This document shows positions 1 through 64,000 of a DNA stretch of 64,000 nucleotides, one piece after another. The stretch is taken from NCBI RefSeq assembly GCF_025628885.1, contig NZ_JAOTIF010000013.1, positions 62,001 through 126,000 on the forward strand, written 5' to 3'. Under the pieces are notes generated by a model, which had not been told where the DNA came from, did no database searches, and saw nothing but the letters and a program-made list of their open reading frames with translations. Both the position numbers and the translations under genes were made by a program. The stretch comes from Paraflavisolibacter caeni. GTDB lineage: Bacteria > Bacteroidota > Bacteroidia > Chitinophagales > Chitinophagaceae. Positions within the stretch are counted from its first letter, which is position 1; each line of letters begins with the position of its first letter.

Positions 1-738
1 GAACTCCAGGATGTTAATTATTTATTTATTCCCATCGGTGGTGGCGGTTTATGTGCAGGGGTTGGGACCTATATCAAAACCTTTTCTCCAAAGACACAAA
101 TTATAGGCTTAGAACCAGAAGGTGCGCCCTCGATGAAAGCTGCTTTAGCGGCAGGACACCCTGTAACACTTGAAAACATTGACCGATTCGTTGATGGTGC
201 GGCTGTAAAACGCGTAGGCGATCTAACTTTTCCCCTGTGCAAGGATGTTTTAGATGAGATGAGCCTGGTGCCAGAAGGCAAGGTATGCTCCACCATCCTA
301 AAGCTTTATAATGAAGATGCATTGGTGGCAGAACCAGCTGGCGCTTTATCTATAGCAGCTTTAGATGACTATGCTGAAAAAATCAAAGGCAAAACTGTAG
401 TGTGCATTGTCAGTGGAAGTAACAATGATATTGACCGAATGCAGGAGATCAAGGAACGGTCTCTACAGTATGAAGGATTAAAGCATTATTTTCTCATACG
501 TTTTGCCCAAAGGCCTGGAGCACTGAAAGAATTTGTAAATCATGTGCTTGGCCCCAATGATGATATTACACGTTTTGAATACATGCAAAAACATAATAAG
601 GAAACGGGCCCTGCCCTGGTGGGTATAGAGTTGCAATCTCCAAAGGATTATGAAGTATTAGTTAAAAATCTTGACAGGCACCATATTAACTATACTATTC
701 TTAATAAAGATGACAATCTATTTGGGTATCTTGTATAG
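1..738 (+). CDS. ilvA: Threonine dehydratase (threonine ammonia-lyase), C-terminal part, 5' end outside window
   Basis: The frame is open from base 1 to the TAG at 736-738, giving 245 codons; the start and the PLP-lysine lie upstream of the window. The first residues contain the glycine-rich phosphate loop PIGGGGLCAG that holds the PLP phosphate in this family. The last ~90 residues (from YEGLKHYFLIRFAQRPGALK) form one ACT-like regulatory domain, as in the short B. subtilis-type enzyme; E. coli IlvA has two. The enzyme deaminates L-threonine to 2-oxobutanoate, the first step to isoleucine, in the cytosol. The single C-terminal domain makes allosteric control by isoleucine or valine likely, but this is family knowledge. 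No terminator follows directly. Confidence 0.93.
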   Translation, partial: ELQDVNYLFIPIGGGGLCAGVGTYIKTFSPKTQIIGLEPEGAPSMKAALAAGHPVTLENIDRFVDGAAVKRVGDLTFPLCKDVLDEMSLVPEGKVCSTILKLYNEDALVAEPAGALSIAALDDYAEKIKGKTVVCIVSGSNNDIDRMQEIKERSLQYEGLKHYFLIRFAQRPGALKEFVNHVLGPNDDITRFEYMQKHNKETGPALVGIELQSPKDYEVLVKNLDRHHINYTILNKDDNLFGYLV

Positions 739-1070
739 AAAAGAAACGTTTTATATGGCATATCTATAAAGAAACAGTCTAATAGACGATAAAAAAGGCA
801 AAATCTTTATATTAACAGATTTCGATCTTGTTTAATAATTTTCATATATAAGGCCCAAATCTTAAATTATATTTAAAAAAATAGATAAAAAATTATTTAA
901 AAAAGCGAAAAAATTACATTTCCAAGACATTTCAGTAGTAAGAATGTAATGTTTTTTAGCCCGTCAGTTGGGCATTTTGTTGTAATTTCGACCCCCGCTT
1001 GCCATGTTTTACCCGAGACCATATCCGAACCGTAAGAAAGTTTTTTAATATTCATCCTTTTAATTTTATT
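739..1070. other. AT-rich spacer between ilvA and gltB
   Basis: The 332 bases are very AT-rich and hold no credible ORF. The only structure seen is a weak hairpin with a T tract at 913-957. A possible -7 element TAATTTCG lies at 983-990, but no matching -33 element sits at the right distance. Confidence 0.5.
913..957 (+). terminator. Weak hairpin with T tract upstream of gltB
   Basis: ATTACATT (913-920) pairs with AATGTAAT (943-950) over a 22-nt loop, and TTTTTT follows at 952-957. The stem is nearly all A-T. It could be the distant terminator of ilvA or a leader structure of gltB, or chance in AT-rich DNA. Confidence 0.3.
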
Positions 1071-4000
1071 ATGAGCACTGGTTTGTATTCTCCGGCATTT
1101 GAACGTGATTCCTGTGGTATTGGGTTTGTTGCTAATATTAAAAGCAATAAATCCCATCAGATTGTTTCAGATGCTTTAACTATTCTGGAGAACATGGAGC
1201 ACCGCGGTGCCTGTGGTTGTGAGAATAATACCGGCGATGGCGCGGGTATTATGCTACAAACTCCGCATGAATTTTTCTTTGACGAATGTGTCAAGTTAGG
1301 CGTTCACCTGCCTGCATTTGGTAAGTATGGCGTTGGTGTTTTATTCTTTCCTAAAGACATCCGTTTAAAGGAAGAATGCCGGGACATTTTCAACCGTTCT
1401 GCTGAAAAGCTGGGATTGGAAATCCTGGTTTACCGCAAAGTTCCGGTAAACCCTAACGGTATAGGTCCTACAGCTTTGTCTGTTGAGCCGGAAATCGAGC
1501 AGGTTTTTATTGCCTGCCCTGACCACATTAATAACCCGGATGAATTTGAGCGAAAGCTTTTTTTACTACGCAACTATGCCACTCACACAGTAAACAATAC
1601 TATTAAGAAAGATGCAATAGGTTTCTATATTGCTTCTCTTTCGTACAAAACTGTTGTATACAAAGGCCAGTTGACCTCTACCCAAGTAAGAGGATATTTC
1701 CCTGACCTGAACAACAAAAGGGTAGTTTCAGCTTTTGGCCTGGTACACTCCCGTTTTGCTACCAATACTTTCCCATCGTGGAAACTGGCACAGCCATTCC
1801 GTTACATTGCACACAATGGTGAGATCAATACTGTACAAGGTAACGTCAACTGGTTGAAGACCAATGAAAGAAGTTTTACCTCTCCTTATTTCACCAAGGA
1901 AGAAATGGACATGTTGCTGCCTATCATCGGCGAAGGCCAGTCAGACTCTGCCTGCCTGGACAACATGATCGAACTGTTGACACTTTGTGGCCGTTCACTG
2001 CCTCATGTCATGATGATGTTGATCCCAGAGGCCTGGGATGGCAACGACCTGATGGATCCAGTGAAAAAAGCCTTCTATGAATTCCATGCTTCTTTCATGG
2101 AGCCCTGGGATGGCCCAGCATCTATTTCATTCACAGATGGAAGAATCATTGGTGCTACCCTGGACAGAAATGGGCTGCGTCCTTCCCGCTATTGCGTAAC
2201 TACGGATGACCGTGTGATCATGGCATCTGAATCAGGTGCATTGCCAGTTGATCCAAAGATCGTTAAGGAAAAGGGTCGCTTGCAGCCTGGTAAAATGTTC
2301 GTAGTAGACCTCGAACAAGGAAGGATCATTTCTGATGAAGAATTGAAACAAACCATTTGCTCTCAAAAACCTTATGCAGAGTGGTTAAACAAATATAAAA
2401 TTCGCCTGGAGGAATTACCAGAACCACGCGTACTGTTTACACACCTGGAAACCGAACAGATCTTTAAGTATCAAAAAGCTTTTGGTTATTCAAGCGAAGA
2501 CCTGGAGAACATTATTGCTCCAATGGCCTTAGATGGCAAAGAACCCGTTGGTTCAATGGGTACGGATACACCTTTGGCTGTATTGAGTGATCAACCTCAG
2601 CACCTGAGTAGCTATTTTAAACAATTGTTTGCACAGGTTACCAACCCTCCTATTGATCCTATCCGCGAACGCCTGGTAATGTCGCTAGCCACTTTTGTGG
2701 GTAGTGCAGGAAACCTGCTGATGGAAGATCCTCTGGATTGTCATACTGTTGCATTAAAGCAGCCCGTATTAAATAATCATGAACTGGAAAAGATCCGTAG
2801 TATCGATACAGGTATCTTCCAGGCCAAAACACTGCAGTGCTATTTCCGTGCTGATGGCAAAGCTGGTTCTCTGCAAAGAGCGCTGGATCGCTTGTGCCGT
2901 TATGCAGTAGATGCTGTAGATGATGGTTTTGAAGTTTTGATTTTATCAGACCGAGCAATAGACTCAGACCACGCTCCTATTCCATCCCTGATAGCAACTG
3001 CTGCAGTTCACCACCACTTGATCCGCAAAGGAAAACGCGGACAAGTAGGACTGGTCATTGAAGCCGGCGATGTATGGGAAGTGCACCATTTTGCATGTTT
3101 GATTGGTTTTGGCGCTACTGCCATCAACCCTTACCTGGCACTTTCTACTATCCGTGATATGAAATTGTCTGGTTTGCTACAAACTGATACAGAAGTTGAT
3201 ACCCTCAAGAAACACTACATTAAAGCTGTTAACGATGGCCTGTTGAAAGTGTTTTCTAAAATGGGGATCTCTACACTGCAATCTTACCAGGGAGCACAAA
3301 TATTTGAAATTATCGGTTTAAACAAAACCGTTGTAGATAAGTATTTCACAGGTGCAACATCCCGCATTGAGGGAATGGGTCTTGATGAAATTGCCAAGGA
3401 AACACTTGCAAAACACAACCTGGCATTCAGCAAAAAAGATGTTCCTGTTGATCGCCTGCCCGTAGGTGGCGTGTACCAATGGAAAAGAAAGGGTGAGGCC
3501 CACCTGTTCAATCCAACGACCATTCACCTGCTTCAATACTCTACACGCTTGAACGATTACAATACGTTCAAGAAGTATTCTAAAGCGGTGAATGATCAAA
3601 GTGAAAAGGCCTGTACGCTGCGCAGCCTGTTGCAGTTCAAACGCAACCGTCCTTCTATTTCGATTGATGAAGTAGAATCAGCAGAAAATATATACAAACG
3701 CTTTGCTACCGGTGCGATGAGCTTTGGCTCTATTTCGCATGAAGCACACTCTACACTGGCTATCGCGATGAACCGCCTTGGTGGAAAAAGCAATACCGGT
3801 GAAGGTGGTGAAGATGAAATCCGTTATAAATCCATGCCCAATGGCGATTCCATGCGTTCTGCCATTAAACAGGTAGCTTCGGGCCGTTTTGGTGTAACCA
3901 GCTATTACTTAACAATGGCGGATGAATTACAAATTAAAATGGCACAGGGTGCTAAGCCTGGAGAAGGTGGTCAGTTACCAGGCCATAAAGTAGATGATTG

Positions 4001-5582
4001 GATCGGTAAAGTACGTCACTCAACTCCGGGTGTAGGTTTGATCTCCCCTCCTCCGCACCACGATATTTACTCTATCGAAGATCTTGCCCAGCTAATCTAT
4101 GACCTGAAGAATGCCAACAGGGCAGCCAGGATCAACGTGAAACTGGTATCTAAAGCAGGTGTTGGAACCATTGCTGCCGGTGTAACGAAGGCCAAAGCCG
4201 ACGTTGTACTGATTGCAGGTTTCGATGGTGGTACGGGTGCCTCTCCTGTCAGTTCAATTAAACATGCCGGTTTGCCATGGGAATTAGGCTTGGCAGAAAC
4301 CCATCAAACACTGGTAAAAAATAAGCTGCGCAGTCGCGTGGTTGTACAAACCGACGGACAATTAAAAACCGGCCGTGACGTTGCCATTGCAGCCCTTTTG
4401 GGTGCAGAAGAATGGGGTGTGGCAACAGCCGCACTGGTAGTAGAAGGTTGTATCATGATGCGTAAATGCCATCTGAACACTTGCCCTGTAGGTATTGCAA
4501 CCCAAGATCCTGAATTGCGTAAACGCTTTACAGGTGATGCAGACCATGTAGTAAACTTCTTCAAGTTCATTACTCAGGAATTAAGGGAAATCATGGCAGA
4601 ACTGGGCTTCAAAACAGTTAATGAAATGATTGGCCAGGTAGATTGCCTGGAAGCAAGACCTGATATCAAACATTGGAAATACAGCAAACTGGATCTTTCT
4701 CCGATCCTGTATAAAGAACCAGCATCCCTGTATACCGGCTTGTACAAACAAGAAGAGCAAGACCATGGTATTGACAATGTTCTTGACTGGAAGTTATTGG
4801 AAGCTGCTAAACCTGCTCTTGAAAAAGGAGAAAAGGTATTTGGTGAGTTTACTACTATCAATACAGACAGAACCATTGGTACTATCCTTTCTAATGAAAT
4901 TTCTAAGAAGTATAAGTCTGAAGGCTTAGCTGATGATACCATTCACTTTAAGTTTAATGGTACAGCCGGACAAAGCTTTGGAGCTTTCAATACCAAAGGT
5001 GTAACCCTGGAACTCGAAGGTGATGCCAATGATTATTTCGGTAAAGGCTTATCCGGGGCCCGCTTAATTGTATATCCTCCAAAAGAGTCCTCATTTGTTC
5101 CAGAGGAAAACATCCTGATCGGCAATGTGGCCTTCTATGGAGCAACTTCAGGAAATGCCTACATCCGTGGTAAAGCAGGTGAACGATTTGCTGTTCGTAA
5201 TTCGGGAGTTAACGCAGTTGTTGAAGGTGTTGGCGATCATGGTTGTGAATACATGACGGGTGGTAGCGTAGTTATTTTGGGTGATACCGGAAGAAACTTT
5301 GCTGCCGGTATGAGCGGAGGTATTGCATATGTATATGATGTTAAAGGAACGTTCCCATCACTTTGCAATAAAGAAATGGTAGACCTGGATCCTGTAGAAA
5401 ACGGAGATTCAGAAGAATTGAAACAAATGATTCAAAACCATTTCGATTATACAGGTAGCACTGTTGCTAAGTTCATCCTGGATGATTTTGAAAACCAGTT
5501 GAAGAACTTTGTAAAAGTATTCCCGATCGATTACAAGAAAGTCTTGAAAACTAAAGCTGAAAAGGTTAAGGTTCAAGGTTAA
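1071..5582 (+). CDS. gltB: Glutamate synthase (GOGAT), large subunit
   Basis: This is a 1503-residue protein, the normal length for bacterial GltB. I start at ATG 1071 ([19 protein letters not shown]) rather than at an in-frame ATG 24 codons upstream, because this puts the catalytic N-terminal-nucleophile cysteine at residue 15 after a short propeptide, as in E. coli. Order of domains: class II glutamine amidotransferase (~15-430), central linker domain, FMN-binding synthase barrel (~800-1200) with the [3Fe-4S] cysteines C1127, C1133 and C1138 in C-x5-C-x4-C spacing ([10 protein letters not shown]), and the GXGXG C-terminal helix (~1290-1450). It transfers the glutamine amide to 2-oxoglutarate, making two glutamates, with electrons from GltD. 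gltD follows 162 bp downstream, and the ammonium transporter follows that. Confidence 0.97.
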
Positions 5583-5592
5583 AAAGCCAAGC

Positions 5593-5618
5593 CACACCCC
5601 CAGCCCCTAAAAGGGAGC
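5593..5618. repeat. C-rich palindromic intergenic element, copy 1
   Basis: The 26 bases have a CCCCTAAAAGGG core and match the element at 54065-54090 at 24 of 26 positions. Both copies are between genes. The pattern suggests a dispersed short palindromic repeat; dispersal outside this window cannot be seen here. Confidence 0.6.
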
Positions 5619-5673
5619 ATCAGCGCAGCAAGGCCTGAGCATCAGGGTAGTGACTAAAAGAGAATAAAAACAT

Positions 5674-5711
5674 CAGCAACATTTCCTTAAGTTAATAAGG
5701 AAATGTTGCTG
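5674..5711. other. Perfect 16-bp inverted repeat between gltB and gltD
   Basis: CAGCAACATTTCCTTA (5674-5689) is exactly complementary to 5696-5711 across the 6-nt loop AGTTAA. The stem ends 33 bases before the gltD ATG. No T tract follows on either strand, so it is not a standard intrinsic terminator. It may set the ratio or stability of the two halves of the gltBD message. Confidence 0.7.
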
Positions 5712-5744
5712 AAAAACTAAAAACAAAAAACTACAAACTAAGAT

Positions 5745-7244
5745 ATGGGGAAGCCCACAGGTTTTTTAGAGTTTACCAGGGAGCTACCAGCTAAACGTTC
5801 TCCTGAAGAAAGAATCAAAGACTACAACGAGTTTGCAGAATTGTACTCAGAGCAGAAACTGAACCAACAGGCTGCTCGTTGTATGGACTGCGGTGTTCCA
5901 TTTTGTCACAGCGGATGTCCCCTTGGAAATGTCATTCCAGAATTTAATGATGCAGTATATCGCAAAAACTGGCAGGAAGCCTATGATATTCTATCATCAA
6001 CAAATAATTTTCCTGAATTTACAGGACGCATTTGCCCTGCACCTTGCGAAAGCGCCTGCGTTTTAGGAATTAACCAGCCGCCTATTACCATTGAGGAAAT
6101 TGAAAAGCACATTATTGAAATTGCATTCCAGAAAGGTATTGTAAGGCCTCGTATTCCTCATGTACGTACTGGTAAAAAAGTAGCAGTAGTTGGTTCAGGC
6201 CCTGCTGGTCTTGCAGCCGCAGCCCAATTGAACTATGCCGGCCACTCGGTTACAGTATATGAAAGAGACGATGCCCCAGGAGGTCTACTCCGTTATGGCA
6301 TTCCAGACTTCAAACTGGAGAAATGGGTTATTGACCGCAGAATAGACCTGATGAAAGAAGAAGGTGTTGTATTCAAGTGCAATGCGAATGTTGGTGTAAA
6401 CGTAAGCATTAATGATCTTCTAAGAGAATATTCAGCCATCGTATTGGCAGGCGGTTCTACTGTTCCTCGTGATTTAAATGTACCAGGAAGAGAACTGAAA
6501 GGCGTACACTATGCCATGCAATTCCTGAAGCAACAGAACAAACGAGTTGCAGGAAAAGATCCTTTGGCAAATGCAAAAATTGAAAGCAATATTTTAGCAG
6601 AAGAATTAAGCGCAGAAGGAAAGAATGTAATCGTAATTGGTGGTGGTGATACAGGAAGTGACTGTGTTGGTACCTCAAACCGACACGGCGCCAAGTCGAT
6701 CACTCAGTTTGAATTAATGCCAAAACCACCAGAGACCAGAACTCCATATATGCCTTGGCCTTCTTACCCAATGTTATTGAAGACCTCAACTTCGCATGAA
6801 GAAGGAGCAAACCGCCATTGGGCAATTGCTACCAAGGAATTTATTGGCGATGGAAATGGGAATTTGAAAGCGTTGAAAGTTGTTGACCTTGAGTGGAAAA
6901 TAACAGCTGAAGGTAAACCAGCTCAGTTCGTGGAAGTTCCAGGCTCTGAACGGGAAATGCCTTGTGAACTGGCACTGCTGGCTATGGGCTTCGTACATCC
7001 ACAACACCATGGTTTACTCAATGAGTTGGGAGTAGAGATGGATGAACGTGGCAATGTAAAAGCAACAGAGAAACACTATCAAACCAATATTGCCAAAGTG
7101 TTTGCAGCAGGCGACGTCCGTCGGGGACAATCCCTGGTAGTTTGGGCTATTAGTGAAGGTAGAGAATGTGCCCGTAAGGTAGATGAGTACCTGATGGAAC
7201 ATTCTGTATTAGAATCAAAAGATAGAAGCCTTCTGGCATTATAG
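5745..7244 (+). CDS. gltD: Glutamate synthase, small (beta) subunit
   Basis: This 499-residue flavoprotein takes electrons from NAD(P)H and passes them through FAD and two [4Fe-4S] clusters to GltB. The N-terminal cluster region shows C46, C49, C54, C58 ([13 protein letters not shown]) and C97, C101, C105 (CPAPCESAC). The FAD-binding loop is GSGPAG at 150-155 and the pyridine-nucleotide loop is GGGDTG near residue 300. The closing FAD motif [16 protein letters not shown] is intact. Length is at the long end of the usual 450-500. It follows gltB on the same strand and is closed by an intrinsic terminator, so gltB-gltD is very likely one transcription unit, with a hairpin between the genes. Confidence 0.96.
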
Positions 7245-7264
7245 AACTATTATTATAGATCTTG

Positions 7265-7293
7265 AAAAGGGCTGCGCATTGCAGCCCTTTTTT
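7265..7293 (+). terminator. Intrinsic terminator after gltD
   Basis: AAAAGGGCTGC (7265-7275) pairs with GCAGCCCTTTT (7281-7291) over the loop GCATT and runs into a T tract ending at 7293. It lies 20 bases after the gltD stop. Confidence 0.92.
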
Positions 7294-7759
7294 ATTTAAT
7301 AAACTTTACAAACTTAGAAACAATAGAACCTTCAGTCTTTAAATTATATCATTGTATTAATATCCAAGAATACCATCATATATCAATATCTCCAGTATTT
7401 ATAAATGAAATTGTAAAACCAAAAAGAAAGGTTGTTATTACTATTATCGTTTATATTTTAAACCCTATTTAATAATATACCACCAACGTAGTTTAATTAT
7501 CAAATTAATTGTACATTAAAAATTTGCTCTTAAAAAAAGCATACCAAATGCACTGCATCCCTCCTTCTTTCGCATAAAATAGCTTAATAATTAACATGAA
7601 AAGCATTTTTTATTACATAAACATATATACTCATACGACGCTTTTTTGAATTATATTTTTAAATATGTGTATTTTTCTACTCATTTTAAATCCTAATAAC
7701 TTAATTTAGCATAGAAGTTAATAATTATATTATTTTCTAATAACAAAAAAACCTCCTGT
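7294..7759. other. Long AT-rich upstream region of amtB
   Basis: The 466 bases hold no credible gene. A promoter-like pair is at 7645-7677 and a leader of about 75 nt would follow. I looked for a sigma-54 element (TGGCAC-N5-TTGC), as nitrogen control might suggest, and saw none. Confidence 0.5.
7645..7677 (+). promoter_or_regulatory. Candidate Bacteroidota-type promoter of amtB
   Basis: TTTG at 7645-7648 is followed after 21 bases by TATTTTTC at 7670-7677, close to the TTTG/TAnnTTTG consensus. The last base of the -7 box does not match. The call rests on spacing and position only. Confidence 0.35.
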
Positions 7760-9142
7760 ATGTTAAAACTGAAGCGTTCCATTCCTTTCATCATTCTTGC
7801 AGCCATTTCTCTTCTGGCAACAACTATCCCTTCACTCCCGACCTTTAATGATGGGGGCAAGTTGTACAGTTCTGCAGATATAGCATGGATCATCGTAGCT
7901 ACGGCCCTTGTATTTTTAATGACTCCAGGTTTAGCATTGTTTTACGGCGGCATGGTACATCGTAAAAATGTAATTTCCACAATGATGAAGAGCGTTGTAG
8001 CAGCTGGTATTGTAGGCGTTCTTTGGATTGTCATCGGATTTAGCCTGGCTTTTGGTGAATCGAAAGGTGGCGTTATCGGAGATCCAACAACATTTTTATT
8101 CTTTAAGAATGTGATGTCGGGTGAACCCTGGAGTTTAGCTCCCACTATTCCTTTAGGTCTATTTGCGCTTTTCCAAATGATGTTTGCCATCATTACCCCA
8201 GGTCTTGTAGTAGGCGCTGTAGCTGAAAGGATTCGTTTTCTTTCTTACGTATTATTCATTGTATTATTCAGCTTGTTAGTATATGCTCCCCTGGCCCACT
8301 GGAGCTGGCATCCAGAAGGCTTCCTTTTTAAAATGGGAGCGTTAGACTTTGCTGGTGGTACAGTAGTACATATTTCTGCCGGATGTGCAGCATTAGCTGG
8401 TGCGATGGTTTTAAAACGCCGCCAGGCTCACATTGAACAAAAAGAAATTCCACCTGCCAACATTCCATATGTATTGATTGGTACAGGTTTATTATGGTTT
8501 GGCTGGTTTGGTTTTAATGCAGGTTCTGCTTTAGGAGCCAATGCTCTTTCCGTATCAGCTTTCGCGACTACAAATACTGCAGCAGCATCTGCCGGTTTAT
8601 CCTGGATGTTCTTTGATGTATTAAAAGGCAAGAAACCTTCTGTACTTGGATTTTGTATTGGTGCAGTTGTAGGTTTGGTAGCCATTACCCCTGCTGCCGG
8701 TTTTGTTGCAGTACCACAAAGTATTTTTGTAGGTGTTATTTCTGCAATCATTTCTAATATCGCTGTATATTATAAACAAAAATCCAAACTGGATGACACA
8801 TTGGATGTATTCCCTTGTCATGGTTTAGGCGGTATCGTAGGTATGATTCTGACAGGTATGTTTGCAACCAAGACTGTAAATGGAGCTGGTGCTGATGGTC
8901 TTTTCTATGGCAATCCCGACTTCTTCTTTACTCAATTAAAAGCTCTTGCTATTGTTGTTGCTTATAGCTTTACAGTTTCCTATGGCATCTTCAAATTGAT
9001 CAACCTGATACAACCACTTCGTGTAAGCTCCGAAGATGAAGAACTTGGATTGGATGCTTCTCAACACGATGAAAAATATATGCAAGGAACTTTGCTTATT
9101 AGCAATAACGGACAGATCAAAGAAGAAACTGTAACTGAATAA
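7760..9142 (+). CDS. amtB: Ammonium transporter (Amt/MEP/Rh family)
   Basis: The 460-residue inner-membrane protein has a cleavable-looking N-terminal hydrophobic segment (residues 8-24) followed by eleven predicted helices. The pore twin histidines are H204 (TVVHISAG) and H354 (FPCHGLGGI), and the substrate-recruiting aspartate is D196 in LDFAGG, with the same 8-residue spacing to the first His as in E. coli AmtB. The trimeric channel conducts ammonium/ammonia into the cell. No PII (glnB/glnK) gene is adjacent, unlike the common amtB-glnK pair; instead a BBP2-type porin follows at 110 bp. With gltBD upstream the region forms an ammonium-assimilation island. Confidence 0.96.
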   Translation: MLKLKRSIPFIILAAISLLATTIPSLPTFNDGGKLYSSADIAWIIVATALVFLMTPGLALFYGGMVHRKNVISTMMKSVVAAGIVGVLWIVIGFSLAFGESKGGVIGDPTTFLFFKNVMSGEPWSLAPTIPLGLFALFQMMFAIITPGLVVGAVAERIRFLSYVLFIVLFSLLVYAPLAHWSWHPEGFLFKMGALDFAGGTVVHISAGCAALAGAMVLKRRQAHIEQKEIPPANIPYVLIGTGLLWFGWFGFNAGSALGANALSVSAFATTNTAAASAGLSWMFFDVLKGKKPSVLGFCIGAVVGLVAITPAAGFVAVPQSIFVGVISAIISNIAVYYKQKSKLDDTLDVFPCHGLGGIVGMILTGMFATKTVNGAGADGLFYGNPDFFFTQLKALAIVVAYSFTVSYGIFKLINLIQPLRVSSEDEELGLDASQHDEKYMQGTLLISNNGQIKEETVTE

Positions 9143-9182
9143 AAATCAATTCTCGCGCTCTCTTCTCTTACGATTATTAAAA

Positions 9183-9225
9183 AGGTACAGCTCACGCGGG
9201 CTCTCGACAACCCAGAGCTGTACCT
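9183..9225 (+). other. Hairpin between amtB and the porin gene
   Basis: AGGTACAGCTC (9183-9193) pairs with GAGCTGTACCT (9215-9225), giving an 11-bp stem; GGG/CCC can pair inside the loop. No T tract follows, so it may be a processing or stabilising structure within an amtB-porin message rather than a terminator. Confidence 0.55.
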
Positions 9226-9252
9226 ATATTTCTAAACACCAAAATCAAAATT

Positions 9253-10362
9253 ATGATAAAAAAAATTACTACCAGTTTGCTAGTCCTGGCACCATTTTGT
9301 TTTACCCACGCGCAAGATTCAACTGCTACTGAAACCAAAAGTAATTTTGCAGTGTCTGGATATGTAGATGCTTATTATCGCTTTAACTTTAGCAATCCTA
9401 AAAAAGAATACGGTACTACAAATAATTTAACAAGTTTCACCAACTCGCATAACTCTTTCGAATTAGGAATGGCTTCCGTAAAGCTGGAACATTCCATGGG
9501 AAAGGTTGGAGTAGTTGCAGATCTCGGATTTGGAACAAGAGCTGATGAGTTCTCTTATGCAGACAGGGTGGCTAATGTGGATGCTGCCGGAGGAACTGCG
9601 GATTTAACTTCAAGATTTGTCATCAAGCAAGCTTACATCACTTATGCACCAAAAGAAAACCTCAAGTTCACAGCAGGTAGTTTTGCAACCCATGTAGGCT
9701 ATGAATTGGTAGACCCTTATCTAAATCGCAACTACAGCATGAGCTACATGTTTTCTTATGGTCCATTCCTTCATACAGGGGTCAAAGCAGACCTAACTGC
9801 TGGCAAAAGCGGTTTTATGTTAGGCATCTCTAACCCTACCGACTTAAAATCCGCAAGCTTTGCGCGTAAATTCCTAATTGGCCAATACAGCTATGGAGGA
9901 GAAAAAGTAAAACTTTACCTGAACTACCAGGGTGGTACTTTTGACTCTTCAACGAAAATCAACCAGATAGACGCAGTTATTACCGGAGCTATTAGTGATA
10001 AATTCAGCATTGGCTATAACGGCACTGTACAGGGCGTTAAAACCAGGTCAGATTACAGTGCTAAGTTTGGCGAAAGCGATAGCTGGTGGGGTTCAGCCCT
10101 TTACCTGAACGCAGATCCTACTTCCAATTTCGGATTAACACTCAGAGGTGAATATTTTGACAATAAGAAAGGCGTATTGGGAGCTTTACCTTCTGGTAAC
10201 ATATTTGAAACCACGCTATCTGCAAACTTTAAAATCAATGGGCTCACTATTATACCTGAACTTAGATTAGACAATGCAGATACAGAAGTCTTTATTAATC
10301 GGTCAGGTGAATCGCAAAAAAGCACATTGTCTGGTTTGATCGCAGCTATTTACAAATTCTAA
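9253..10362 (+). CDS. Outer-membrane beta-barrel porin, BBP2/OmpL-like
   Basis: The 369-residue protein begins with a Sec signal peptide (MIKKITTSLLVLAPFCFTHA, cut before QDS). The mature part opens with SGYVDAYYRFNF and consists of alternating amphipathic strands ending in an aromatic residue (IYKF), typical of an outer-membrane barrel. The pattern VKLEHSMGKVGVVADLGFG and the phrase AYITYAPKENLKFTAGSF fit the putative beta-barrel porin-2 family (formerly DUF1597). It probably lets small solutes through the outer membrane. Its position directly after amtB, 110 bp away on the same strand and closed by a terminator, suggests joint expression and a role in entry of nitrogen compounds; this is inference. 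Confidence 0.8.
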   Translation: MIKKITTSLLVLAPFCFTHAQDSTATETKSNFAVSGYVDAYYRFNFSNPKKEYGTTNNLTSFTNSHNSFELGMASVKLEHSMGKVGVVADLGFGTRADEFSYADRVANVDAAGGTADLTSRFVIKQAYITYAPKENLKFTAGSFATHVGYELVDPYLNRNYSMSYMFSYGPFLHTGVKADLTAGKSGFMLGISNPTDLKSASFARKFLIGQYSYGGEKVKLYLNYQGGTFDSSTKINQIDAVITGAISDKFSIGYNGTVQGVKTRSDYSAKFGESDSWWGSALYLNADPTSNFGLTLRGEYFDNKKGVLGALPSGNIFETTLSANFKINGLTIIPELRLDNADTEVFINRSGESQKSTLSGLIAAIYKF

Positions 10363-10408
10363 ACTATAGCATTTATCATAGGTTTCATATTAAAAAATAG
10401 TACAATCA

Positions 10409-10440
10409 AAAAACCGCCCAGCTGGGCGGTTTTTCTTTTC
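10409..10440 (+). terminator. Intrinsic terminator after the porin gene
   Basis: A perfect palindrome (AAAACCGCCCAG and its complement, 10409-10434) is followed by more T and C residues up to 10440. It closes the amtB-porin unit. Confidence 0.92.
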
Positions 10441-10510
10441 CACATTTCTGCTCCCCAACCATCCACTCGGTGCATTATTTGTATCTTTAAAATATTCAAC
10501 GACCCTACAC

Positions 10511-11275
10511 ATGAGTTTCTGGAAAAGATTGCAAGAGTTTCAACTGGTACGCAAGATTGTTTATGCCATAGTGGGAATTGCATTTTATCCTAGCATTGCT
10601 ATCGTTAACAAACTGAAAATTAGTGGTACAGAACACTTTAGCAGTTTGCCTAAAAAAAATGTATTATTTGTCAGCAACCACCAGACTTATTTTGCTGATG
10701 TCATCACATTTTTACACATTTTTTGCGCTGTAAAGTGGGGAAAAGAAAATCGCCTGGGTATTCCTTATTACCTGTTAAACCCTTTTACCAATGTTTATTA
10801 CGTGGCAGCAGAAGAAACCATGAAAGGAAGTTTTATCAGCCGGATTTTTGCCCTGGCCGGCGCATTAACAGTGAAACGAACCTGGCGTAAAGATGGAGTC
10901 GAGGTACGCCGTGGGCTTGATCCTTCGGATACCCGAAAAATTGAAAGGGCATTATATGGCAGCTGGGTTATCACATTTCCACAAGGAACTACAAAAGCTT
11001 TTGCTCCAGGACGTAAGGGTACTGCTCATATCATCAAACATTGTAAGCCAATTGTCATTCCGGTAGTGATACAAGGTTTTTGGCGAGCTTTCGATAAAAA
11101 AGGTCTTAAATTTAAAAAGAAAGGAGTTCAGCTTTCCGTTACTTTTAAAGAACCCTTGAACATTAACTATGACGATTCACCAGAAGCCATTTTAACACAG
11201 GTTATGGACGCCATTGAACAAAGCAAGAAATTCATGATGCAAGGAGCTCATCATTGGAAGTTGCAAGAAGTTTAG
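10511..11275 (+). CDS. Lysophospholipid/1-acyl-glycerol-3-phosphate acyltransferase (PlsC family)
   Basis: The 254-residue protein has an N-terminal hydrophobic segment (15-32) and the acyltransferase block I motif as SNHQTYFADV. Here His57 and Asp63 are separated by five residues instead of the usual four (HX4D). Block III is FPQGTTKAF (156-164) in place of FPEGTR, and the proline-rich block IV is IVIPVVIQGF. It would transfer an acyl chain onto lysophosphatidate or a related lysolipid at the inner membrane. The altered blocks may mark a Bacteroidota subfamily with another acceptor. The gene stands alone between the porin terminator and a decayed acetyltransferase gene on the other strand. 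Confidence 0.85.
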   Translation: MSFWKRLQEFQLVRKIVYAIVGIAFYPSIAIVNKLKISGTEHFSSLPKKNVLFVSNHQTYFADVITFLHIFCAVKWGKENRLGIPYYLLNPFTNVYYVAAEETMKGSFISRIFALAGALTVKRTWRKDGVEVRRGLDPSDTRKIERALYGSWVITFPQGTTKAFAPGRKGTAHIIKHCKPIVIPVVIQGFWRAFDKKGLKFKKKGVQLSVTFKEPLNINYDDSPEAILTQVMDAIEQSKKFMMQGAHHWKLQEV

Positions 11276-11463
11276 AGGAAATTGTAATGAGGGTTCATCC
11301 ATGCCATTAATCCGCTAGCATTCGAAGCTTCCATTATTTCCCGAATATATTCTAAAGTAATCTCCTCTTCTATCCGGGCGATGCCACCTTCACATCTTGC
11401 CACCTCCTGATAAAATTGGCAAAGAGCACCAGCATCATTGAATCCTGGTTTACGAATGATCAC
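11272..11463 (-). pseudogene. Truncated GNAT-family N-acetyltransferase remnant
   Basis: The minus-strand frame gives 63 codons. The first ~55 residues (IIRKPGFNDAGALCQFYQEV onward, then EEEITLEYIREIMEAS) resemble the N-terminus of GNAT acetyltransferases, including the ligand-facing helix pair. The core with the acetyl-CoA loop (R/Q-x-x-G-x-G/A) is missing: the frame ends after MAWMNPHYNFL, exactly at the 3' end of the acyltransferase gene. A GTG start at 11463 with GGAGG seven bases upstream is preserved. I read it as a gene that lost its 3' two thirds by deletion. A short functional protein is possible but less likely. Confidence 0.55.
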
Positions 11464-11510
11464 ATTTATTCCTCCATTAATTATAACTCACCCCTTTGAG
11501 ATATCATCGC

Positions 11511-12029
11511 TTACACTTCCTGGTCAAATAATGCTTTTAACTCTGAAGCATCACCAGGCTTCATTTTACCACCCAATATCAAACGTAGTTGTCTTCTATG
11601 TAAAGCTCCTTCATATAGTCGTTTCTCATCATCTGTATCAGGAGCTAATTGTGGCACCTGCCGGGGCCTTCCATGTGGATCCAATGCAACAAAAGTATAA
11701 TATGCCTCATTACTTTTATACTTAAACTGCGTTGTAAAATCCTCTCCCCATACTCTTAAATGTATTTCCATAGAAGTATTAAAAGCACGGGTAACCTTTG
11801 CTTCAATATGAACAGTGTTTCCTAGTTTAATAGATTTTTCGAAAGAAATGTTGTCTACCGAGGCCGTAACCACGGGAGCGTTGCAATGCTTTTGTGCTGC
11901 AATGGCAGCAGCGATATCCATCCAGTACATCAATCGGCCCCCCATAAGGTTGCCATAAACATTCGTATCGTTGGGTAAAACTATTTCAGTCATTGAAGTA
12001 TAACTATCAGCAGGAGTTTTCACCTTCAT
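11511..12029 (-). CDS. Acyl-CoA thioesterase (hotdog fold, YciA/BACH type)
   Basis: The 172-residue protein is a single hotdog domain. N23 in NVYGNLMGG and D38 in MDIAA mark the catalytic region of hexameric acyl-CoA hydrolases (N-x-x-G-x-x-x-G-G then Asp on the hot-dog helix). The segment FEKSIKLGNTVHIEAKVTRA is the usual second strand region. It hydrolyses acyl-CoA to free fatty acid and CoA in the cytosol. The last ~45 residues are polar and beyond the hotdog core. It is transcribed away from the proline dehydrogenase gene; a TAGTTTTG -7-like box on the minus strand lies at 12045-12052, just before its start. Confidence 0.88.
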   Translation of the reverse strand: MKVKTPADSYTSMTEIVLPNDTNVYGNLMGGRLMYWMDIAAAIAAQKHCNAPVVTASVDNISFEKSIKLGNTVHIEAKVTRAFNTSMEIHLRVWGEDFTTQFKYKSNEAYYTFVALDPHGRPRQVPQLAPDTDDEKRLYEGALHRRQLRLILGGKMKPGDASELKALFDQEV

Positions 12030-12154
12030 GTTTCAAATTTGGGCCAAAACTAAGGCAAGAGATTGGAAACAGGTTTTGTTAATTTTTGATTGATATGGTT
12101 ACATACAGTTTTTTCACCTACACACTCCTCATCTTTTTTTCTATTGTAAACCCT

Positions 12155-12162
12155 TAGCTTTG
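12155..12162 (+). promoter_or_regulatory. Candidate -7 element of proline dehydrogenase gene
   Basis: TAGCTTTG matches TAnnTTTG exactly and lies 22 bases before the ATG at 12185. No TTG is found at the matching -33 distance, so this is a half-supported promoter. Confidence 0.35.
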
Positions 12163-12184
12163 AAAAATTTCAAACGATTGTATT

Positions 12185-13414
12185 ATGGAGACCCAAGCTA
12201 TCCTATCTTTTGACAACACAAAAACAGCATTCGCTTATAAATCAAATACAGAATTAAAAGAAGCCTACAGGCTTTTTTCTTTAATGGCAAATTCATGGCT
12301 GGTGACCTTGGGCACCGCTTTGACACCTTGGGCCATAAAATCGGGACTACCTGTGAAAGGAGTTATCCGTAAAACTATTTTCAAGCAGTTTGTAGGAGGA
12401 GAAAGCCTACAAGAAGTTACAGGTGTGGCTCAAAAGCTGGCAAAATATAATGTACAGGTCATTCTTGACTATGGTGTTGAAGGCAAAGAAAGTGAAGAAG
12501 AATTTGACAAGGCCAAGGATGAATTTATCCGGGTAATCAATTATGCTTCAACCCAGCCCAACATTCCATATATGAGTGTGAAGGTTACAGGTTTAGCGAG
12601 GCATTCTCTGCTTGAAAAACTGCATGCCCTGATGCAAACTACAGAAGCCTTGCCACTGATCAAACGCTACGACAGAGCGATCCAGCAATTATCCAATGAA
12701 GAACTGAATGAATGGCAAAAAGTTCATCAGCGGGTCCGTAGTATTTGTGATATATCAAGTGAAAAGAACATTGGAATGATGATAGATGCGGAAGAAAGTT
12801 GGGTGCAGGATCCGGTTGATGCTATCACCATGTTAATGATGAAGGAGTACAATAAAGGAAGGCTGGTCATATTCAATACAATTCAACTTTATCGCCATGA
12901 CCGGCTGGAGTTTTTAAAAAAATCTGAGGAGGCCGCCAGGGAGCATAACTTCACACTTGGCGTCAAGCTGGTACGAGGTGCATATATGGAAAAAGAGCGG
13001 GAAAGGGCGACTGAAAAAGGATATACTTCACCGATTCAAACTGATAAAACTGCAACAGATGAAGATTATAACAAGGCAGTTAAATTCTGTATACAAAATA
13101 TTGATCATGTAGGAGTAGTTATTGCATCGCATAATGAATACAGCAATATGCTTGCAGTGAAACTGATGGAACAAAAAGGTCTGCCATTTGACCATCCATA
13201 TGTGCATTTCAGCCAATTATATGGCATGAGTGATCATATAACATTCAATCTTGCACTGGCAGGGTGTGCCGTTAGTAAGTATTTACCATTTGGCCCAATT
13301 GAAGATGTTGTGCCCTATTTAATGCGCCGGGCCGAGGAAAACACATCTGTAAAAGGGCAGACAAGCAGGGAATTGAATTTGATAAAGAAAGAAATAGAAA
13401 GAAGAGGAATGTGA
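12185..13414 (+). CDS. putA: Proline dehydrogenase (monofunctional)
   Basis: The 409-residue protein is a stand-alone PRODH domain without the P5C dehydrogenase half found in proteobacterial PutA. The FAD/proline-binding barrel shows KLVRGAYMEKER (near 260) and RRAEENTSVKGQ near the C-terminus, the two classical PRODH motifs (RGAYxxxE and RRxxEN). It oxidises L-proline to pyrroline-5-carboxylate and passes electrons to the quinone pool. The first ~90 residues form a helical N-terminal extension common in Bacteroidota and mitochondrial-type enzymes. The partner P5C dehydrogenase is not in the window, though arginase, which feeds the same intermediate, lies at the far end. The thyA-folA pair follows 53 bp later. 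Confidence 0.92.
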   Translation: METQAILSFDNTKTAFAYKSNTELKEAYRLFSLMANSWLVTLGTALTPWAIKSGLPVKGVIRKTIFKQFVGGESLQEVTGVAQKLAKYNVQVILDYGVEGKESEEEFDKAKDEFIRVINYASTQPNIPYMSVKVTGLARHSLLEKLHALMQTTEALPLIKRYDRAIQQLSNEELNEWQKVHQRVRSICDISSEKNIGMMIDAEESWVQDPVDAITMLMMKEYNKGRLVIFNTIQLYRHDRLEFLKKSEEAAREHNFTLGVKLVRGAYMEKERERATEKGYTSPIQTDKTATDEDYNKAVKFCIQNIDHVGVVIASHNEYSNMLAVKLMEQKGLPFDHPYVHFSQLYGMSDHITFNLALAGCAVSKYLPFGPIEDVVPYLMRRAEENTSVKGQTSRELNLIKKEIERRGM

Positions 13415-13467
13415 GTTTTGTACTAATTTTCCGGCTTAATCTTATAAACGTCCAATTAGATTAAGAA

Positions 13468-14262
13468 ATGGTACAATACTTACAATTACTTCAACACATA
13501 TTAGATAACGGTGTACACAAGAGTGACCGAACCGGCACCGGCACAATCAGCACGTTTGGCTATCAAATGCGCTTTAATCTTCAGGAAGGTTTTCCATTGG
13601 TAACCACTAAAAAACTGCATGTAAGGAGTATTATCCACGAACTCCTTTGGTTTTTAAAGGGTGAAACGAACATTAAATACCTTAAGGAAAATGGAGTAAG
13701 CATCTGGGATGAATGGGCTGATGAGAATGGAGAATTAGGCCCAGTATACGGCAAACAATGGCGTAGCTGGACCGGCGCAAATGGCAATACGATTGACCAG
13801 ATCAGCGACCTGATCCAGCAAATTAAGACTAATCCTGACAGTCGCCGCCTGATTGTAAGTGCATGGAATGTTGCCGATCTTCCCGATATGGCCCTGATGC
13901 CCTGCCACACCTTATTTCAGTTTTACGTTGCGGAGGGGAAATTAAGTTGTCAATTGTATCAACGGAGTGCGGACGTATTCCTTGGCGTTCCATTTAATAT
14001 TGCATCTTATGCTTTATTAACGATGATGGTTGCTCAGGTTTGTGATTTACAGGCCGGGGATTTTGTTCATACGTTTGGTGATGTACATATCTATACAAAC
14101 CACATGGAACAAGTAAAGCTGCAGCTTTCACGCCAGCCTTTCCCTTTACCAAGTCTGAAGCTAAACCCGGATGTAAAAAACATTTTCGACTTCAAGTACG
14201 AAGATTTCACCCTAGGAAATTACCAGCATCACCCAGCTATTAAAGCGCCAGTAGCGGTATAA
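13468..14262 (+). CDS. thyA: Thymidylate synthase
   Basis: At 264 residues it has the same length as E. coli ThyA. The nucleophile is C146 in [10 protein letters not shown], the phosphate-binding pair is R126-R127 in [10 protein letters not shown], and the substrate-binding stretch is [19 protein letters not shown]. It methylates dUMP to dTMP using methylene-tetrahydrofolate, leaving dihydrofolate. folA, which regenerates tetrahydrofolate, begins 10 bp after the stop, so the two are co-transcribed. Confidence 0.98.
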
Positions 14263-14272
14263 AGCAAACTTT

Positions 14273-14827
14273 ATGAACAACAACAATAATGAGCATAACG
14301 ATCCTGGTTACGCTGACAAGAACAATAGAAGTATAATTTTGAGTTTGCTTGTAGCTGCAGATGAAAATAATGTGATAGGAAAAGATAACAAGCTTCCCTG
14401 GCACCTGCCCAACGACTTAAAGTATTTTAAAAATCTTACATGGGGCATGCCTATTCTGATGGGGCGCAAAACTTTTGAATCAATTGGCAAAGCATTGCCG
14501 GGACGCAAAAGCATCGTTATTACCCGTAACACAGACTGGCAAAAGGATGGTGTTGATGTAGTGCACTCCATCGAAGAGGCTATTGAAAAAGCAAAAGAAT
14601 TTGATGTAAAAGAGATCTTTGTGATTGGCGGAGCTGAAATCTTTCGAACTTCTTTTATTCAGGCGAATAGGATTTACCTCACCCGTATCCACCACAAATT
14701 TGATGGAGACGCTTTTTTTCCTGAATTGCCCGATAGCGAATGGAAATTAGCCAGTCAGCGCCACTGCCCTGCGGATGAAAAAAATGCATATCAGCATACT
14801 TACCAGGTCTGGAACAGAGTCTCATAA
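14273..14827 (+). CDS. folA: Dihydrofolate reductase
   Basis: The DHFR fold covers residues ~21-184: IILSLLVAADENNVIGKDNKLPWHLP holds the Met20-loop region, the catalytic acid is D in LPNDLKYFK, and the NADPH loops are GRKTFESIG and FVIGGAEIF. It reduces dihydrofolate made by ThyA. The protein carries a ~20-residue Asn-rich N-terminal extension (MNNNNNEHNDPG), unusual for DHFR. The ATG at 14273 is the only ATG before the domain; a TTG nearer the fold is possible, which would remove the extension. Its 10-bp spacing after thyA favours the ATG. Confidence 0.96.
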   Translation: MNNNNNEHNDPGYADKNNRSIILSLLVAADENNVIGKDNKLPWHLPNDLKYFKNLTWGMPILMGRKTFESIGKALPGRKSIVITRNTDWQKDGVDVVHSIEEAIEKAKEFDVKEIFVIGGAEIFRTSFIQANRIYLTRIHHKFDGDAFFPELPDSEWKLASQRHCPADEKNAYQHTYQVWNRVS

Positions 14828-14862
14828 CTTCAAACTTTTATACATTATATTATAATTTCCTG

Positions 14863-15660
14863 GTGTACAATTCATTTGAATTAGCTAAAAAATATTTACG
14901 ATACTACTTATCGGGGTTCAATAGCAAAGGCCATGGCATGCATTCTCCATTTGTCTTTGATTTTATTTTGCATGTTCTGAACAACAAAAGCCAGTACACA
15001 CCACCAGCAACTATTGAGCAATTACGCAAAGAACAGCAATATGACAATCGCCTGCTCCATATAGAAGACATGGGTGCTGGTTCCCGTATCCATTCTACAA
15101 AAGAGAAAAGAGTAAAAGATGTGTCGGCCACGGCCTTGAAGCCAAAGAAATATGCTCAGCTTTTATACAGATTGATAAAGCATTACCAACCTGAAACTAT
15201 TATCGAATTAGGAACTTCACTGGGAATTACTACTTCTTATTTAAGTATCGCCAATCCTGAAGCCAGGATCGTAACGATTGAAGGCAGTGGAGCTATCCGG
15301 CAGGTTGCTAATGAGAATTTCAGAAAATTAGGTCTTAACAACATTCAATCCCTTCAAGGCAACTTTGATGTTGTATTGCCAGAAGTTTTACAGCAACATT
15401 CTTCCATTGATTTGGGCTACATAGATGGCAATCATAGATATAGACCCACTATTAATTACTTCCAACAGTTCCTCCAGAAATCTCACAACAATACCATTTT
15501 GGTTTTCGACGATATTCACTGGAGCGAAGAAATGGAAAGTGCCTGGAGAGAGATTCAACAGCATCCTTCTGTACGTTGCACAGTGGATATTTTCTTCCTG
15601 GGATTTGTTTTCTTCCGAAAGGAATTTAAAGAAAAACAACATTTTACAATCCGGTTTTAA
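14863..15660 (+). CDS. Class I SAM-dependent methyltransferase (Methyltransf_24-like)
   Basis: The 265-residue protein has a Rossmann methyltransferase core. Motif I is IIELGTSLGITTSYL, the acidic ribose-binding end is IVTIEGSG, and IDLGYIDGNHRYRPTINYF followed by LVFDDIHWSEEM matches the O-methyltransferase-like Methyltransf_24 group, which often acts on small molecules. Substrate unknown. The start is GTG at 14863, directly after folA (35 bp); MHSPFVFDFI near the N-terminus is a conserved Bacteroidota signature of the group as I recall it. The next gene starts 52 bp on, so the chain from thyA to pntB may be one long transcript. Confidence 0.8.
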   Translation: MYNSFELAKKYLRYYLSGFNSKGHGMHSPFVFDFILHVLNNKSQYTPPATIEQLRKEQQYDNRLLHIEDMGAGSRIHSTKEKRVKDVSATALKPKKYAQLLYRLIKHYQPETIIELGTSLGITTSYLSIANPEARIVTIEGSGAIRQVANENFRKLGLNNIQSLQGNFDVVLPEVLQQHSSIDLGYIDGNHRYRPTINYFQQFLQKSHNNTILVFDDIHWSEEMESAWREIQQHPSVRCTVDIFFLGFVFFRKEFKEKQHFTIRF

Positions 15661-15712
15661 AGATCAACTTTATATTCTAAATCCGTACCTTCCACATACA
15701 AAACACTCTTCC

Positions 15713-16834
15713 ATGATCATTGGTGTATTGAAAGAACCTTCAAACGAAACAAGAGTATCGCTTCTCCCGGAAGCTGTCATTCAACTTACCAAAAAGGGCA
15801 TCCGTGTACTGATTGAAAACAATGCTGGCGCCAGGGCTTTTGCACCTGATGAAGACTACCAAAACGCAGGAGCTTTGATTTCTTCCGCCAGAGAAATCAT
15901 TCAGGAAGCAGATGTTATCTTATCAATTCAGCAGCCGAATTCTGATTTACTAATCCCTAATAACAAAATCCTTATCGGCACTTTCCAACCACTGTACCAT
16001 CCACAGTCGGTGCAGGAATGGGCACAAGCAGGCTTAACTGTTTTTAGTCTGGACATGCTTCCCCGGACAACGCGTGCTCAGAGCATGGATGTTTTAAGTT
16101 CCCAGGCTAACATTGCAGGTTATAAGGCTGTGCTTTTAGCAGCAAACCTATATCCCCGCTACTTTCCTATGTTTATGACAGCTGCCGGTACCATTGCGCC
16201 AGCTAAAGTGCTCATTCTTGGGGCAGGTGTTGCGGGCTTACAGGCAATTGCCACCGCCAGAAGATTAGGAGCAGTAGTAGAAGTATTTGATACCCGGCCT
16301 GCTGTAAAAGAAGAAGTAATAAGTTTAGGTGCTAAGTTTGTGGAAGTGGACGGAGCTGCCGATGCCAGCAAGGCAGGCGGTTATGCCGTGGAACAAACGG
16401 AAGAATATAAATTGCGGCAACAACAACGCATTGCTGAAAGTATTGCCAAAGCTGACATTGTCATCACTACAGCACAAATACCTGGGAAAAAGGCTCCTAT
16501 ATTAATTGAGGAAGAAATGCTGAATAAAATGAGGAAAGGCTCTATTGTTATAGATATTGCAGCAAAGACCGGAGGAAATACTCCCTTTACAATAGATAAT
16601 GAAACTGTCATATATAAAGGTGTAAGTATTGTTGGAGCAGGTAACCTGCCCGCCACAATGCCATCAGATGCCAGCAAGGTATATGGCAAAAATATTCAAA
16701 ATTTTCTTCAACTGATCACCAATAAAGAAGGTAACCTGAATCTGAACTGGGACGACGACCTGGTACAGGGAAGCTGTATTACTCATAATGGTGAAATCGT
16801 CCATGAACGCCTAAAAATGAATGTACAAATTTGA
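15713..16834 (+). CDS. pntA: NAD(P) transhydrogenase subunit alpha, NAD(H)-binding part
   Basis: I start at ATG 15713 (MIIGVLKEPSNETRVSLLP), which gives 373 residues; the frame stays open for 96 codons upstream, but that overlaps the methyltransferase gene and has no family support. The protein is domain I of the proton-translocating transhydrogenase: an alanine-dehydrogenase-like N-terminal domain and a Rossmann domain with GAGVAG at 170-175 and the acidic switch residue in VVEVFDTRP. The RQD-loop equivalent is SSQANIAGYKAV. This is the split form of alpha found in many bacteria: the membrane part of alpha is the next gene. Confidence 0.95.
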   Translation: MIIGVLKEPSNETRVSLLPEAVIQLTKKGIRVLIENNAGARAFAPDEDYQNAGALISSAREIIQEADVILSIQQPNSDLLIPNNKILIGTFQPLYHPQSVQEWAQAGLTVFSLDMLPRTTRAQSMDVLSSQANIAGYKAVLLAANLYPRYFPMFMTAAGTIAPAKVLILGAGVAGLQAIATARRLGAVVEVFDTRPAVKEEVISLGAKFVEVDGAADASKAGGYAVEQTEEYKLRQQQRIAESIAKADIVITTAQIPGKKAPILIEEEMLNKMRKGSIVIDIAAKTGGNTPFTIDNETVIYKGVSIVGAGNLPATMPSDASKVYGKNIQNFLQLITNKEGNLNLNWDDDLVQGSCITHNGEIVHERLKMNVQI

Positions 16835-16880
16835 TAAATGAAATGCCTTTATCACTTGATCTCTTATAATCTTTGAACTT

Positions 16881-17213
16881 ATGCAAAACTTTTTTAACTG
16901 GATAACTTCTAACCAGCAGATTATTTATATAGTAATCTTGATGGTTTTTGTAGGCATAGAAGTCATTGGACGTGTTCCCAGCGTATTGCACACGCCATTA
17001 ATGAGCGGTGCCAATGCCATCCATGGAGTAGTCATCATTGGAGCCATTATTGTAATGGGCAAGGCAGAAAATAACAACTTCACTGCACTTATCCTTGGCT
17101 TTCTGGCAGTGGTGCTGGGCACCCTTAATGTTGTTGGGGGTTTTGTTGTGACAGACAGAATGTTAGAGATGTTTAAAAAGAAAAAAGCCCACAATCCAAA
17201 TAATATTATTTAA
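16881..17213 (+). CDS. pntA2: NAD(P) transhydrogenase subunit alpha, membrane part
   Basis: The 110-residue protein contains three hydrophobic helices and corresponds to the C-terminal membrane segment of E. coli PntA. The conserved phrase GRVPSVLHTPLMSGANAIHG is the signature of this domain, and the second and third helices carry FLAVVLGTLNVVGGF. With PntB it forms the proton channel that couples hydride transfer between NADH and NADP+ to the proton gradient. It sits 46 bp after pntA and 26 bp before pntB. Confidence 0.95.
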   Translation: MQNFFNWITSNQQIIYIVILMVFVGIEVIGRVPSVLHTPLMSGANAIHGVVIIGAIIVMGKAENNNFTALILGFLAVVLGTLNVVGGFVVTDRMLEMFKKKKAHNPNNII

Positions 17214-17239
17214 TAACATTCCTTCCAACCTACTTTCTG

Positions 17240-18790
17240 ATGGAAATTAGCATTCTCACCGTTCTCTATCTCGTTGCATCGGTTTCGTTCATATTAGGCT
17301 TAAAAATGTTGTCCCACCCGGAAACTGCCCGTAAAGGAAATCTAGCAGCAGCTGCAGGAATGTCTCTAGCTATATTTGGGACTATTTTCTTATACCAGGA
17401 TGAAGATGGGAGCAAACTACATAATTATGGGTGGATCTTCACCGGACTTGTTATAGGTGGAATCATTGGTGTTGCTGCTGCTAAAAAAGTAAAAATGACC
17501 GCTATGCCAGAAATGGTAAGCCTTTTTAATGGTATGGGTGGGGCTTGTGCGGCATTGATTTCATTGGTGGAATTCAATCACTTTGCAGCAACTGATTTTA
17601 CATTCCGGATTTTTGAGGCTTATGATTCTACAGCAGGTATTGATGAAGACATGTTAGTCCTGCCAGTCCCTACAGCAATGATCATAACTGTTTTACTGGG
17701 ATTGATCATTGGTTCCATTTCATTTGCAGGCAGTATGGTTGCCTGGGGAAAACTAAACGGGCGCATCCAGGATAAAACCTTTAAAGGACACCATGTCTCT
17801 AACCTCGTACTTTTAGGCGGTATCCTGATCATTTCTATTTTGCTGATCATTCAGATCCATTCATCCTTTAGACTGGGACCTGAAGAATTGCGCATACTCC
17901 ACCTTCGTAATCCCTTACTGAGCAAAATAAATATTACGCTTCCTGTTTCAGTTTATATTGTGTTTTATGCCATTTTCCTTTTATCGCTTTTATATGGGAT
18001 TTTGTTCGTTTTACCAATAGGCGGTGCTGATATGCCAGTAGTTATTTCATTATTAAACTCGTTTACGGGTGTAGCTGCAGCATGCGGCGGCTTTCTATAC
18101 GACAATAAAGTAATGCTCACAGGTGGCATCCTGGTTGGTGCAGCTGGTACCTTACTCACTATTTTAATGTGCAGGGCCATGAATCGTTCGCTCAAAAACG
18201 TATTGATTGGTTCTTTTGGAGGCAATGCCTCACAGACCGCGGTCAACAAAGATCAAGGTCAATTCAAAGAGATTACGCTCAACGATGCAGCTGTTGTGAT
18301 GGCATATGCCAATAAGGTGATGATCGTTCCCGGCTACGGACTGGCGGTAGCCCAGGCACAACATGCCTGCCACGAACTTGAAAAAATATTGAACGAAAGA
18401 GGTGTAAATGTTAAGTATGCCATTCACCCCGTTGCCGGCCGAATGCCCGGACATATGAATGTATTGCTGGCTGAAGCTGATGTGAGCTACGAAAAGCTCC
18501 TCGAAATGGAACATGCCAATGATGAATTCCCCACAACTGATGTCGTGTTAGTACTGGGAGCTAATGATGTGGTGAACCCGGCTGCCAAATCAGATCCGGA
18601 CTCTCCTATTTATGGTATGCCTATACTTGATGTCGAATTAGCTAAAACAGTTATTGTCAACAAACGGAGCATGAAACCAGGCTATGCAGGTATTGAAAAT
18701 CAGCTTTTCTTTCAACCTAAAACTTCAATGCTGTTTGGGGATGCTAAAAAAGTATTACAAGACCTCATTGGAGAAATCAAGAACCTGTAA
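17240..18790 (+). CDS. pntB: NAD(P) transhydrogenase subunit beta
   Basis: The 516-residue protein has about nine membrane helices followed by the NADP(H)-binding domain III (~340-516). Domain III shows VPGYGLAVAQAQHACHELE, HPVAGRMPGHMNVLLAEA and LGANDVVNPAA, all diagnostic. It is some 50 residues longer than E. coli PntB; the extra length includes a segment between membrane helices (SSFRLGPEELRILHLRNPLL) that I do not recall from the E. coli protein. It completes the three-gene transhydrogenase that makes NADPH at the expense of the proton gradient, fitting NADPH demand of DHFR and glutamate synthase nearby. Confidence 0.95.
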   Translation: MEISILTVLYLVASVSFILGLKMLSHPETARKGNLAAAAGMSLAIFGTIFLYQDEDGSKLHNYGWIFTGLVIGGIIGVAAAKKVKMTAMPEMVSLFNGMGGACAALISLVEFNHFAATDFTFRIFEAYDSTAGIDEDMLVLPVPTAMIITVLLGLIIGSISFAGSMVAWGKLNGRIQDKTFKGHHVSNLVLLGGILIISILLIIQIHSSFRLGPEELRILHLRNPLLSKINITLPVSVYIVFYAIFLLSLLYGILFVLPIGGADMPVVISLLNSFTGVAAACGGFLYDNKVMLTGGILVGAAGTLLTILMCRAMNRSLKNVLIGSFGGNASQTAVNKDQGQFKEITLNDAAVVMAYANKVMIVPGYGLAVAQAQHACHELEKILNERGVNVKYAIHPVAGRMPGHMNVLLAEADVSYEKLLEMEHANDEFPTTDVVLVLGANDVVNPAAKSDPDSPIYGMPILDVELAKTVIVNKRSMKPGYAGIENQLFFQPKTSMLFGDAKKVLQDLIGEIKNL

Positions 18791-18862
18791 TTTGAAATAA
18801 TCAGTATAGTTTTAGGCAAATTCAAGGCTATAGATCGCTTCACGGCAGATTTGTAAAAATTA

Positions 18863-18870
18863 TACTTTTG
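18863..18870 (+). promoter_or_regulatory. Candidate -7 element before the RsmF-like gene
   Basis: TACTTTTG fits TAnnTTTG. If it is real, transcription would start near 18877, so the TTG at 18868 could not be the translation start and the GTG at 18883 would be. No -33 partner was seen at 19-22 bp. Confidence 0.3.
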
Positions 18871-18882
18871 GGAAAAATCAGC

Positions 18883-20265
18883 GTGAAGTTACCTGCAGAA
18901 TTATTGAACTCACTGGAAGGTGTCACTGGTTTTGACCGTGAAGCTTTTGAAAACGTGCATCAATCTGGTGAGCAGATCACATCTATTCGGATCAACCCGG
19001 CTAAATGGTCAATGGTAGATGGTGAATTGGCGAATATTCACCCATTACCTTTCACTATTGACCATGAAGTTCCTTGGTCCTCCGCTGGTTTTTACCTTAC
19101 CCAACGTCCTTCATTTACATTTGACCCGCTATTCCATGCTGGCTGTTATTATGTACAGGAAGCATCAAGTATGTTCCTCGAACAAGCCCTGCAACAAACA
19201 ACAAACCTTTCTCAACCTTTGAAAGTACTGGACCTTTGTGCGGCTCCGGGGGGAAAGTCCACACATATTCAATCACTCCTGACATCGGACAGCTTGCTGG
19301 TATGCAATGAAGTGATTAAAAGCCGGGCAGGCATTTTAAAGCAAAATATTATTAAATGGGGGTGTACAAATGTTGTTGTGACCAATAATGATCCCCAGCA
19401 TTTCTCAAGGCTTATAGGCTTTTTTGATGTTATCGTGGTCGATGCCCCTTGCAGTGGAAGTGGTCTTTTCAGAAGGGATGAGGAGGCCATTAATGAATGG
19501 AGTAAAGAAAATGTGTACCTGTGCTGTGGCAGACAAAAGCGCATCCTTGCCGATGTCCTGCCTGCTCTGAAAGGAAATGGCATCCTGGTTTACTCTACTT
19601 GCTCTTATTCCAAAGATGAGGACGAAGACATTGCAGACTGGCTTATTTATGAATGGCAGATGCAAAGCATTCCTCTGGAAATAAAAAAGGAATGGCATAT
19701 AATTGAAAGCAAGGCACCTGGTACAGGGGCCAGGGGGTACCGTTTTTTCCCCGATAAAGTAAAAGGTGAAGGACTTTATCTTTCCTGTTTCCGAAAAACA
19801 ACAGGCACCAAGGATGTAAAGTTGAAAGGGACAAAACTGGAAAAAGCAACCACAAAGGAGGAAGCCGTTGTTTTACCCTGGCTAAACACAAAAGATGTAC
19901 AGTTGTTCAAGGCTAATTTGATTTATGGCATACCCTCGTCGCTGACTGAAAACTATAGCATCGTTAAAAATGCACTAAATGTGCAATATGCAGGGGTGGC
20001 TATTGGGGAAGTCATGAAAGAAAAATTGGTACCTGAGCATGCATTGGCCTTAAGTAATTGTGTAGCTGATGCAATTCCTAAATTACCTCTTACTTATGAG
20101 GAAGCCATCCGGTACCTTCAAAAAAGTGATGCAGGCATTACGCCTGATGTTAAAGGCTGGCAAATAATGACTTATGAAAATCACAACCTAGGTTGGATCA
20201 ATGCCTTGAATAATAGAGTAAATAATTATTACCCTAAAGAATTTCGCATATTGAAGCAAATGTGA
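18883..20265 (+). CDS. rsmF: rRNA (cytosine-C5) methyltransferase, RsmF/YebU-like
   Basis: The protein has a NOL1/NOP2/Sun methyltransferase core: SAM motif LDLCAAPGGKSTH, the first catalytic cysteine in VVDAPCSGSGLF and the second in VYSTCSYSKDEDED. A C-terminal extension of ~170 residues (PWLNTKDVQLF to NYYPKEFRIL) fits the RsmF RNA-binding tail. It would make 5-methylcytosine in 16S rRNA. Two in-frame starts are possible: TTG at 18868 (465 aa) and GTG at 18883 (460 aa); I prefer the second because a -7 element overlaps the first. Only ~77 bp separate it from pntB. The exact target base is not decidable here. Confidence 0.85.
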   Translation: MKLPAELLNSLEGVTGFDREAFENVHQSGEQITSIRINPAKWSMVDGELANIHPLPFTIDHEVPWSSAGFYLTQRPSFTFDPLFHAGCYYVQEASSMFLEQALQQTTNLSQPLKVLDLCAAPGGKSTHIQSLLTSDSLLVCNEVIKSRAGILKQNIIKWGCTNVVVTNNDPQHFSRLIGFFDVIVVDAPCSGSGLFRRDEEAINEWSKENVYLCCGRQKRILADVLPALKGNGILVYSTCSYSKDEDEDIADWLIYEWQMQSIPLEIKKEWHIIESKAPGTGARGYRFFPDKVKGEGLYLSCFRKTTGTKDVKLKGTKLEKATTKEEAVVLPWLNTKDVQLFKANLIYGIPSSLTENYSIVKNALNVQYAGVAIGEVMKEKLVPEHALALSNCVADAIPKLPLTYEEAIRYLQKSDAGITPDVKGWQIMTYENHNLGWINALNNRVNNYYPKEFRILKQM

Positions 20266-20268
20266 AAA

Positions 20269-20302
20269 TTTGAAAGTCACGTTCCCTTATTCCCTAATTT
20301 GC
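20269..20302 (+). promoter_or_regulatory. Candidate promoter of the LysM-protein gene
   Basis: TTTG (20269-20272), 22 bases, then TAATTTGC (20295-20302). This gives a leader of about 60 nt before ATG 20366 and supports that start over an upstream ATG at 20270, which would lie inside the promoter. Confidence 0.45.
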
Positions 20303-20365
20303 GACCCTGAAATTGTTTGCCTATCCGAACACTATCTAACCACTGAAAAACAAAATTCAATTTGC

Positions 20366-21328
20366 ATGAAAAAGACTTTATTGCTGTTAATTCTAACGAT
20401 TTTTTCTTACTGTGGATTTGCGCAGAATGGTTTATTGGTACATAGCAATGAAAAAGGTATGTATGTAATGCATACCGTTAATGCCAAAGAGAACTTTTAC
20501 TCTATTGGAAGGCTGTATGCTATTTCACCCAAAGATATTGCGGCCTTCAATGGCTTCGATATGGCAAATGGATTGAGTATTGGTCAATCTATCATGATCC
20601 CGCTGAATGCTACTAATTTTTCACAAACTGATGAAAAGGGAACCCCGGTTTACTATGAAGTGGGAGATAAAGAAGGTTTATACCGGGTTAGTTTAAAAAA
20701 CAATAAAGTACTGATGGCCAATTTGCGTAAATGGAACCATCTGACCAGCGACAACATCTCCCCTGGCCAGAAACTCATTGTTGGCTATTTGCAGGCAAGC
20801 GGGGTTCCAACAACCAATGTAGCGGCCAGCAATCCTGCTCCGGCACCAGCAACTACGCAACCTGTTGCTACTAAAACAGATGTAAAAGTAGAACCAACAC
20901 AACCCCAATCACAGCCCGTAACTGAGCAAAAGAAAGCAGAACCAGTTTCAAATCAGCGTGCGCCAGAAAAGCAGCCTGCAGCGCCCAGTACACCACAGGT
21001 TGCTATGGGAGGTGCGGGATATTTCAAAACACAGTTTGAGCAGCAGTCAAAAGCCGCTAACAATGAAAAATCGGCTACAGCAAGCATCTTCAAAACTTCC
21101 AGTGGTTGGCAAGATGGAAAATATTATGCTTTAATGGATAATGTAGAACCAGGAACGATCATTCGTATAACCAACCCAACAAACAACAAAGCAGTTTATG
21201 CTAAAGTTTTGGGAGAGATGAGTGGCATCCGTCAAAACCAAGGACTTGAAGTTCGCATATCCAATGCGGCTGCTTCTGCCCTGGATATCTCAGACCCGAA
21301 TAAGTTTATTGTTAAGGTAAATTATTAA
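20366..21328 (+). CDS. Secreted LysM protein with C-terminal RlpA-like barrel lacking catalytic residues
   Basis: I start at ATG 20366, giving 320 residues with a clear signal peptide (MKKTLLLLILTIFSYCGFAQ). Two LysM-like modules follow: HTVNAKENFYSIGRLYAISP (~25-75) and a second around YYEVGDKEGLYRVSLKNN (~90-145). Then comes a Pro/Gln/Thr/Ala-rich linker (~150-215) and a ~100-residue end domain whose strand order (ASIFKTS, GTIIRITNPTNNKAVYAKVLG, RISNAAASALDI) follows RlpA-type double-psi barrels. The His and Asp of lytic RlpA are not visible, so I infer a peptidoglycan binder rather than an enzyme. It ends at a bidirectional terminator facing fmt. Confidence 0.72.
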   Translation: MKKTLLLLILTIFSYCGFAQNGLLVHSNEKGMYVMHTVNAKENFYSIGRLYAISPKDIAAFNGFDMANGLSIGQSIMIPLNATNFSQTDEKGTPVYYEVGDKEGLYRVSLKNNKVLMANLRKWNHLTSDNISPGQKLIVGYLQASGVPTTNVAASNPAPAPATTQPVATKTDVKVEPTQPQSQPVTEQKKAEPVSNQRAPEKQPAAPSTPQVAMGGAGYFKTQFEQQSKAANNEKSATASIFKTSSGWQDGKYYALMDNVEPGTIIRITNPTNNKAVYAKVLGEMSGIRQNQGLEVRISNAAASALDISDPNKFIVKVNY

Positions 21329-21362
21329 AAAAAGCCCCGATCTTCAGATCGGGGCTTTTTTT
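21327..21362. terminator. Bidirectional terminator between LysM gene and fmt
   Basis: AAAAAGCCCCGATC and GATCGGGGCTTTTT pair over the tetraloop TTCA. T tracts occur on both strands, serving the two converging genes; the left flank overlaps the LysM stop and the right flank abuts the fmt stop. Confidence 0.93.
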
Positions 21363-22306
21363 CAGTTGAACTTATACCCTCTCAAAAAATCATCTACTCC
21401 CATCCTCTTCTTCCCTTCCAATTGTAATTCTTTTACATAGATATAGCCATCAGGGCAAGCAAACTTCAGGTAAGTTTTTCTATCAGTCTCATAGGCACCC
21501 GGTTCACTCGTCGGAACAGCAATTTCCTTTTCCGAGCTAAATATTTTCATTGTCTTTCCATCTAATGTGGTGAAAGCTGACGGATAGGGAGACAAGCCAC
21601 GAATTAAGTTATGAACCTCACTAACCTTCTTATTCCAATCAATGCGACAGGTTTCAGTAAAAATCTTTGGTGCATGTTTTATAAAAGTTACTTCTTCAAT
21701 GCTGGCAGCAGACTGGGGTATTTCTTCGATCGTTCTATTAGCCAGGGCGTTTACTGTTTTTACTAACAGGTTCGCTCCTACATCTTTCATTTTATCATGA
21801 ACTTCGCCAGCAGTTTCGTTTTCGCCAATGGGTATTCTTTCCTGCAATAGAATATTTCCGGTGTCGATTTCATGCTTTAATTTAAAAGTAGTTACTCCTG
21901 TTTCTTTTTCACCATTGATAACAGCCCAATTGATAGGAGCAGCACCCCGGTACTGGGGCAACAGAGATCCATGCACATTAATAGTACCTAATGGCGGCAT
22001 ATTCCATACAACTTCGGGCAACATACGGAATGCCACTACCACCTGGAGATCAGCTTTTAATGCTTGTAACTCTTCGAGAAATTGAGGATTCTTTAATCTT
22101 TCAGGCTGCAGAATGTGTAACTCTTTTTCGAGTGCATACTTTTTTACAGCACTTTGCTGCAGCTTCATACCCCTGCCGGCAGGTTTGTCCGGAGCCGTTA
22201 CAACTCCCACAACATGATAACCAGCCCCTACTAAAGCATCCAGTGAAGCTACAGCAAACTCTGGAGTACCCATAAAAACAATACGCAATTTATCTATACT
22301 ATTCAT
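21362..22306 (-). CDS. fmt: Methionyl-tRNA formyltransferase
   Basis: With start at ATG 22306 (MNSIDKLRIVFMGTPEFAV) the protein has 314 residues, matching the family length of ~315; an in-frame ATG 12 codons upstream adds a stretch with no family match. The N-terminal formyltransferase domain carries HGSLLPQYRGAAPINWAV, the catalytic Asn-His-Asp region (NVHGS and HEIDTGNIL), and the C-terminal domain ends in YVKELQLEGKKRMGVDDFL. It formylates initiator Met-tRNA using 10-formyl-tetrahydrofolate. Confidence 0.97.
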   Translation of the reverse strand: MNSIDKLRIVFMGTPEFAVASLDALVGAGYHVVGVVTAPDKPAGRGMKLQQSAVKKYALEKELHILQPERLKNPQFLEELQALKADLQVVVAFRMLPEVVWNMPPLGTINVHGSLLPQYRGAAPINWAVINGEKETGVTTFKLKHEIDTGNILLQERIPIGENETAGEVHDKMKDVGANLLVKTVNALANRTIEEIPQSAASIEEVTFIKHAPKIFTETCRIDWNKKVSEVHNLIRGLSPYPSAFTTLDGKTMKIFSSEKEIAVPTSEPGAYETDRKTYLKFACPDGYIYVKELQLEGKKRMGVDDFLRGYKFN

Positions 22307-22367
22307 TGATCTGTTGCATTTTAAGGCAGCAAAAATCAACAAATTTGACGTAATACAGCTTCGAAAA

Positions 22368-22733
22368 TTATTGTACTCCTCTCATCATATGAACCATATT
22401 GGCGGCTTCCATTGCCTGTTTCCTGTTATACTCGAATGTTAATGACTTAATATTAATAATATCAATTATAGTTCCTATACCACAAAAGCCAAATGTAAGC
22501 AGATAGAGGATGCCTAGAACTGTATCACCAACTATCAAACGCTGTATTCCCGCTATGCCTAGAAACCCGATTAGCGTCAACACCAGCATTGTCATCTGGT
22601 CCTTTCTTTTGCCTTTGTAAATAGCAACAAACTGTTGTTGCTCCCAATCAGTCATATCTCTTGTAATACTTTGGATAACGGCCAATTCGTCAGGATCCAT
22701 GCCAGGTAACATCATAAGCAATTGTTGATTCAT
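22368..22733 (-). CDS. TM2-domain membrane protein
   Basis: The 121-residue protein has a polar N-terminal ~45 residues and then a TM2 hairpin: two hydrophobic helices (MLVLTLIGFLGIAGIQRLIVG and GILYLLTFGFCGIGTIIDII) with the family turn residues G-x-x-x-x-Q-R-L-I-x-G-D. TM2 proteins are common in bacteria but their role is not known. Its start overlaps the stop of the DUF2752 gene by 4 bases, so the two are translationally coupled. Confidence 0.82.
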   Translation of the reverse strand: MNQQLLMMLPGMDPDELAVIQSITRDMTDWEQQQFVAIYKGKRKDQMTMLVLTLIGFLGIAGIQRLIVGDTVLGILYLLTFGFCGIGTIIDIINIKSLTFEYNRKQAMEAANMVHMMRGVQ

Positions 22734-23005
22734 GTTAGTTTGATTTTTATTATTGAGAAAAAAGGTTTCAAGATTTGAAACAAAATCGCCATTGTTGCAA
22801 ATGGTCCAAGTATGTGAAATTGGACAGAACGAATCAGATCAAAATGAAGTGCATAATAGATAGAATGCCCAAGTCCACAGCCAGGACAAAACTCAAAGCC
22901 AAAGTGCTTAAACAAACATAATGACTCCTGGGATGGCGTTACATCCATAAAAAAGAGAGCTATTAATGAAAAAGTCCAAATCACTTGTTCAGTATATTTT
23001 GGCAT
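22730..23005 (-). CDS. DUF2752 membrane protein
   Basis: The 91-residue protein has two hydrophobic stretches and the family signature FEFCPGCGLGHSIYYAL, a CPGCGxxxS block with two close cysteines followed by a helix. Family function is unknown. It overlaps the TM2 gene by 4 bases (ATGA), and the pair is common in Bacteroidota as far as I recall, which suggests a shared membrane role. Confidence 0.85.
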   Translation of the reverse strand: MPKYTEQVIWTFSLIALFFMDVTPSQESLCLFKHFGFEFCPGCGLGHSIYYALHFDLIRSVQFHILGPFATMAILFQILKPFFSIIKIKLT

Positions 23006-23084
23006 TTTTATCTAATTAAGAATTTTGGGAGACGGAAAGATACTTAAATGTATCCTCCAGAAAAAGCTCCAGCCATATCATAAA

Positions 23085-25460
23085 CTATTCACTTATTTGC
23101 TCCTTCTTCATTTTGTAGCGGACTCTTTTGTGTGTTTCCTCCAGTTGAATAGCTACGCGCAAAGCTTTCAGGCCGCTAACCCCTTGCAAATCTTCTAAAT
23201 CACAGTTTTCAATTGGTCCTGTTATTAAACCTTGCTTTCTTAAGTGCTCTATATATTGATAATACTCTTTTACTTCGCTGTCTCCAGAATATACAATAGC
23301 AATTGTACCTGGTTGGGTCAATCTTTCACCTGTCCCTTTCACCATAGCTTTGTCAATGCGTTTTTTTAATATCTCATATCGGGCATGATGAACGCCATCC
23401 AGGTCAAATTTTCTTTCATCATTTCGAAAACGAATAGAAATCGGCACGTTATATACAAGCAATAATTGAGTAGTTTGTAAGGAAACAGGCAAGCTGGAAC
23501 TCAGTTGATAGACACGTCTTGCCGCAGCAGCCAGAAATGAAAGTTGCCATAATCTTATATTTTTAAGATGGGCCGCATTAAATTTTAATCCCGGGGCTAT
23601 TGACTGGCCTATATAAATACTGAAATCTAATCCATCTGTAACGAATCGCTCAAAATAATGAGGATATTTTTCCTGTATAGCTTTCTGTTCCTGCTCTATA
23701 TAATGTGCTATGCAATTGTTTATTTCAGTCACACTTTCTTCAAACTTTTGCCGGTGAATCGTTATTAAGTGATCATTTGACGCTGTAGCCTGAAAATAAG
23801 CTTCAATTTCACTACTAAACTCCGGGACTGTTTTAGCGATAAATTGCATTAAGTCAACAACTTCTTTTTGCAAAAAGTTCTGTATTACAGGTTCATCACC
23901 TGCAAATAGGAAATGCATCACTGAACCTAAGTGTTTGTGCACTGAAGAGCGAATTTCATTCAATAAAGGGAAAGAAGTCAATTGCCCTACACGCTCTAAG
24001 AGTTTTTGTACCCATTCCAATTGATGTAATAAGTCCTGCTGTATGGCCTTATTACGTTCACCAGATGAATTCCGGATATCGATGCCTCCGTATAAAGGAT
24101 AAACATTTTCAAAAACCACAGATTCCATTTCCTGAACATGCCCCTGGTGTTCTTTTAATAAATAGCGTACAGCAGCGTTATTGAACTTCCACTCAACAGC
24201 AGATTGTACAGCTGTAAAATGTTGCTTTACCAAATATCTGATCTTATTATACACCTGTTGTTGATTTTGCTGAACGGCCAATTGCAATAGCTCTTTTATA
24301 TGTTCAAGCCCGATCAAAACTTCTTTCTTTATAGGTTCCCCTTTTCTGGTTACAACTTCAATACAGCCAATAATATTTTGATTATGGTATAAAGCTGTAA
24401 TCAGCGCACTTTTCCAACCCTCTTTCTTGAGGTGTTTATCCAGTTGGCTAGGATGCTCTGACTGACTCTGTAACCACCAGAAATAGTCCGGACGTATAGA
24501 CAACTCTCGTTTTAAAATGTTGCTAAACTCAATAACCCGGTCTACTCTGTGGATATTACGAAGAAGAATGCTGGCATAATTAATAGCTGGCAATTCTACT
24601 TCATTTCCGGCATCGTAAAATATAGTAAATCCAATATCTGCATCTTCCATGCGTAGAAAGTAACGAATCTGCTGTTTAAGTTCGTACTGCCATTTCGTGT
24701 TTTCAAAGCAATCATCTTTTTGTAAAATAGTGCGGATAATATTTACAGTTTCCCGTTCGGAAACTTCCCTGATGCGTGTGATCACCAAACCGTAAAACAC
24801 AAAATGCTCCAGGGGAAGCAATTGCTTTAATTGTGGGTATAATACCAAATCGTGCACATGGTGACACTTTTGTATAAACTCATCTGGTAATGGAGGCAAT
24901 TCAAAAGAACAACTAATATCAATAAACTGCGGATCCCATTCCAGTTCAAAATAGTTATGTATGTTTTGAGTCCTCTCCGGATAAGAACAAATGAAAGCAC
25001 TTCCTCCTATCAGGTCAATCCCATACCACTTTTTAAGTATCAGTTTGTATGCAAGTTCAATCTTTGCGGCAGCTACATTTTTTGCAACCTGCGGGTCCAT
25101 TGGAAGCACGAAATTGTCATGGCTGTCCAAATAAGTGAACCTGAAAAAAGAAGATGCGTAAATAGGTTTACTGGCAAAGGGCATCGCCACTGCATGCAAT
25201 TCCTTTCTTTTACTGAAAGAAGCAGGAAAAATTGTAGTCATTGCCTCTTCTATAAGGGCTTTGTGAGGTTCTAGAACACTATAGTCATCTGTTGGTGTCA
25301 GTAATTCAGGGATACTATAAAATTGCTGGCATAAACGGGTACAAATTTTTGCAGCTGCAGTATCATTACCTTCACTAACTTCTTTCCATAACCTTAATAA
25401 AGGCAGAAAAGAAAAACGGCCTTTTAAAGCAGGGAGTTGATTATATATGGTTTCATCCAT
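23085..25460 (-). CDS. Large uncharacterised cytosolic protein, possible GAF-like middle domain
   Basis: The 791-residue protein has no signal peptide and no membrane helices. It is rich in charged and aromatic residues and looks mostly helical. A middle part (~340-440; WKSALITALYHNQNIIGCIEVVTRKGEPIKKEVLIGLEHIKELLQ in outline) has the strand-helix rhythm of a GAF domain, with the typical pair 'G-x-L-x-x-x then helix of eight to ten residues'. The C-terminal ~150 residues contain VYNVPISIRFRNDERKFDLDG, which I do not recognise. No kinase, cyclase or GGDEF domain is attached, so a sensor role is only a guess. It stands alone between DUF2752 and the DUF1328 gene. Confidence 0.6.
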   Translation of the reverse strand: MDETIYNQLPALKGRFSFLPLLRLWKEVSEGNDTAAAKICTRLCQQFYSIPELLTPTDDYSVLEPHKALIEEAMTTIFPASFSKRKELHAVAMPFASKPIYASSFFRFTYLDSHDNFVLPMDPQVAKNVAAAKIELAYKLILKKWYGIDLIGGSAFICSYPERTQNIHNYFELEWDPQFIDISCSFELPPLPDEFIQKCHHVHDLVLYPQLKQLLPLEHFVFYGLVITRIREVSERETVNIIRTILQKDDCFENTKWQYELKQQIRYFLRMEDADIGFTIFYDAGNEVELPAINYASILLRNIHRVDRVIEFSNILKRELSIRPDYFWWLQSQSEHPSQLDKHLKKEGWKSALITALYHNQNIIGCIEVVTRKGEPIKKEVLIGLEHIKELLQLAVQQNQQQVYNKIRYLVKQHFTAVQSAVEWKFNNAAVRYLLKEHQGHVQEMESVVFENVYPLYGGIDIRNSSGERNKAIQQDLLHQLEWVQKLLERVGQLTSFPLLNEIRSSVHKHLGSVMHFLFAGDEPVIQNFLQKEVVDLMQFIAKTVPEFSSEIEAYFQATASNDHLITIHRQKFEESVTEINNCIAHYIEQEQKAIQEKYPHYFERFVTDGLDFSIYIGQSIAPGLKFNAAHLKNIRLWQLSFLAAAARRVYQLSSSLPVSLQTTQLLLVYNVPISIRFRNDERKFDLDGVHHARYEILKKRIDKAMVKGTGERLTQPGTIAIVYSGDSEVKEYYQYIEHLRKQGLITGPIENCDLEDLQGVSGLKALRVAIQLEETHKRVRYKMKKEQISE

Positions 25461-25641
25461 TTAAATCCGGGAGTATAATGATAATAAAGTAGAGCCATAA
25501 AATTACTGTATTATGTAATGCAGGGGAAGTGGATTTTCAATACGTCACCAGGCAATACAAGCTGTTCAATAGCAAAATAGTTGTAATAATGGCATGCTTT
25601 CTGCCTTAGTGCTTTTATTATTTCACTAAAAACTTAAAACT

Positions 25642-25815
25642 ATGCTACGTTGGACAGTGATTTTTCTAGTAGTTGCTATTATCGCAGCTATTTTTGGATT
25701 TGGCGGCATAGCAGCAGGTGCGGCCGGTATTGCTAAGGTCTTGTTCTTTATTTTCCTTATACTCTTTATCATCAGCCTTATTGCTGGCAGAGGAAGAACT
25801 ACCGACCCACTGTAA
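25642..25815 (+). CDS. DUF1328 (YtjA-like) small membrane protein
   Basis: This 57-residue protein starts at ATG 25642 ([20 protein letters not shown]) and ends with TAA 25813-25815. It has two hydrophobic helices joined by [16 protein letters not shown], the exact family pattern (FGFGGIA-x-x-A-x-x-IAK-x-L-F). The family is widespread and often induced by stress; its molecular role is unknown. A perfect hairpin terminator lies 90 bases downstream. Confidence 0.9.
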
Positions 25816-25905
25816 ATATCTTACAATTCGTAAGATTAATCCGGACCTATCAACATTAATAGTGCGCCGTCAATATTAAGTGGCCATTAATTGAGTACTG
25901 TGGTC

Positions 25906-25935
25906 AAATAAAGGGAGGAGAGCCTCCCTTTATTT
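25906..25935 (+). terminator. Terminator after the DUF1328 gene
   Basis: AAATAAAGGGAGG (25906-25918) pairs exactly with CCTCCCTTTATTT (25923-25935) over AGAG. The descending arm ends in an AT-rich stretch rather than a pure T tract. Confidence 0.8.
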
Positions 25936-26069
25936 ATTATTTAAAGGTTTGAAAAAACCGTATTTCTACTGAGCTATTATATTGAGAATATGATAAAATT
26001 TGTTGTACCAATACTTTTGGTAAACGAGGGAGGTTGTTTGGTGTGATTGTATCATCTCAATGTAAGCTT

Positions 26070-26663
26070 ATGAGCACCCCAATTTTGACTAATGGTTTTG
26101 ATGATTTATCTGATTACAGCCTTAAAATGAAAGCCTCAAATATCATTTCTAAAATGGCAGGCAACTCCAATTTCCCTAAGCCGACTCCTGCGCTTGAAGA
26201 TATCTCCACTACCCTTTCTGAATTCATGAAGGAAAATAACTTAATCTATAGAATTCAAAAGCGGCAGAAACTGATCCGACTTTTACAAAGTCTCGCTGGT
26301 TACGTTTCGTATATTGCTGACAGAGATCAACAAAAACTCATAAGCTCAGGCTTTGATATCAGATTTGAGCAACAAGCGCCTGTTGAAATAGGCAAGCCGG
26401 AAAACCTACAGGTAGCAGCAGGGAGAAACCCGGGAGAACTGCAATTGAGCAGCAGCCGTGTTGTGGGGGCTATTTTCTACAACTTTCAATATACAGTTGA
26501 TCCTATAACGCCTAATAGTTTATGGATTAGTCATATAGAATCTGCTAACAAATTTATCCTCAAGAACCTTGAAAAAGGGAAAAAATACTGGTGCCGGGTT
26601 GGGGCAGTGAGTATGAACGAAAAAGTAACCTTCAGTGATGCGGTAGAGGGTTTAGTTCAATAA
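26070..26663 (+). CDS. Fibronectin type III-like protein of unknown function
   Basis: The protein has 197 residues from ATG 26070 (MSTPILTNGFDDLSDYSLK); a TTG 12 codons upstream is less likely. No signal peptide is visible. The first ~115 residues are helical (ISTTLSEFMKENNLIYRIQKRQKLIRLLQ in outline). The last ~80 look like one FN3 module: a P-x-N-L-Q-V-x-x-G-R-N-P-G-E-L-Q-L opening, then YQYT-like strand and LEKGKKYWCRVGAVS near the end. Similar short helix-plus-FN3 proteins occur in Bacteroidota, with no known role. It converges on the namZ-like gene 14 bp away. Confidence 0.65.
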   Translation: MSTPILTNGFDDLSDYSLKMKASNIISKMAGNSNFPKPTPALEDISTTLSEFMKENNLIYRIQKRQKLIRLLQSLAGYVSYIADRDQQKLISSGFDIRFEQQAPVEIGKPENLQVAAGRNPGELQLSSSRVVGAIFYNFQYTVDPITPNSLWISHIESANKFILKNLEKGKKYWCRVGAVSMNEKVTFSDAVEGLVQ

Positions 26664-26677
26664 TATGATGTCTTTAG

Positions 26678-28030
26678 CTATTTTTCATTAAAATCCTGAT
26701 ACAGTAAATATTTCTTTCTGATTTGCTTAAATTTTGAAAGTGCGGGTTCCCAACTTTTGCGAATCTCACTTTCAGAAACCCCTTCTTTGATCTGTTTCAT
26801 AAGGGTTGCATTGCCAGCAAGCTTATTAAAGAAATAATCATTAGTACTACCCGTATTCGTTTTCAGAAAAAATGATTCTTTATCAGGAAAGAGTTGATAT
26901 GCCTGCAACAGCCATTTTAACTGCAACTTATGATCAATTTGTTGCAACACAGTCCCTGTAGTACCACTTAAATTCCATCCATAACAAACTACGCCTTTCA
27001 GTTTGGGTTCCTTAGCACCTTCTCTTGAAGTTGGCGTAAAACGAAACAGGTTTTTAGGTAAAGAGGGATGTCCGAATATCTGGAAAGGCCTATCAGTTCC
27101 ACGGCCTTCACTCAGCACCGTACCCTCGAAAAAACAAGTAGAGGGATACCAGTAAACCGATTGAATTTCAGGAAGATTTGGAGATGGCTTCACAGGTAAC
27201 TCGTATAAACTTTCGTGGGTGTAATTTTCACAGGGAATTACCTTCAGGCTAAAATGTACAGCTCCCGGAGGATATATTGCGGCCAGTACTTTTTTGTTGT
27301 ATTCTTCCATCGACTTTTCACTCAACCAACCTTCTTCCAGAATCATCTTTGCATACTCTCCTATGGTCATACCATATACAATGGGAACAGACTGCATTCC
27401 TATGAAGGATTTGTATGCAGGTTCCAGTACGGGACCATCAACATAAAAGCCATTTGGATTAGGACGATCTAATACAACCAGGGGAAGATTATGCTCAATA
27501 GCAGCCTCCATGTAATCCTGCAGCGATGAAATATATGTATAGAAGCGAACACCTACATCTTGTATATCAAATAACAATAAGTCCGCTCCTTTCAAATCTT
27601 CCTTAGTTGGTTTTCTCTTTTTCCCATAAAGAGAAATTACAGGAATACCTGTTGCTCTGTCAACACCACTTTCCACCTTCTCACCGGCATCTGCAGTGCC
27701 ACGAAAACCATGTTCCGGTCCGAAAATCACTTTAATATCAACACCCAGCTTACGCAAAGTATCTACAAGGTGAGTATTTCCAATAACTGAAGTTTGGTTA
27801 GCGAAAACCGCAACCTTTTTTCCCTTTAAGAGCGGAAGGTATTGGTTGATTCGATAAGCCGCTGGCTGTATTTGTGATTTTTGATTCGTAATGGGCAATG
27901 AAGATTTCGAATTGATATTTGGTTTGCTGTTGGAAGAGGTTTTTACCATTTTTTGTGCTGTACAACCCACAGTTAAAATAACAGCAATTACCAGGTATAC
28001 GGTTCTCAATAAAATAATCATGTTCTTCAT
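26678..28030 (-). CDS. namZ: Exo-beta-N-acetylmuramidase NamZ-like lipoprotein (DUF1343/YbbC, GH171)
   Basis: From ATG 28030 the protein has 450 residues and a lipobox (VILTVGC, Cys23), so it is a lipoprotein exported to the envelope. The body matches DUF1343: VAVFANQTSVIGNTHLVDTL, VIFGPEHGFRGTADAGE, LLLFDIQDVGVRFYTYISSL, LDRPNPNGFYVDGPVLEP and LSEGRGTDRPFQIFG. B. subtilis NamZ (YbbC) of this family removes terminal MurNAc from peptidoglycan fragments, so a role in wall recycling is the best inference. The FKBP gene is transcribed away from it. Confidence 0.88.
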   Translation of the reverse strand: MKNMIILLRTVYLVIAVILTVGCTAQKMVKTSSNSKPNINSKSSLPITNQKSQIQPAAYRINQYLPLLKGKKVAVFANQTSVIGNTHLVDTLRKLGVDIKVIFGPEHGFRGTADAGEKVESGVDRATGIPVISLYGKKRKPTKEDLKGADLLLFDIQDVGVRFYTYISSLQDYMEAAIEHNLPLVVLDRPNPNGFYVDGPVLEPAYKSFIGMQSVPIVYGMTIGEYAKMILEEGWLSEKSMEEYNKKVLAAIYPPGAVHFSLKVIPCENYTHESLYELPVKPSPNLPEIQSVYWYPSTCFFEGTVLSEGRGTDRPFQIFGHPSLPKNLFRFTPTSREGAKEPKLKGVVCYGWNLSGTTGTVLQQIDHKLQLKWLLQAYQLFPDKESFFLKTNTGSTNDYFFNKLAGNATLMKQIKEGVSESEIRKSWEPALSKFKQIRKKYLLYQDFNEK

Positions 28031-28364
28031 TTTAATCTTTTGATCGATTGGCAATATTCCGTGGCTAAAAATAAAGCAGAAACTGCTGCTATGATTGTTA
28101 AAGCTATAACATGTGGATATTTGCAGATTGCTGTTTGAATTTACTCATATTTACCTCATCAATAAAGTTAAAAGATATGATACTGAATAGTTTGTATTTT
28201 CAATGAGAGGCAGCATACCTATCTAATTCAGAAATCGTAACTTGCCCACTTGTTTTCAACTGTGTGGTTCTGAAATTGCATAGAGAAGGTCAGGTTCAAA
28301 ACATCAAAACTTGCTGCCAATTTAAAATTTTTCATCATTTTAATTAATTACAAAAACAACAATT
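28031..28364. other. Divergent promoter region between namZ-like and slyD-like genes
   Basis: The 334 bases separate two divergent genes and must hold both promoters. I saw no clear TTG/TAnnTTTG pair, no ORF and no strong hairpin. Confidence 0.4.
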
Positions 28365-28817
28365 ATGAATCAGGTAAAGAGCGGTGATAAGGTAAAGGTG
28401 CATTATCATGGTAAATTACGGAGCGGCGAAACTTTTGACACATCAGCAGGAAGAGAACCATTGGAATTTACAGTAGGCAGTGGGCAGGTAATTAAAGGCT
28501 TTGATGATGGTGTAATGGGTATGCAAATAGGTGATAAAAAAACAGTAGAGATTCCTGTTACAGACGCATATGGTGAAAAAGACCAGGACAGGATTGTAGA
28601 ATTCCCTAAAAGCCAATTCCCTCCTGATATTAAACCTGAAGTTGGTTTACAGTTGGCGATGAGCGATGGACAAGGCCAATCATTTCCTGTAGTGATCGTA
28701 GAAGTTAAAGAAGAGTCAGTAGTGCTGGATGCCAACCATCCTCTGGCTGGCCAAGACCTGATTTTTGATATCGAACTGGTTGAAATTAACTCTCCTTCCA
28801 GGATCATCATGCCGTAA
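28365..28817 (+). CDS. slyD: FKBP-type peptidyl-prolyl isomerase, SlyD-like
   Basis: The 150-residue protein has the split FKBP fold: VKVHYHGKLRSGETFDTSAG and FTVGSGQVIKGFDDGVMGM at the front and FDIELVEI at the end. Between them (~72-122) lies the IF chaperone insert of SlyD (AYGEKDQDRIVEFPKSQFP). The His-rich, nickel-binding tail of E. coli SlyD is absent. It has no signal peptide and should act as a cytosolic folding helper. Confidence 0.9.
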   Translation: MNQVKSGDKVKVHYHGKLRSGETFDTSAGREPLEFTVGSGQVIKGFDDGVMGMQIGDKKTVEIPVTDAYGEKDQDRIVEFPKSQFPPDIKPEVGLQLAMSDGQGQSFPVVIVEVKEESVVLDANHPLAGQDLIFDIELVEINSPSRIIMP

Positions 28818-28842
28818 GAAATTACGATTTCCAATTTACAAC

Positions 28843-28911
28843 GATTTACGGTTTTATTGTTCAGTGGCCCTTATCGGTACATTTTCATGCTACACAATAA
28901 AATCGTAAATC
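28843..28911. repeat. 18-bp inverted repeat between slyD and pepT
   Basis: GATTTACGGTTTTATTGT (28843-28860) pairs with ACAATAAAATCGTAAATC (28894-28911) with one G-T pair, across a 33-base loop. No T tract follows. TAC-TTTGC at 28913-28920, a possible -7 element of pepT, directly adjoins the right arm. Confidence 0.6.
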
Positions 28912-28950
28912 TTACTTTGCAAATCGTTAATCTTTTTCTTACTTTATCGC

Positions 28951-30222
28951 ATGTTTCAGAATTATTCTTTTAAAACCGCAGAACGCTTCATGCGTTATGT
29001 GCAGGTTGATACGCAAAGTGATCCGCAATCACAATCTATTCCTTCCACTGAAAAGCAAAAAGATCTTTCACGTATATTGGCTGAAGAACTACAGCAAATG
29101 GGCATTAAGGATGCCCATGTAGACGAATTCGGTTATGTATACGCGACAATACCTGCCAACACAAACAAAAATGTTCCGGTTATTTGTTTTTGTTCACATG
29201 TAGATACTGCACCAGATGCGAGCGGCACGGGTGTCAAACCAATACTTCATCAACAATACCAGGGACAGGATATCGTATTACCTGATGATAAAAGTATTGT
29301 ATTACGATCCACAGAATTGCCTTACCTGAAAAAGCTGGTCGGCCATGATATTATCACAGCCAGTGGTACCACTTTATTAGGTTCAGATGACAAAGCAGGT
29401 GTAGCAGAAATCATGGAAGCTGCCCACTATTTAATAACACATCCGGAAATTAAGCACGGGATTATAAAAATATTATTTACTCCCGATGAAGAAGTAGGCC
29501 GTGGCACAGCAAAACTAAACCTGGACAAGTTAGGTGCGACCTTTGGTTATACATTAGACGGCGGAGAAGCAGGTTCACTGGAAGATGAAACATTCAGTGC
29601 TGATGCCGTTAAATTGATCATTCATGGCGTCATCACACATCCGGGTGATGCTAAAGGCAAACTGGTAAATGCATTAAAAATAGCAGGTGAAATATTATCG
29701 CTTTTACCCAAAGACCGCTTATCCCCAGAAACTACAGAAAAAAAAGAAGGATTCATTCACCCAATCAGAGTAGATGGACTTTCTGAGAAATGCACCATTG
29801 ATTTTATCATACGTGATTTTGTTACAGAGGGCCTGCAGGAAAAAGAATTACTCCTTCAAGAGCTTGTAAAGCAGGTTTTGAAAAGTTATCCAAAATCCTC
29901 TTTCGAGTTCATTGTAACAGAGCAATACCGGAACATGAAAGAAGTATTGGATCAGTATCCGGAAGTAGTGCAAAATGCAAAGGAAGCTATTGAGCGTTCT
30001 GGTTTAACAGTAAAAATGGAAAGCATCCGTGGCGGCACTGATGGTAGCCGACTGTCCTTCATGGGATTGCCATGCCCGAACCTGTTTACCGGTATGCAGG
30101 CTATCCATTCAAAAAAAGAATTCATTTCAGTGCAGGACATGAATAAAGCAGTAGAAACCATTGTACACCTTGCAGGAATCTGGGAAGAAAAAGCAAGCCT
30201 GATTCTGGAGCAAGATATCTGA
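28951..30222 (+). CDS. pepT: Peptidase T (tripeptide aminopeptidase)
   Basis: The 423-residue M20B metallopeptidase has zinc ligands and catalytic residues in place: H83 and D85 (CSHVDTAPD), D146 (GSDDKAG), catalytic E180 with ligand E181 (TPDEEVGRG), the Asp of YTLDGGEAG and a C-terminal His in AIHSKKEF. It removes the N-terminal residue of tripeptides in the cytosol. Length is near the usual 408. It precedes the SPFH gene by 87 bp on the same strand. Confidence 0.96.
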   Translation: MFQNYSFKTAERFMRYVQVDTQSDPQSQSIPSTEKQKDLSRILAEELQQMGIKDAHVDEFGYVYATIPANTNKNVPVICFCSHVDTAPDASGTGVKPILHQQYQGQDIVLPDDKSIVLRSTELPYLKKLVGHDIITASGTTLLGSDDKAGVAEIMEAAHYLITHPEIKHGIIKILFTPDEEVGRGTAKLNLDKLGATFGYTLDGGEAGSLEDETFSADAVKLIIHGVITHPGDAKGKLVNALKIAGEILSLLPKDRLSPETTEKKEGFIHPIRVDGLSEKCTIDFIIRDFVTEGLQEKELLLQELVKQVLKSYPKSSFEFIVTEQYRNMKEVLDQYPEVVQNAKEAIERSGLTVKMESIRGGTDGSRLSFMGLPCPNLFTGMQAIHSKKEFISVQDMNKAVETIVHLAGIWEEKASLILEQDI

Positions 30223-30309
30223 TCATGAAGAAAAACTTCTGTTTAGACCATTCATACATAAATCATATCATCCTTAACATAAGGTTCTTACATTTACTGA
30301 AAAAGAATC

Positions 30310-31272
30310 ATGGAATTTATTATTTCTTATTGGTGGCTGATCCTGATCCTAATTATTGTTTTTAGCGGTTTGTTCACCATCAACCAAGGCTACGTAGGTG
30401 TCATCACAATGTTCGGTAAGTACCAGCGAACTGTTGGCCCCGGGCTAAACATTAAGGTTCCCGTTTTGGAGCAGGTATATAAAAAAGTTTCCATCCAAAA
30501 TCGCTCAGCGGAATTGGAATTCCAGGCTGTAACACAGGACCAGGCGAATGTCTATTTCAAAAGTATGTTGCTGTATTCAGTACAAAATTCTAACGAGGAA
30601 ACCATAAAAAATGTAGCTTTCAAGTTTATTAGCGACAGGGATTTTATGCAGGCCCTGATACGTACAATTGAAGGCAACATCCGTTCACTGGTTGCGACCA
30701 AAAAACAGTACGAGATCTTAGGTTTGCGAAGGGAAATCGTAGAATATGTAAAAACAGAAGTTGACCAGAGTTTGGAAGACTGGGGCTATCACCTGCAGGA
30801 TCTTCAGATTACAGACATTACTTTCGACAAAGTGATTCTTGACTCTATGAGCAAGGTAGTAGCTTCCAATAATTTAAAGGCAGCTGCAGAAAATGAGGGC
30901 CAGGCTTTACTGATCACCAAAACCAAAAGCGCTGAAGCTGAAGGTAATGCCATCAAAATTGCAGCAGAAGCGGAAAGAGAAGCAGCGCGCCTACGAGGCC
31001 AGGGTGTAGCACTCTTCCGCCATGAAGTAGCCATTGGTATGACAGAGGCGGCAGAACAAATGAAACAAGCAAACCTGGATACAAACGTTATCTTGTTTAG
31101 TATGTGGACAGAGGCCATTAAGAACTTTGCCGAATATGGACGAGGCAATGTGATTTTCCTGGATGGCAGCGCAGATGGCATGGAAAAGACTATGAAGCAG
31201 ATTCAGGCTATGATGATGAAGCCTGCCGGATCAGATCCAGAGATCAACCTGCTAAAAACCCTCAATAAATAA
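30310..31272 (+). CDS. SPFH/Band 7 (prohibitin/stomatin-like) membrane protein
   Basis: The 320-residue protein has one N-terminal membrane helix (residues 6-26), the SPFH domain (~25-190, from GYVGVITMFGKYQRTVGPGLNIKVP) and a long alanine/glutamate-rich coiled coil (~195-260, NEGQALLITKTKSAEAEGNA). Such proteins form large ring or cage assemblies at the membrane and modulate proteases or lipid domains. No NfeD partner gene is adjacent. A terminator follows 90 bases after the stop. Confidence 0.88.
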   Translation: MEFIISYWWLILILIIVFSGLFTINQGYVGVITMFGKYQRTVGPGLNIKVPVLEQVYKKVSIQNRSAELEFQAVTQDQANVYFKSMLLYSVQNSNEETIKNVAFKFISDRDFMQALIRTIEGNIRSLVATKKQYEILGLRREIVEYVKTEVDQSLEDWGYHLQDLQITDITFDKVILDSMSKVVASNNLKAAAENEGQALLITKTKSAEAEGNAIKIAAEAEREAARLRGQGVALFRHEVAIGMTEAAEQMKQANLDTNVILFSMWTEAIKNFAEYGRGNVIFLDGSADGMEKTMKQIQAMMMKPAGSDPEINLLKTLNK

Positions 31273-31360
31273 AATATATTCAGGGTTTTACACACTAACA
31301 AAAATTGTAAACCGTTTAACAGGAATATCCATACTCTTGTTAAATTACTTAAAAAGTTAA

Positions 31361-31388
31361 AGGCCGCTTAAACAGCGGCTCTTTTTTT
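31361..31388 (+). terminator. Intrinsic terminator after the SPFH gene
   Basis: GCCGCT (31363-31368) pairs with AGCGGC (31374-31379) over TAAAC, followed by C and seven T residues (31382-31388). Confidence 0.85.
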
Positions 31389-31465
31389 ACCTCTTATTTG
31401 CAAAACAATATTCATAAAAGGGGAACGTTATTAACCGTTGCCTTATTTTTAATGACAAATTTCGT

Positions 31466-32164
31466 ATGATGAATCTGCTTCAGATTGTTGACACTGCGGC
31501 CAAGGCTGTTCAAACCGTTGCTCAAAATGATGCCAATGGAGATGGAAGTATAAGCTTAGGGGAATTGCTCATGATGGGTGGCTGGCTGATGTTACCGCTT
31601 TTATTGTTATTTCTGATTACCATTTTTGTTTTCGTTGAAAGACAATTGGCCATCCGCAAAGCCTCGGCAATTGATTCCAATTTTATGAACATTGTCCGCG
31701 ATCATATTGTCACTGGAAATGTAAGTGCAGCCAGGAGCTTTGCAAAAAACACCAACAACCCCGTTGCCCGTATTATTGACAAAGGCATCCAACGTATTGG
31801 TAAGCCAATAGATGCGATTGAGAAAAGTATGGAAAACGTTGGCAAACTAGAATTATACAACATGGAAAAAAACCTGTCCATTCTTTCACTGATTGCAGGT
31901 ATTGCTCCAATGTTCGGTTTCCTTGGTACTATTGTGGGCATGTTCCAGTTGTTTTACCGCTTAGCATCTACCGGAGAGTTCACAATTCAATCGATGGCTA
32001 ATGGTATTTACACCAAAATGATTACCTCCGCTGTAGGCTTGATCATTGGTTTGCTTGCATATATAGCTTATAGCTACTTAAATGCACAGGTAGATAAAAA
32101 TGCTAATAAAATGGAAGCTTCCAGCGCCGAATTTATTGACATTTTACAGGAACCTACAAGATAA
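31466..32164 (+). CDS. exbB: ExbB/TolQ/MotA-family proton channel protein with an EF-hand-like loop
   Basis: The 232-residue protein has three membrane helices (~38-60, ~135-158, ~170-195) with the MotA/TolQ/ExbB signature LSLIAGIAPMFGFLGTIVGMF and the third-helix stretch MITSAVGLIIGLLAYIAY. With ExbD it forms a proton-driven motor that energises TonB- or Tol-type envelope machines. Before helix 1, facing the periplasm, residues 22-33 read DANGDGSISLGE, a complete 12-residue calcium-binding EF-hand loop (D1, N3, D5, S7, E12). I do not know this in ExbB proteins. exbD follows at 35 bp. No tonB gene is adjacent. Confidence 0.9.
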   Translation: MMNLLQIVDTAAKAVQTVAQNDANGDGSISLGELLMMGGWLMLPLLLLFLITIFVFVERQLAIRKASAIDSNFMNIVRDHIVTGNVSAARSFAKNTNNPVARIIDKGIQRIGKPIDAIEKSMENVGKLELYNMEKNLSILSLIAGIAPMFGFLGTIVGMFQLFYRLASTGEFTIQSMANGIYTKMITSAVGLIIGLLAYIAYSYLNAQVDKNANKMEASSAEFIDILQEPTR

Positions 32165-32199
32165 TTCTTGTTTATTGATTAACCCCGCAACCCGTGTTT

Positions 32200-32607
32200 A
32201 TGAATATAAGAAGGAAATTAAAGTCGCATGCAGAAGTTCATACCGGTCCACTTAACGATATCTTGTTCATCCTTTTACTATTCTTCCTGATTGCTGCAAC
32301 ACTGGCAAACCCCAATGTTATCAAGCTATCTACGCCTAAAGCGAAAAGCGATACGAAGGCCAAACAAACTGTGGTGGTTTCAATCGATGCGAATAAAATT
32401 TTTTATGTGGGTACGACACGTGTTGATGGTGATTCGGCAATGAAAACTGCTTTGTTGCCCTTGATTCAGAAAGAGACAACCCAGGAACCTACTATAGTCA
32501 TCAATGCCGACAAAACTGTCCCCCTGGAATACGTGGTCGGCGTCATGCGCCTTGCGCGGGAAATGGGAGCTAAAACAGTGTTGGCTGTTGACAGGAAATC
32601 ACAATAA
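32200..32607 (+). CDS. exbD: ExbD/TolR-family biopolymer transport protein
   Basis: From ATG 32200 the protein has 135 residues (a GTG two codons upstream is possible). It has one membrane helix carrying the essential aspartate in LNDILFILLLFFLIAATL, followed by a periplasmic domain ending PTIVINADKTVPLEYVVGVMRLAREMGAKTVLAV, the TolR/ExbD fold. It pairs with ExbB upstream. A 17-bp perfect hairpin starts 17 bases after the stop. Confidence 0.92.
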   Translation: MNIRRKLKSHAEVHTGPLNDILFILLLFFLIAATLANPNVIKLSTPKAKSDTKAKQTVVVSIDANKIFYVGTTRVDGDSAMKTALLPLIQKETTQEPTIVINADKTVPLEYVVGVMRLAREMGAKTVLAVDRKSQ

Positions 32608-32623
32608 AAAAGCAAAACCTCCC

Positions 32624-32661
32624 TGCATCGTGCCCTCTCCTTTAGGAGAGGGCACGATGCA
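32624..32661. terminator. Perfect 17-bp hairpin after exbD
   Basis: TGCATCGTGCCCTCTCC (32624-32640) is exactly complementary to 32645-32661 across TTTA. There is no T tract on the right, so termination is uncertain; the sequence is palindromic enough to be a dispersed repeat instead. Confidence 0.55.
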
Positions 32662-32690
32662 TTATAGTGGCTACTAAATACAATTCCCTT

Positions 32691-32740
32691 GTGACCGTTT
32701 TGACCGGAAGTGACCGCATTTGTCCGCTTTTGTCCACCGG
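32691..32740. repeat. Tandem 10-bp repeat, five units
   Basis: Units GTGACCGTTT, TGACCGGAAG, TGACCGCATT, TGTCCGCTTT and TGTCCACCGG follow one another without gap. Position 2-5 of the unit is nearly constant (G-A/T-C-C). Confidence 0.75.
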
Positions 32741-32765
32741 AACCACATTCATCTTTCGTTGCTTA

Positions 32766-32842
32766 AGTATACTTTAAGCATACTTAAAGTATACCTAGAG
32801 TATACCTAGAGTATTCCCGCAGTATCCCTGGAGTATAGGTAC
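32766..32842. repeat. Tandem 11-bp repeat, seven units
   Basis: Seven units in exact 11-bp register begin AGTAT or AGCAT; units 3 and 4 are identical (AGTATACCTAG). The sequence drifts along the array from AGTATACTTTA to AGTATAGGTAC. Confidence 0.85.
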
Positions 32843-32936
32843 TCCATAGCAAAGGCATACCTACTTCCTGCCTAAGTCGTATTAAAGTCACTCCCTCTGT
32901 TCGTTTATCGATGAGAGAGTCTATTATATTTTTTTA

Positions 32937-33890
32937 TTAAATCTTGTTTGCAGATGTGATCCCTTTGGATACAGGAGTGTGCAGAGGAGAATGTGCCTTT
33001 TGTACCTTTATCATCCTGTCTTTCCCTTGCATATCCTGCTTTAATTCAACATTGATATAGCCTTCCGTCTTAAAAAGCCGGGTTGTATATAATCCCAATT
33101 CTTCATTGATCTCCATATATATAAATCCGCCGGCATGCAGGCGGTGTTTACCAAAATCGGCTAATGCTTTGTAGAAAATCAGGGGATCATCGTCAGGAAC
33201 AAACAAGGCTGAATGTGGCTCATGCGCAACCACATTGACATCCATTGTCTTCTTATCTTTCAACGGTATATATGGAGGATTGCTTACGATGATATCTACG
33301 GTAGGTAATTGTCTCCTTTGTGCTTCATCCAGAAAGTTCACCCCAGTAAAGTCAACACGAATATTTAATTCAGATCCGTTTCTTCGGGCCACGTTTAAAG
33401 CGCTCTCGCTCGCATCACAGCCCCACACTTCCGCTTTGGGCATGGCTTTTTTTAAAGCTAAGGCAATGCATCCGCTACCAGTGCCCACATCTATAATTTT
33501 GAGCGAAGAGGTTTTATCAGCTTCAGCTGGCCTTCTTTCAAAAACATCTTTGCCAGCCTTCCGCACATCTTTTACAATCCAGTCGACTAACTCTTCTGTT
33601 TCCGGTCTTGGAATCAATACATGATTATCCATAAACAATTTCAATCCATAAAACCAGGCTTCGTTGAGCACATATTGAACCGGCTCATGATTGATTAATC
33701 GATGATAATATTCAGTTAGCAAGTGGGATTGACCGACCACAAGGGGTTCATCCTTCTTCATCAGCCTTTCCGCCCTCGGCAAGCCAGTAATATGCTCTAA
33801 TATCATAGATGCGATCTTTGCAGCTTCACTTTCATTATAAATATCTTTAAGCTGTTCCCACAGCCAGTGTTCGGCCTCTCCTGTCTTCAT
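32937..33890 (-). CDS. prmC: Peptide chain release factor N5-glutamine methyltransferase
   Basis: From ATG 33890 the protein has 317 residues; an upstream TTG start is less likely. The N-terminal helical substrate domain (~1-95) is followed by the SAM domain with IDVGTGSGCIALAL and the catalytic NPPY at 204-207 (IVSNPPYIPLKD). It methylates the GGQ glutamine of release factors RF1 and RF2. The C-terminus extends ~20 residues past the usual end (after KDRMIKVQK), rich in Ser, Thr and Pro, with no known role. ribD starts 60 bp away on the other strand. Confidence 0.93.
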   Translation of the reverse strand: MKTGEAEHWLWEQLKDIYNESEAAKIASMILEHITGLPRAERLMKKDEPLVVGQSHLLTEYYHRLINHEPVQYVLNEAWFYGLKLFMDNHVLIPRPETEELVDWIVKDVRKAGKDVFERRPAEADKTSSLKIIDVGTGSGCIALALKKAMPKAEVWGCDASESALNVARRNGSELNIRVDFTGVNFLDEAQRRQLPTVDIIVSNPPYIPLKDKKTMDVNVVAHEPHSALFVPDDDPLIFYKALADFGKHRLHAGGFIYMEINEELGLYTTRLFKTEGYINVELKQDMQGKDRMIKVQKAHSPLHTPVSKGITSANKI

Positions 33891-33950
33891 AATCCTTTCT
33901 TTATTTTTGAGCAACTAATTTACAGGTTAAACTACTAAAACACAATTCAC

Positions 33951-35063
33951 TTGACAACAGATGAACAATTTATGCACCGGTGTATTGAACTAGCAAAATT
34001 GGGCCATGGCAATGTAGCGCCCAATCCAATGGTAGGTTCAGTATTGGTGTATGAAAATCTTATAATTGGCGAAGGTTATCATCAGAAATATGGGGAAGCT
34101 CATGCAGAAGTAAATTGCATCAATTCCGTCAAACCTGAACACAGGCATCTTATAGACAAATCCACGATATATGTTTCTTTGGAACCTTGTGCCCACTTTG
34201 GCAAAACACCACCCTGTGCCGATCTTATCATCAGACATAAAATTCCTAAAGTAGTTATTGGTTGTCGCGACCCATTTGAACTTGTAGCCGGTAAAGGCAT
34301 AGAAAAGTTGAAAGCAGCTGGTATAGAGGTAAAATCTGGCATACTGGAAAAGCAATGCAAGGAATTGAACAAGCGATTCTTTACATTTCATACACAACAC
34401 CGTCCTTATATTGTTTTGAAATGGGCGCAAACCGGAGATGGGAAAATTGCCGCAACAGCCTCTTCCCCCTCCGATCGCCTGCTGATTAGCAATGAATACA
34501 CCAACCGAATCGTGCACAAATGGCGGAGTGAAGAAATGTCGATTCTTGTAGGTACCAATACCGCCTTATTAGATGATCCTGAATTGAATACAAGACTTTG
34601 GCCAGGTAATAGCCCAATCCGTTTGGTAGTGGATATGAATCTACGACTGCCAACTTCGCTGAAGTTATTTAACGGGAAGTATCCTACCATCATTTTCAAT
34701 ACTAAAAAACATGTATTTCCAGAAGACAGCATTACAAATGTTCATGATTTTAAGAACCAAACAGCTTCTCTTCTCTTCTATTACCAGGTAACAGAAGATG
34801 TTAGTCTGGTAAAGCAGATTGTGAATGCTCTGTACCAATTAAAAATTCAAAGTGTACTGGTGGAAGGTGGCGCCTTTTTGATACAATCATTTATAGAGGA
34901 AGGTATCTGGGATGAAGCAAGAATAATTACAAACGAAGAATTATTTGTAGGCAATGGATTACCTGCGCCTGTTTTGAAGGATCAGCAATTACAAATAAAG
35001 GAACATTTTGCAACAGATACCATTCACATCTTCACTAACCAAAACCAGTCCCTGATTCATTGA
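33951..35063 (+). CDS. ribD: Riboflavin biosynthesis bifunctional deaminase/reductase
   Basis: The 370-residue protein joins a cytidine-deaminase-like domain (1-~145) with zinc ligands H51, C80 and C89 (AHAEVN with E53 as proton donor, and EPCAHFGKTPPC) and a DHFR-like reductase domain (~150-370, opening RPYIVLKWAQTGDGKIA). It carries out steps two and three of riboflavin synthesis. TTG at 33951 is chosen as start because the family N-terminus aligns from there; an ATG seven codons later would clip the first helix. No FMN riboswitch precedes it: only 60 bp separate it from prmC. Confidence 0.95.
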   Translation: MTTDEQFMHRCIELAKLGHGNVAPNPMVGSVLVYENLIIGEGYHQKYGEAHAEVNCINSVKPEHRHLIDKSTIYVSLEPCAHFGKTPPCADLIIRHKIPKVVIGCRDPFELVAGKGIEKLKAAGIEVKSGILEKQCKELNKRFFTFHTQHRPYIVLKWAQTGDGKIAATASSPSDRLLISNEYTNRIVHKWRSEEMSILVGTNTALLDDPELNTRLWPGNSPIRLVVDMNLRLPTSLKLFNGKYPTIIFNTKKHVFPEDSITNVHDFKNQTASLLFYYQVTEDVSLVKQIVNALYQLKIQSVLVEGGAFLIQSFIEEGIWDEARIITNEELFVGNGLPAPVLKDQQLQIKEHFATDTIHIFTNQNQSLIH

Positions 35064-35078
35064 TCATATTAATTGCAC

Positions 35079-35678
35079 ATGTCTCATTATTATCATACTA
35101 TAGAAAAACCAGCAGTTGCAGAATTCAAAGACAGAGGTAGTAAATTTATTGCTTACGCTTACCCTATTCAAACTGTTGAAGACTTTAAAAAGCACTTAAA
35201 GGCACTTAAAGAAGAACACCCCAAAGCAGTACATCATTGCTTTGCTTATAGAATTGGTACAGACAACAATAACTTCCGCGCCAATGATGATGGCGAGCCA
35301 TCAGGTTCTGCAGGTAAACCGATACTGGGACAGATAGATAGTAAGCAATTGACTAATGTTGCTGTTATTGTGGTACGATACTTTGGAGGTACGCTGCTTG
35401 GTGTGCCAGGACTGATCAATGCATATAAAACATCAACGTCCCTGGCCCTTCAGCTTACGCCAATCGTTCAAAAGCCTGTATTGGAAACTTATGAACTGCA
35501 GTTTGACTATACCATGATGAATGAAGTTATGGTAGTTGTCAAACGTTTTCATTGTGTAGTAATGCAAAATGAAATGCAGCTCTTTTGTCGCCTGCAATTA
35601 GGAATCCCCAAATCAGAAGAACAACTTTTCCTGGATAAACTGAAAGACTTTCATGTGGTTGAGGTGAGGAAGATTTAA
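35079..35678 (+). CDS. YigZ/IMPACT-family protein
   Basis: The 199-residue protein has the IMPACT N-terminal domain: VAEFKDRGSKFIAYAYPI, HHCFAYRIG, NDDGEPSGSAGKPILGQI and VIVVRYFGGTLLGVPGLI are all family blocks. A ferredoxin-like C-terminal domain follows. The family's bacterial role is not settled; links to translation have been suggested. It starts 15 bp after ribD, probably in the same transcript, and ends before a bidirectional terminator. Confidence 0.9.
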   Translation: MSHYYHTIEKPAVAEFKDRGSKFIAYAYPIQTVEDFKKHLKALKEEHPKAVHHCFAYRIGTDNNNFRANDDGEPSGSAGKPILGQIDSKQLTNVAVIVVRYFGGTLLGVPGLINAYKTSTSLALQLTPIVQKPVLETYELQFDYTMMNEVMVVVKRFHCVVMQNEMQLFCRLQLGIPKSEEQLFLDKLKDFHVVEVRKI

Positions 35679-35721
35679 GGCAATTCACTATAATCGTAAA
35701 TTAGGAGTATGGTTGAAAAGA

Positions 35722-35757
35722 AACTAAAAAAGCCACCTGCGGGTGGCTTTTTTAGTT
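35722..35757. terminator. Bidirectional terminator between yigZ-like gene and ppc
   Basis: A 16-bp perfect stem (AACTAAAAAAGCCACC and its complement) closes on TGCG; the arms contain A and T tracts so both converging genes can use it. Confidence 0.95.
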
Positions 35758-35774
35758 AAAAGATAATATTGATT

Positions 35775-38360
35775 TTATGCTGAATTCCTACCAGCATTAA
35801 TAATTCCAAATGAACACCTCACCACCAGTCGCTCCAATGCTTCTTTTGAAGAACTCATTAATTTTCCGTCATCTATATCCCTGATGCATGCAATAGCAAA
35901 TTGCTGAATGGTTGTTAATGGCAATACGATTCTTTCCCTCATTTGGATAGACATTTGTTCAACAGGATAATCGGCCATTAATTCATTCTTATCGGATAAA
36001 AGGAATATATACCGTTGAGTCAATTCATATTCTGCATAAATCATATTCCACACCTCACCATACTGCGGATGGTCGGAGAGATATGCAGTTAATGGGAAAA
36101 AGCATTTCTTCATCGCCATTTCACAATTATCGATCAAGGTTTTAAAGTATAGTGAAGACTTGTATAAATTCTTCAACTCTGCAAACCTCCCTTTTTTATC
36201 CAATGCCTGCAATGCTGTACCCACGCCGTAATAACCAGGAACATTTTGCTTAAGCTGACTCCAGGAACCTACAAAAGGAATAGCCCTCAAGTCTTTCAAT
36301 GACAATTTTGAAGAGCCACCTCTTTTTGCCGGCCGGCTTCCAATATTGGTTTGTGCATAAAACTGCAAAGGACTTACATGTGATAGATAAGGTAAAAAGT
36401 TCGGATGTTGCTTCAATGCAGTATACGCCTTTAAGCCTTCTTCCGAGAGTTCATCCATCAGGTTTCTTAAATCTTCGTCCTCTAAACTCCTTTCTTTACG
36501 AGGGAATAGATCGTTGGTAATCCCTGCATGTAACAACTGCTCAATATTATATTGAGCGGAGTCAATGGTACCGAAGTTAGAGCTTACAGTCTGTCCCTGT
36601 ATCGTTAACTGAATTTCTTTATTAGAGATATTCTGGCCCATTGATGCATAGAACTTGTGCGTTTTACCACCTCCTCTTGCCGGGGGACCGCCACGACCAT
36701 CGAAGAATATGATATCAATGCCATAATCACGCGAGATACGGGTCAGTTCTTCTTTAGCCCTGTAAATACTCCAGTTAGCCATCAGGTAACCACCATCTTT
36801 AGTTCCATCAGAAAAACCAAGCATTATGGATTGAAGGTTGCCCCTGGCACCCAGATGATTGCGGTAATCTTTGTTTTCGTAAAGCTCTTTCATAATGAAA
36901 GGAGCATGTCTAAGATCGTCAATCGTTTCAAACAAGGGGACGATATCGACACTCAATTCACTTTTTTTCCACCCGCTCAGTAAAAATAAGCCATATACCT
37001 CCATCACATTCAATGCACTATTACATTGGCTGATGATGTAGCGGTTACAACCAATTTCACCGTTTTTCTTTTGAATGTCTTTAACCGCTGCCATGCAAAG
37101 CAGGGTATCTTTTATCAGAAGATCCTTATATAACTCGGGGTTGGCCTTTGCCTCTGTCCTTGTAAGAATACTAATCCGCTCTTCCGCGCTAAGGTCTTTA
37201 TAATTCTTAGGCAGTATGTCTTCCTGTGCAGCAATTGCTTCCAACACACTGTGGTGCACTGAGCTATCCTGACGGATGTCCAGTGAAGCGAAATGCATAC
37301 CAAACACTAGAACTTTGTTGATCAGTTTGTCCAGCAACGGAAGGAACATGCTGTTATGCTGATAGATCAATACTTCACGAATTGCGTAAAGCTTTTGCAG
37401 TATTTCATCCTTAGTAATATCTGAATTCTGACCCGGGAAGAATAAATTATGATAAAGCCTTTCTTCCAGTTCAATTAATATGGTGTCTACCCCTTTAAAT
37501 GTTAATCTACGCTTTAAGCGACGCACATCCAGGTAATAGCATTTTATAATGGTTGAATTTAAGTTTTCAGCTACTTTCAGGGTAGTCTCTGTTGTTACAT
37601 TTGGATTGCCATCCCTATCTCCACCAGGCCAAAATCCCATCGTAATCACAGGATTTTTACTATGTTCCATGGCATGGGGGAACTGGTCCTTCAGAAAAGA
37701 CATGATCCTGCCCGCAGCATTATAAAAAATATTCTCCAAATACCAAATTAAGCTAACAGCCTCATCATAAGGGGTGGGCTTTTGCTTTTTAAAGAAAGGA
37801 GTTTTACCTAACTGTTGTAAGTATTGATTGATCTGGCTTGCATTGTTTTCTATCAATGCGCGCGAAAGATCATTGATAATTCCAAGAACCGGCCCTGGAT
37901 AAAACTGGGTAGGATGTGCAGTCAACACCAAGCGCACGGCAAAATCATTCAACTTTTTAGATAATCCTTCCTGGCTATTACTTTGAACAACTTCGGACTC
38001 CAAATGTTTTAAGGTACCTGCACCATTGATATCATTTACATCTTTAAAAGCAGCATCTTCCAAAGCATCAAATAATACGACCTGACGTTCTACATATTGA
38101 ACAAACCTGAAAAGCAGGTCAATACGTTCTCTTTCATTAGGAAGATTGGTATAGCGTTCGAAAAAGTCTTCGATCACCTGCGCAGGACTTTTTTTCTTTC
38201 TATAACTTTCTTCGCAATGATTTAAAAGCAAAGAAAGTAAGATGCCCGTTTTTTCAATACGGTGGAAAGGCAGGGAAGTAAACAAGCTGTTGAACAATTG
38301 AAACTTGATTCCAACCTTGTCTTTAAATTGTTGCAGCCCGCGTGATAGATGGTGCTCCAT
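35775..38360 (-). CDS. ppc: Phosphoenolpyruvate carboxylase, variant active-site motifs
   Basis: The 861-residue protein matches PEPC over its length: VLTAHPTQFYPGP (His of the first catalytic motif), GFWPGGDRDGNPNVTTETT, DGTKDGGYLMANWSIYRA, FDGRGGPPARGGGKTH, KRGGSSKLSLKDLRAIPFVGSW and the C-terminal end GIINAGRNSA. It carboxylates PEP to oxaloacetate, which feeds aspartate and hence the threonine operon upstream of it on the other strand. Two catalytic-motif positions differ from the E. coli/plant form: HPTQ replaces HPTE, and FDGRGG replaces FHGRGG, where the His is known to matter in E. coli. The arginines of GRGGxxxRGG are kept, so I expect an active enzyme of a divergent clade. Confidence 0.93.
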   Translation of the reverse strand: MEHHLSRGLQQFKDKVGIKFQLFNSLFTSLPFHRIEKTGILLSLLLNHCEESYRKKKSPAQVIEDFFERYTNLPNERERIDLLFRFVQYVERQVVLFDALEDAAFKDVNDINGAGTLKHLESEVVQSNSQEGLSKKLNDFAVRLVLTAHPTQFYPGPVLGIINDLSRALIENNASQINQYLQQLGKTPFFKKQKPTPYDEAVSLIWYLENIFYNAAGRIMSFLKDQFPHAMEHSKNPVITMGFWPGGDRDGNPNVTTETTLKVAENLNSTIIKCYYLDVRRLKRRLTFKGVDTILIELEERLYHNLFFPGQNSDITKDEILQKLYAIREVLIYQHNSMFLPLLDKLINKVLVFGMHFASLDIRQDSSVHHSVLEAIAAQEDILPKNYKDLSAEERISILTRTEAKANPELYKDLLIKDTLLCMAAVKDIQKKNGEIGCNRYIISQCNSALNVMEVYGLFLLSGWKKSELSVDIVPLFETIDDLRHAPFIMKELYENKDYRNHLGARGNLQSIMLGFSDGTKDGGYLMANWSIYRAKEELTRISRDYGIDIIFFDGRGGPPARGGGKTHKFYASMGQNISNKEIQLTIQGQTVSSNFGTIDSAQYNIEQLLHAGITNDLFPRKERSLEDEDLRNLMDELSEEGLKAYTALKQHPNFLPYLSHVSPLQFYAQTNIGSRPAKRGGSSKLSLKDLRAIPFVGSWSQLKQNVPGYYGVGTALQALDKKGRFAELKNLYKSSLYFKTLIDNCEMAMKKCFFPLTAYLSDHPQYGEVWNMIYAEYELTQRYIFLLSDKNELMADYPVEQMSIQMRERIVLPLTTIQQFAIACIRDIDDGKLMSSSKEALERLVVRCSFGIINAGRNSA

Positions 38361-38471
38361 TAAATGCTTTGAGTTTTGATTCAGAAAAAAAGTTCAGATA
38401 GCAAGCAGTTAGCAAAATCGGGGTTGAAAGTACAGCAAACTCCATTTATTTTAAAATGTTTTTCATATTTC

Positions 38472-38502
38472 TTGCTTAATTATTGAATAATCTCTATCTT
38501 GC
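38472..38502 (+). promoter_or_regulatory. Candidate promoter of the thr operon leader
   Basis: TTG at 38472-38474, a 20-base spacer, and TATCTTGC at 38495-38502 fit the Bacteroidota -33/-7 pattern. The same TTG-N20-TATCTTG arrangement is seen at 62756-62785. Transcription would begin near 38508. Confidence 0.5.
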
Positions 38503-38521
38503 TGGCTCTTTTTACAGACCT

Positions 38522-38636
38522 TGACAATATATTCTAAAAATATTAAATCTATGTTAGTGATAGCTTCCCCGGCTATTCTTACTGCTACAACAACTATTTT
38601 CACAACCCGCAAGGGTTGTCACTAATCATATTGTCA
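38522..38636 (+). promoter_or_regulatory. Threonine-operon leader structure (putative attenuator)
   Basis: Three nested complementary pairs surround the leader ORF: TGACAATAT (38522-38530) with ATATTGTCA (38628-38636), TTAGTGA (38554-38560) with TCACTAA (38619-38625), and ACAACCC (38602-38608) with GGGTTGT (38613-38619) over the GCAA tetraloop. The inner 5' arm covers the last two Thr codons, so a stalled ribosome would open it. A further hairpin, ATTCAGC/GCTGAAT (38685-38704), lies just before thrA. No classical T-tract terminator is visible, so the switch could act on transcription or on translation. Confidence 0.55.
38551..38625 (+). CDS. Putative threonine-operon leader peptide
   Basis: A 24-codon ORF (ATG 38551 to TAA 38623-38625) encodes a peptide with six threonines (residues 11, 13, 14, 15, 18, 19) and three isoleucines (4, 9, 16). 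The core reads ILTATTTIFTT. This composition is what ribosome-mediated attenuation of a threonine operon needs: E. coli thrL is likewise rich in Thr and Ile codons. It lies 94 bases before thrA and after a promoter-like element. Peptide sequence beyond the regulatory codons is not expected to be conserved. Function is inferred from position and codon content. Confidence 0.65.
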   Translation: MLVIASPAILTATTTIFTTRKGCH

Positions 38637-38719
38637 TTTGGGCCCTAGGGCTTCGATTCCTGAAAAAACATTTCTTTCTTCCTCATTCAGCCTGTAAGCT
38701 GAATAAAACTACATAATAA

Positions 38720-41164
38720 ATGCAAGTACTTAAATTTGGTGGCACCTCTGTTGCCAGTGCAGAAAACATCAAAATTGTAACTGATATAGTAAAGCAGAGT
38801 GTTGCTAAAGATAAAACAGTAGTGGTTGTATCAGCTCTGGGTGGCGTTACAGACATGCTTCTCCGCTGCGGCATTCAGGCAGCTTCCGGCGATCCGGATT
38901 ACAAGAAAACATTGCAGGAACTGATTCAACGGCACCTGGTAACAGTAAAAGCCCTACTACCCATCACGCACCAAAGCAGCATTCTAAGTAAGGTAATGCA
39001 ACAGTGCAACCAGATTGAAGACATTTGCAATGGCGTTTTCCTTTTAGGTGAACTATCACCCCGCACTAAGGATAAAATTGTAAGCTTTGGTGAATTGATT
39101 TCATCACAGATCATTTCGGCCTACTGGTCGGCCTTGAGTATCGAGAATAATTGGAAAGATGCCAGGGAATTGATCATTACCGATTCCAACTTTACAAAAG
39201 CTACAGTGGACTTTGCTCAGACTGATAGCATCATTCAGCAATATTTTTCCAGCGAAAACGCTCAACTTTTTATTGTTCCAGGCTTTATTGCCTCTGACTC
39301 CCATAAAAACACTACTACTTTAGGCAGAGGAGGTTCTGATTATACAGCAGCCATTATCGGAGCTGCAGTCAATGCGAAAGAAGTAGAAATATGGACTGAT
39401 GTCTCTGGTATGATGACCGCCGACCCACGACTGGTGAGTAATGCAAAAGCTATTACAGAGATATCTTATCATGAAGCAATGGAATTGTCACACTTAGGTG
39501 CCAAGGTCATTTATCCGCCTACGATACACCCTCTTTTGCTGAAAAACATTCCTGTTTGGGTTAAAAATACCTTTAAAGCAGAGGATCCAGGCACCGTTAT
39601 CCGGGCTGATGCGCAACGTAATGGCAATATCATTCGAGGCATTTCAAGTATCAATAACATAGCGCTCATTAGCCTGGAAGGTAGCAGCATGGTGGGAATA
39701 CCAGGTATTTCCAAACGCCTGTTTGAAGCATTGGGCAATCATTCAATAAACGTAATCCTGATTACCCAGGCATCTTCCGAGCATTCCATATGTGTGGGGA
39801 TCAATGAAAGTGACGCAGACCTGGCAGAAAAAGCAGTGAATCAAGCTTTTAGCTATGAAATAGAGACTGGGAAGGTAAACCCATTAAGTGTAGAAAAAAA
39901 TCTTTCAATTGTAGCTCTTGTTGGTGATAATATGAGAAGTCACCCCGGAACCAGTGGCAAGATGTTTGGTGCCGTTGGCCGCAATGGGGTAAATGTTCGT
40001 GCCATTGCCCAGGGATCATCTGAACGGAATATCTCGGCAGTCGTAGCCACTGCAGATGTAAAGAAGGCTATCAACGTTTTACATGAAGAATTTTTCGAAA
40101 CCACTTATAAACAGGTGAATCTCTTTGTTGTTGGTACAGGCAATGTTGGCAGCAAACTATTGTCACAAATTGCCCAGCAGGTACAATATTTACAAGAGAA
40201 CCTTCGCGTACAAATAAGAGTGGTGGGATTAGCGAACAGTAGAAAAATGATCTTCGATGAAGAAGGCATTGACCTGACCAGTTGGGCAGAAGAGTTAGCT
40301 GCTGGAGCTCCGATGACCCTCAGTGGATTTATACATGAAGCTCAAAACAGGAACCTTCGTAACTCTGTATTTGTAGATGTAACAGCAAATGAAGCTGTAG
40401 CAAAAGTTTACGACCAGCTGTTTGACAAAAGCATTTCTGTGGTAGCCTGCAATAAAATTGCCTGCTCCGCTCCTTATGTATACTATAAAAAATTAAAGGA
40501 TCTGGCACGTGAGCATAATGCAGCGTTCCATTTTGAAACAAATGTGGGCGCCAGTCTTCCCATAATAGGGACCCTTAATGACCTGCTGCGCAGCGGTGAT
40601 GAAGTAAAAAGAATCCAGGCTGTTTTAAGTGGTACGCTCAATTTTGTATTTAATAATTACAATGCTACCCGCAGCTTTGCTGAAGTCGTGAGGCAGGCGC
40701 AGAAAGAAGGATATACTGAACCTGACCCAAGACTTGATTTAAGCGGTAAGGATGTAATGCGCAAGATCATGATTCTGGCCCGTGAAGCAGGAGAAGAAAT
40801 TGAAATGGAAGATATTTCCAACACGCCTTTCATGCCTGAATCATGCATGCAGGGAAGTGTGGAAGACTTCTATAAAGAAATGGAAAAACAGGAAGCTCAT
40901 TTCCAAGCCTTATACAAAGCAGCAGAAAAAGAAGGTAAGAAACTAAAGTTTGTGGCTCAGTATGAAAATGGCAAGGCATCGGTGGGCTTGCAACATATTG
41001 ATCCACAGCACGACTTCTACCATTTGTATGGTAAAGACAATATCGTGCTGTTTTACACCAATCGCTATCCTGAACAACCAATGGTTGTAAAAGGAGCTGG
41101 CGCTGGCGCAGAAGTAACCGCTTCCGGCGTCTTTGCAGACATTATCAGGGCTGCAAGAATTTAA
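38720..41164 (+). CDS. thrA: Bifunctional aspartokinase / homoserine dehydrogenase
   Basis: The 814-residue fusion has the aspartokinase domain first (KFGGTSVASAENI at 4-16; TTLGRGGSDYTAAIIGAA), then a pair of ACT domains (~310-455, with SSEHSICVGI and GSSERNISAVV) and the homoserine dehydrogenase domain (~465-814, NADP loop VVGTGNVGSKLL; catalytic region NVGASLPIIGTLNDLL and LSGTLNFVFNNY). It catalyses the first and third steps from aspartate to threonine. The ACT domains suggest feedback inhibition by threonine. thrB and thrC follow on the same strand, and a Thr/Ile-rich leader ORF precedes it. Confidence 0.97.
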   Translation: MQVLKFGGTSVASAENIKIVTDIVKQSVAKDKTVVVVSALGGVTDMLLRCGIQAASGDPDYKKTLQELIQRHLVTVKALLPITHQSSILSKVMQQCNQIEDICNGVFLLGELSPRTKDKIVSFGELISSQIISAYWSALSIENNWKDARELIITDSNFTKATVDFAQTDSIIQQYFSSENAQLFIVPGFIASDSHKNTTTLGRGGSDYTAAIIGAAVNAKEVEIWTDVSGMMTADPRLVSNAKAITEISYHEAMELSHLGAKVIYPPTIHPLLLKNIPVWVKNTFKAEDPGTVIRADAQRNGNIIRGISSINNIALISLEGSSMVGIPGISKRLFEALGNHSINVILITQASSEHSICVGINESDADLAEKAVNQAFSYEIETGKVNPLSVEKNLSIVALVGDNMRSHPGTSGKMFGAVGRNGVNVRAIAQGSSERNISAVVATADVKKAINVLHEEFFETTYKQVNLFVVGTGNVGSKLLSQIAQQVQYLQENLRVQIRVVGLANSRKMIFDEEGIDLTSWAEELAAGAPMTLSGFIHEAQNRNLRNSVFVDVTANEAVAKVYDQLFDKSISVVACNKIACSAPYVYYKKLKDLAREHNAAFHFETNVGASLPIIGTLNDLLRSGDEVKRIQAVLSGTLNFVFNNYNATRSFAEVVRQAQKEGYTEPDPRLDLSGKDVMRKIMILAREAGEEIEMEDISNTPFMPESCMQGSVEDFYKEMEKQEAHFQALYKAAEKEGKKLKFVAQYENGKASVGLQHIDPQHDFYHLYGKDNIVLFYTNRYPEQPMVVKGAGAGAEVTASGVFADIIRAARI

Positions 41165-41169
41165 TTATA

Positions 41170-41209
41170 AGTAATGAGTGATGAGTTAGCTCACTCATTA
41201 CTCATTTTT
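41170..41209 (+). terminator. Hairpin with T tract between thrA and thrB
   Basis: AGTAATGAGTGA (41170-41181) pairs with TCACTCATTACT (41191-41202), and five T residues follow at 41205-41209. As it lies inside the operon it is probably a partial terminator that lowers thrB/thrC expression, or an RNA-stabilising end for thrA. Confidence 0.55.
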
Positions 41210-41241
41210 CATTATTTATCACTCTTTAATTTATTCATATA

Positions 41242-42186
41242 GTGGTCAATTCAATAAAAGTCCAGGCTCCGGGTACTGTAGCCAATCTTGTATGTGGCTT
41301 TGATGTATTGGGTTTATGCCTGCATGAACCTTACGATATTATGGAAGTACAATTGCTTGACGAACCTGTCATTAAAATTCAAAGTGCTGATGGCTATCCC
41401 CTGCCAACCGATCCACAACGTAATACCGCTGGTGCACCACTAGTGGAAATGGTAAAAGAACTGGACAACTCTGTAGGCTTCGAGGTTATCATCCACAAAC
41501 ATATTAAACCAGGCAGTGGCATTGGTTCCAGTGCGGCCAGTGCAGCCGGGGCCGTAGTTGCAGCCAATATGCTCCTGGAAAATAAATTTTCAAAGGAAGA
41601 CTTGGTACGCTTTGCCATGTTTGGCGAAAAAGTGGCTTCTGGTGTGAAACATGCCGACAATATTGCACCTTGTATCTACGGAGGCATTACACTTATCCGC
41701 TCGATTTTCCCCCTGGACATTGTAACCATTCCTGCTCCTGACTTATATGTAACTGTTGTACATCCACAGATTGAAGTAAAAACTGCAGATGCCCGCCAGA
41801 TCTTACGCAAAGAAGTATTACTCAAAGATGCCATCAAGCAATGGGGTAATATCGCAGGCCTGGTGGCTGGTTTTATGAAGAATGATTTAGATCTGATAGG
41901 TCGCTCCCTGGAAGATGTAATTATTGAGCCTGTTCGCAGTATTTTAATTCCAGGCTTTGATGAAGTGAAAAGAAAATCTAAGGAAGCAGGTGCATTGGGA
42001 GGTGGTATCTCCGGATCTGGCCCTTCCATATTTATGCTCAGTAAAGAAAAATCAACTGCGCAGGCGGTAGCACAACTGATGAATGAAATATATGATCGCA
42101 TTGGGTTGGATCGTCATACCTATGTGACCAAGATCAATCATCAGGGTGTTAGCCTCGCCCCTACGCTTACTCCCAAGTCCGCCTAA
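41242..42186 (+). CDS. thrB: Homoserine kinase
   Basis: The 314-residue GHMP kinase has the ATP loop PGSGIGSSAASAAGAVVAAN, the N-terminal KVQAPGTVANLVCGFDVLGL and the C-terminal GGGISGSGPSIFML block. It phosphorylates homoserine, the step between ThrA and ThrC. The start is GTG at 41242 (no ATG nearby fits the fold). The last residues (LAPTLTPKSA) come from a GC-rich palindromic segment that carries the stop codon within its loop, so the natural C-terminus seems to have been extended by an inserted repeat. Confidence 0.95.
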   Translation: MVNSIKVQAPGTVANLVCGFDVLGLCLHEPYDIMEVQLLDEPVIKIQSADGYPLPTDPQRNTAGAPLVEMVKELDNSVGFEVIIHKHIKPGSGIGSSAASAAGAVVAANMLLENKFSKEDLVRFAMFGEKVASGVKHADNIAPCIYGGITLIRSIFPLDIVTIPAPDLYVTVVHPQIEVKTADARQILRKEVLLKDAIKQWGNIAGLVAGFMKNDLDLIGRSLEDVIIEPVRSILIPGFDEVKRKSKEAGALGGGISGSGPSIFMLSKEKSTAQAVAQLMNEIYDRIGLDRHTYVTKINHQGVSLAPTLTPKSA

Positions 42187-42192
42187 GGCGGA
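42178..42192. repeat. Short GC palindrome spanning the thrB stop
   Basis: TCCGCC and GGCGGA flank TAA, the stop codon of thrB. The surrounding ~42155-42240 is much richer in G and C than its neighbours and ends the similarity expected for homoserine kinases. Confidence 0.5.
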
Positions 42193-42298
42193 GAGTGTCA
42201 ACGCACAGGGCCGGATCGCGACGAGGCATCCAAGCATGTGATCGCAAAAAGGTTTCCGTATATCAGTTTTCTATTCATTTTAAATTGTAAAAACTTAA

Positions 42299-43600
42299 AT
42301 GCTTTATTATAGTCTCAACAACCAGTCTCCAAAGGTTTCCTTCAGAGAAGCGACCATTGCTGGTCAGGCGCCAGACAAAGGATTGTATTTTCCAGAAGTC
42401 ATTCCTTCAATTTCCCAAGATGTAATTCAAAATATCAACAGCTACTCTAAAGCGGAAATTGCATTAAAAGTAATTCAGCCTTATGTAGGAGACACCATTC
42501 CGGAAGCTGTATTAAAACGCATTGTAGAAGAAACCATAGACTTTGAATTTCCACTGGTAAAAATCAACGACAAAATAGATGCACTGGAATTATTTCATGG
42601 TCCTACCCTTGCATTCAAAGACGTAGGAGCCAGATTTATGAGCCGTTGCCTGGGTTATTTCGTACAAGGACAAAATAAAAAGGTTACGGTACTTGTAGCT
42701 ACCTCAGGAGATACGGGCGGTGCTGTTGCCAATGGTTTTTATGGCGTGGATGGCGTGGATGTAGTCATCCTTTACCCATCCGGAAAAGTGAGCAACATAC
42801 AGGAATTACAGTTGACCACTTTAGGTAAAAACGTGACAGCCCTTGAGATCAATGGCCGATTTGATGATTGCCAGAGAATGGTGAAACAGGCCTTCGCAGA
42901 CCAGGAATTAACAAGTCAATTATTTTTAACCTCGGCTAACTCTATTAATGTCGCCCGCTGGCTTCCGCAACAATTCTATTACTTTTTTGCTTACCAGCAG
43001 TGGCAAGATAAAGGCAACCCGCCAGTCATCTGTGTTCCTAGTGGCAATTTCGGGAATATCTGCGCAGGCCTGATGGCTTATGCATCAGGATTACCAGTAA
43101 AACATTTTGTAGCTGCATGTAACGCTAACGACATTGTTCCTAGTTACCTGCAAACAGGCAACTATCATCCAAAAGAAGCAGTAGCAACCTTATCGAATGC
43201 AATGGACGTGGGTAATCCAAGCAACTTTGTTCGTATACTGCAAATCTTCAATAATGAGTTTCATACATTGAAAGAAAAATTAAGCAGCTATAGTGTAACG
43301 GACGAAGAAACCGAACAAACCATAAGCGAGGTTTACAAGGAATTCAACTACTTACTAGATCCACATGGTGCTGTTGGCTACCTCTCTTTAGAGAGATATT
43401 TAAATGAGCATCCGGCACAAAAAGGTTATTTCCTGGAAACTGCCCACCCGGTTAAATTTCCAGATGCAGTAGAACGCATATCCGGGCATAAAATAGAAGT
43501 GCCCCAATCAGTTCAGGGTTTGCTCTCGAAACAAAAAATCAGCATCTCCATGGAACCTGATTTTGATCAGCTGAAAGCCTATTTATTATCAACCCGTTGA
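42299..43600 (+). CDS. thrC: Threonine synthase
   Basis: The 433-residue PLP enzyme has the cofactor lysine K107 in FHGPTLAFKDVGARFM, the phosphate loop around VATSGDTGGAVANGF and the substrate segment SANSINVARWLPQQFYY. It converts O-phosphohomoserine to threonine. It is 112 bp downstream of thrB and is followed by the operon terminator. Confidence 0.97.
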   Translation: MLYYSLNNQSPKVSFREATIAGQAPDKGLYFPEVIPSISQDVIQNINSYSKAEIALKVIQPYVGDTIPEAVLKRIVEETIDFEFPLVKINDKIDALELFHGPTLAFKDVGARFMSRCLGYFVQGQNKKVTVLVATSGDTGGAVANGFYGVDGVDVVILYPSGKVSNIQELQLTTLGKNVTALEINGRFDDCQRMVKQAFADQELTSQLFLTSANSINVARWLPQQFYYFFAYQQWQDKGNPPVICVPSGNFGNICAGLMAYASGLPVKHFVAACNANDIVPSYLQTGNYHPKEAVATLSNAMDVGNPSNFVRILQIFNNEFHTLKEKLSSYSVTDEETEQTISEVYKEFNYLLDPHGAVGYLSLERYLNEHPAQKGYFLETAHPVKFPDAVERISGHKIEVPQSVQGLLSKQKISISMEPDFDQLKAYLLSTR

Positions 43601-43614
43601 TCATACCAACTTTG

Positions 43615-43693
43615 CACACAGCGAAAAAGTAAACTTCGAAATAGCGAAATCTTCTTTATCGCTTTATGTAATATTTCGCTGTGTGTTTTTTTT
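43615..43693 (+). terminator. Intrinsic terminator of the thr operon
   Basis: CACACAGCGAAA (43615-43626) pairs with TTTCGCTGTGTG (43674-43685) over a loop of 47 bases that can itself fold (AGCGA/TCGCT), and eight T residues follow (43686-43693). Confidence 0.85.
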
Positions 43694-43912
43694 AAACATT
43701 TGCTCGTCCTTGCTTCAATTTCCATATCTAACTTATATTCAACTACTTACAAGTATTTATTTTTAATACGGAAGGCATTCCTACCCTACTTATCGTCCCA
43801 TTTCAATAGTAATGTTAGTTAGTGTTTGATACATAACTTTCACAATAAATAGCACTCTGCTCACTTATACAACAACAATCGCACATTTGTACCTGTAGAA
43901 CGGTCATTTTCT

Positions 43913-43928
43913 TGTGACTTTAGTCACA
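43913..43928. promoter_or_regulatory. Crp/Fnr-type operator before the CoA-disulfide reductase-like gene
   Basis: TGTGACTTTAGTCACA contains perfect 6-bp arms (TGTGAC/GTCACA) and satisfies the E. coli CRP pattern TGTGA-N6-TCACA. Its centre is 33 to 34 bases before a -7-like TACTTTG (43951-43957), placing it about 41 bases before the expected transcription start, the spacing used by class II activators. A Crp/Fnr gene lies at the other end of the flavoprotein gene. Confidence 0.6.
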
Positions 43929-43978
43929 GCAGGCCGGATTTTTCTATACTTACTTTGTTGAAAAGTATATCATCAAAC

Positions 43979-45664
43979 ATGAAATATATCATTGTCGGTG
44001 CGGTTGCCGGAGGTGCCAGTACAGCTGCAAGATTGAGAAGATTGGATGAGAACGCAGAAATTGTCATTTTTGAGAAGGGAGCATACATCTCCTATGCCAA
44101 TTGCGGATTGCCATATTATATAGGAGATATTATACAGGATCGGAACAAACTTTTTGTACAAACCGCGGCCAATTTCAATAAGCGGTTTAATGTTGATGTT
44201 CGGATAATGACAGAAGTCATTAATATTAACCCCTCTAAAAAAACAATTACTGCCCGTAACCAGCAAACAGGTGAAATATTCGACGAAGGCTATGACAAGC
44301 TTGTACTCGCGCCTGGTGCTGAACCAGTGCGGCCCCCATTACCAGGAATTGGGTTGGAGGGAATCTTCACATTGCGCAATGTCACTGATACCGACTTCAT
44401 CAAGAGTTATGTGCAAAAATATGCTTCAGGTAAAGCAGTGGTCATAGGTGCCGGATTCATTGGTCTGGAAATGGCAGAAAACCTGCAACACTCAGGACTC
44501 AATGTAAGTATCATAGAAATGGGTAAGCAGGTGCTTGCACCAATTGATTTTCCTCTGGCGGCACTTGTACAACAACACATTCGCTCCAAAGGTGTCGATC
44601 TTCGTTTGAACACCTCAGTAAATGGCTTCAAAAAAGAAGATAGCGGTATCAAAGTTCTTTTGAGCAATGGAGAAGAGCTCTACACAAACATTGTTATTCT
44701 CTCTATTGGCGTCAAGCCTGATACAAAACTGGCTGCAAATGCGGGACTGAAACTGGGCCCTGCGAAAGGTATATTGGTAAATGAATACCTGCAAACATCT
44801 GATCCTGATATATACGCTGTAGGAGATGCCATTGAATTTTTAAATCCTATTACCGGATTATCGTCTAATACTTACCTGGCAGGTCCCGCCAATAAGCAAG
44901 GTCGTATTTGTGCCAATAACCTTGTTATGGGAAATGTGCAGCAATATAATGGATCTATCAATACTGCCATTGTGAAAGTGTTTGATATGACAGTGGCAAC
45001 AGCCGGAGTGCCTGTTAAACAATTAAAGAACAATAATATCGAGTATATAGCTTCCACTACACACAGCGGATCTCATGCAGGCTATTTCCCTGGCGCTACC
45101 CAGATGAGCATTCAATTAGCTTTCGCGCCAAAGAGCGGCAGATTATTAAGCGCCCAAGTTGCAGGGTACAATGGAGTTGATAAACGCATGGACATACTAG
45201 CGTCTGTAATACAAAGGGGGGGCTCCATCTATGAATTGACAGAACTGGAACATGCATATGCACCACCATTCTCTTCAGCCAAAGATCCGGTGAACATAGC
45301 AGGATTCGTAGCAGAGAATATACTGCAAGAACAGATGAATGTTGTTTATTGGGATGAATTCAAAGAAAAAGCCACTGATGCTTTTATCCTGGATGTTCGC
45401 ACTCATAAGGAATTCGAAGCAGGAAGTATTGAAGGAGCAACCAATATTCCATTAGATGAATTACGCAGCAGATTGGAAGAACTACCAAAAGGCAAAGCCA
45501 TTTATATTTATTGCCAGGTAGGACTTAGAGGCTATCTCGCTTATAGGATATTAAAGCAAAAAGGGTTTGTAGATATTTACAATCTTTCAGGTGGTTATAA
45601 GTTATGGAATGCCTGTGCGGCCGAGCACCAAATAAACGCTCCAAAAATTAAAGCATTCGTATAA
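43979..45664 (+). CDS. CoA-disulfide reductase-like flavoprotein with C-terminal rhodanese domain
   Basis: From ATG 43979 the protein has 561 residues (an upstream TTG is less likely). Residues 1-~450 are a pyridine nucleotide-disulfide oxidoreductase: FAD loop VGAVAGGASTAARLR, single redox cysteine C42 in SYANCGLPYYIG, NAD(P)H loop VVIGAGFIGLEMAE and FAD motif YAVGDA. Residues ~460-555 form a rhodanese domain with active cysteine in IYCQVGLRGY. Proteins of this make-up reduce CoA disulfide or CoA persulfide and polysulfide, so a role in sulfane-sulfur handling is likely. It converges tail to tail with the Crp/Fnr gene (no gap). Confidence 0.9.
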   Translation: MKYIIVGAVAGGASTAARLRRLDENAEIVIFEKGAYISYANCGLPYYIGDIIQDRNKLFVQTAANFNKRFNVDVRIMTEVININPSKKTITARNQQTGEIFDEGYDKLVLAPGAEPVRPPLPGIGLEGIFTLRNVTDTDFIKSYVQKYASGKAVVIGAGFIGLEMAENLQHSGLNVSIIEMGKQVLAPIDFPLAALVQQHIRSKGVDLRLNTSVNGFKKEDSGIKVLLSNGEELYTNIVILSIGVKPDTKLAANAGLKLGPAKGILVNEYLQTSDPDIYAVGDAIEFLNPITGLSSNTYLAGPANKQGRICANNLVMGNVQQYNGSINTAIVKVFDMTVATAGVPVKQLKNNNIEYIASTTHSGSHAGYFPGATQMSIQLAFAPKSGRLLSAQVAGYNGVDKRMDILASVIQRGGSIYELTELEHAYAPPFSSAKDPVNIAGFVAENILQEQMNVVYWDEFKEKATDAFILDVRTHKEFEAGSIEGATNIPLDELRSRLEELPKGKAIYIYCQVGLRGYLAYRILKQKGFVDIYNLSGGYKLWNACAAEHQINAPKIKAFV

Positions 45665-46318
45665 TTACACCAGTACTTTATCCAGGCTAATGATCTCAAC
45701 ATAAGAACGATGAAGCTTAACAATGCCTTTATCAGCAAGTTTTTTCATTAGTCTGGAAATTACTTCCCTTGACGAGTTCAGCTCTTGTGCTATTTCTGTA
45801 AAAGGAATGGAAATAATATTACTTTTCTGCATATCCTGGTGTCTTTTCAGGTAAAAGACAAGACGTTCATCCATATTCTGGAAAGCAATATGGTCGATGG
45901 TTTGCAACAATTCTTCAAAGCGTTCACGATAAGAACCTAAAACAAATTGGTACCAGCTTTTATACTGAACCATCCATTGGTCCATATAAGGTAGTGGAAT
46001 ACTTAATAAAGTAGTATCTGCTACAGCTTTGGCCATTAACTCACTGGTCTCCTGTTTTGACGCACATACCATTGACAATGCACAAGCTTTCCCCGCATCA
46101 AGGTAATACATGAAAAATTCGTTTCCCTCATCATCCTCCCGGTAAATCTTGACAAGACCATCCACGATGATCATAGTGGACCGAATGTATTGACCCGTGC
46201 GCATCATTACTGTTCCCTCTTTAAATGTTTTGACTTCTCCAACCTTAACGATTGCAGCAACCAGGTCTTTCTCAAAAAAAGGAAATTTTTGTGTGATATA
46301 TTGTTCAGTGAGGTTCAT
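45665..46318 (-). CDS. Crp/Fnr-family transcription regulator
   Basis: The 217-residue protein has a cyclic-nucleotide-binding-like beta roll (~20-115) and a C-terminal winged helix (~150-217). The recognition helix reads NSSREVISRLMKKLADKG; Arg184, Glu185 and Arg189 occupy the positions that read TGTGA in E. coli CRP, and Ser188 is Fnr-like. The Fnr Fe-S cysteines are absent, but C79 and C85 lie in the beta roll. The adjacent flavoprotein gene has a TGTGAC-N4-GTCACA site, so it is the likely target. It is also downstream of the FGGY kinase on the same strand with 76 bp between; no terminator was found there, so partial read-through is possible. Confidence 0.88.
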   Translation of the reverse strand: MNLTEQYITQKFPFFEKDLVAAIVKVGEVKTFKEGTVMMRTGQYIRSTMIIVDGLVKIYREDDEGNEFFMYYLDAGKACALSMVCASKQETSELMAKAVADTTLLSIPLPYMDQWMVQYKSWYQFVLGSYRERFEELLQTIDHIAFQNMDERLVFYLKRHQDMQKSNIISIPFTEIAQELNSSREVISRLMKKLADKGIVKLHRSYVEIISLDKVLV

Positions 46319-46394
46319 TCCATAAAATTAGGAAATAAGCCTGATCCTAACTTTTGGATAATGCCAGAAATTGATTTCCGAACTATATCATTCA

Positions 46395-47912
46395 TTATGA
46401 GGTTGCTTGCAGCACCTTATCCTTTGCAACGTTTTCAACTGCAGCCAACCATCCTGCATAAGATTTTTTTATCTTACTGGAATTTGGAGCGGGTAGAATC
46501 ATTAACTCGCCTTTATTCATAGAGACCAAATGGTCCAGATCTTTATACACGCCTGCTTTTAATCCAGCCATGAAAGCAGCACCTAAAGCAGATACATCCG
46601 CCTGTCCGATATTGACTACTGGCTTTTCTAGGAGGTCTGCTAAAAATTGTAGAACAAACTTATTGGATGTGATGCCCCCATCCACCATTAATTGTTGCAA
46701 ATCCAAATTAGTATCCAGTTCCATAGCGGTTATGACATCTTTGATCTGGTAAGGGATGGATTCAAGAGCTGCCCTCACAATATGGTTTTTATTTGACCCG
46801 AATGTAAGGCCTGAAATAGATGCTTTTCGATTCATATCCCAATGTGGTGCACCCAAGCCACTAAAAGCGGGCACAAGGTAAACACCTCCATTATCGTCAA
46901 CAGAAGTAGCCATGGGCTCGGTCTGCCTGCTATCAATGAACAATCCTAATTCATTTTTTAACCATTCTACAGTAGCACCGCAGGTAACAATCACGCCCTC
47001 CAAGGCATAATTCACTTTATCTTCCGTACTCCAGCAAATGGTAGTCACCATTCCATTCTTTGATTCCTTTGGCAGCTCTCCAATATTCATCAGGATGGAA
47101 CAGCCAGTACCTAAAGTAGCTTTTGCCGTACCAGGCATGAAACAGCCTTCCCCAAATGCAGCGGCATGAGAATCACCAATCATGCCTGTAATATCTATAG
47201 GAGAAGGTAACAGGTCTTCAAAACTTGTTTGTCCGAACAAAGCAGAGGATGCTTTTGCTTCGGGGAGATTTAAACGGGAAAGTCCGAATGTGCTAAGGAG
47301 TTCCTTATCCCAAGTAAGATCGTGCAGGTTGAAGAATAAGGTGCGGGATGCATTGGTATAATCGGTACTATAGCTTTTTCCTCCTGTCAATCGATACAAC
47401 AGCCATGTATCTACTGTACCAAAGAAAGCCTTACCACTTTCAATAGCTGCATGAATTTTGGGTTCATTTTCATGCAACCATACCAGTTTACTTCCTGAAA
47501 AATAAGGATCGATCACCAGGCCAGTATTTGAGTTGATCATTTCTTCAAGGCCCTCTTCTTTCCAACGTTTACAGATATCAATCGAGCGCTTACATTGCCA
47601 TACGAGTGCATTATATAAAGGACGGCCTTCATCATCCCATAGCACGAAAGTTTCTCTTTGATTAGAAATGCCGCAAGCTTTGATATGTGCCAGATCTCCT
47701 CCACTGGCTTTAAAATCTTCTAAGCACTTTCTAACAGAGGTTAACACATTCTGATAAATATCTTCGGGATCCTGCTCTACAAAACCATTATCAGTGTAGT
47801 GAGTTTTTAATGGCTCTGTTCCTCTAGCAACAGGTTTGCCCTTTTCATCAAATATAATAGTCTTAGTACTGCTGGTGCCCTGGTCAATTGCCAGAATGTA
47901 TGCGGAGTTCAT
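46395..47912 (-). CDS. FGGY-family carbohydrate kinase, GlpK-like with altered substrate pocket
   Basis: The 505-residue protein aligns along its length with glycerol kinase: DQGTSSTKTIIFD at the ATP phosphate loop, NQRETF (R86, E87), the Trp of LVWQCKRS, PYFSG with Y137, and GDSHAAAFGE with the catalytic base D247. Two residues that touch glycerol in E. coli GlpK differ: the Gln after the catalytic Asp is Ser248, and the Phe of GTGCF is Ser272. The F/H-G-G-Y-like ATP motif region DGGITSNKFVLQFLADLL is intact. It is the last gene of the isomerase-transketolase-ABC operon, so I expect it to phosphorylate the ketose made by the isomerase. A true glycerol kinase cannot be excluded. Confidence 0.82.
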   Translation of the reverse strand: MNSAYILAIDQGTSSTKTIIFDEKGKPVARGTEPLKTHYTDNGFVEQDPEDIYQNVLTSVRKCLEDFKASGGDLAHIKACGISNQRETFVLWDDEGRPLYNALVWQCKRSIDICKRWKEEGLEEMINSNTGLVIDPYFSGSKLVWLHENEPKIHAAIESGKAFFGTVDTWLLYRLTGGKSYSTDYTNASRTLFFNLHDLTWDKELLSTFGLSRLNLPEAKASSALFGQTSFEDLLPSPIDITGMIGDSHAAAFGEGCFMPGTAKATLGTGCSILMNIGELPKESKNGMVTTICWSTEDKVNYALEGVIVTCGATVEWLKNELGLFIDSRQTEPMATSVDDNGGVYLVPAFSGLGAPHWDMNRKASISGLTFGSNKNHIVRAALESIPYQIKDVITAMELDTNLDLQQLMVDGGITSNKFVLQFLADLLEKPVVNIGQADVSALGAAFMAGLKAGVYKDLDHLVSMNKGELMILPAPNSSKIKKSYAGWLAAVENVAKDKVLQATS

Positions 47913-47945
47913 AAAAGTCGTATGAAATATTTAATGAAAAGAAGC

Positions 47946-48950
47946 TTATTGATTTTTAGAATTGGCTTTATCAATGATTACAGCAAGTAAGATCACAAAA
48001 CCTTTGACAACTTGTTGCCAGAAAGGAGAAACGTTTAATAGTACAAGACCATTATTGAGTACTCCAATGATGATGGCACCTAACACTGTCCCCATGATAC
48101 TGCCTTTACCACCGGAAAGCGAAGTACCACCTATCACCACTGCAGCAATAGCATCCAGCTCGTATGTGATTCCTGCATTGGGTTGAGCTGAATCAAGTCT
48201 CGATGTAACAATGATACCACCAATAGCAGCCAGTCCGCCAGCTATGGTATAAACAGCGATCTTAATTTTATCAATATTAATCCCTGAAAGTCTTGATGCA
48301 TTTTCATTGCCACCAATTGCATAAATATACCGTCCAAACCTGGTTTTCCTGGTAAGGAGTACAGCCATTAAAACGATGATACCTGAGATCCATACCGGGA
48401 CAGGAATACCTAAAAACCAACCAGTCCCAATAAAGGAAAAACTTTCACCTAAACCACTAATTGGAAAGCCCTTTGTCCACAGCATTGTGAGTCCTCTTGC
48501 AATAGTGAGCACAGCTAGTGTGGCCACAAAAGGAGGCACTTTAAATCTGGTGATGGTCCAGCCATTAAAAACACCTAAAAGTGCACCTATTAGCAAACCA
48601 GCAAGTACAGCTCCAAGAATCGTGAAGCCAACATATAGATTGGCTGAAGGAAATTCAAGACCATTTCTTAGCAAGCCTGCTGTAATCGCTCCAGATAATG
48701 CCAATACTGAACCTACAGACAGATCAATACCTGCAGTGAGTACCACGAGGGTCATTCCGGTTGCGATACATATATTAACAGATATCTGCCTCATCACATT
48801 CCATGCATTATCTATCGTCAGGAATTTATCAGACAGGATGCTTAATACAAAACACAGAATAAACAGGGCAATCAATGATTGGAACCTCGCTAAAGAACGG
48901 GTGTACTTCTTTATACTGTTTTGGCTGTTCAATTTGATTATGGCTTCCAT
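47946..48950 (-). CDS. rbsC: Sugar ABC transporter permease, RbsC type
   Basis: The 334-residue membrane protein has about ten helices and the family phrase VVLTAGIDLSVGSVLALSGAITAGLL, followed by VPPFVATLAVLTIARGLTMLWTKG in outline and GGTSLSGGKGSIMGTVLGAIIIGVLNNGL. It forms the inner-membrane channel with RbsA as ATPase. Its start is three bases after the rbsA stop. ABC sugar importers of this kind are rare in Bacteroidota compared with symporters, which makes the locus stand out. Confidence 0.93.
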   Translation of the reverse strand: MEAIIKLNSQNSIKKYTRSLARFQSLIALFILCFVLSILSDKFLTIDNAWNVMRQISVNICIATGMTLVVLTAGIDLSVGSVLALSGAITAGLLRNGLEFPSANLYVGFTILGAVLAGLLIGALLGVFNGWTITRFKVPPFVATLAVLTIARGLTMLWTKGFPISGLGESFSFIGTGWFLGIPVPVWISGIIVLMAVLLTRKTRFGRYIYAIGGNENASRLSGINIDKIKIAVYTIAGGLAAIGGIIVTSRLDSAQPNAGITYELDAIAAVVIGGTSLSGGKGSIMGTVLGAIIIGVLNNGLVLLNVSPFWQQVVKGFVILLAVIIDKANSKNQ

Positions 48951-48953
48951 TGA

Positions 48954-50459
48954 TTATATAGTTTTAGGTATGGCTGCTTTTAAAATAACATTTTCGGATG
49001 CGCTGCTTACTGGTATTTCAGCGGTCAACCGACCCTCTGATAATACCAGTATCCTGTCGGATATAGCCAGTATTTCAGGTAGTTCGGAAGAAACAACAAT
49101 GATCCCAATACCTGCATCTGCCAGTTGTAATATGATATTGTATATCTCATTCTTAGCATTGATGTCAATACCACGAGTGGGCTCATCCAGCATCAAAACC
49201 TTGGGTTTCTTAGCCAACCATTTTGCCAATACTATTTTCTGCTGATTACCACCACTCAGATTATTGACAGCCTGCTTGTCTGATGGCGTTTTTATTCTCA
49301 GTTCTCCGATGTATTTTTCTGCCAGATCACACTCTTTATCATGGTTCAACAAACCTCCGGTTTCAAGATCATCTAGCGTAGTCAGACAAATATTTGTCCG
49401 CACATCCATTCCCAATACCAAGCCATCCTTTTTCCTGTCTTCCGGTACCAGAGCTAAACCTGCCTTTATAGCATCAGCTGGCGAAGAGAAATGCATGTGT
49501 TTTCCATCGACATAAATACTGCCGACTGTACGCTTTGGATGCAACCCAAAAAGGGCTTCCATCAATTCTGTACGCCCAGCCCCCATCAACCCGAACAGTC
49601 CCAATATTTCACCTCTGCCTAATGAAAAAGATATATCCTTCAGAACATTTTCAGCTTTATCTGAATGACGCAAGCTTAAGTTTTCGATGCGGAGTAATTC
49701 ATCCTTTACAGATTGATCTTCCTTTTGCTTGCGAATGATACTAATGTGCCGGCCAACCATTTTCTGAATCAGGGAATCCTGATCCATTCCTTTCATATCA
49801 CCGCTTTCAATAGAACATCCATCTCTTAATACAACAAACCGATCGGCAATCCTGAACAATTCATCCAGTTTATGAGAAATGTAAACAATGATCTTATTTT
49901 CCTTCCTGAGATTTTCAATAATGCCAAATAGCACATCAACCTCATGATCGCTAATTGCTGATGTAGGTTCATCCATTATGATCACATCTGCATCAATCAG
50001 TAAGGCCTTTGCAATTTCTACTACCTGTTGCTGACCTATCTTCAACTGGGAAACAGGAGTATCTGGGTCCAAATCTAATTTTAACCTTTTCAGCAAAGCC
50101 TTTGTTCTGTTGCGCATGGCTTCTTTATCTAACAGCCCCCACTTATTTAGGATTTCGCGCCCTAAGAAGATATTCTCCCTGATATTTAAATATGGAATCA
50201 GATTTAATTCCTGATGTATGATGGCGATACCACAAGCCTGGGCTTCACGTACTGAAGTAAAATAAACAGGTTCGTCCTTATAAAGGATGCGCCCTTCGTA
50301 ATCAGGATAAACCCCGGAAAGTATCTTCATGAGCGTTGACTTCCCTGCTCCATTTTCTCCCAAAATGGCATTCACCTTTCCTGGATATAGTTCCATACTC
50401 ACGTTATTCAACGCGATAACTCCTGGAAACCTCTTTGTTATGTTTTCGACTGCAAGCAC
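48954..50459 (-). CDS. rbsA: Sugar ABC transporter ATPase, RbsA type
   Basis: The 501-residue protein has two ATPase domains. The first has Walker A GENGAGKSTLMKILSG, signature QLKIGQQQVVEIAKAL and Walker B VIIMDEPTSAI. The second has the usual degenerate Walker A FGLMGAGRTELMEALFG and signature LSGGNQQKIVLAKWL with MLDEPTRGID. It powers import of the sugar bound by the lipoprotein upstream. The start is GTG at 50459. Confidence 0.94.
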   Translation of the reverse strand: MLAVENITKRFPGVIALNNVSMELYPGKVNAILGENGAGKSTLMKILSGVYPDYEGRILYKDEPVYFTSVREAQACGIAIIHQELNLIPYLNIRENIFLGREILNKWGLLDKEAMRNRTKALLKRLKLDLDPDTPVSQLKIGQQQVVEIAKALLIDADVIIMDEPTSAISDHEVDVLFGIIENLRKENKIIVYISHKLDELFRIADRFVVLRDGCSIESGDMKGMDQDSLIQKMVGRHISIIRKQKEDQSVKDELLRIENLSLRHSDKAENVLKDISFSLGRGEILGLFGLMGAGRTELMEALFGLHPKRTVGSIYVDGKHMHFSSPADAIKAGLALVPEDRKKDGLVLGMDVRTNICLTTLDDLETGGLLNHDKECDLAEKYIGELRIKTPSDKQAVNNLSGGNQQKIVLAKWLAKKPKVLMLDEPTRGIDINAKNEIYNIILQLADAGIGIIVVSSELPEILAISDRILVLSEGRLTAEIPVSSASENVILKAAIPKTI

Positions 50460-50493
50460 GTTGGGTGTTTATGATTAAAGAGTGATGAGTAAC

Positions 50494-51132
50494 TTATTTA
50501 CTTTCCAGCTTTAAAGTGATAGGGACAACTTCAATATGATCCAGATTCAAATGCGCCTGATTCAATTCGATAGCACCTGAGAATTTTATTCTATCACCGA
50601 CTTTCCCATTGGCTTTGAAAGAAGGCAAAACTTCACTTCTAACGATCTTATTGATCTCAGCAGACACATTATTAAAGTCCATAGTGCTGTTGAACTCATT
50701 GATATTGATTAGACCGGAAGCATCTCTTATAGCATTTCCATAAACAAATTCAGTGGCAATTTCCAGTTGCTTCTGGGTGGTATCACTGATATAAGAAATA
50801 GTGGTTGTATTCTCACCGATAGCTTTGATGGTTCCTTCTCCTTTTACCAAGAAGTAACGGATATTACCAATGCCAAGAGCATGTGAGTAAGACAGAAAAG
50901 CCTTTGACGGGTCTGATTGAACCAGTTTTAAAAGCGCATCTATTTCAACTGCTTTATCAATGCCGGGCATTAATTTCTTATTAAAGAAATGATGCGCATA
51001 GGAGGCAGCGTCAAATTGCTTGACCGCAGATGCGGCCTTTACTTCATCAAGGCTTTTGAAATAAATAGAATTGTAAGCTACTACTATCAAAGCCACAATT
51101 GAGAGCGCATATTTGATAACTTTCTTTTGCAT
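50494..51132 (-). CDS. DUF2291-family membrane-anchored protein
   Basis: The 212-residue protein has one N-terminal hydrophobic helix (residues 8-24) without a lipobox cysteine and an extracytoplasmic beta-rich domain (YFLVKGEGTIKAIGENTTTI; KVGDRIKFSGAIELNQAHL) typical of DUF2291. Genes of this family are usually found inside RbsABC-type sugar operons, as here between the binding protein and RbsA. Its role is unknown; the context suggests an accessory part of the importer. Confidence 0.82.
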   Translation of the reverse strand: MQKKVIKYALSIVALIVVAYNSIYFKSLDEVKAASAVKQFDAASYAHHFFNKKLMPGIDKAVEIDALLKLVQSDPSKAFLSYSHALGIGNIRYFLVKGEGTIKAIGENTTTISYISDTTQKQLEIATEFVYGNAIRDASGLININEFNSTMDFNNVSAEINKIVRSEVLPSFKANGKVGDRIKFSGAIELNQAHLNLDHIEVVPITLKLESK

Positions 51133-51179
51133 GCAATCTGGTTGAAATGGTGAATGGTGAATGGAAAGACTGATTTCTG

Positions 51180-52145
51180 TTATTTTCCTTCATCCTTCTT
51201 ACCGTAGGCAATGTAATCGCCGACATTATTCTGCGTAACTAATTCTACTGCGACAGGCATCTTCTTTGGAAACTCACGTTTACCTTTAAAATATTCATCG
51301 GCATATTGAGCTGCAGTTTCTGCCATCACTTGTGGAAACTGCATGGCTGTAGCTTCTACTTTACCGTTTTTAATAGCGTCGACGGCATCCTCTGCTCCAT
51401 CAAATCCAAACACTTTTACATGACCCGCTTTACCTGCCGCCACCAGAGCCTGGTAAGCACCCATGGCCATAGCATCATTGCCACAAAAAACAGCATCGAT
51501 ATCGGGGTTTGCCTGGAGTATAGACTCCAATACTTCCATGGCTTTGTTGCGGTCAAAGTCAGCACTTTGCTGTGCAACCATCTTCAATCCGGGGTAATTA
51601 TCAACCAGGCTGTGAAATCCTTTGGAGCGGTTCCAAGTATTGTTGTCACTAACTAATCCCAGTAACTCAACATACTTACCTTGCTTATTCAGCTTTTCGA
51701 CAAAATACCTACCTATGGCGACACAGCCAGAATAGCTATCAGAAAGGATCTGGGAGGTGGCACCATCAGTAGTATTTACTTCGCGGTCCATGCAAAATAC
51801 AGGCACTTTTGCAGCCTTAGCCCTCATCACATTAGCCACCGAGCCTTCAGCATCTGTGGGATTAAAGAGAATAGCACTATAGCCGGAAGCAATTGCATTT
51901 TCAAAATGTTCGGTTTCCAAAGCCGTATTATTTTGAGAATCGAAAATCTTTGCTTCATATCCTAGCTCTTTTGCCTTGGCAGAAGCTTTTTGTGCCAAGA
52001 AAACAAACCAAGGATTGTTCAAAGTTGATACAACAACTGCGATCTTTCTGGGTTGGTCTGATGCTGCTTTGTTTTTGCAGCTACTGGTTACAATTAACAG
52101 AGATAGTAACAGCAGTAAAAAAGGTTGAGGGAAATGTTTTATCAT
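51180..52145 (-). CDS. rbsB: Sugar-binding lipoprotein of ABC transporter, RbsB-like
   Basis: From ATG 52145 the protein has 321 residues and a lipobox (LLIVTSSCK, Cys23). The mature part is a type I periplasmic binding fold: KIAVVVSTLNNPWFVFLAQ, FNPTDAEGSVANVMRAK, PVFCMDREV, VFCGNDAMAMGAYQAL and VFGFDGAEDAVDAIKNG. The ligand-facing NPWF, DRE and FDG elements resemble ribose/allose binders. It should present a pentose-like sugar to RbsC at the inner membrane. It lies between the transketolase subunits and the DUF2291 gene. Confidence 0.92.
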   Translation of the reverse strand: MIKHFPQPFLLLLLSLLIVTSSCKNKAASDQPRKIAVVVSTLNNPWFVFLAQKASAKAKELGYEAKIFDSQNNTALETEHFENAIASGYSAILFNPTDAEGSVANVMRAKAAKVPVFCMDREVNTTDGATSQILSDSYSGCVAIGRYFVEKLNKQGKYVELLGLVSDNNTWNRSKGFHSLVDNYPGLKMVAQQSADFDRNKAMEVLESILQANPDIDAVFCGNDAMAMGAYQALVAAGKAGHVKVFGFDGAEDAVDAIKNGKVEATAMQFPQVMAETAAQYADEYFKGKREFPKKMPVAVELVTQNNVGDYIAYGKKDEGK

Positions 52146-52228
52146 GGTCAATTATCGTTAGAGATCAGGTAAGCAACCGTTAGTTAAATTAGTAAATCAT
52201 CCATAAAAACCATGGAATTGACTCCTGT

Positions 52229-53197
52229 TTATTGTCTTTTTAACAGTTTTAAAGCTGTGGCAACAATGCCTGTTTTTGAAATACCATAATGATTGAATAT
52301 TTCTGCCTGGGAACCTGTAATTGTATATTCGTCAGGAATACCCATTATTTTAAAGGGGTTAGAATAGCCATTCTGCATCAAAAAAGAAGCACAAGCCTCA
52401 CCTAAGCCACCGTAAACGCTATGTTCTTCTACTGTAATCACAGGGGCGCCTGTAGAAGCCACTGCAGACAACAGCTCATAATCAAGAGGCTTTATGGTGT
52501 GCATGCTCACAACAGTAGTGCTGAGATTGTGTTCCTTCTCCAGCATGATTGCAGCCTGCAGAGATGGATAAACAGTTTCGCCTGTAGCAATGATCGTTAA
52601 GGCATCTCCATTTTTGATGATCCTGCCTTTACCAAATTGAAAATCACCATCTTCTGCTGGCTTTAACAAGGGCATTGGTTTTTTACCAAAACGCAGGTAA
52701 ACCGGGTGATGTATTTCTGCAGCCAGCCTGATGGCCTGTTCTGTTTCGAAATTATCGGCCGGGGCTACAATGATTATATTATTAATGGCCCTCAGAGCAG
52801 CAAAATCATGCAGGCTATGGTGGGTAGAACCCAAAGCACCATAGCTAACACCTGCACTGATGCCAATCAGCTTTACCGGATTATCTGAATAAGCAACATC
52901 ATTTTTAATTTGCTCTAAGGCCCTGGCTGTCAGAAAACAAGCTGGTGAGACAGCGAAAACCTTTTTGCCTGCAGAAGCCAATCCTGCGGCAACTCCAACC
53001 AGGTTTTGTTCTGCAATCCCCACCTCAACGATCTGTTGCGGAAATTGCTGTCCATAAGGAGCCAGTTTACCCGAGCCTCTTGAATCGCTGGTGACTGCGA
53101 TGATATCCCTATCATTCAGGGCCAGCTCTTGCAACGTACCAGCAAATACTTCCAGGTTTGCTTTATCTGTTCCTATAGCTTCAATGATTAATCCCAC
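52229..53197 (-). CDS. Transketolase C-terminal subunit
   Basis: The 322-residue protein holds the pyrimidine-binding and C-terminal transketolase domains. The catalytic glutamate is in VEVGIAEQNLVGVAAGLAS; YGALGSTHHSLHDFAALR and TVVSMHTIKPLD are further family blocks. It must pair with the N-terminal subunit encoded 31 bp upstream to bind thiamine diphosphate. The start is GTG at 53197. Split transketolases often serve dedicated sugar pathways, such as the apulose-4-phosphate transketolase AplAB, rather than the pentose phosphate pathway. Confidence 0.92.
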   Translation of the reverse strand: MGLIIEAIGTDKANLEVFAGTLQELALNDRDIIAVTSDSRGSGKLAPYGQQFPQQIVEVGIAEQNLVGVAAGLASAGKKVFAVSPACFLTARALEQIKNDVAYSDNPVKLIGISAGVSYGALGSTHHSLHDFAALRAINNIIIVAPADNFETEQAIRLAAEIHHPVYLRFGKKPMPLLKPAEDGDFQFGKGRIIKNGDALTIIATGETVYPSLQAAIMLEKEHNLSTTVVSMHTIKPLDYELLSAVASTGAPVITVEEHSVYGGLGEACASFLMQNGYSNPFKIMGIPDEYTITGSQAEIFNHYGISKTGIVATALKLLKRQ

Positions 53198-53228
53198 GAT
53201 AATACAAATTAGTTGTTTGATGATGTTT

Positions 53229-54053
53229 TTATAGTGCAGCCATCACTCTATCCAATTCTTCAATGGCAAATGCATATTGCTCTTTACCAGGAACACCATG
53301 ATGCCATTTGAGGCCATTCTCCATGTAACTGACGCCTTTCCCTTTCACTGTATGTGCGACGATCAGACTTGGTTTCCCCTGCGCAAAAGGAAGGGCATCA
53401 AAAGTTTCTTTCAGTTCTTTGATATTATGCCCGTCGACGTGTCTCACTTCCCAGCCAAAACTTTCAAATTTCCTGTCAATGGGATCTGTATTGCATACAT
53501 CAGCAGTGCGTCCGGAGATCTGTAACTTGTTATAATCTATAATGGCGCAAAGATTATCCAGCTTGTAATGAGCAGCACACAAAGCGGCCTCCCAATTAGA
53601 ACCTTCAGGTAATTCACCATCCCCCAAAAGGGTAAAAACGCGGTATTTTTTTGCATCCATCTTGGCCGCCAAAGCGGTTCCGACTGAGATGGGCAAGCCA
53701 TGACCCAAGGCACCGGTATTTTGCTCAATACCTTTTACCTTTCTGGTAGGATGACCAATGTAATGAGACTTGTATCTGCACATTGTTTCCAGATCTGAAT
53801 AAGGGAAAAAGCCTTTATCAGCCAATACTACAAACAGAGCTTCCACACAGTGTCCTTTACTCTGGATATAGCGGTCCCTATCCGGAGAGGTAAAGTTTCC
53901 GGGATCCACATTTAAAACGCAGTTGTATAATACATTTAAGATATCAATGCAGGATAAACTTCCCCCTGTATGACCAGCCTGGGCGCCTACTATATACTTC
54001 AATATGCTTTTGCGGTAGGCAACTGATTTCTGTGCTAATTCTTTTTCCGTCAT
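53229..54053 (-). CDS. Transketolase N-terminal subunit
   Basis: From ATG 54053 (MTEKELAQKSVAYRKSILK) the protein has 274 residues. It is the diphosphate-binding half: AQAGHTGGSLSCIDILNVLY, SKGHCVEALFVVLADKG, TGALGHGLPISVGTALA and the thiamine diphosphate motif GDGELPEGSNWEAA ending in IDYNK. In-frame codons upstream of 54053 run through a C-rich palindromic repeat and are not part of the protein. That repeat sits six bases before the start codon, and could affect translation. Confidence 0.92.
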   Translation of the reverse strand: MTEKELAQKSVAYRKSILKYIVGAQAGHTGGSLSCIDILNVLYNCVLNVDPGNFTSPDRDRYIQSKGHCVEALFVVLADKGFFPYSDLETMCRYKSHYIGHPTRKVKGIEQNTGALGHGLPISVGTALAAKMDAKKYRVFTLLGDGELPEGSNWEAALCAAHYKLDNLCAIIDYNKLQISGRTADVCNTDPIDRKFESFGWEVRHVDGHNIKELKETFDALPFAQGKPSLIVAHTVKGKGVSYMENGLKWHHGVPGKEQYAFAIEELDRVMAAL

Positions 54054-54064
54054 AGAAAATCCCC

Positions 54065-54090
54065 CACACCCCCACCCCCTAAAGGGGAGC
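54065..54090. repeat. C-rich palindromic intergenic element, copy 2
   Basis: It matches the element at 5593-5618 at 24 of 26 positions, with core CCCCTAAAGGGG. Read on the minus strand it is a row of three G5 runs just before the transketolase start codon. Confidence 0.6.
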
Positions 54091-54166
54091 CTATACACAC
54101 TCCTCTTTCAGGGAAAAGGATTTAATATTATTTACTTATTTAGAATTATTGTTGTTGTGGACATGC

Positions 54167-55624
54167 TCAATTGAAGTTCCCTACCGTCAATGGATCAGGC
54201 GCGGAATTGTGATGATATACATCCCATCCCATATAATTCCCAAGAGCTTCTTTTAAAATACCTGCGGTGTTGGAAGCATTCATGACTACATGGTGCTCAA
54301 AACCATTGCGACAAACAAACTGCATCAATCTTTGCAAGTTTGGAATCTTCGCAACAGCCCTGGTTCCAAAAGTGTTCAATTCGTCATCGGTTAATGCGCC
54401 TTCGCCTATATATGCTTTGATAATGCCTTTAGGATCATCCGTGCTGATTCGTCCATAAGTAAGCGGCGATGCCGGGGTGCGGCCTGCCAATGCTCCATAA
54501 GTATTTTCTTCACCTATGGTTGTGCCCAAAATTGGAGCAGTGCTGATTTCAATGTCGGGCAGAAATGATTTAGCCCAGTTACCACAGTGGAATAAAACAC
54601 ATTTTTCATCATCATTTGCATAGTTGTTATTCCAATCCACCAAAGCACTTGGCGAACCTGAAGCTAACTGCATCGCATACATGCTTAAAGTGCCAGTTAC
54701 ATCTACTTCGCAGGCACTGGGAAGCATATTCTCGCTCATGATGCTCATGCTGGTACATACATTACAGCCATAGTTTTGCTGCAATGAGGTCCAGCACTGG
54801 ATAGCAGTTGCATCCAAGGCGTATTCATCCATAAAGGAATTAAGCGCCACATCCAATTTTGCAATCTGGACCAGCTTCTCGTGCGGCGTACGGCCTGAAG
54901 GAGCATAACTTTTTATTTTCTCCATTCTTTCCACAACTGTTTTATCAGCAAGGGAAAGCTTATTAGCATGCCCCAGGATTTGCGATAGATCTACAGTAAC
55001 TACAGAAATGCCATTGCGCTGTAATATCTTTTCACTATATCTCACTGTATTAAAGGCACCAGGGCGGGCACCCACAGCTCCAATACGCACTTTTTTCAAT
55101 CCTCTAACCACGCGGCAGGTAGCGGCAAAGTCAGAAAGATCCTTGAGGAAACCGGGATCTGAAGGATGCACTACATGTTTTGTTGTGAGAGAAAACTTGA
55201 TCCCGTACTGGTAAAAATTATTGCATACGGAAATCTTACCACACCAAGCATCCCTTCTACGGGCTACATCCAGTTTATTTAAATCATCAGGGTAGGCTTG
55301 TACCAATACAGGCACGTCCAGTCCTGCAAGTTTTATCGTATCAGCTACGCCTTTCTCATCGCCAAAGTTGGGTAGCACTACCAGAATACCCATGATTTCA
55401 TCAGCGAATGTTCTGAACAATGCAGCACATTTTTGGGCCTCCTGGTATGTTTCCACACCACCCAGTTTAGTAGCGCTTTCTTCGAGCATTATTGGTTTGA
55501 TACCAGTTTTGGCAAAAGCTTCCAAAAGGTCGGAACGGCACTCTCCCACCAGTCTATCAGGGAAAAAATCCCTGTTTCCGATTATAACACCCAGTGTAAT
55601 TTTTTCGTTGTTCTTTTTTAGCAT
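54167..55624 (-). CDS. L-fucose/L-arabinose isomerase-fold sugar isomerase
   Basis: The 485-residue protein belongs to the fucose/arabinose isomerase fold group. The N-terminal Rossmann-like part (LGVIIGNRDFFPDRL; GILVVLPNFGDEKG) is followed by SACEVDVTGTLSMYAMQLAS, which carries the Glu and Asp metal ligands, CVLFHCGNWAKSF, and a C-terminal FEHHVVMNASNTAGILKEAL with the conserved histidines. It should interconvert an aldose and its ketose with a metal ion. It differs clearly from classical FucI and AraA, so the substrate is open. It begins 10 bp after the DeoR stop and leads the catabolic genes. Confidence 0.82.
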   Translation of the reverse strand: MLKKNNEKITLGVIIGNRDFFPDRLVGECRSDLLEAFAKTGIKPIMLEESATKLGGVETYQEAQKCAALFRTFADEIMGILVVLPNFGDEKGVADTIKLAGLDVPVLVQAYPDDLNKLDVARRRDAWCGKISVCNNFYQYGIKFSLTTKHVVHPSDPGFLKDLSDFAATCRVVRGLKKVRIGAVGARPGAFNTVRYSEKILQRNGISVVTVDLSQILGHANKLSLADKTVVERMEKIKSYAPSGRTPHEKLVQIAKLDVALNSFMDEYALDATAIQCWTSLQQNYGCNVCTSMSIMSENMLPSACEVDVTGTLSMYAMQLASGSPSALVDWNNNYANDDEKCVLFHCGNWAKSFLPDIEISTAPILGTTIGEENTYGALAGRTPASPLTYGRISTDDPKGIIKAYIGEGALTDDELNTFGTRAVAKIPNLQRLMQFVCRNGFEHHVVMNASNTAGILKEALGNYMGWDVYHHNSAPDPLTVGNFN

Positions 55625-55634
55625 ATTTGAGTCT

Positions 55635-56399
55635 TTAGCCTGCTATGATCAACTCAATTTCATGGTCTTTAAACACCTGCTTGAATTTATCCTCAATAGC
55701 AGCATCAGTAATAATGTAATCGATCAATGATAAAGCCCCGAGGCTGGCAAAAGCACTCTTACCAATCTTAGTGGAATCGGCAACCAAGAAAGTGGTATCG
55801 GCTGCATCAATCATTGCCTTTTTAACCACCAAGTCACTGATACTTGGGTAAGTAAGACCAGCCTTCAGAGAAATACCTGCTGTAGCCAGGAATAACTTCT
55901 GCACATTAATGCCCTTGAAAAAGTCGGCCGCTTTCTGGCCAGTAAGGGACAAAGTTGGAGGCTTGAATTCCCCGCCAGTTACAATGACTTCAATACCTGG
56001 TTCTGCACCCAAGAGCAAGGCAATATTTAAAGCATTCGTTAGTACTGTCAGGTTTTTGAAACCCTTCAATTTCTTTGCAATCTCTGTAGTGGTAGTACCA
56101 GAATCCAAGATGATCGTATCGCCACTCTCAATGTATTCCAGGCATTTGCTTGCTATCAACTCCTTCTTTTCCATATTCTCCTGATTAGCCAGAGAAAATG
56201 CCTGCACCTGATCCTTAATATTTTTTAGAAAAGCGCCTCCGTGCTCCTTTATCACTAGACCATCCCTTTCCAACTTTTCAAGATCCTGGCGAATGGTCAC
56301 TTCAGTTACCTTGAAGATTCTTGCAAGGTCAATGACCTTGGCGGAACCATCTTCCTTTATTAATTCATAGATTTTCTCCCGCCTTTGATTTGGAATCAT
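55635..56399 (-). CDS. DeoR-family transcription repressor
   Basis: The 254-residue protein has an N-terminal DeoR helix-turn-helix (MIPNQRREKIYELIKEDGSA; VTEVTIRQDLEKLERDGLV) and a sugar-phosphate sensing domain (~75-230) with the family motifs ILDSGTTTTEIAKKL, VLTNALNIALLL, FLATAGISLKAGLTYPS and FLVADSTKIGKSAF. It is the first gene of the isomerase-kinase operon and is probably relieved by a sugar phosphate of the pathway. Candidate operators (TTTTCGTT direct repeats) lie before susC; a TTTTCGATTTT stretch lies before its own start. Confidence 0.92.
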   Translation of the reverse strand: MIPNQRREKIYELIKEDGSAKVIDLARIFKVTEVTIRQDLEKLERDGLVIKEHGGAFLKNIKDQVQAFSLANQENMEKKELIASKCLEYIESGDTIILDSGTTTTEIAKKLKGFKNLTVLTNALNIALLLGAEPGIEVIVTGGEFKPPTLSLTGQKAADFFKGINVQKLFLATAGISLKAGLTYPSISDLVVKKAMIDAADTTFLVADSTKIGKSAFASLGALSLIDYIITDAAIEDKFKQVFKDHEIELIIAG

Positions 56400-56605
56400 A
56401 AATCCAAGTAGTTTCTTTTTTGTTTAAAAATAATAATATTCTATGAAATAACCCAATAAAATCGAAAATAAAAGAAAAAAATAGTAAAAAATAGGAACAA
56501 CAAATGATTCGAATCTACCAGAGGCGGACAAGTTTGAATGAAGAATGGGAGAAAGGGAATGATATAAGGATATTAGGGTATGGGTTGGGTGAAAAATGGT
56601 TTCTA

Positions 56606-56671
56606 GGCTCAAGTACGGCTATGATACGGCTAAGGTACGGCTCAAGTACGGCTCAGGTACGGCTCAGGTAT
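56606..56671. repeat. Tandem 11-bp repeat, six units
   Basis: Six contiguous units fit GGCTNNNNTAC/T: GGCTCAAGTAC, GGCTATGATAC, GGCTAAGGTAC, GGCTCAAGTAC, GGCTCAGGTAC, GGCTCAGGTAT. Confidence 0.9.
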
Positions 56672-56721
56672 GGATTCAGGGTCAAGAGGAAGGGAGGGGT
56701 CAAAATCTGTTTCGTGCACTA

Positions 56722-56754
56722 AGTATACTTGAAGTGTGCTTGATGAGTGCTTGA
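56722..56754. repeat. 11-bp repeat, three units
   Basis: AGTATACTTGA, AGTGTGCTTGA and TGAGTGCTTGA follow each other exactly. The first differs by one base from the first unit at 32766 (AGTATACTTTA). Confidence 0.8.
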
Positions 56755-56865
56755 TCTATACACCAAACCTACTCCAGCTATGTAAAAGAGGGGAGATTTG
56801 GGGGATTTCGGATTTGGGAATTTAGTGATGCTGAGGTAAACAAATACCAAACTAGTAGAGCAGCT

Positions 56866-56975
56866 ATGGCTTTGATATGGAGTTAGTACGGGGTAGACAG
56901 GGAGTAACACCGGAGTATCTATGGAGTAAGGTCTCTATAACATCTCTATAACATCTCTATAAGGTCTCTGTAAGG
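56866..56975. repeat. Tandem 11-bp repeat, ten units in two sequence types
   Basis: Ten contiguous 11-bp units. The first six follow ATGGAGTNNNN (for example ATGGAGTTAGT, CCGGAGTATCT, ATGGAGTAAGG), and the last four follow TCTCTATAACA/GG, two of them identical. The register does not slip when the sequence type changes. Confidence 0.9.
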
Positions 56976-57135
56976 TTGGGGTGGAAATGAGAAAAGTAGT
57001 ATCTAAAATGTAAATATAAAACTGAGGTTGGGTGAAACGAAGGAGAAAAGAGCTATGCTGATTTGGATGAATCAGGAGGCGGAAGGATGAGGAATATGGT
57101 GTTGAGGCGTTTGGTTGGTGAGGTGGCGAGAAAGG

Positions 57136-57176
57136 AAAAACCCGGTTTATAACCTTAATTGGTTATAAACCGGGTT
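57136..57176 (-). terminator. Intrinsic terminator of susC-susD
   Basis: A 16-bp perfect stem (arms 57139-57154 and 57161-57176, loop TTAATT) is followed on the minus strand by a run of T residues. It lies 27 bases after the susD stop. Confidence 0.92.
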
Positions 57177-57203
57177 GCTGCTTAAATAAAAATCAACTTA
57201 GTA

Positions 57204-58649
57204 CTAATAACCAGGATTTTGTGGTGCCAGGTTGGGATTCTGGTTCAGTGAATATTGTGGCACGGGCAGTAATAATTTATTAGCATTCACTGCTTTTCCT
57301 TTTGCAGTAAGTACAGCGACTGCACGACCTGTTCTTTTTAAATCGAACCAACGTTGATATTCAAGGGCAAACTCCATGCGTCGTTCATGTTCAACGGCAA
57401 GATCAATTGTTGGGTATTTGACGGCAGGATATCCGGCTGAACCAAAAAGCGGAAGTCCAGCTCTTGCCCTTACCCTGTTCATGTATTGCGGATCGCCGGT
57501 AGCCTCGGTAAGCAGCAACAACACATCAGCGTAACGCAGTACTATGAAATTATTGTTGCAGGCTTCTGCTCCTCCATCAAGCGGCGCCGTAAGGTCCACC
57601 CATTTTTTATTGAACTTGATAGGAACAAAAACACCGCCTTTAGTATAACCAGTATAAAAAGACGCATCCTTGCGCGTGTCACCATCCTCATATTCATTGT
57701 ATAAATCATCCGTCACCATATTCATTCCACCGCCATATTTTGTAATGGAAAAATTTTCAAAAGGCGCAAAAGCTGGCCAGAAAGAACTGTAAGGATTGGC
57801 AGCACCACCCAGGTATTGAATTTCAAAAATCGACTCTTTAGTGTTTTTTTGGGCTGTTGTATTTCCCCATAAGGAAGTGAAAGAAGGCAACAAGTCGTAT
57901 TTAGAACCACCATAACTGTCTACCACTTCCTTCAAGATTTGCGCAGCCTTGGCTTTATCACCCATTGTAAGATATACTTTACCCAACAATGATTTAGCCG
58001 CACCTTTGGTCGCTCTTCCTTTGGCAGGCTCACTGCTTGGCTCTGTTAGATCAGTAGCTGCCGCCTTTAATTCCTCTACAATAAAATTATACACATCTGC
58101 CTTAGGAGTCCGCTTCATAGCATAAGCCTCCTCGCCAATGATCGGTTTTGTAACCAGCGGCACATCGCCATATAACTGAACCAAGTTGAAATAATACAAT
58201 CCCCTCAAAAATTTCATCTCGGCGATGATTTGTTTTTTATATGCATCATCCAGGTCAGCATCTACTATTTTATCCAATACAATATTTATCTGGTACATGG
58301 AGGTATAATAATCAACCCAAAACTGATAAACACCTGTATTGTTTGACGCAACGGTATAATCGCGGAATGCCTGCTGATCCACAATGGTAAACGAACCAGA
58401 AATAGCCAAGGTGGAGACAGTAGCATTATCAGACATTAATTCACCGGTAAACGACATAGCCCCCTTGGGTGCGTAAATTGTATATAAAGTTGCGTAAGCA
58501 GCATTGGTAGCCAGGTCAAAGTCGCTCTTGGTCTTAAAGACTGCATTTGTATTAGCGTTAGATATAGGGCTTAACTCAAGAAATGATTTTTTGCAACTGC
58601 TTATTAGTACCAATAATGCGAGTATATATGCTATTTTAGAATATTTCAT
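57204..58649 (-). CDS. susD: SusD/RagB-family outer-membrane nutrient-binding lipoprotein
   Basis: The 481-residue protein has a lipobox (LLVLISSCKK, Cys19) and a SusD fold: TPR-like helices with FLRGLYYFNLVQLYGDVPLV, KTPKADVYNFIVEELKAA, and the C-terminal EHERRMEFALEYQRWFDLKRTGRA typical of the family. It sits on the cell surface as lid of the SusC channel. It is short for the family (usually 500-650), which fits a small ligand. susC is 30 bp upstream. No glycosidase gene accompanies the pair, so the ligand is probably a free sugar or small glycoside. Confidence 0.95.
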   Translation of the reverse strand: MKYSKIAYILALLVLISSCKKSFLELSPISNANTNAVFKTKSDFDLATNAAYATLYTIYAPKGAMSFTGELMSDNATVSTLAISGSFTIVDQQAFRDYTVASNNTGVYQFWVDYYTSMYQINIVLDKIVDADLDDAYKKQIIAEMKFLRGLYYFNLVQLYGDVPLVTKPIIGEEAYAMKRTPKADVYNFIVEELKAAATDLTEPSSEPAKGRATKGAAKSLLGKVYLTMGDKAKAAQILKEVVDSYGGSKYDLLPSFTSLWGNTTAQKNTKESIFEIQYLGGAANPYSSFWPAFAPFENFSITKYGGGMNMVTDDLYNEYEDGDTRKDASFYTGYTKGGVFVPIKFNKKWVDLTAPLDGGAEACNNNFIVLRYADVLLLLTEATGDPQYMNRVRARAGLPLFGSAGYPAVKYPTIDLAVEHERRMEFALEYQRWFDLKRTGRAVAVLTAKGKAVNANKLLLPVPQYSLNQNPNLAPQNPGY

Positions 58650-58679
58650 TTTACTAACTTTTTAAGTTCGTGGACAATT

Positions 58680-61600
58680 TTAGAAATCCATCTTAACGCC
58701 GAAGGTTACAATTAAAGGAATCGGATAAGCTCCGTAGTCGGCCCCTAGTAACAAGCCCGGAGGATTGCTTGAATTGCCACCGTTAGCACCTGGTACAGAA
58801 GAAGTGCCGACAGAATAGGTACTGTTTTCCGGATCATAACCCACATAATCGCTGAACACATATACGTTTTCTGCATTAGCATATACCCGCACATTTTTAA
58901 TAGGAGTCTTTTTAAGAACAGAGTTTGGCAAAGAATAAGAGGCTCTCAAGTTTTTAATTCTTACGAAGGTGCCATCCTCCATCCAATAGTTAGAGTATCC
59001 TTGTATAAAAGCGGCTTTACCTTGAGCGTTGGCAGAATAAGTGGCATAAGGTTTAAATGTTTTGCCATCGCCGGGTTCCTGTTCGGATTTCCAATAGTTT
59101 GTTACAGAAGCATAGGAATTACGGCTATCGTTCCAGAACTTGCTGAAACGGGTCTGCTGATTCCATATCTCACTACCAAACACGCCTTGCAGCATAAAGG
59201 AGAATTCAAAGCCTTTATAACGAAGTGTATTGGTAAGACCTGCGGTAAAGTCGGGCTGGATATTACCTAAAATAGTACGGTCATTGATGTCAATCTTTTT
59301 ATCACCGTTCACATCCCGGATGATTGGATCACCAGGTGCCGCACCGGCATAATGTATGGATTTATCAACCTCGCTTTGGTTGTTGTAGATACCATCAAAA
59401 ATATATCCTTTGTAATTGGATATGGGCTGACCTACTTCTGTTACGAAATAACCCCATTCATCTATTTCAATAGGCGCATTGTTAGGCCCTAATTTCAATA
59501 CTTTATTCCTATTGATTGATAAATTGAAATCAGTACTCCAGGTAAAAGCCCCGCCATCAATATTTTTTGTGGACAGGCCGAATTCAAAACCCTTGTTTTC
59601 CATGCTGCCAATATTGGTCAATTGCGTTGTAAAACCAGTATAAGCAGGCACAGGTACGTTCAACAACATGTCTTTTGTTACAGACTTATAGGCATCTATG
59701 GTAATATTGATCCGGTTTTTTAATAAAGCCAGGTCGGCACCTATGTTATACTGGCCTGTTTTTTCCCATTTAAGACCAGGATTGGAGATAGATATCGTAC
59801 GCAAACCGTTTACAACTGAAGTACCGTTCACATAACGGGAAGTACCCAGCAAAGAAATGGAGCCATAATTTGGGATCAGGTTGTTACCTGTTTGTCCATA
59901 GCTCACCCTGAGTTTTAAGGTATTGATGGCCGCCATATTGCGCATGAAGCCTTCATCGGAAACCAGCCAGGCAGCAGAAACGGAAGGGAAAGTACCCCAC
60001 TTGGAATCTTCACCAAACCTTGAACTACCATCACGACGCAGCGTAGCATTCATGAAATACCTGTTTTTAAATCCATAGCTCACCCTGCCTAGCATGGAAA
60101 GCAATGACCATTCTTCGGCGAAATTTGCATTGGCTGGTTTGGTAATGGTACCTGCAGCATTGATTGTTCGAACCAGGTCGTTGGGGAAATCAGTCCCATT
60201 GATGGCGGTGTTTTCAAACCTGTTCTTTTGTGAACTATAACCGGCAACAGCACCCAACGTATGATCACCAAATGTTTTATTGTAAGTAGCAGTAAATTCA
60301 GCAAGCCAGTTCAGGTTTGAAGTAGTTTTTACAGACGCCTGTGCAGGCAACACACTTGAATAACCGTAACCCTGGCCAGCTTCCCAATACCAGTTGTTAT
60401 TAGTATTGGTCACGTTTCCGTTACCGCTGGCACGCAGGGTAAGATCCTTGATAGGCTTAACTTCCAGGTAAGCATTTGCCAGCGTATTATATGTCTTGTT
60501 TAATTTGTCGGCATAGGAAATCAAGGAATGCGGGCTCCATAATTGCACGCCAAATGTTTGAAAACGTTTCCAGGTAGAATTAGGATCTAAAAAGCCAAGA
60601 TATCCATTTTCATTGTATTCCGGGAAAATAGGATCACTTTGCAATCCCAGGCTCACTACATCACTTTTACCAGAGGTTCCGTCGGTACGGTCATTTGTCC
60701 CAGTAAAAGCAATGTTTAAACCAGCTGTTACCCGATCTGATATTTTTTGCCTGATATTGGAACGCAGGGAAAGGCGTTTATAAAAATTTTCAATCAACAC
60801 GGCTTTTTGATCCAGATAGCCCACAGAAAAGAGGTAACTGGTTTTATCTGTACCTCCATTTAACGATACCTGAGCATTGGACATTGGTGCTGTCTGGTAC
60901 ATTACATCCTGCCAGTCAGTGCCTTTGCCAAACTGCGCAGGATTTGTCAGAAAATCGTCAGGGATCATATAGTTTTTTGCACCACTAACCAGAGACCGTT
61001 TAGCATTATCATCAGTAGGTTTATTGTTCACAGGATCCAATAAAACCCATGCATTATTCCTGGCATCAATGTAATATTTAATCCACTCCTGCGCATCCAT
61101 CATATCCACCTTGCGAGTCACTTTGCTGATTCCTTGCTCATAGGCAACATTTACCTGTGTTTTACCCGCCTTGCCCAGTTTGGTAGTAACAATGATCACA
61201 CCGTTGGCTCCCCGGGAGCCATAAATTGCAGAAGAAGCTGCATCTTTCAAAATCTCAACAGACTGAATATCCTGCGGATTGATCTGGTTCAGATCAAAGT
61301 TTTCCAATGCCATTCCATCCACTACATATAATGGTGTAGTTCCAGCGGTAATCGAACTGTTACCCCGAATTTTGATGGTAGGGCCGAAACCAGGAGCGCC
61401 CTGAGATGAAGCAATCTGGACCCCCGGAACTGTACCTGCCAGAGATTGTGCTACGTTAGAAAAAGAACGGTCCTTAAACTCATCATATCCCACCGAAACA
61501 ACCGCACCTGTAACGGCACGTTTCTTTTGGGTACCGTAACCAATCACTACAACGTTTTCCATGGCTTTTGAATCTGTGCTCAGGTTGATGGCAAGCTCCA

Positions 61601-61862
61601 CTTGCTTACCCACAGCCACTTCCACCTCCTTGAAACCCACGAAAGAAAAAATTAAAACAGATTCATTACCAGGCACGTTGATGGAAAACCGACCATCTGC
61701 GCCGGTGGAGGTACCCTGGTTACCCCCTTTTACCTTGACACTTACACCGGTCATCGTTTCCCCGTTTTCAGAATTTGTAACACGCCCTTGAATCTGACGT
61801 GATTGCGCATGAACTGCCGTAATCAATAGCATGGCAAAAAAGAAGAGAAGACATTGTTTCAT
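58680..61862 (-). CDS. susC: SusC/RagA-family TonB-dependent outer-membrane transporter
   Basis: The 1060-residue protein has a signal peptide (ending AVHAQ, residue ~20), a carboxypeptidase-D-like beta sandwich (~22-105), a linker with NVVVIGYGTQKKRAVTGAV, the plug domain (~125-235, with IRGNSSITAGTTPLYVVDG and SVEILKDAASSAIYGSRGAN) and a beta barrel ending in FGVKMDF. All are diagnostic of SusC. It imports the ligand captured by SusD using TonB/ExbBD energy. It is the first gene of a two-gene unit directed toward the sugar catabolic operon. Confidence 0.97.
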   Translation of the reverse strand: MKQCLLFFFAMLLITAVHAQSRQIQGRVTNSENGETMTGVSVKVKGGNQGTSTGADGRFSINVPGNESVLIFSFVGFKEVEVAVGKQVELAINLSTDSKAMENVVVIGYGTQKKRAVTGAVVSVGYDEFKDRSFSNVAQSLAGTVPGVQIASSQGAPGFGPTIKIRGNSSITAGTTPLYVVDGMALENFDLNQINPQDIQSVEILKDAASSAIYGSRGANGVIIVTTKLGKAGKTQVNVAYEQGISKVTRKVDMMDAQEWIKYYIDARNNAWVLLDPVNNKPTDDNAKRSLVSGAKNYMIPDDFLTNPAQFGKGTDWQDVMYQTAPMSNAQVSLNGGTDKTSYLFSVGYLDQKAVLIENFYKRLSLRSNIRQKISDRVTAGLNIAFTGTNDRTDGTSGKSDVVSLGLQSDPIFPEYNENGYLGFLDPNSTWKRFQTFGVQLWSPHSLISYADKLNKTYNTLANAYLEVKPIKDLTLRASGNGNVTNTNNNWYWEAGQGYGYSSVLPAQASVKTTSNLNWLAEFTATYNKTFGDHTLGAVAGYSSQKNRFENTAINGTDFPNDLVRTINAAGTITKPANANFAEEWSLLSMLGRVSYGFKNRYFMNATLRRDGSSRFGEDSKWGTFPSVSAAWLVSDEGFMRNMAAINTLKLRVSYGQTGNNLIPNYGSISLLGTSRYVNGTSVVNGLRTISISNPGLKWEKTGQYNIGADLALLKNRINITIDAYKSVTKDMLLNVPVPAYTGFTTQLTNIGSMENKGFEFGLSTKNIDGGAFTWSTDFNLSINRNKVLKLGPNNAPIEIDEWGYFVTEVGQPISNYKGYIFDGIYNNQSEVDKSIHYAGAAPGDPIIRDVNGDKKIDINDRTILGNIQPDFTAGLTNTLRYKGFEFSFMLQGVFGSEIWNQQTRFSKFWNDSRNSYASVTNYWKSEQEPGDGKTFKPYATYSANAQGKAAFIQGYSNYWMEDGTFVRIKNLRASYSLPNSVLKKTPIKNVRVYANAENVYVFSDYVGYDPENSTYSVGTSSVPGANGGNSSNPPGLLLGADYGAYPIPLIVTFGVKMDF

Positions 61863-62017
61863 ATGACAACTTTTTGTTTAATGAGCATAGTTTAACTACA
61901 CCCTTTTTCTTTTGAAAATGGCTACTAAAAAATTGAAATAAACCAGATTGAATTATGGAATGACTATTTGTGTTCGAAAATCTTGAAGGGCTGGAGTTTT
62001 GTCTTTCAGTGCAATCA

Positions 62018-62035
62018 TTTTCGTTGTTTTTCGTT
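62018..62035. promoter_or_regulatory. Direct repeat TTTTCGTT, candidate DeoR-type operator of susC
   Basis: TTTTCGTT occurs at 62018-62025 and 62028-62035, 10 bp apart and so on the same face of the helix. DeoR-family repressors such as AgaR bind comparable TTTCGTTT direct repeats. It lies about 155-175 bases before the susC start, followed by a perfect TTTTCGAAAA palindrome. Confidence 0.4.
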
Positions 62036-62249
62036 TTGAAAAGTTAAAGCACATTTTGGTTTAAAAAAAATATTTTTCGAAAATTTTAGAAAATAAAGGA
62101 AAGAAATTAGCGCTAGTATTTGATTATCAAACAATAACTTCCGAGATTATTGAGGGAATCGGGGCTATGGGAAAGGCAAGATAAGTTCCCATAATTGCGC
62201 ACCTCGGTACTTCGAGGAAGAAAAAGAAAAGAAATTAATAGAAGAAAAT

Positions 62250-62293
62250 ACAAAAATAAATAGCCCTTTACCTGTTGAAGCAATGGGCTATTT
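62250..62293 (-). terminator. Terminator of the arsR-like gene
   Basis: On the minus strand AAATAGCCC (62293-62285) pairs with GGGCTATTT (62266-62258) across an 18-base loop, then ATTTTTG follows. Confidence 0.6.
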
Positions 62294-62310
62294 ATTAAAA
62301 AATATCTTGA

Positions 62311-62634
62311 TTATTTACCCAGGAAGTCTTCTATAATGGTTTGTAACTCTTGTAGCCTGGAATAATTGACACTATAATGTATCTGTTTTCCATTTCTTAT
62401 TGTGTTTACGCAACCAGCTTTTCTTAAAATAGCCAGGTGCTGAGAGGCTACAGATTGCTCCAACTTCAGCGTTGAATAAATATTGGTTACAGAAGTCCGG
62501 CCTTGCTCATTAATATAGTTCAATATTTGCTGCCTAAGCTCATGGTCAATGGCTCTTAACAGCAGCCTGGCCTTTCTGATCTGCATTTCATTAATAAGTA
62601 ATGGACTTACTTCTGGTGATAAGGTTTGTACCAT
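62311..62634 (-). CDS. ArsR-family winged-helix regulator
   Basis: From ATG 62634 the protein has 107 residues, the usual ArsR size; in-frame ATGs up to 62700 would add 22 residues without family support. The wHTH reads ELRQQILNYINEQGRTSVTNIYSTLKLEQSVASQHLAILRKAGCV in outline, with recognition helix EQSVASQHLAILRKAG and wing NTIRNGKQIHYSV. The ELCVCDL-type metal motif is absent and only one Cys is present, so it is probably not a metal sensor. Target unknown; the small gene divergent from it is a candidate. Confidence 0.85.
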   Translation of the reverse strand: MVQTLSPEVSPLLINEMQIRKARLLLRAIDHELRQQILNYINEQGRTSVTNIYSTLKLEQSVASQHLAILRKAGCVNTIRNGKQIHYSVNYSRLQELQTIIEDFLGK

Positions 62635-62755
62635 AGCAGTAGAGATTATATTTACATAAAAGTAATCATGTATCATTGTTTCATGCTGGCAAATCATCAT
62701 ATATAAGGAATTCTAATGAGATTTTAATCTCAGCAGCATCAATCTTTTTTGCCTA

Positions 62756-62785
62756 TTGCATTTTACACGCCAGTTTATTATCTTG
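62756..62785 (+). promoter_or_regulatory. Candidate promoter of the 84-residue gene
   Basis: TTG (62756-62758), 20 bases, then TATCTTG (62779-62785). The ATG at 62791 is only six bases further on, so the message would be nearly leaderless. Confidence 0.45.
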
Positions 62786-62790
62786 TTTTT

Positions 62791-63045
62791 ATGACTATTC
62801 ACGATTTTAAAATCCTCGATGATCATCAGAAAGCAACCGCTTTAGTTGATGAGGGTGTGTTGATCGGGAAAAGGGACTTGCTGTTTTACCTAGTGTTTTT
62901 ATACCAGGTAGAAGGGTTTTACGTGGAAGTGCTCTATAGCATTAAATCAAAAAAAGTGCACAAGTTCAGAGCATTTGAAAATGTAGGATTACTAGATCCT
63001 TATCTCTCAAAAATTGATATTTCAGAACTACATGTATCACAATAG
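62791..63045 (+). CDS. Small protein of unknown function
   Basis: The ORF gives 84 residues from ATG 62791 (MTIHDFKILDDHQKATALVD). I do not recognise a family. It has no signal peptide or membrane helix. The pattern of short strands (GVLIGKRDLLFYLVFLYQ, GFYVEVLYSIKSKKVHKFRAF) and the many aromatic residues suggest a compact alpha/beta fold. It diverges from the ArsR-type gene. A TTG-N20-TATCTTG element directly before the ATG supports it as a real gene. Similar short proteins with the phrase YQVEGFYVEV exist in Chitinophagaceae, to my recollection, without known role. Confidence 0.6.
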   Translation: MTIHDFKILDDHQKATALVDEGVLIGKRDLLFYLVFLYQVEGFYVEVLYSIKSKKVHKFRAFENVGLLDPYLSKIDISELHVSQ

Positions 63046-63311
63046 ATTCAATTTTTCCATTCAACTCATATCATAAAACAGTAAATTCTCTTCAACACAA
63101 GGCTGATCCAAGTATCATTTTTTAAAATAAGCTCATCATTGAAATTATTCATACTTGAAAAAAGTATCGAAAATTGATAAAATAATACCAAAAATTGATA
63201 AAAATTGATTAGCGGTACACCCAAAATAATTGTACGTTTGACACGTACTATTTGTCATTAAGGGTTGCCTGCATTTCTATGCGGGCTTCCTGTGCATTAA
63301 ACAGAAGCTTT

Positions 63312-64000
63312 TTAACTCATCAGCAATACATTTACACTTCTTTGTAAGATATTAAAGGCAATTTCCGCCATAAGGTTTTCTTTATCGAGTGTCGGGTTCA
63401 CTTCAGTTATTTCCAGGCAACAAACTTTTCGGTTCTGCATTAGTTTACTTACCAGGTCTTCGGCCTCTCTTTCTCTTAAGCCATTGCTTACAGGTGTACC
63501 AGTTCCTTTACTAATCGTAGGATCAAGGCTATCTACATCAAAAGAAACATAAATATCAGTACAGTCGCTAAGGTAGCGTGTAATTTGGCGAATCACCTGT
63601 TCTACACCTTTATTGCGCACTTCTTTGGTAGTAATGACTTTGATGTCGTATTTATCAATCAAATGCTTTTCTTCTTTTTCATAATCACGTAAAGAGACCA
63701 ATACAATATCTTCAGGCAGTACTTTAGGAGATATTTTACCAATATTTTTCAAACTGCTCCAACATTTTGTAATATCAGAATCCAGGTCGTGCACCGAAGA
63801 TTCTTTATTGTCTTCACCTATGGTTGCAGCCAGTGGCATGCCATGCATATTTCCGGAAGGAGTGGTATATGGAGTATGAAGATCGGCATGAGCATCGATC
63901 CAAATCACCCCCAGCTTGCTTTGAGGCTTTGCTATTTTAACACCAGCAATAGATCCGGCTGCATTACTATGATCCCCACTAAGGATGACTGGGAAGAAAT
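63312..64000 (-). CDS. rocF: Arginase, C-terminal part (5' end beyond window)
   Basis: The minus-strand frame is open from the window edge to the stop at 63312, about 229 codons. Metal-binding motifs of the ureohydrolase family are in order: SGDHSNAAG near the edge, WIDAHADLHTP and SFDVDSLDP. The stretch TPSGNMHGMPLA after the second motif is the arginase version, not agmatinase or formimidoylglutamase. It splits arginine to ornithine and urea with two manganese ions. Ornithine leads to the P5C also made by the proline dehydrogenase in this window. The first ~100 residues are missing. Confidence 0.93.
   Translation of the reverse strand, partial: FFPVILSGDHSNAAGSIAGVKIAKPQSKLGVIWIDAHADLHTPYTTPSGNMHGMPLAATIGEDNKESSVHDLDSDITKCWSSLKNIGKISPKVLPEDIVLVSLRDYEKEEKHLIDKYDIKVITTKEVRNKGVEQVIRQITRYLSDCTDIYVSFDVDSLDPTISKGTGTPVSNGLREREAEDLVSKLMQNRKVCCLEITEVNPTLDKENLMAEIAFNILQRSVNVLLMS

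Follow-up and report, generated by a model that had tools for sequence, protein, structure and literature searches.

The chemistry of D-apiose breakdown in bacteria, reportedly described by Carter et al. in 2018, is listed in MetaCyc as PWY-8089. Clusters for D-apiose degradation I in Enterobacterales share with the locus described here a sugar-binding protein (SBP), a DUF2291 protein, an ATPase, a permease, an FGGY kinase and a split transketolase. Their regulator is annotated 'sugar-binding transcriptional regulator', which we take to be SorC-type, whereas the locus described here has a DeoR-family gene. Plasmid records from Sodalis, Klebsiella and Rahnella contain one cluster each in which, leaving the regulator aside, all eight importer and enzyme functions of our locus are found. 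These three clusters are similar to the D-apiose cluster of E. coli and include an isomerase of the family found here, and the Sodalis kinase is 72% identical to E. coli AplK. The E. coli cluster has two SDR genes and lacks the isomerase that our locus possesses. In the part of PMC13001218 available to us, carriers of the E. coli cluster are stated to grow on D-apiose, the gene names apsI, aplK, aptA and aptB are used, and a Pectobacterium cluster also has apsI.

Modules in Monoglobus and Listeria hold the same four enzymes, in the order isomerase, transketolase N-terminal half (TktN), C-terminal half (TktC), GlpK-like kinase, and adjoin PF13204 apiosidase-domain genes. They differ from our locus in their isomerase (24–26% identical), their LacI regulator and, in Listeria, a PTS gene. 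The ribose operon of Thermotoga maritima, source of the closest solved relative of our SBP, is described as combining an importer and a transketolase with two predicted enzymes for D-arabinose and, unlike our locus, with a ribokinase and a LacI-type RbsR (PMC3750489). In other Bacteroidota, two probable L-arabinose operons, L131 and L128, encode an isomerase of the same family (47–49% identity). There, L131 has an AraB-type kinase and an AraD-type protein and L128 a full-length transketolase, in place of the GlpK-like kinase and split transketolase found here.

Organization of the P. caeni locus

The window, a stretch of 64,000 nucleotides from Paraflavisolibacter caeni (contig NZ_JAOTIF010000013.1, positions 62,001 to 126,000), contains eleven genes at 46395–61862, all on the minus strand (Table 1). 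The first-pass annotation had listed these genes as a one-strand set, and each lies where it was placed, with family models in agreement; ten of the proteins were scanned with NCBIfam and Pfam models, and SusC was assigned by its own domain matches. A PF02952 isomerase, an FGGY kinase, a split transketolase and an RbsABC/DUF2291 importer thus occur together, which is the gene set that characterizes D-apiose degradation I. SusCD genes, present here, are absent from the regions of the Enterobacterales clusters that we read.

The shared strand probably does not mean shared transcription. SusC-SusD and the cassette running from DeoR to the kinase are probably two transcription units, because a terminator-like hairpin follows SusD and a gap of ∼800 bp precedes DeoR. 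The stem of this hairpin is the longest among the 10 found in the consensus scan (shuffles average 13.6). As noted at first pass, no glycosidase gene is present in the locus, and a search of the window's contig yielded neither an apiosidase nor a PF07632 gene. Elsewhere in the genome, contig C18 carries an RG-II-type locus that includes a PF13204 gene.

Table 1. Features of the P. caeni locus, in window coordinates
Feature	Coordinates	Strand	Family support and remarks
FGGY kinase, GlpK-like, predicted D-apulose kinase (AplK role)	46395..47912	-	PF00370/PF02782
RbsC-type permease of ABC importer	47946..48950	-	PF02653; top-scoring NCBIfam model is ribose permease (361 bits against a cut-off of 398)
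RbsA-type double ATPase of ABC importer	48954..50459	-	PF00005, two stretches
DUF2291 predicted periplasmic protein	50494..51132	-	PF10054, 189 bits
RbsB-type sugar-binding lipoprotein (SBP)	51180..52151	-	PF13407; Cys25 invariant in 26 aligned rows
Transketolase C-terminal half (predicted AplB/AptB role)	52229..53197	-	PF02779, PF02780
Transketolase N-terminal half (predicted AplA/AptA role)	53229..54098	-	PF00456
FucI-family aldose isomerase, predicted D-apiose isomerase (ApsI role)	54167..55624	-	PF02952
DeoR-family regulator	55635..56399	-	PF08220, PF00455; in 63/80 related loci
Terminator-like hairpin 3' of SusD, 16-pair stem and T run	57139..57176	-	Consensus scan
SusD-type outer-membrane lipoprotein	57204..58649	-	PF14322, PF07980
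SusC-type TonB-dependent outer-membrane transporter	58680..61862	-	PF07715 (plug), PF13715 (carboxypeptidase-regulatory-like)

Enzymes and importer

The isomerase is the sole match in its own genome at E 0.01. It is 52.7–53.2% identical to the isomerases of the three enterobacterial clusters, but nearly as close (47–51%) to another Bacteroidota group, which includes a probable L-arabinose operon. A phylogenetic comparison, proposed at first pass, leaves the window isomerase, the enterobacterial ones and this group in a near trichotomy (support 65/23; p-AU 0.383 for the alternative). We had taken isomerase identity as proof of apiose use and gave this up once that group appeared. Among its eight members, L131 is the one in which AraB and AraD were looked for; L129 has an FGGY kinase, L125 and L126 a symporter, and L130 an oxidoreductase instead. 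The structure model of the isomerase (pLDDT 54.8) was too poor for use. A sulfoquinovose route through the isomerase SftI was rejected at 79 bits on NF048012 (cut-off 700).

Both transketolase halves resemble those of known modules. The N-terminal half is 47% identical to E. coli AptA and 56% to the Listeria half, and its best solved relative is 6YAK, a split-chain transketolase. The C-terminal half is 41% identical to E. coli AptB and 47% to its counterparts in Monoglobus and Listeria.

An early concern was that the kinase might belong to a family of known substrate. It is indeed GlpK-like, being 44% identical to GlpK versus 39–40% to AplK, and it passes the broader GlpK subfamily model NF000756 (576 bits, cut-off 498). 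However, it falls short of the glycerol-kinase equivalog TIGR01311 (571 bits, cut-off 590), and two residues of its pocket, which we take to include positions 135, 246 and 270, are changed. Ser246 and Ser270 occur in the window kinase, in 50/50 full-length cassette kinases and in four AplK-type kinases, while E. coli GlpK and the genome's own GlpK have Q and F. Tyr135 is as in GlpK, versus Leu in the four AplK-type kinases. Plain glycerol kinase was rejected on the equivalog cut-off, the altered pocket and the separate GlpK encoded elsewhere in the genome (745 bits on TIGR01311). Grouping of the module kinases as one clade was neither shown nor rejected (p-AU 0.129).

For the RbsA-type ATPase, all sugar ATPase models among the NCBIfam matches listed score under their cut-offs. 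DUF2291 is a frequent partner of the importer, found in 72/80 related loci and annotated in the enterobacterial clusters too. The closest solved relative of the SBP (structure model pLDDT 92) is T. maritima 2FN8, 59% identical and titled "ribose bound form". At all twelve pocket positions the window SBP and 73/73 cassette SBPs equal 2FN8, and the window protein matches E. coli RbsB at 11/12. The pocket letters are NWFNDRRFNFDQ in the window, NFFDDRRWNFDQ in the three enterobacterial records and NYYDNRRGNIDL in E. coli SE15; the enterobacterial-type pocket is thus absent from the window protein, which differs at 3/12 positions from the three cluster SBPs and at 7/12 from E. coli SE15. The first-pass worry that this protein might bind ribose only is borne out in part, in that its pocket is of the T. 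maritima RbsB ribose type. Apiose-binding SBPs have reportedly been described by Carter et al., and we take PDB 5IBQ to be a structure holding apiose. An entry with an identical aligned part, 4RY0, carries the title of a ribose transporter SBP.

Related loci and linkage to apiosidases

We kept 80 related loci of 186 relatives. Gene content, order, homology and linkage can be observed directly in these loci. The order isomerase-TktN-TktC-RbsB-DUF2291-RbsA on one strand is present in 71/80, and in 45/80 the series is complete from DeoR through to the kinase, several loci ending early at contig ends or at the 10-kb flank. In ten Dyadobacter loci, genes other than the kinase follow RbsC, mostly with <2.5 kb of sequence there. 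The cassette is uncommon in Bacteroidota: an isomerase at E 1e-60 was found in 13/296 sampled genomes, and in five of the 13 it is 72–100% identical to ours.

Linkage to apiosidases was counted in 49 of the 50 Bacteroidota genomes drawn from the 80 loci. Of 105 copies of the apiosidase domain PF13204 (110 rows less four sub-cut-off rows and one fragment), 12 are found 12.5 kb or less from the isomerase, versus 0.43 expected, where this and the expected number below assume uniform placement and the genomes are related to each other. Protein clusters, formed by single linkage and scanned with Pfam for one member each, place apiosidase-domain genes in 15/80 loci. In one locus (L065), the enzyme module adjoins an apiosidase gene and a BT_1020-like gene, and the ABC importer is absent on its 21 kb. 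Upstream of the cassette, six Dyadobacter loci have SusD in the company of GH140-like, BT_1020-like and GH127 genes.

The joining of SusCD to RbsABC had been called uncommon, yet the pairing recurs elsewhere. BLAST thresholds place SusC in 9/80 and SusD in 11/80 related loci, and SusC is 54–55% identical over nearly its full length to cassette-adjacent proteins in two Runella loci. Among the matches listed, 14/25 close relatives of SusD are encoded 30 kb or less from an isomerase versus 0.24 expected; this class (≥49% identity) was chosen after a gap in the list was seen. Also among the matches listed, the four nearest relatives (64–66%) lie away from an isomerase, and G082, a genome of the same genus, carries the cassette without a close relative of the window SusD. 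Distant SusD matches may be missed, because the best 31 or fewer candidates per genome were scored.

Candidate substrates

Taken together, the gene set and its linkage make it likely that this is a D-apiose utilization locus working by the route known from other bacteria. We infer each reaction and ligand, the regulation and the cooperation of SusCD with the cassette. D-apiose or a small apioside would cross the outer membrane via SusCD, after which the RbsB-type lipoprotein would bind it for import by RbsAC and DUF2291. Conversion of D-apiose to D-apulose in the cytoplasm would fall to the FucI-family isomerase, and the FGGY kinase would yield D-apulose 4-phosphate. From this, the split transketolase would pass two carbons to an aldehyde of glycolysis, forming xylulose 5-phosphate and leaving dihydroxyacetone phosphate. 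DeoR may keep the cassette repressed as long as no pathway intermediate is present. The logic proposed at first pass (a free monosaccharide carried across both membranes, isomerized, phosphorylated and cleaved by a split transketolase) is retained; the sugar, then called unidentified, hardly deserves that label, because apiose is the best candidate. Under the apiose reading, Bacteroidota genes in families named for ribose, fucose and glycerol gain a concrete substrate, and both a subfamily of SusCD and a regulator of the DeoR family are tied to a branched sugar of the plant cell-wall pectin RG-II. It would also be worth testing apiose on the additional enzymes encoded in the T. maritima 'ribose' operon.

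The ribose-type pocket of the SBP points instead to a D-ribose locus without its own ribokinase, in which the sugar, imported by RbsABC, would pass through D-ribulose and D-ribulose 5-phosphate to transketolase and the pentose phosphate pathway. Such a locus could draw on any ribokinase among the eight PfkB-family kinases encoded elsewhere in the genome, and nucleoside-hydrolase-fold PF07632 proteins occur in 51/80 loci. However, the RbsK and RbsD families are both missing from the ten window proteins scanned, and E. coli RbsK and RbsD have no match at 1e-5 among ORFs of at least 90 aa in the 80 loci. Strong PF01156 nucleoside hydrolases are unlinked (0/26 within 30 kb of the isomerase, after removal of sub-cut-off rows, fragments and two rows belonging to PF07632), and the PF07632 prototype Sde_0182 is reported, in the part of PMC8910321 available, to be inactive on nucleosides. 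The linkage to apiosidases is left without explanation. We regard a ribose-only function as unlikely, because RbsK and RbsD are absent, strong nucleoside hydrolases unlinked and apiosidases linked.

A locus for L-arabinose or D-arabinose, built on the same isomerase family, is very improbable. The isomerase relative in L131 (∼47%) does stand with a kinase of AraB type (669 bits against a cut-off of 428) and a protein of AraD type (341 bits against 257), and L128 has genes of the same lengths, plus a symporter-like gene. Yet the window kinase is GlpK-like, scoring 71 and 43 bits on ribulokinase models with cut-offs of 428 and 583, and an AraD-type protein is absent among the ten window proteins scanned. 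Another small or branched sugar handled by the same chemistry would fit an SBP pocket unlike that of the enterobacterial clusters, but would also have to account for the linkage to apiosidase and RG-II-type genes, and we give it little credence.

A by-product of the apiose reading concerns PF07632 (Sde182, 'nucleoside hydrolase-like'), a family with strong linkage to the cassette: of 116 copies in the 49 genomes (119 rows less three fragments in G002), 59 have the isomerase no more than 12.5 kb away. An alignment of 22 members shows several invariant acidic residues, and the available part of PMC8910321 reports that the prototype Sde_0182 keeps Ca. We tentatively suggest, as a possibility short of an even chance, that these proteins are secreted apiofuranosidases, a Ca-binding nucleoside-hydrolase fold re-used on O-linked apiofuranose and feeding the D-apiose cassette; the source may be RG-II, apiogalacturonan or plant apiosides. 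In four of eleven PF07632 plasmid records (Pantoea, Selenomonas, Croceibacterium and Spirosoma), the link to apiose is unsupported, because the apiose cassette is absent among the neighbors; three of the four have glycosidase genes. If the suggestion is true, the family gains a testable function, the release of apiose.

Organization and conservation of the locus

All 11 genes of the locus lie on the minus strand, in a genome of 7.0 Mb assembled as 89 contigs. They are transcribed in the order SusC, SusD, DeoR, PF02952 isomerase, transketolase N half (TktN) and C half (TktC), followed by an RbsB-type lipoprotein, DUF2291, RbsA, RbsC and an FGGY kinase; this gene content and linkage are directly observed. 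A gap of ∼800 bp that contains short 11-bp tandem repeats separates SusD from DeoR, and a terminator-like hairpin stands 3' of SusD. Given the hairpin and the repeat-bearing gap, SusCD and the cassette (DeoR to kinase) are probably transcribed separately, as two units.

Coordinates of the locus, the tandem arrays and an example of a cassette-linked PF07632 gene
Feature	Sequence	Position	Remark
Locus	window	46395-61862	
Tandem array of 11-bp units	window	56606-56670	between SusD and DeoR; units differ from those of the next array
Tandem array of 11-bp units	window	56927-56976	between SusD and DeoR
Further 11-bp tandem array	window	32780-32837	elsewhere in the window
PF07632 gene	L027, one of 80 related loci	13323-14750	secreted protein

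Scanning named genomes with the isomerase turned up 213 pattern matches and 186 relatives; 80 loci, apparently of Bacteroidota, were retained. The isomerase (80) is accompanied by TktN in 77, TktC in 76, RbsB in 73, DUF2291 in 72, RbsA in 72, RbsC in 66, DeoR in 63 and the kinase in 55, several loci being truncated by contig ends or the 10-kb flank. The order from isomerase to RbsA is kept in 71/80, and that from DeoR to kinase in 45/80. Among the rows compared, the closest relative of both isomerase and kinase comes from a Segetibacter MAG, which makes a host of the Chitinophagaceae likely.

In a phylum sample, 13 of 296 genomes carry the isomerase at E 1e-60, five at 72–100% identity and eight at 47–51%. 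The latter eight form one group in the tree (89/93, not starred). At one of their loci, L131, the neighbours of the isomerase include a kinase of the AraB type and a protein of the AraD type; L128 has ORFs of equal length, plus a symporter-like gene and a transketolase of full length, and L130 departs from this pattern. Based on the gene content of L131 and the likeness of L128, this second group probably serves L-arabinose, at least in part, which suggests a non-canonical L-arabinose isomerase within PF02952.

Comparison with enterobacterial D-apiose clusters

The D-apiose pathway, whose reaction chemistry serves here as background, was reportedly first described by Carter et al. in 2018. Our isomerase search of plasmid records matched 14, three of them above 50% (Sodalis, Klebsiella and Rahnella). 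These three share a binding protein (SBP), DUF2291, ATPase, permease, split transketolase, isomerase, FGGY kinase and sugar-binding regulator. The Klebsiella record (pINF102.2) is a linear 'plasmid' of 11.6 kb that, beside the apiose-type cluster, holds only a single Rpn-family gene; it is perhaps an assembly fragment. Importer, DUF2291, kinase and transketolase genes are the same in the D-apiose cluster of E. coli SE15, which has two SDR genes; its AplK shares 72% identity with the Sodalis kinase. Excerpts of PMC13001218 name aplK, aptA and aptB in the SE15 cluster and additionally apsI in that of Pectobacterium; they report growth on D-apiose for Pectobacterium, E. fergusonii and three cluster-bearing E. 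coli strains, and none for E. coli K-12. Window proteins are 53% (isomerase), 47–50% (TktN), 40–41% (TktC), 35–42% (SBP) and 39–40% (kinase) identical to their enterobacterial counterparts. The locus, for which the first-pass annotation had proposed a perhaps branched free monosaccharide, is most likely a D-apiose locus of an already known kind in a Bacteroidota setting, with substrates, reactions and regulation that we infer.

Apiose versus ribose

The kinase scores 571 bits against a GlpK cut-off of 590, compared to 745 for the genome's own GlpK (contig C2). At positions 246 and 270, whose GlpK numbering and roles we assume, Q and F occur in the GlpK of E. coli and in that of the window's genome; S/S is found in the window kinase, in 50/50 full-length kinases of the cassette, in four kinases of AplK type and in those of Monoglobus and Listeria. 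Position 135 is Tyr in window and cassette kinases, as in GlpK, and Leu in the four AplK-type kinases. In the free tree the S/S kinases do not all separate from GlpK, and a constraint grouping them was not rejected (p-AU 0.129).

The chief evidence against apiose is the SBP pocket. The twelve positions compared, which we take to be the ribose contacts of E. coli RbsB, are identical in the window SBP, in 73/73 cassette SBPs and in the closest solved relative, T. maritima ribose-binding protein 2FN8, titled as the ribose bound form. The three enterobacterial SBPs match R. etli 5IBQ here and differ from the window at 3 of 12 positions, and the SE15 SBP differs at 7 of 12. Since the pocket agrees with 2FN8 and not with the enterobacterial SBPs, the importer may, judging from these residues, carry ribose, apiose or both. 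According to portions of PMC3750489, the T. maritima ribose operon responds to both ribose and xylose, and its genes code for a ribokinase and a transketolase along with two enzymes predicted to act on D-arabinose. By description, the latter two enzymes and the transketolase resemble the apiose module, and T. maritima is one of 2/14 control genomes with a PF13204 (apiosidase) domain; by analogy, its operon may also serve apiose.

Genes linked to the cassette

Monoglobus pectinilyticus and Listeria have isomerase, TktN, TktC and GlpK-like kinase genes in the order isomerase-TktN-TktC-kinase. In both, a PF13204 gene follows: immediately behind the kinase gene in Monoglobus (60 bits), and one gene farther on in Listeria (244 bits, partial sequence). 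Scanning one member per protein cluster, we counted PF13204 genes in 15/80 Bacteroidota loci (nine of GH140-like architecture, six with DUF5060/DUF5605), BT_1020-like genes in 7/80 and GH127 genes in 9/80. BT_1020 and GH140 presumably act in RG-II breakdown. Across 49 whole genomes, 12/105 PF13204 copies lie ≤12.5 kb from the isomerase (0.43 expected) and 30/105 ≤50 kb (1.72 expected). No apiosidase-domain gene was found on the window's contig; contig C18 of the same genome bears an RG-II-type locus with SusCD, DUF6298, GH140-like, GH43-like, BT_1020-like and rhamnosidase genes.

SusD relatives at ≥49% identity occur in 25 of the 49 genomes, and 14/25 lie ≤30 kb from the isomerase (0.24 expected), compared to 4/75 more distant matches (0.59 expected). 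The four nearest relatives (64–66%) stand away from it, and no relative passes E 1e-60 in G082, a genome of the same genus.

The commonest extra gene, in 51/80 loci, encodes a secreted PF07632 nucleoside-hydrolase-like protein (solved structure, 2YHG), and in 35 of these it lies inside the cassette run on the same strand. In the 49 genomes, 59/116 copies, from 35 genomes, fall ≤12.5 kb from the isomerase, with 0.53 expected. Strong PF01156 nucleoside hydrolases are unlinked (0/26 ≤30 kb). An excerpt of a review (PMC8910321) describes the prototype, Sde_0182, as retaining Ca but inactive on nucleosides, and possibly a furanose-interacting module. From the linkage of PF07632 to the cassette and its conserved acidic residues comes a speculative reading, in which the family might be one of apiofuranosidases. 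The neighbours of PF07632 in four plasmid records away from the cassette included no apiose genes. The window's genome has a single PF07632 copy, on another contig. Of weaker PF01156 proteins, 5/43 lie ≤30 kb from the isomerase, every one in Spirosoma; such a protein (∼60 bits) stands ≤5 kb away in five Spirosoma loci (L007, L008, L009, L010 and L012), whose genomes carry PF07632 proteins too.
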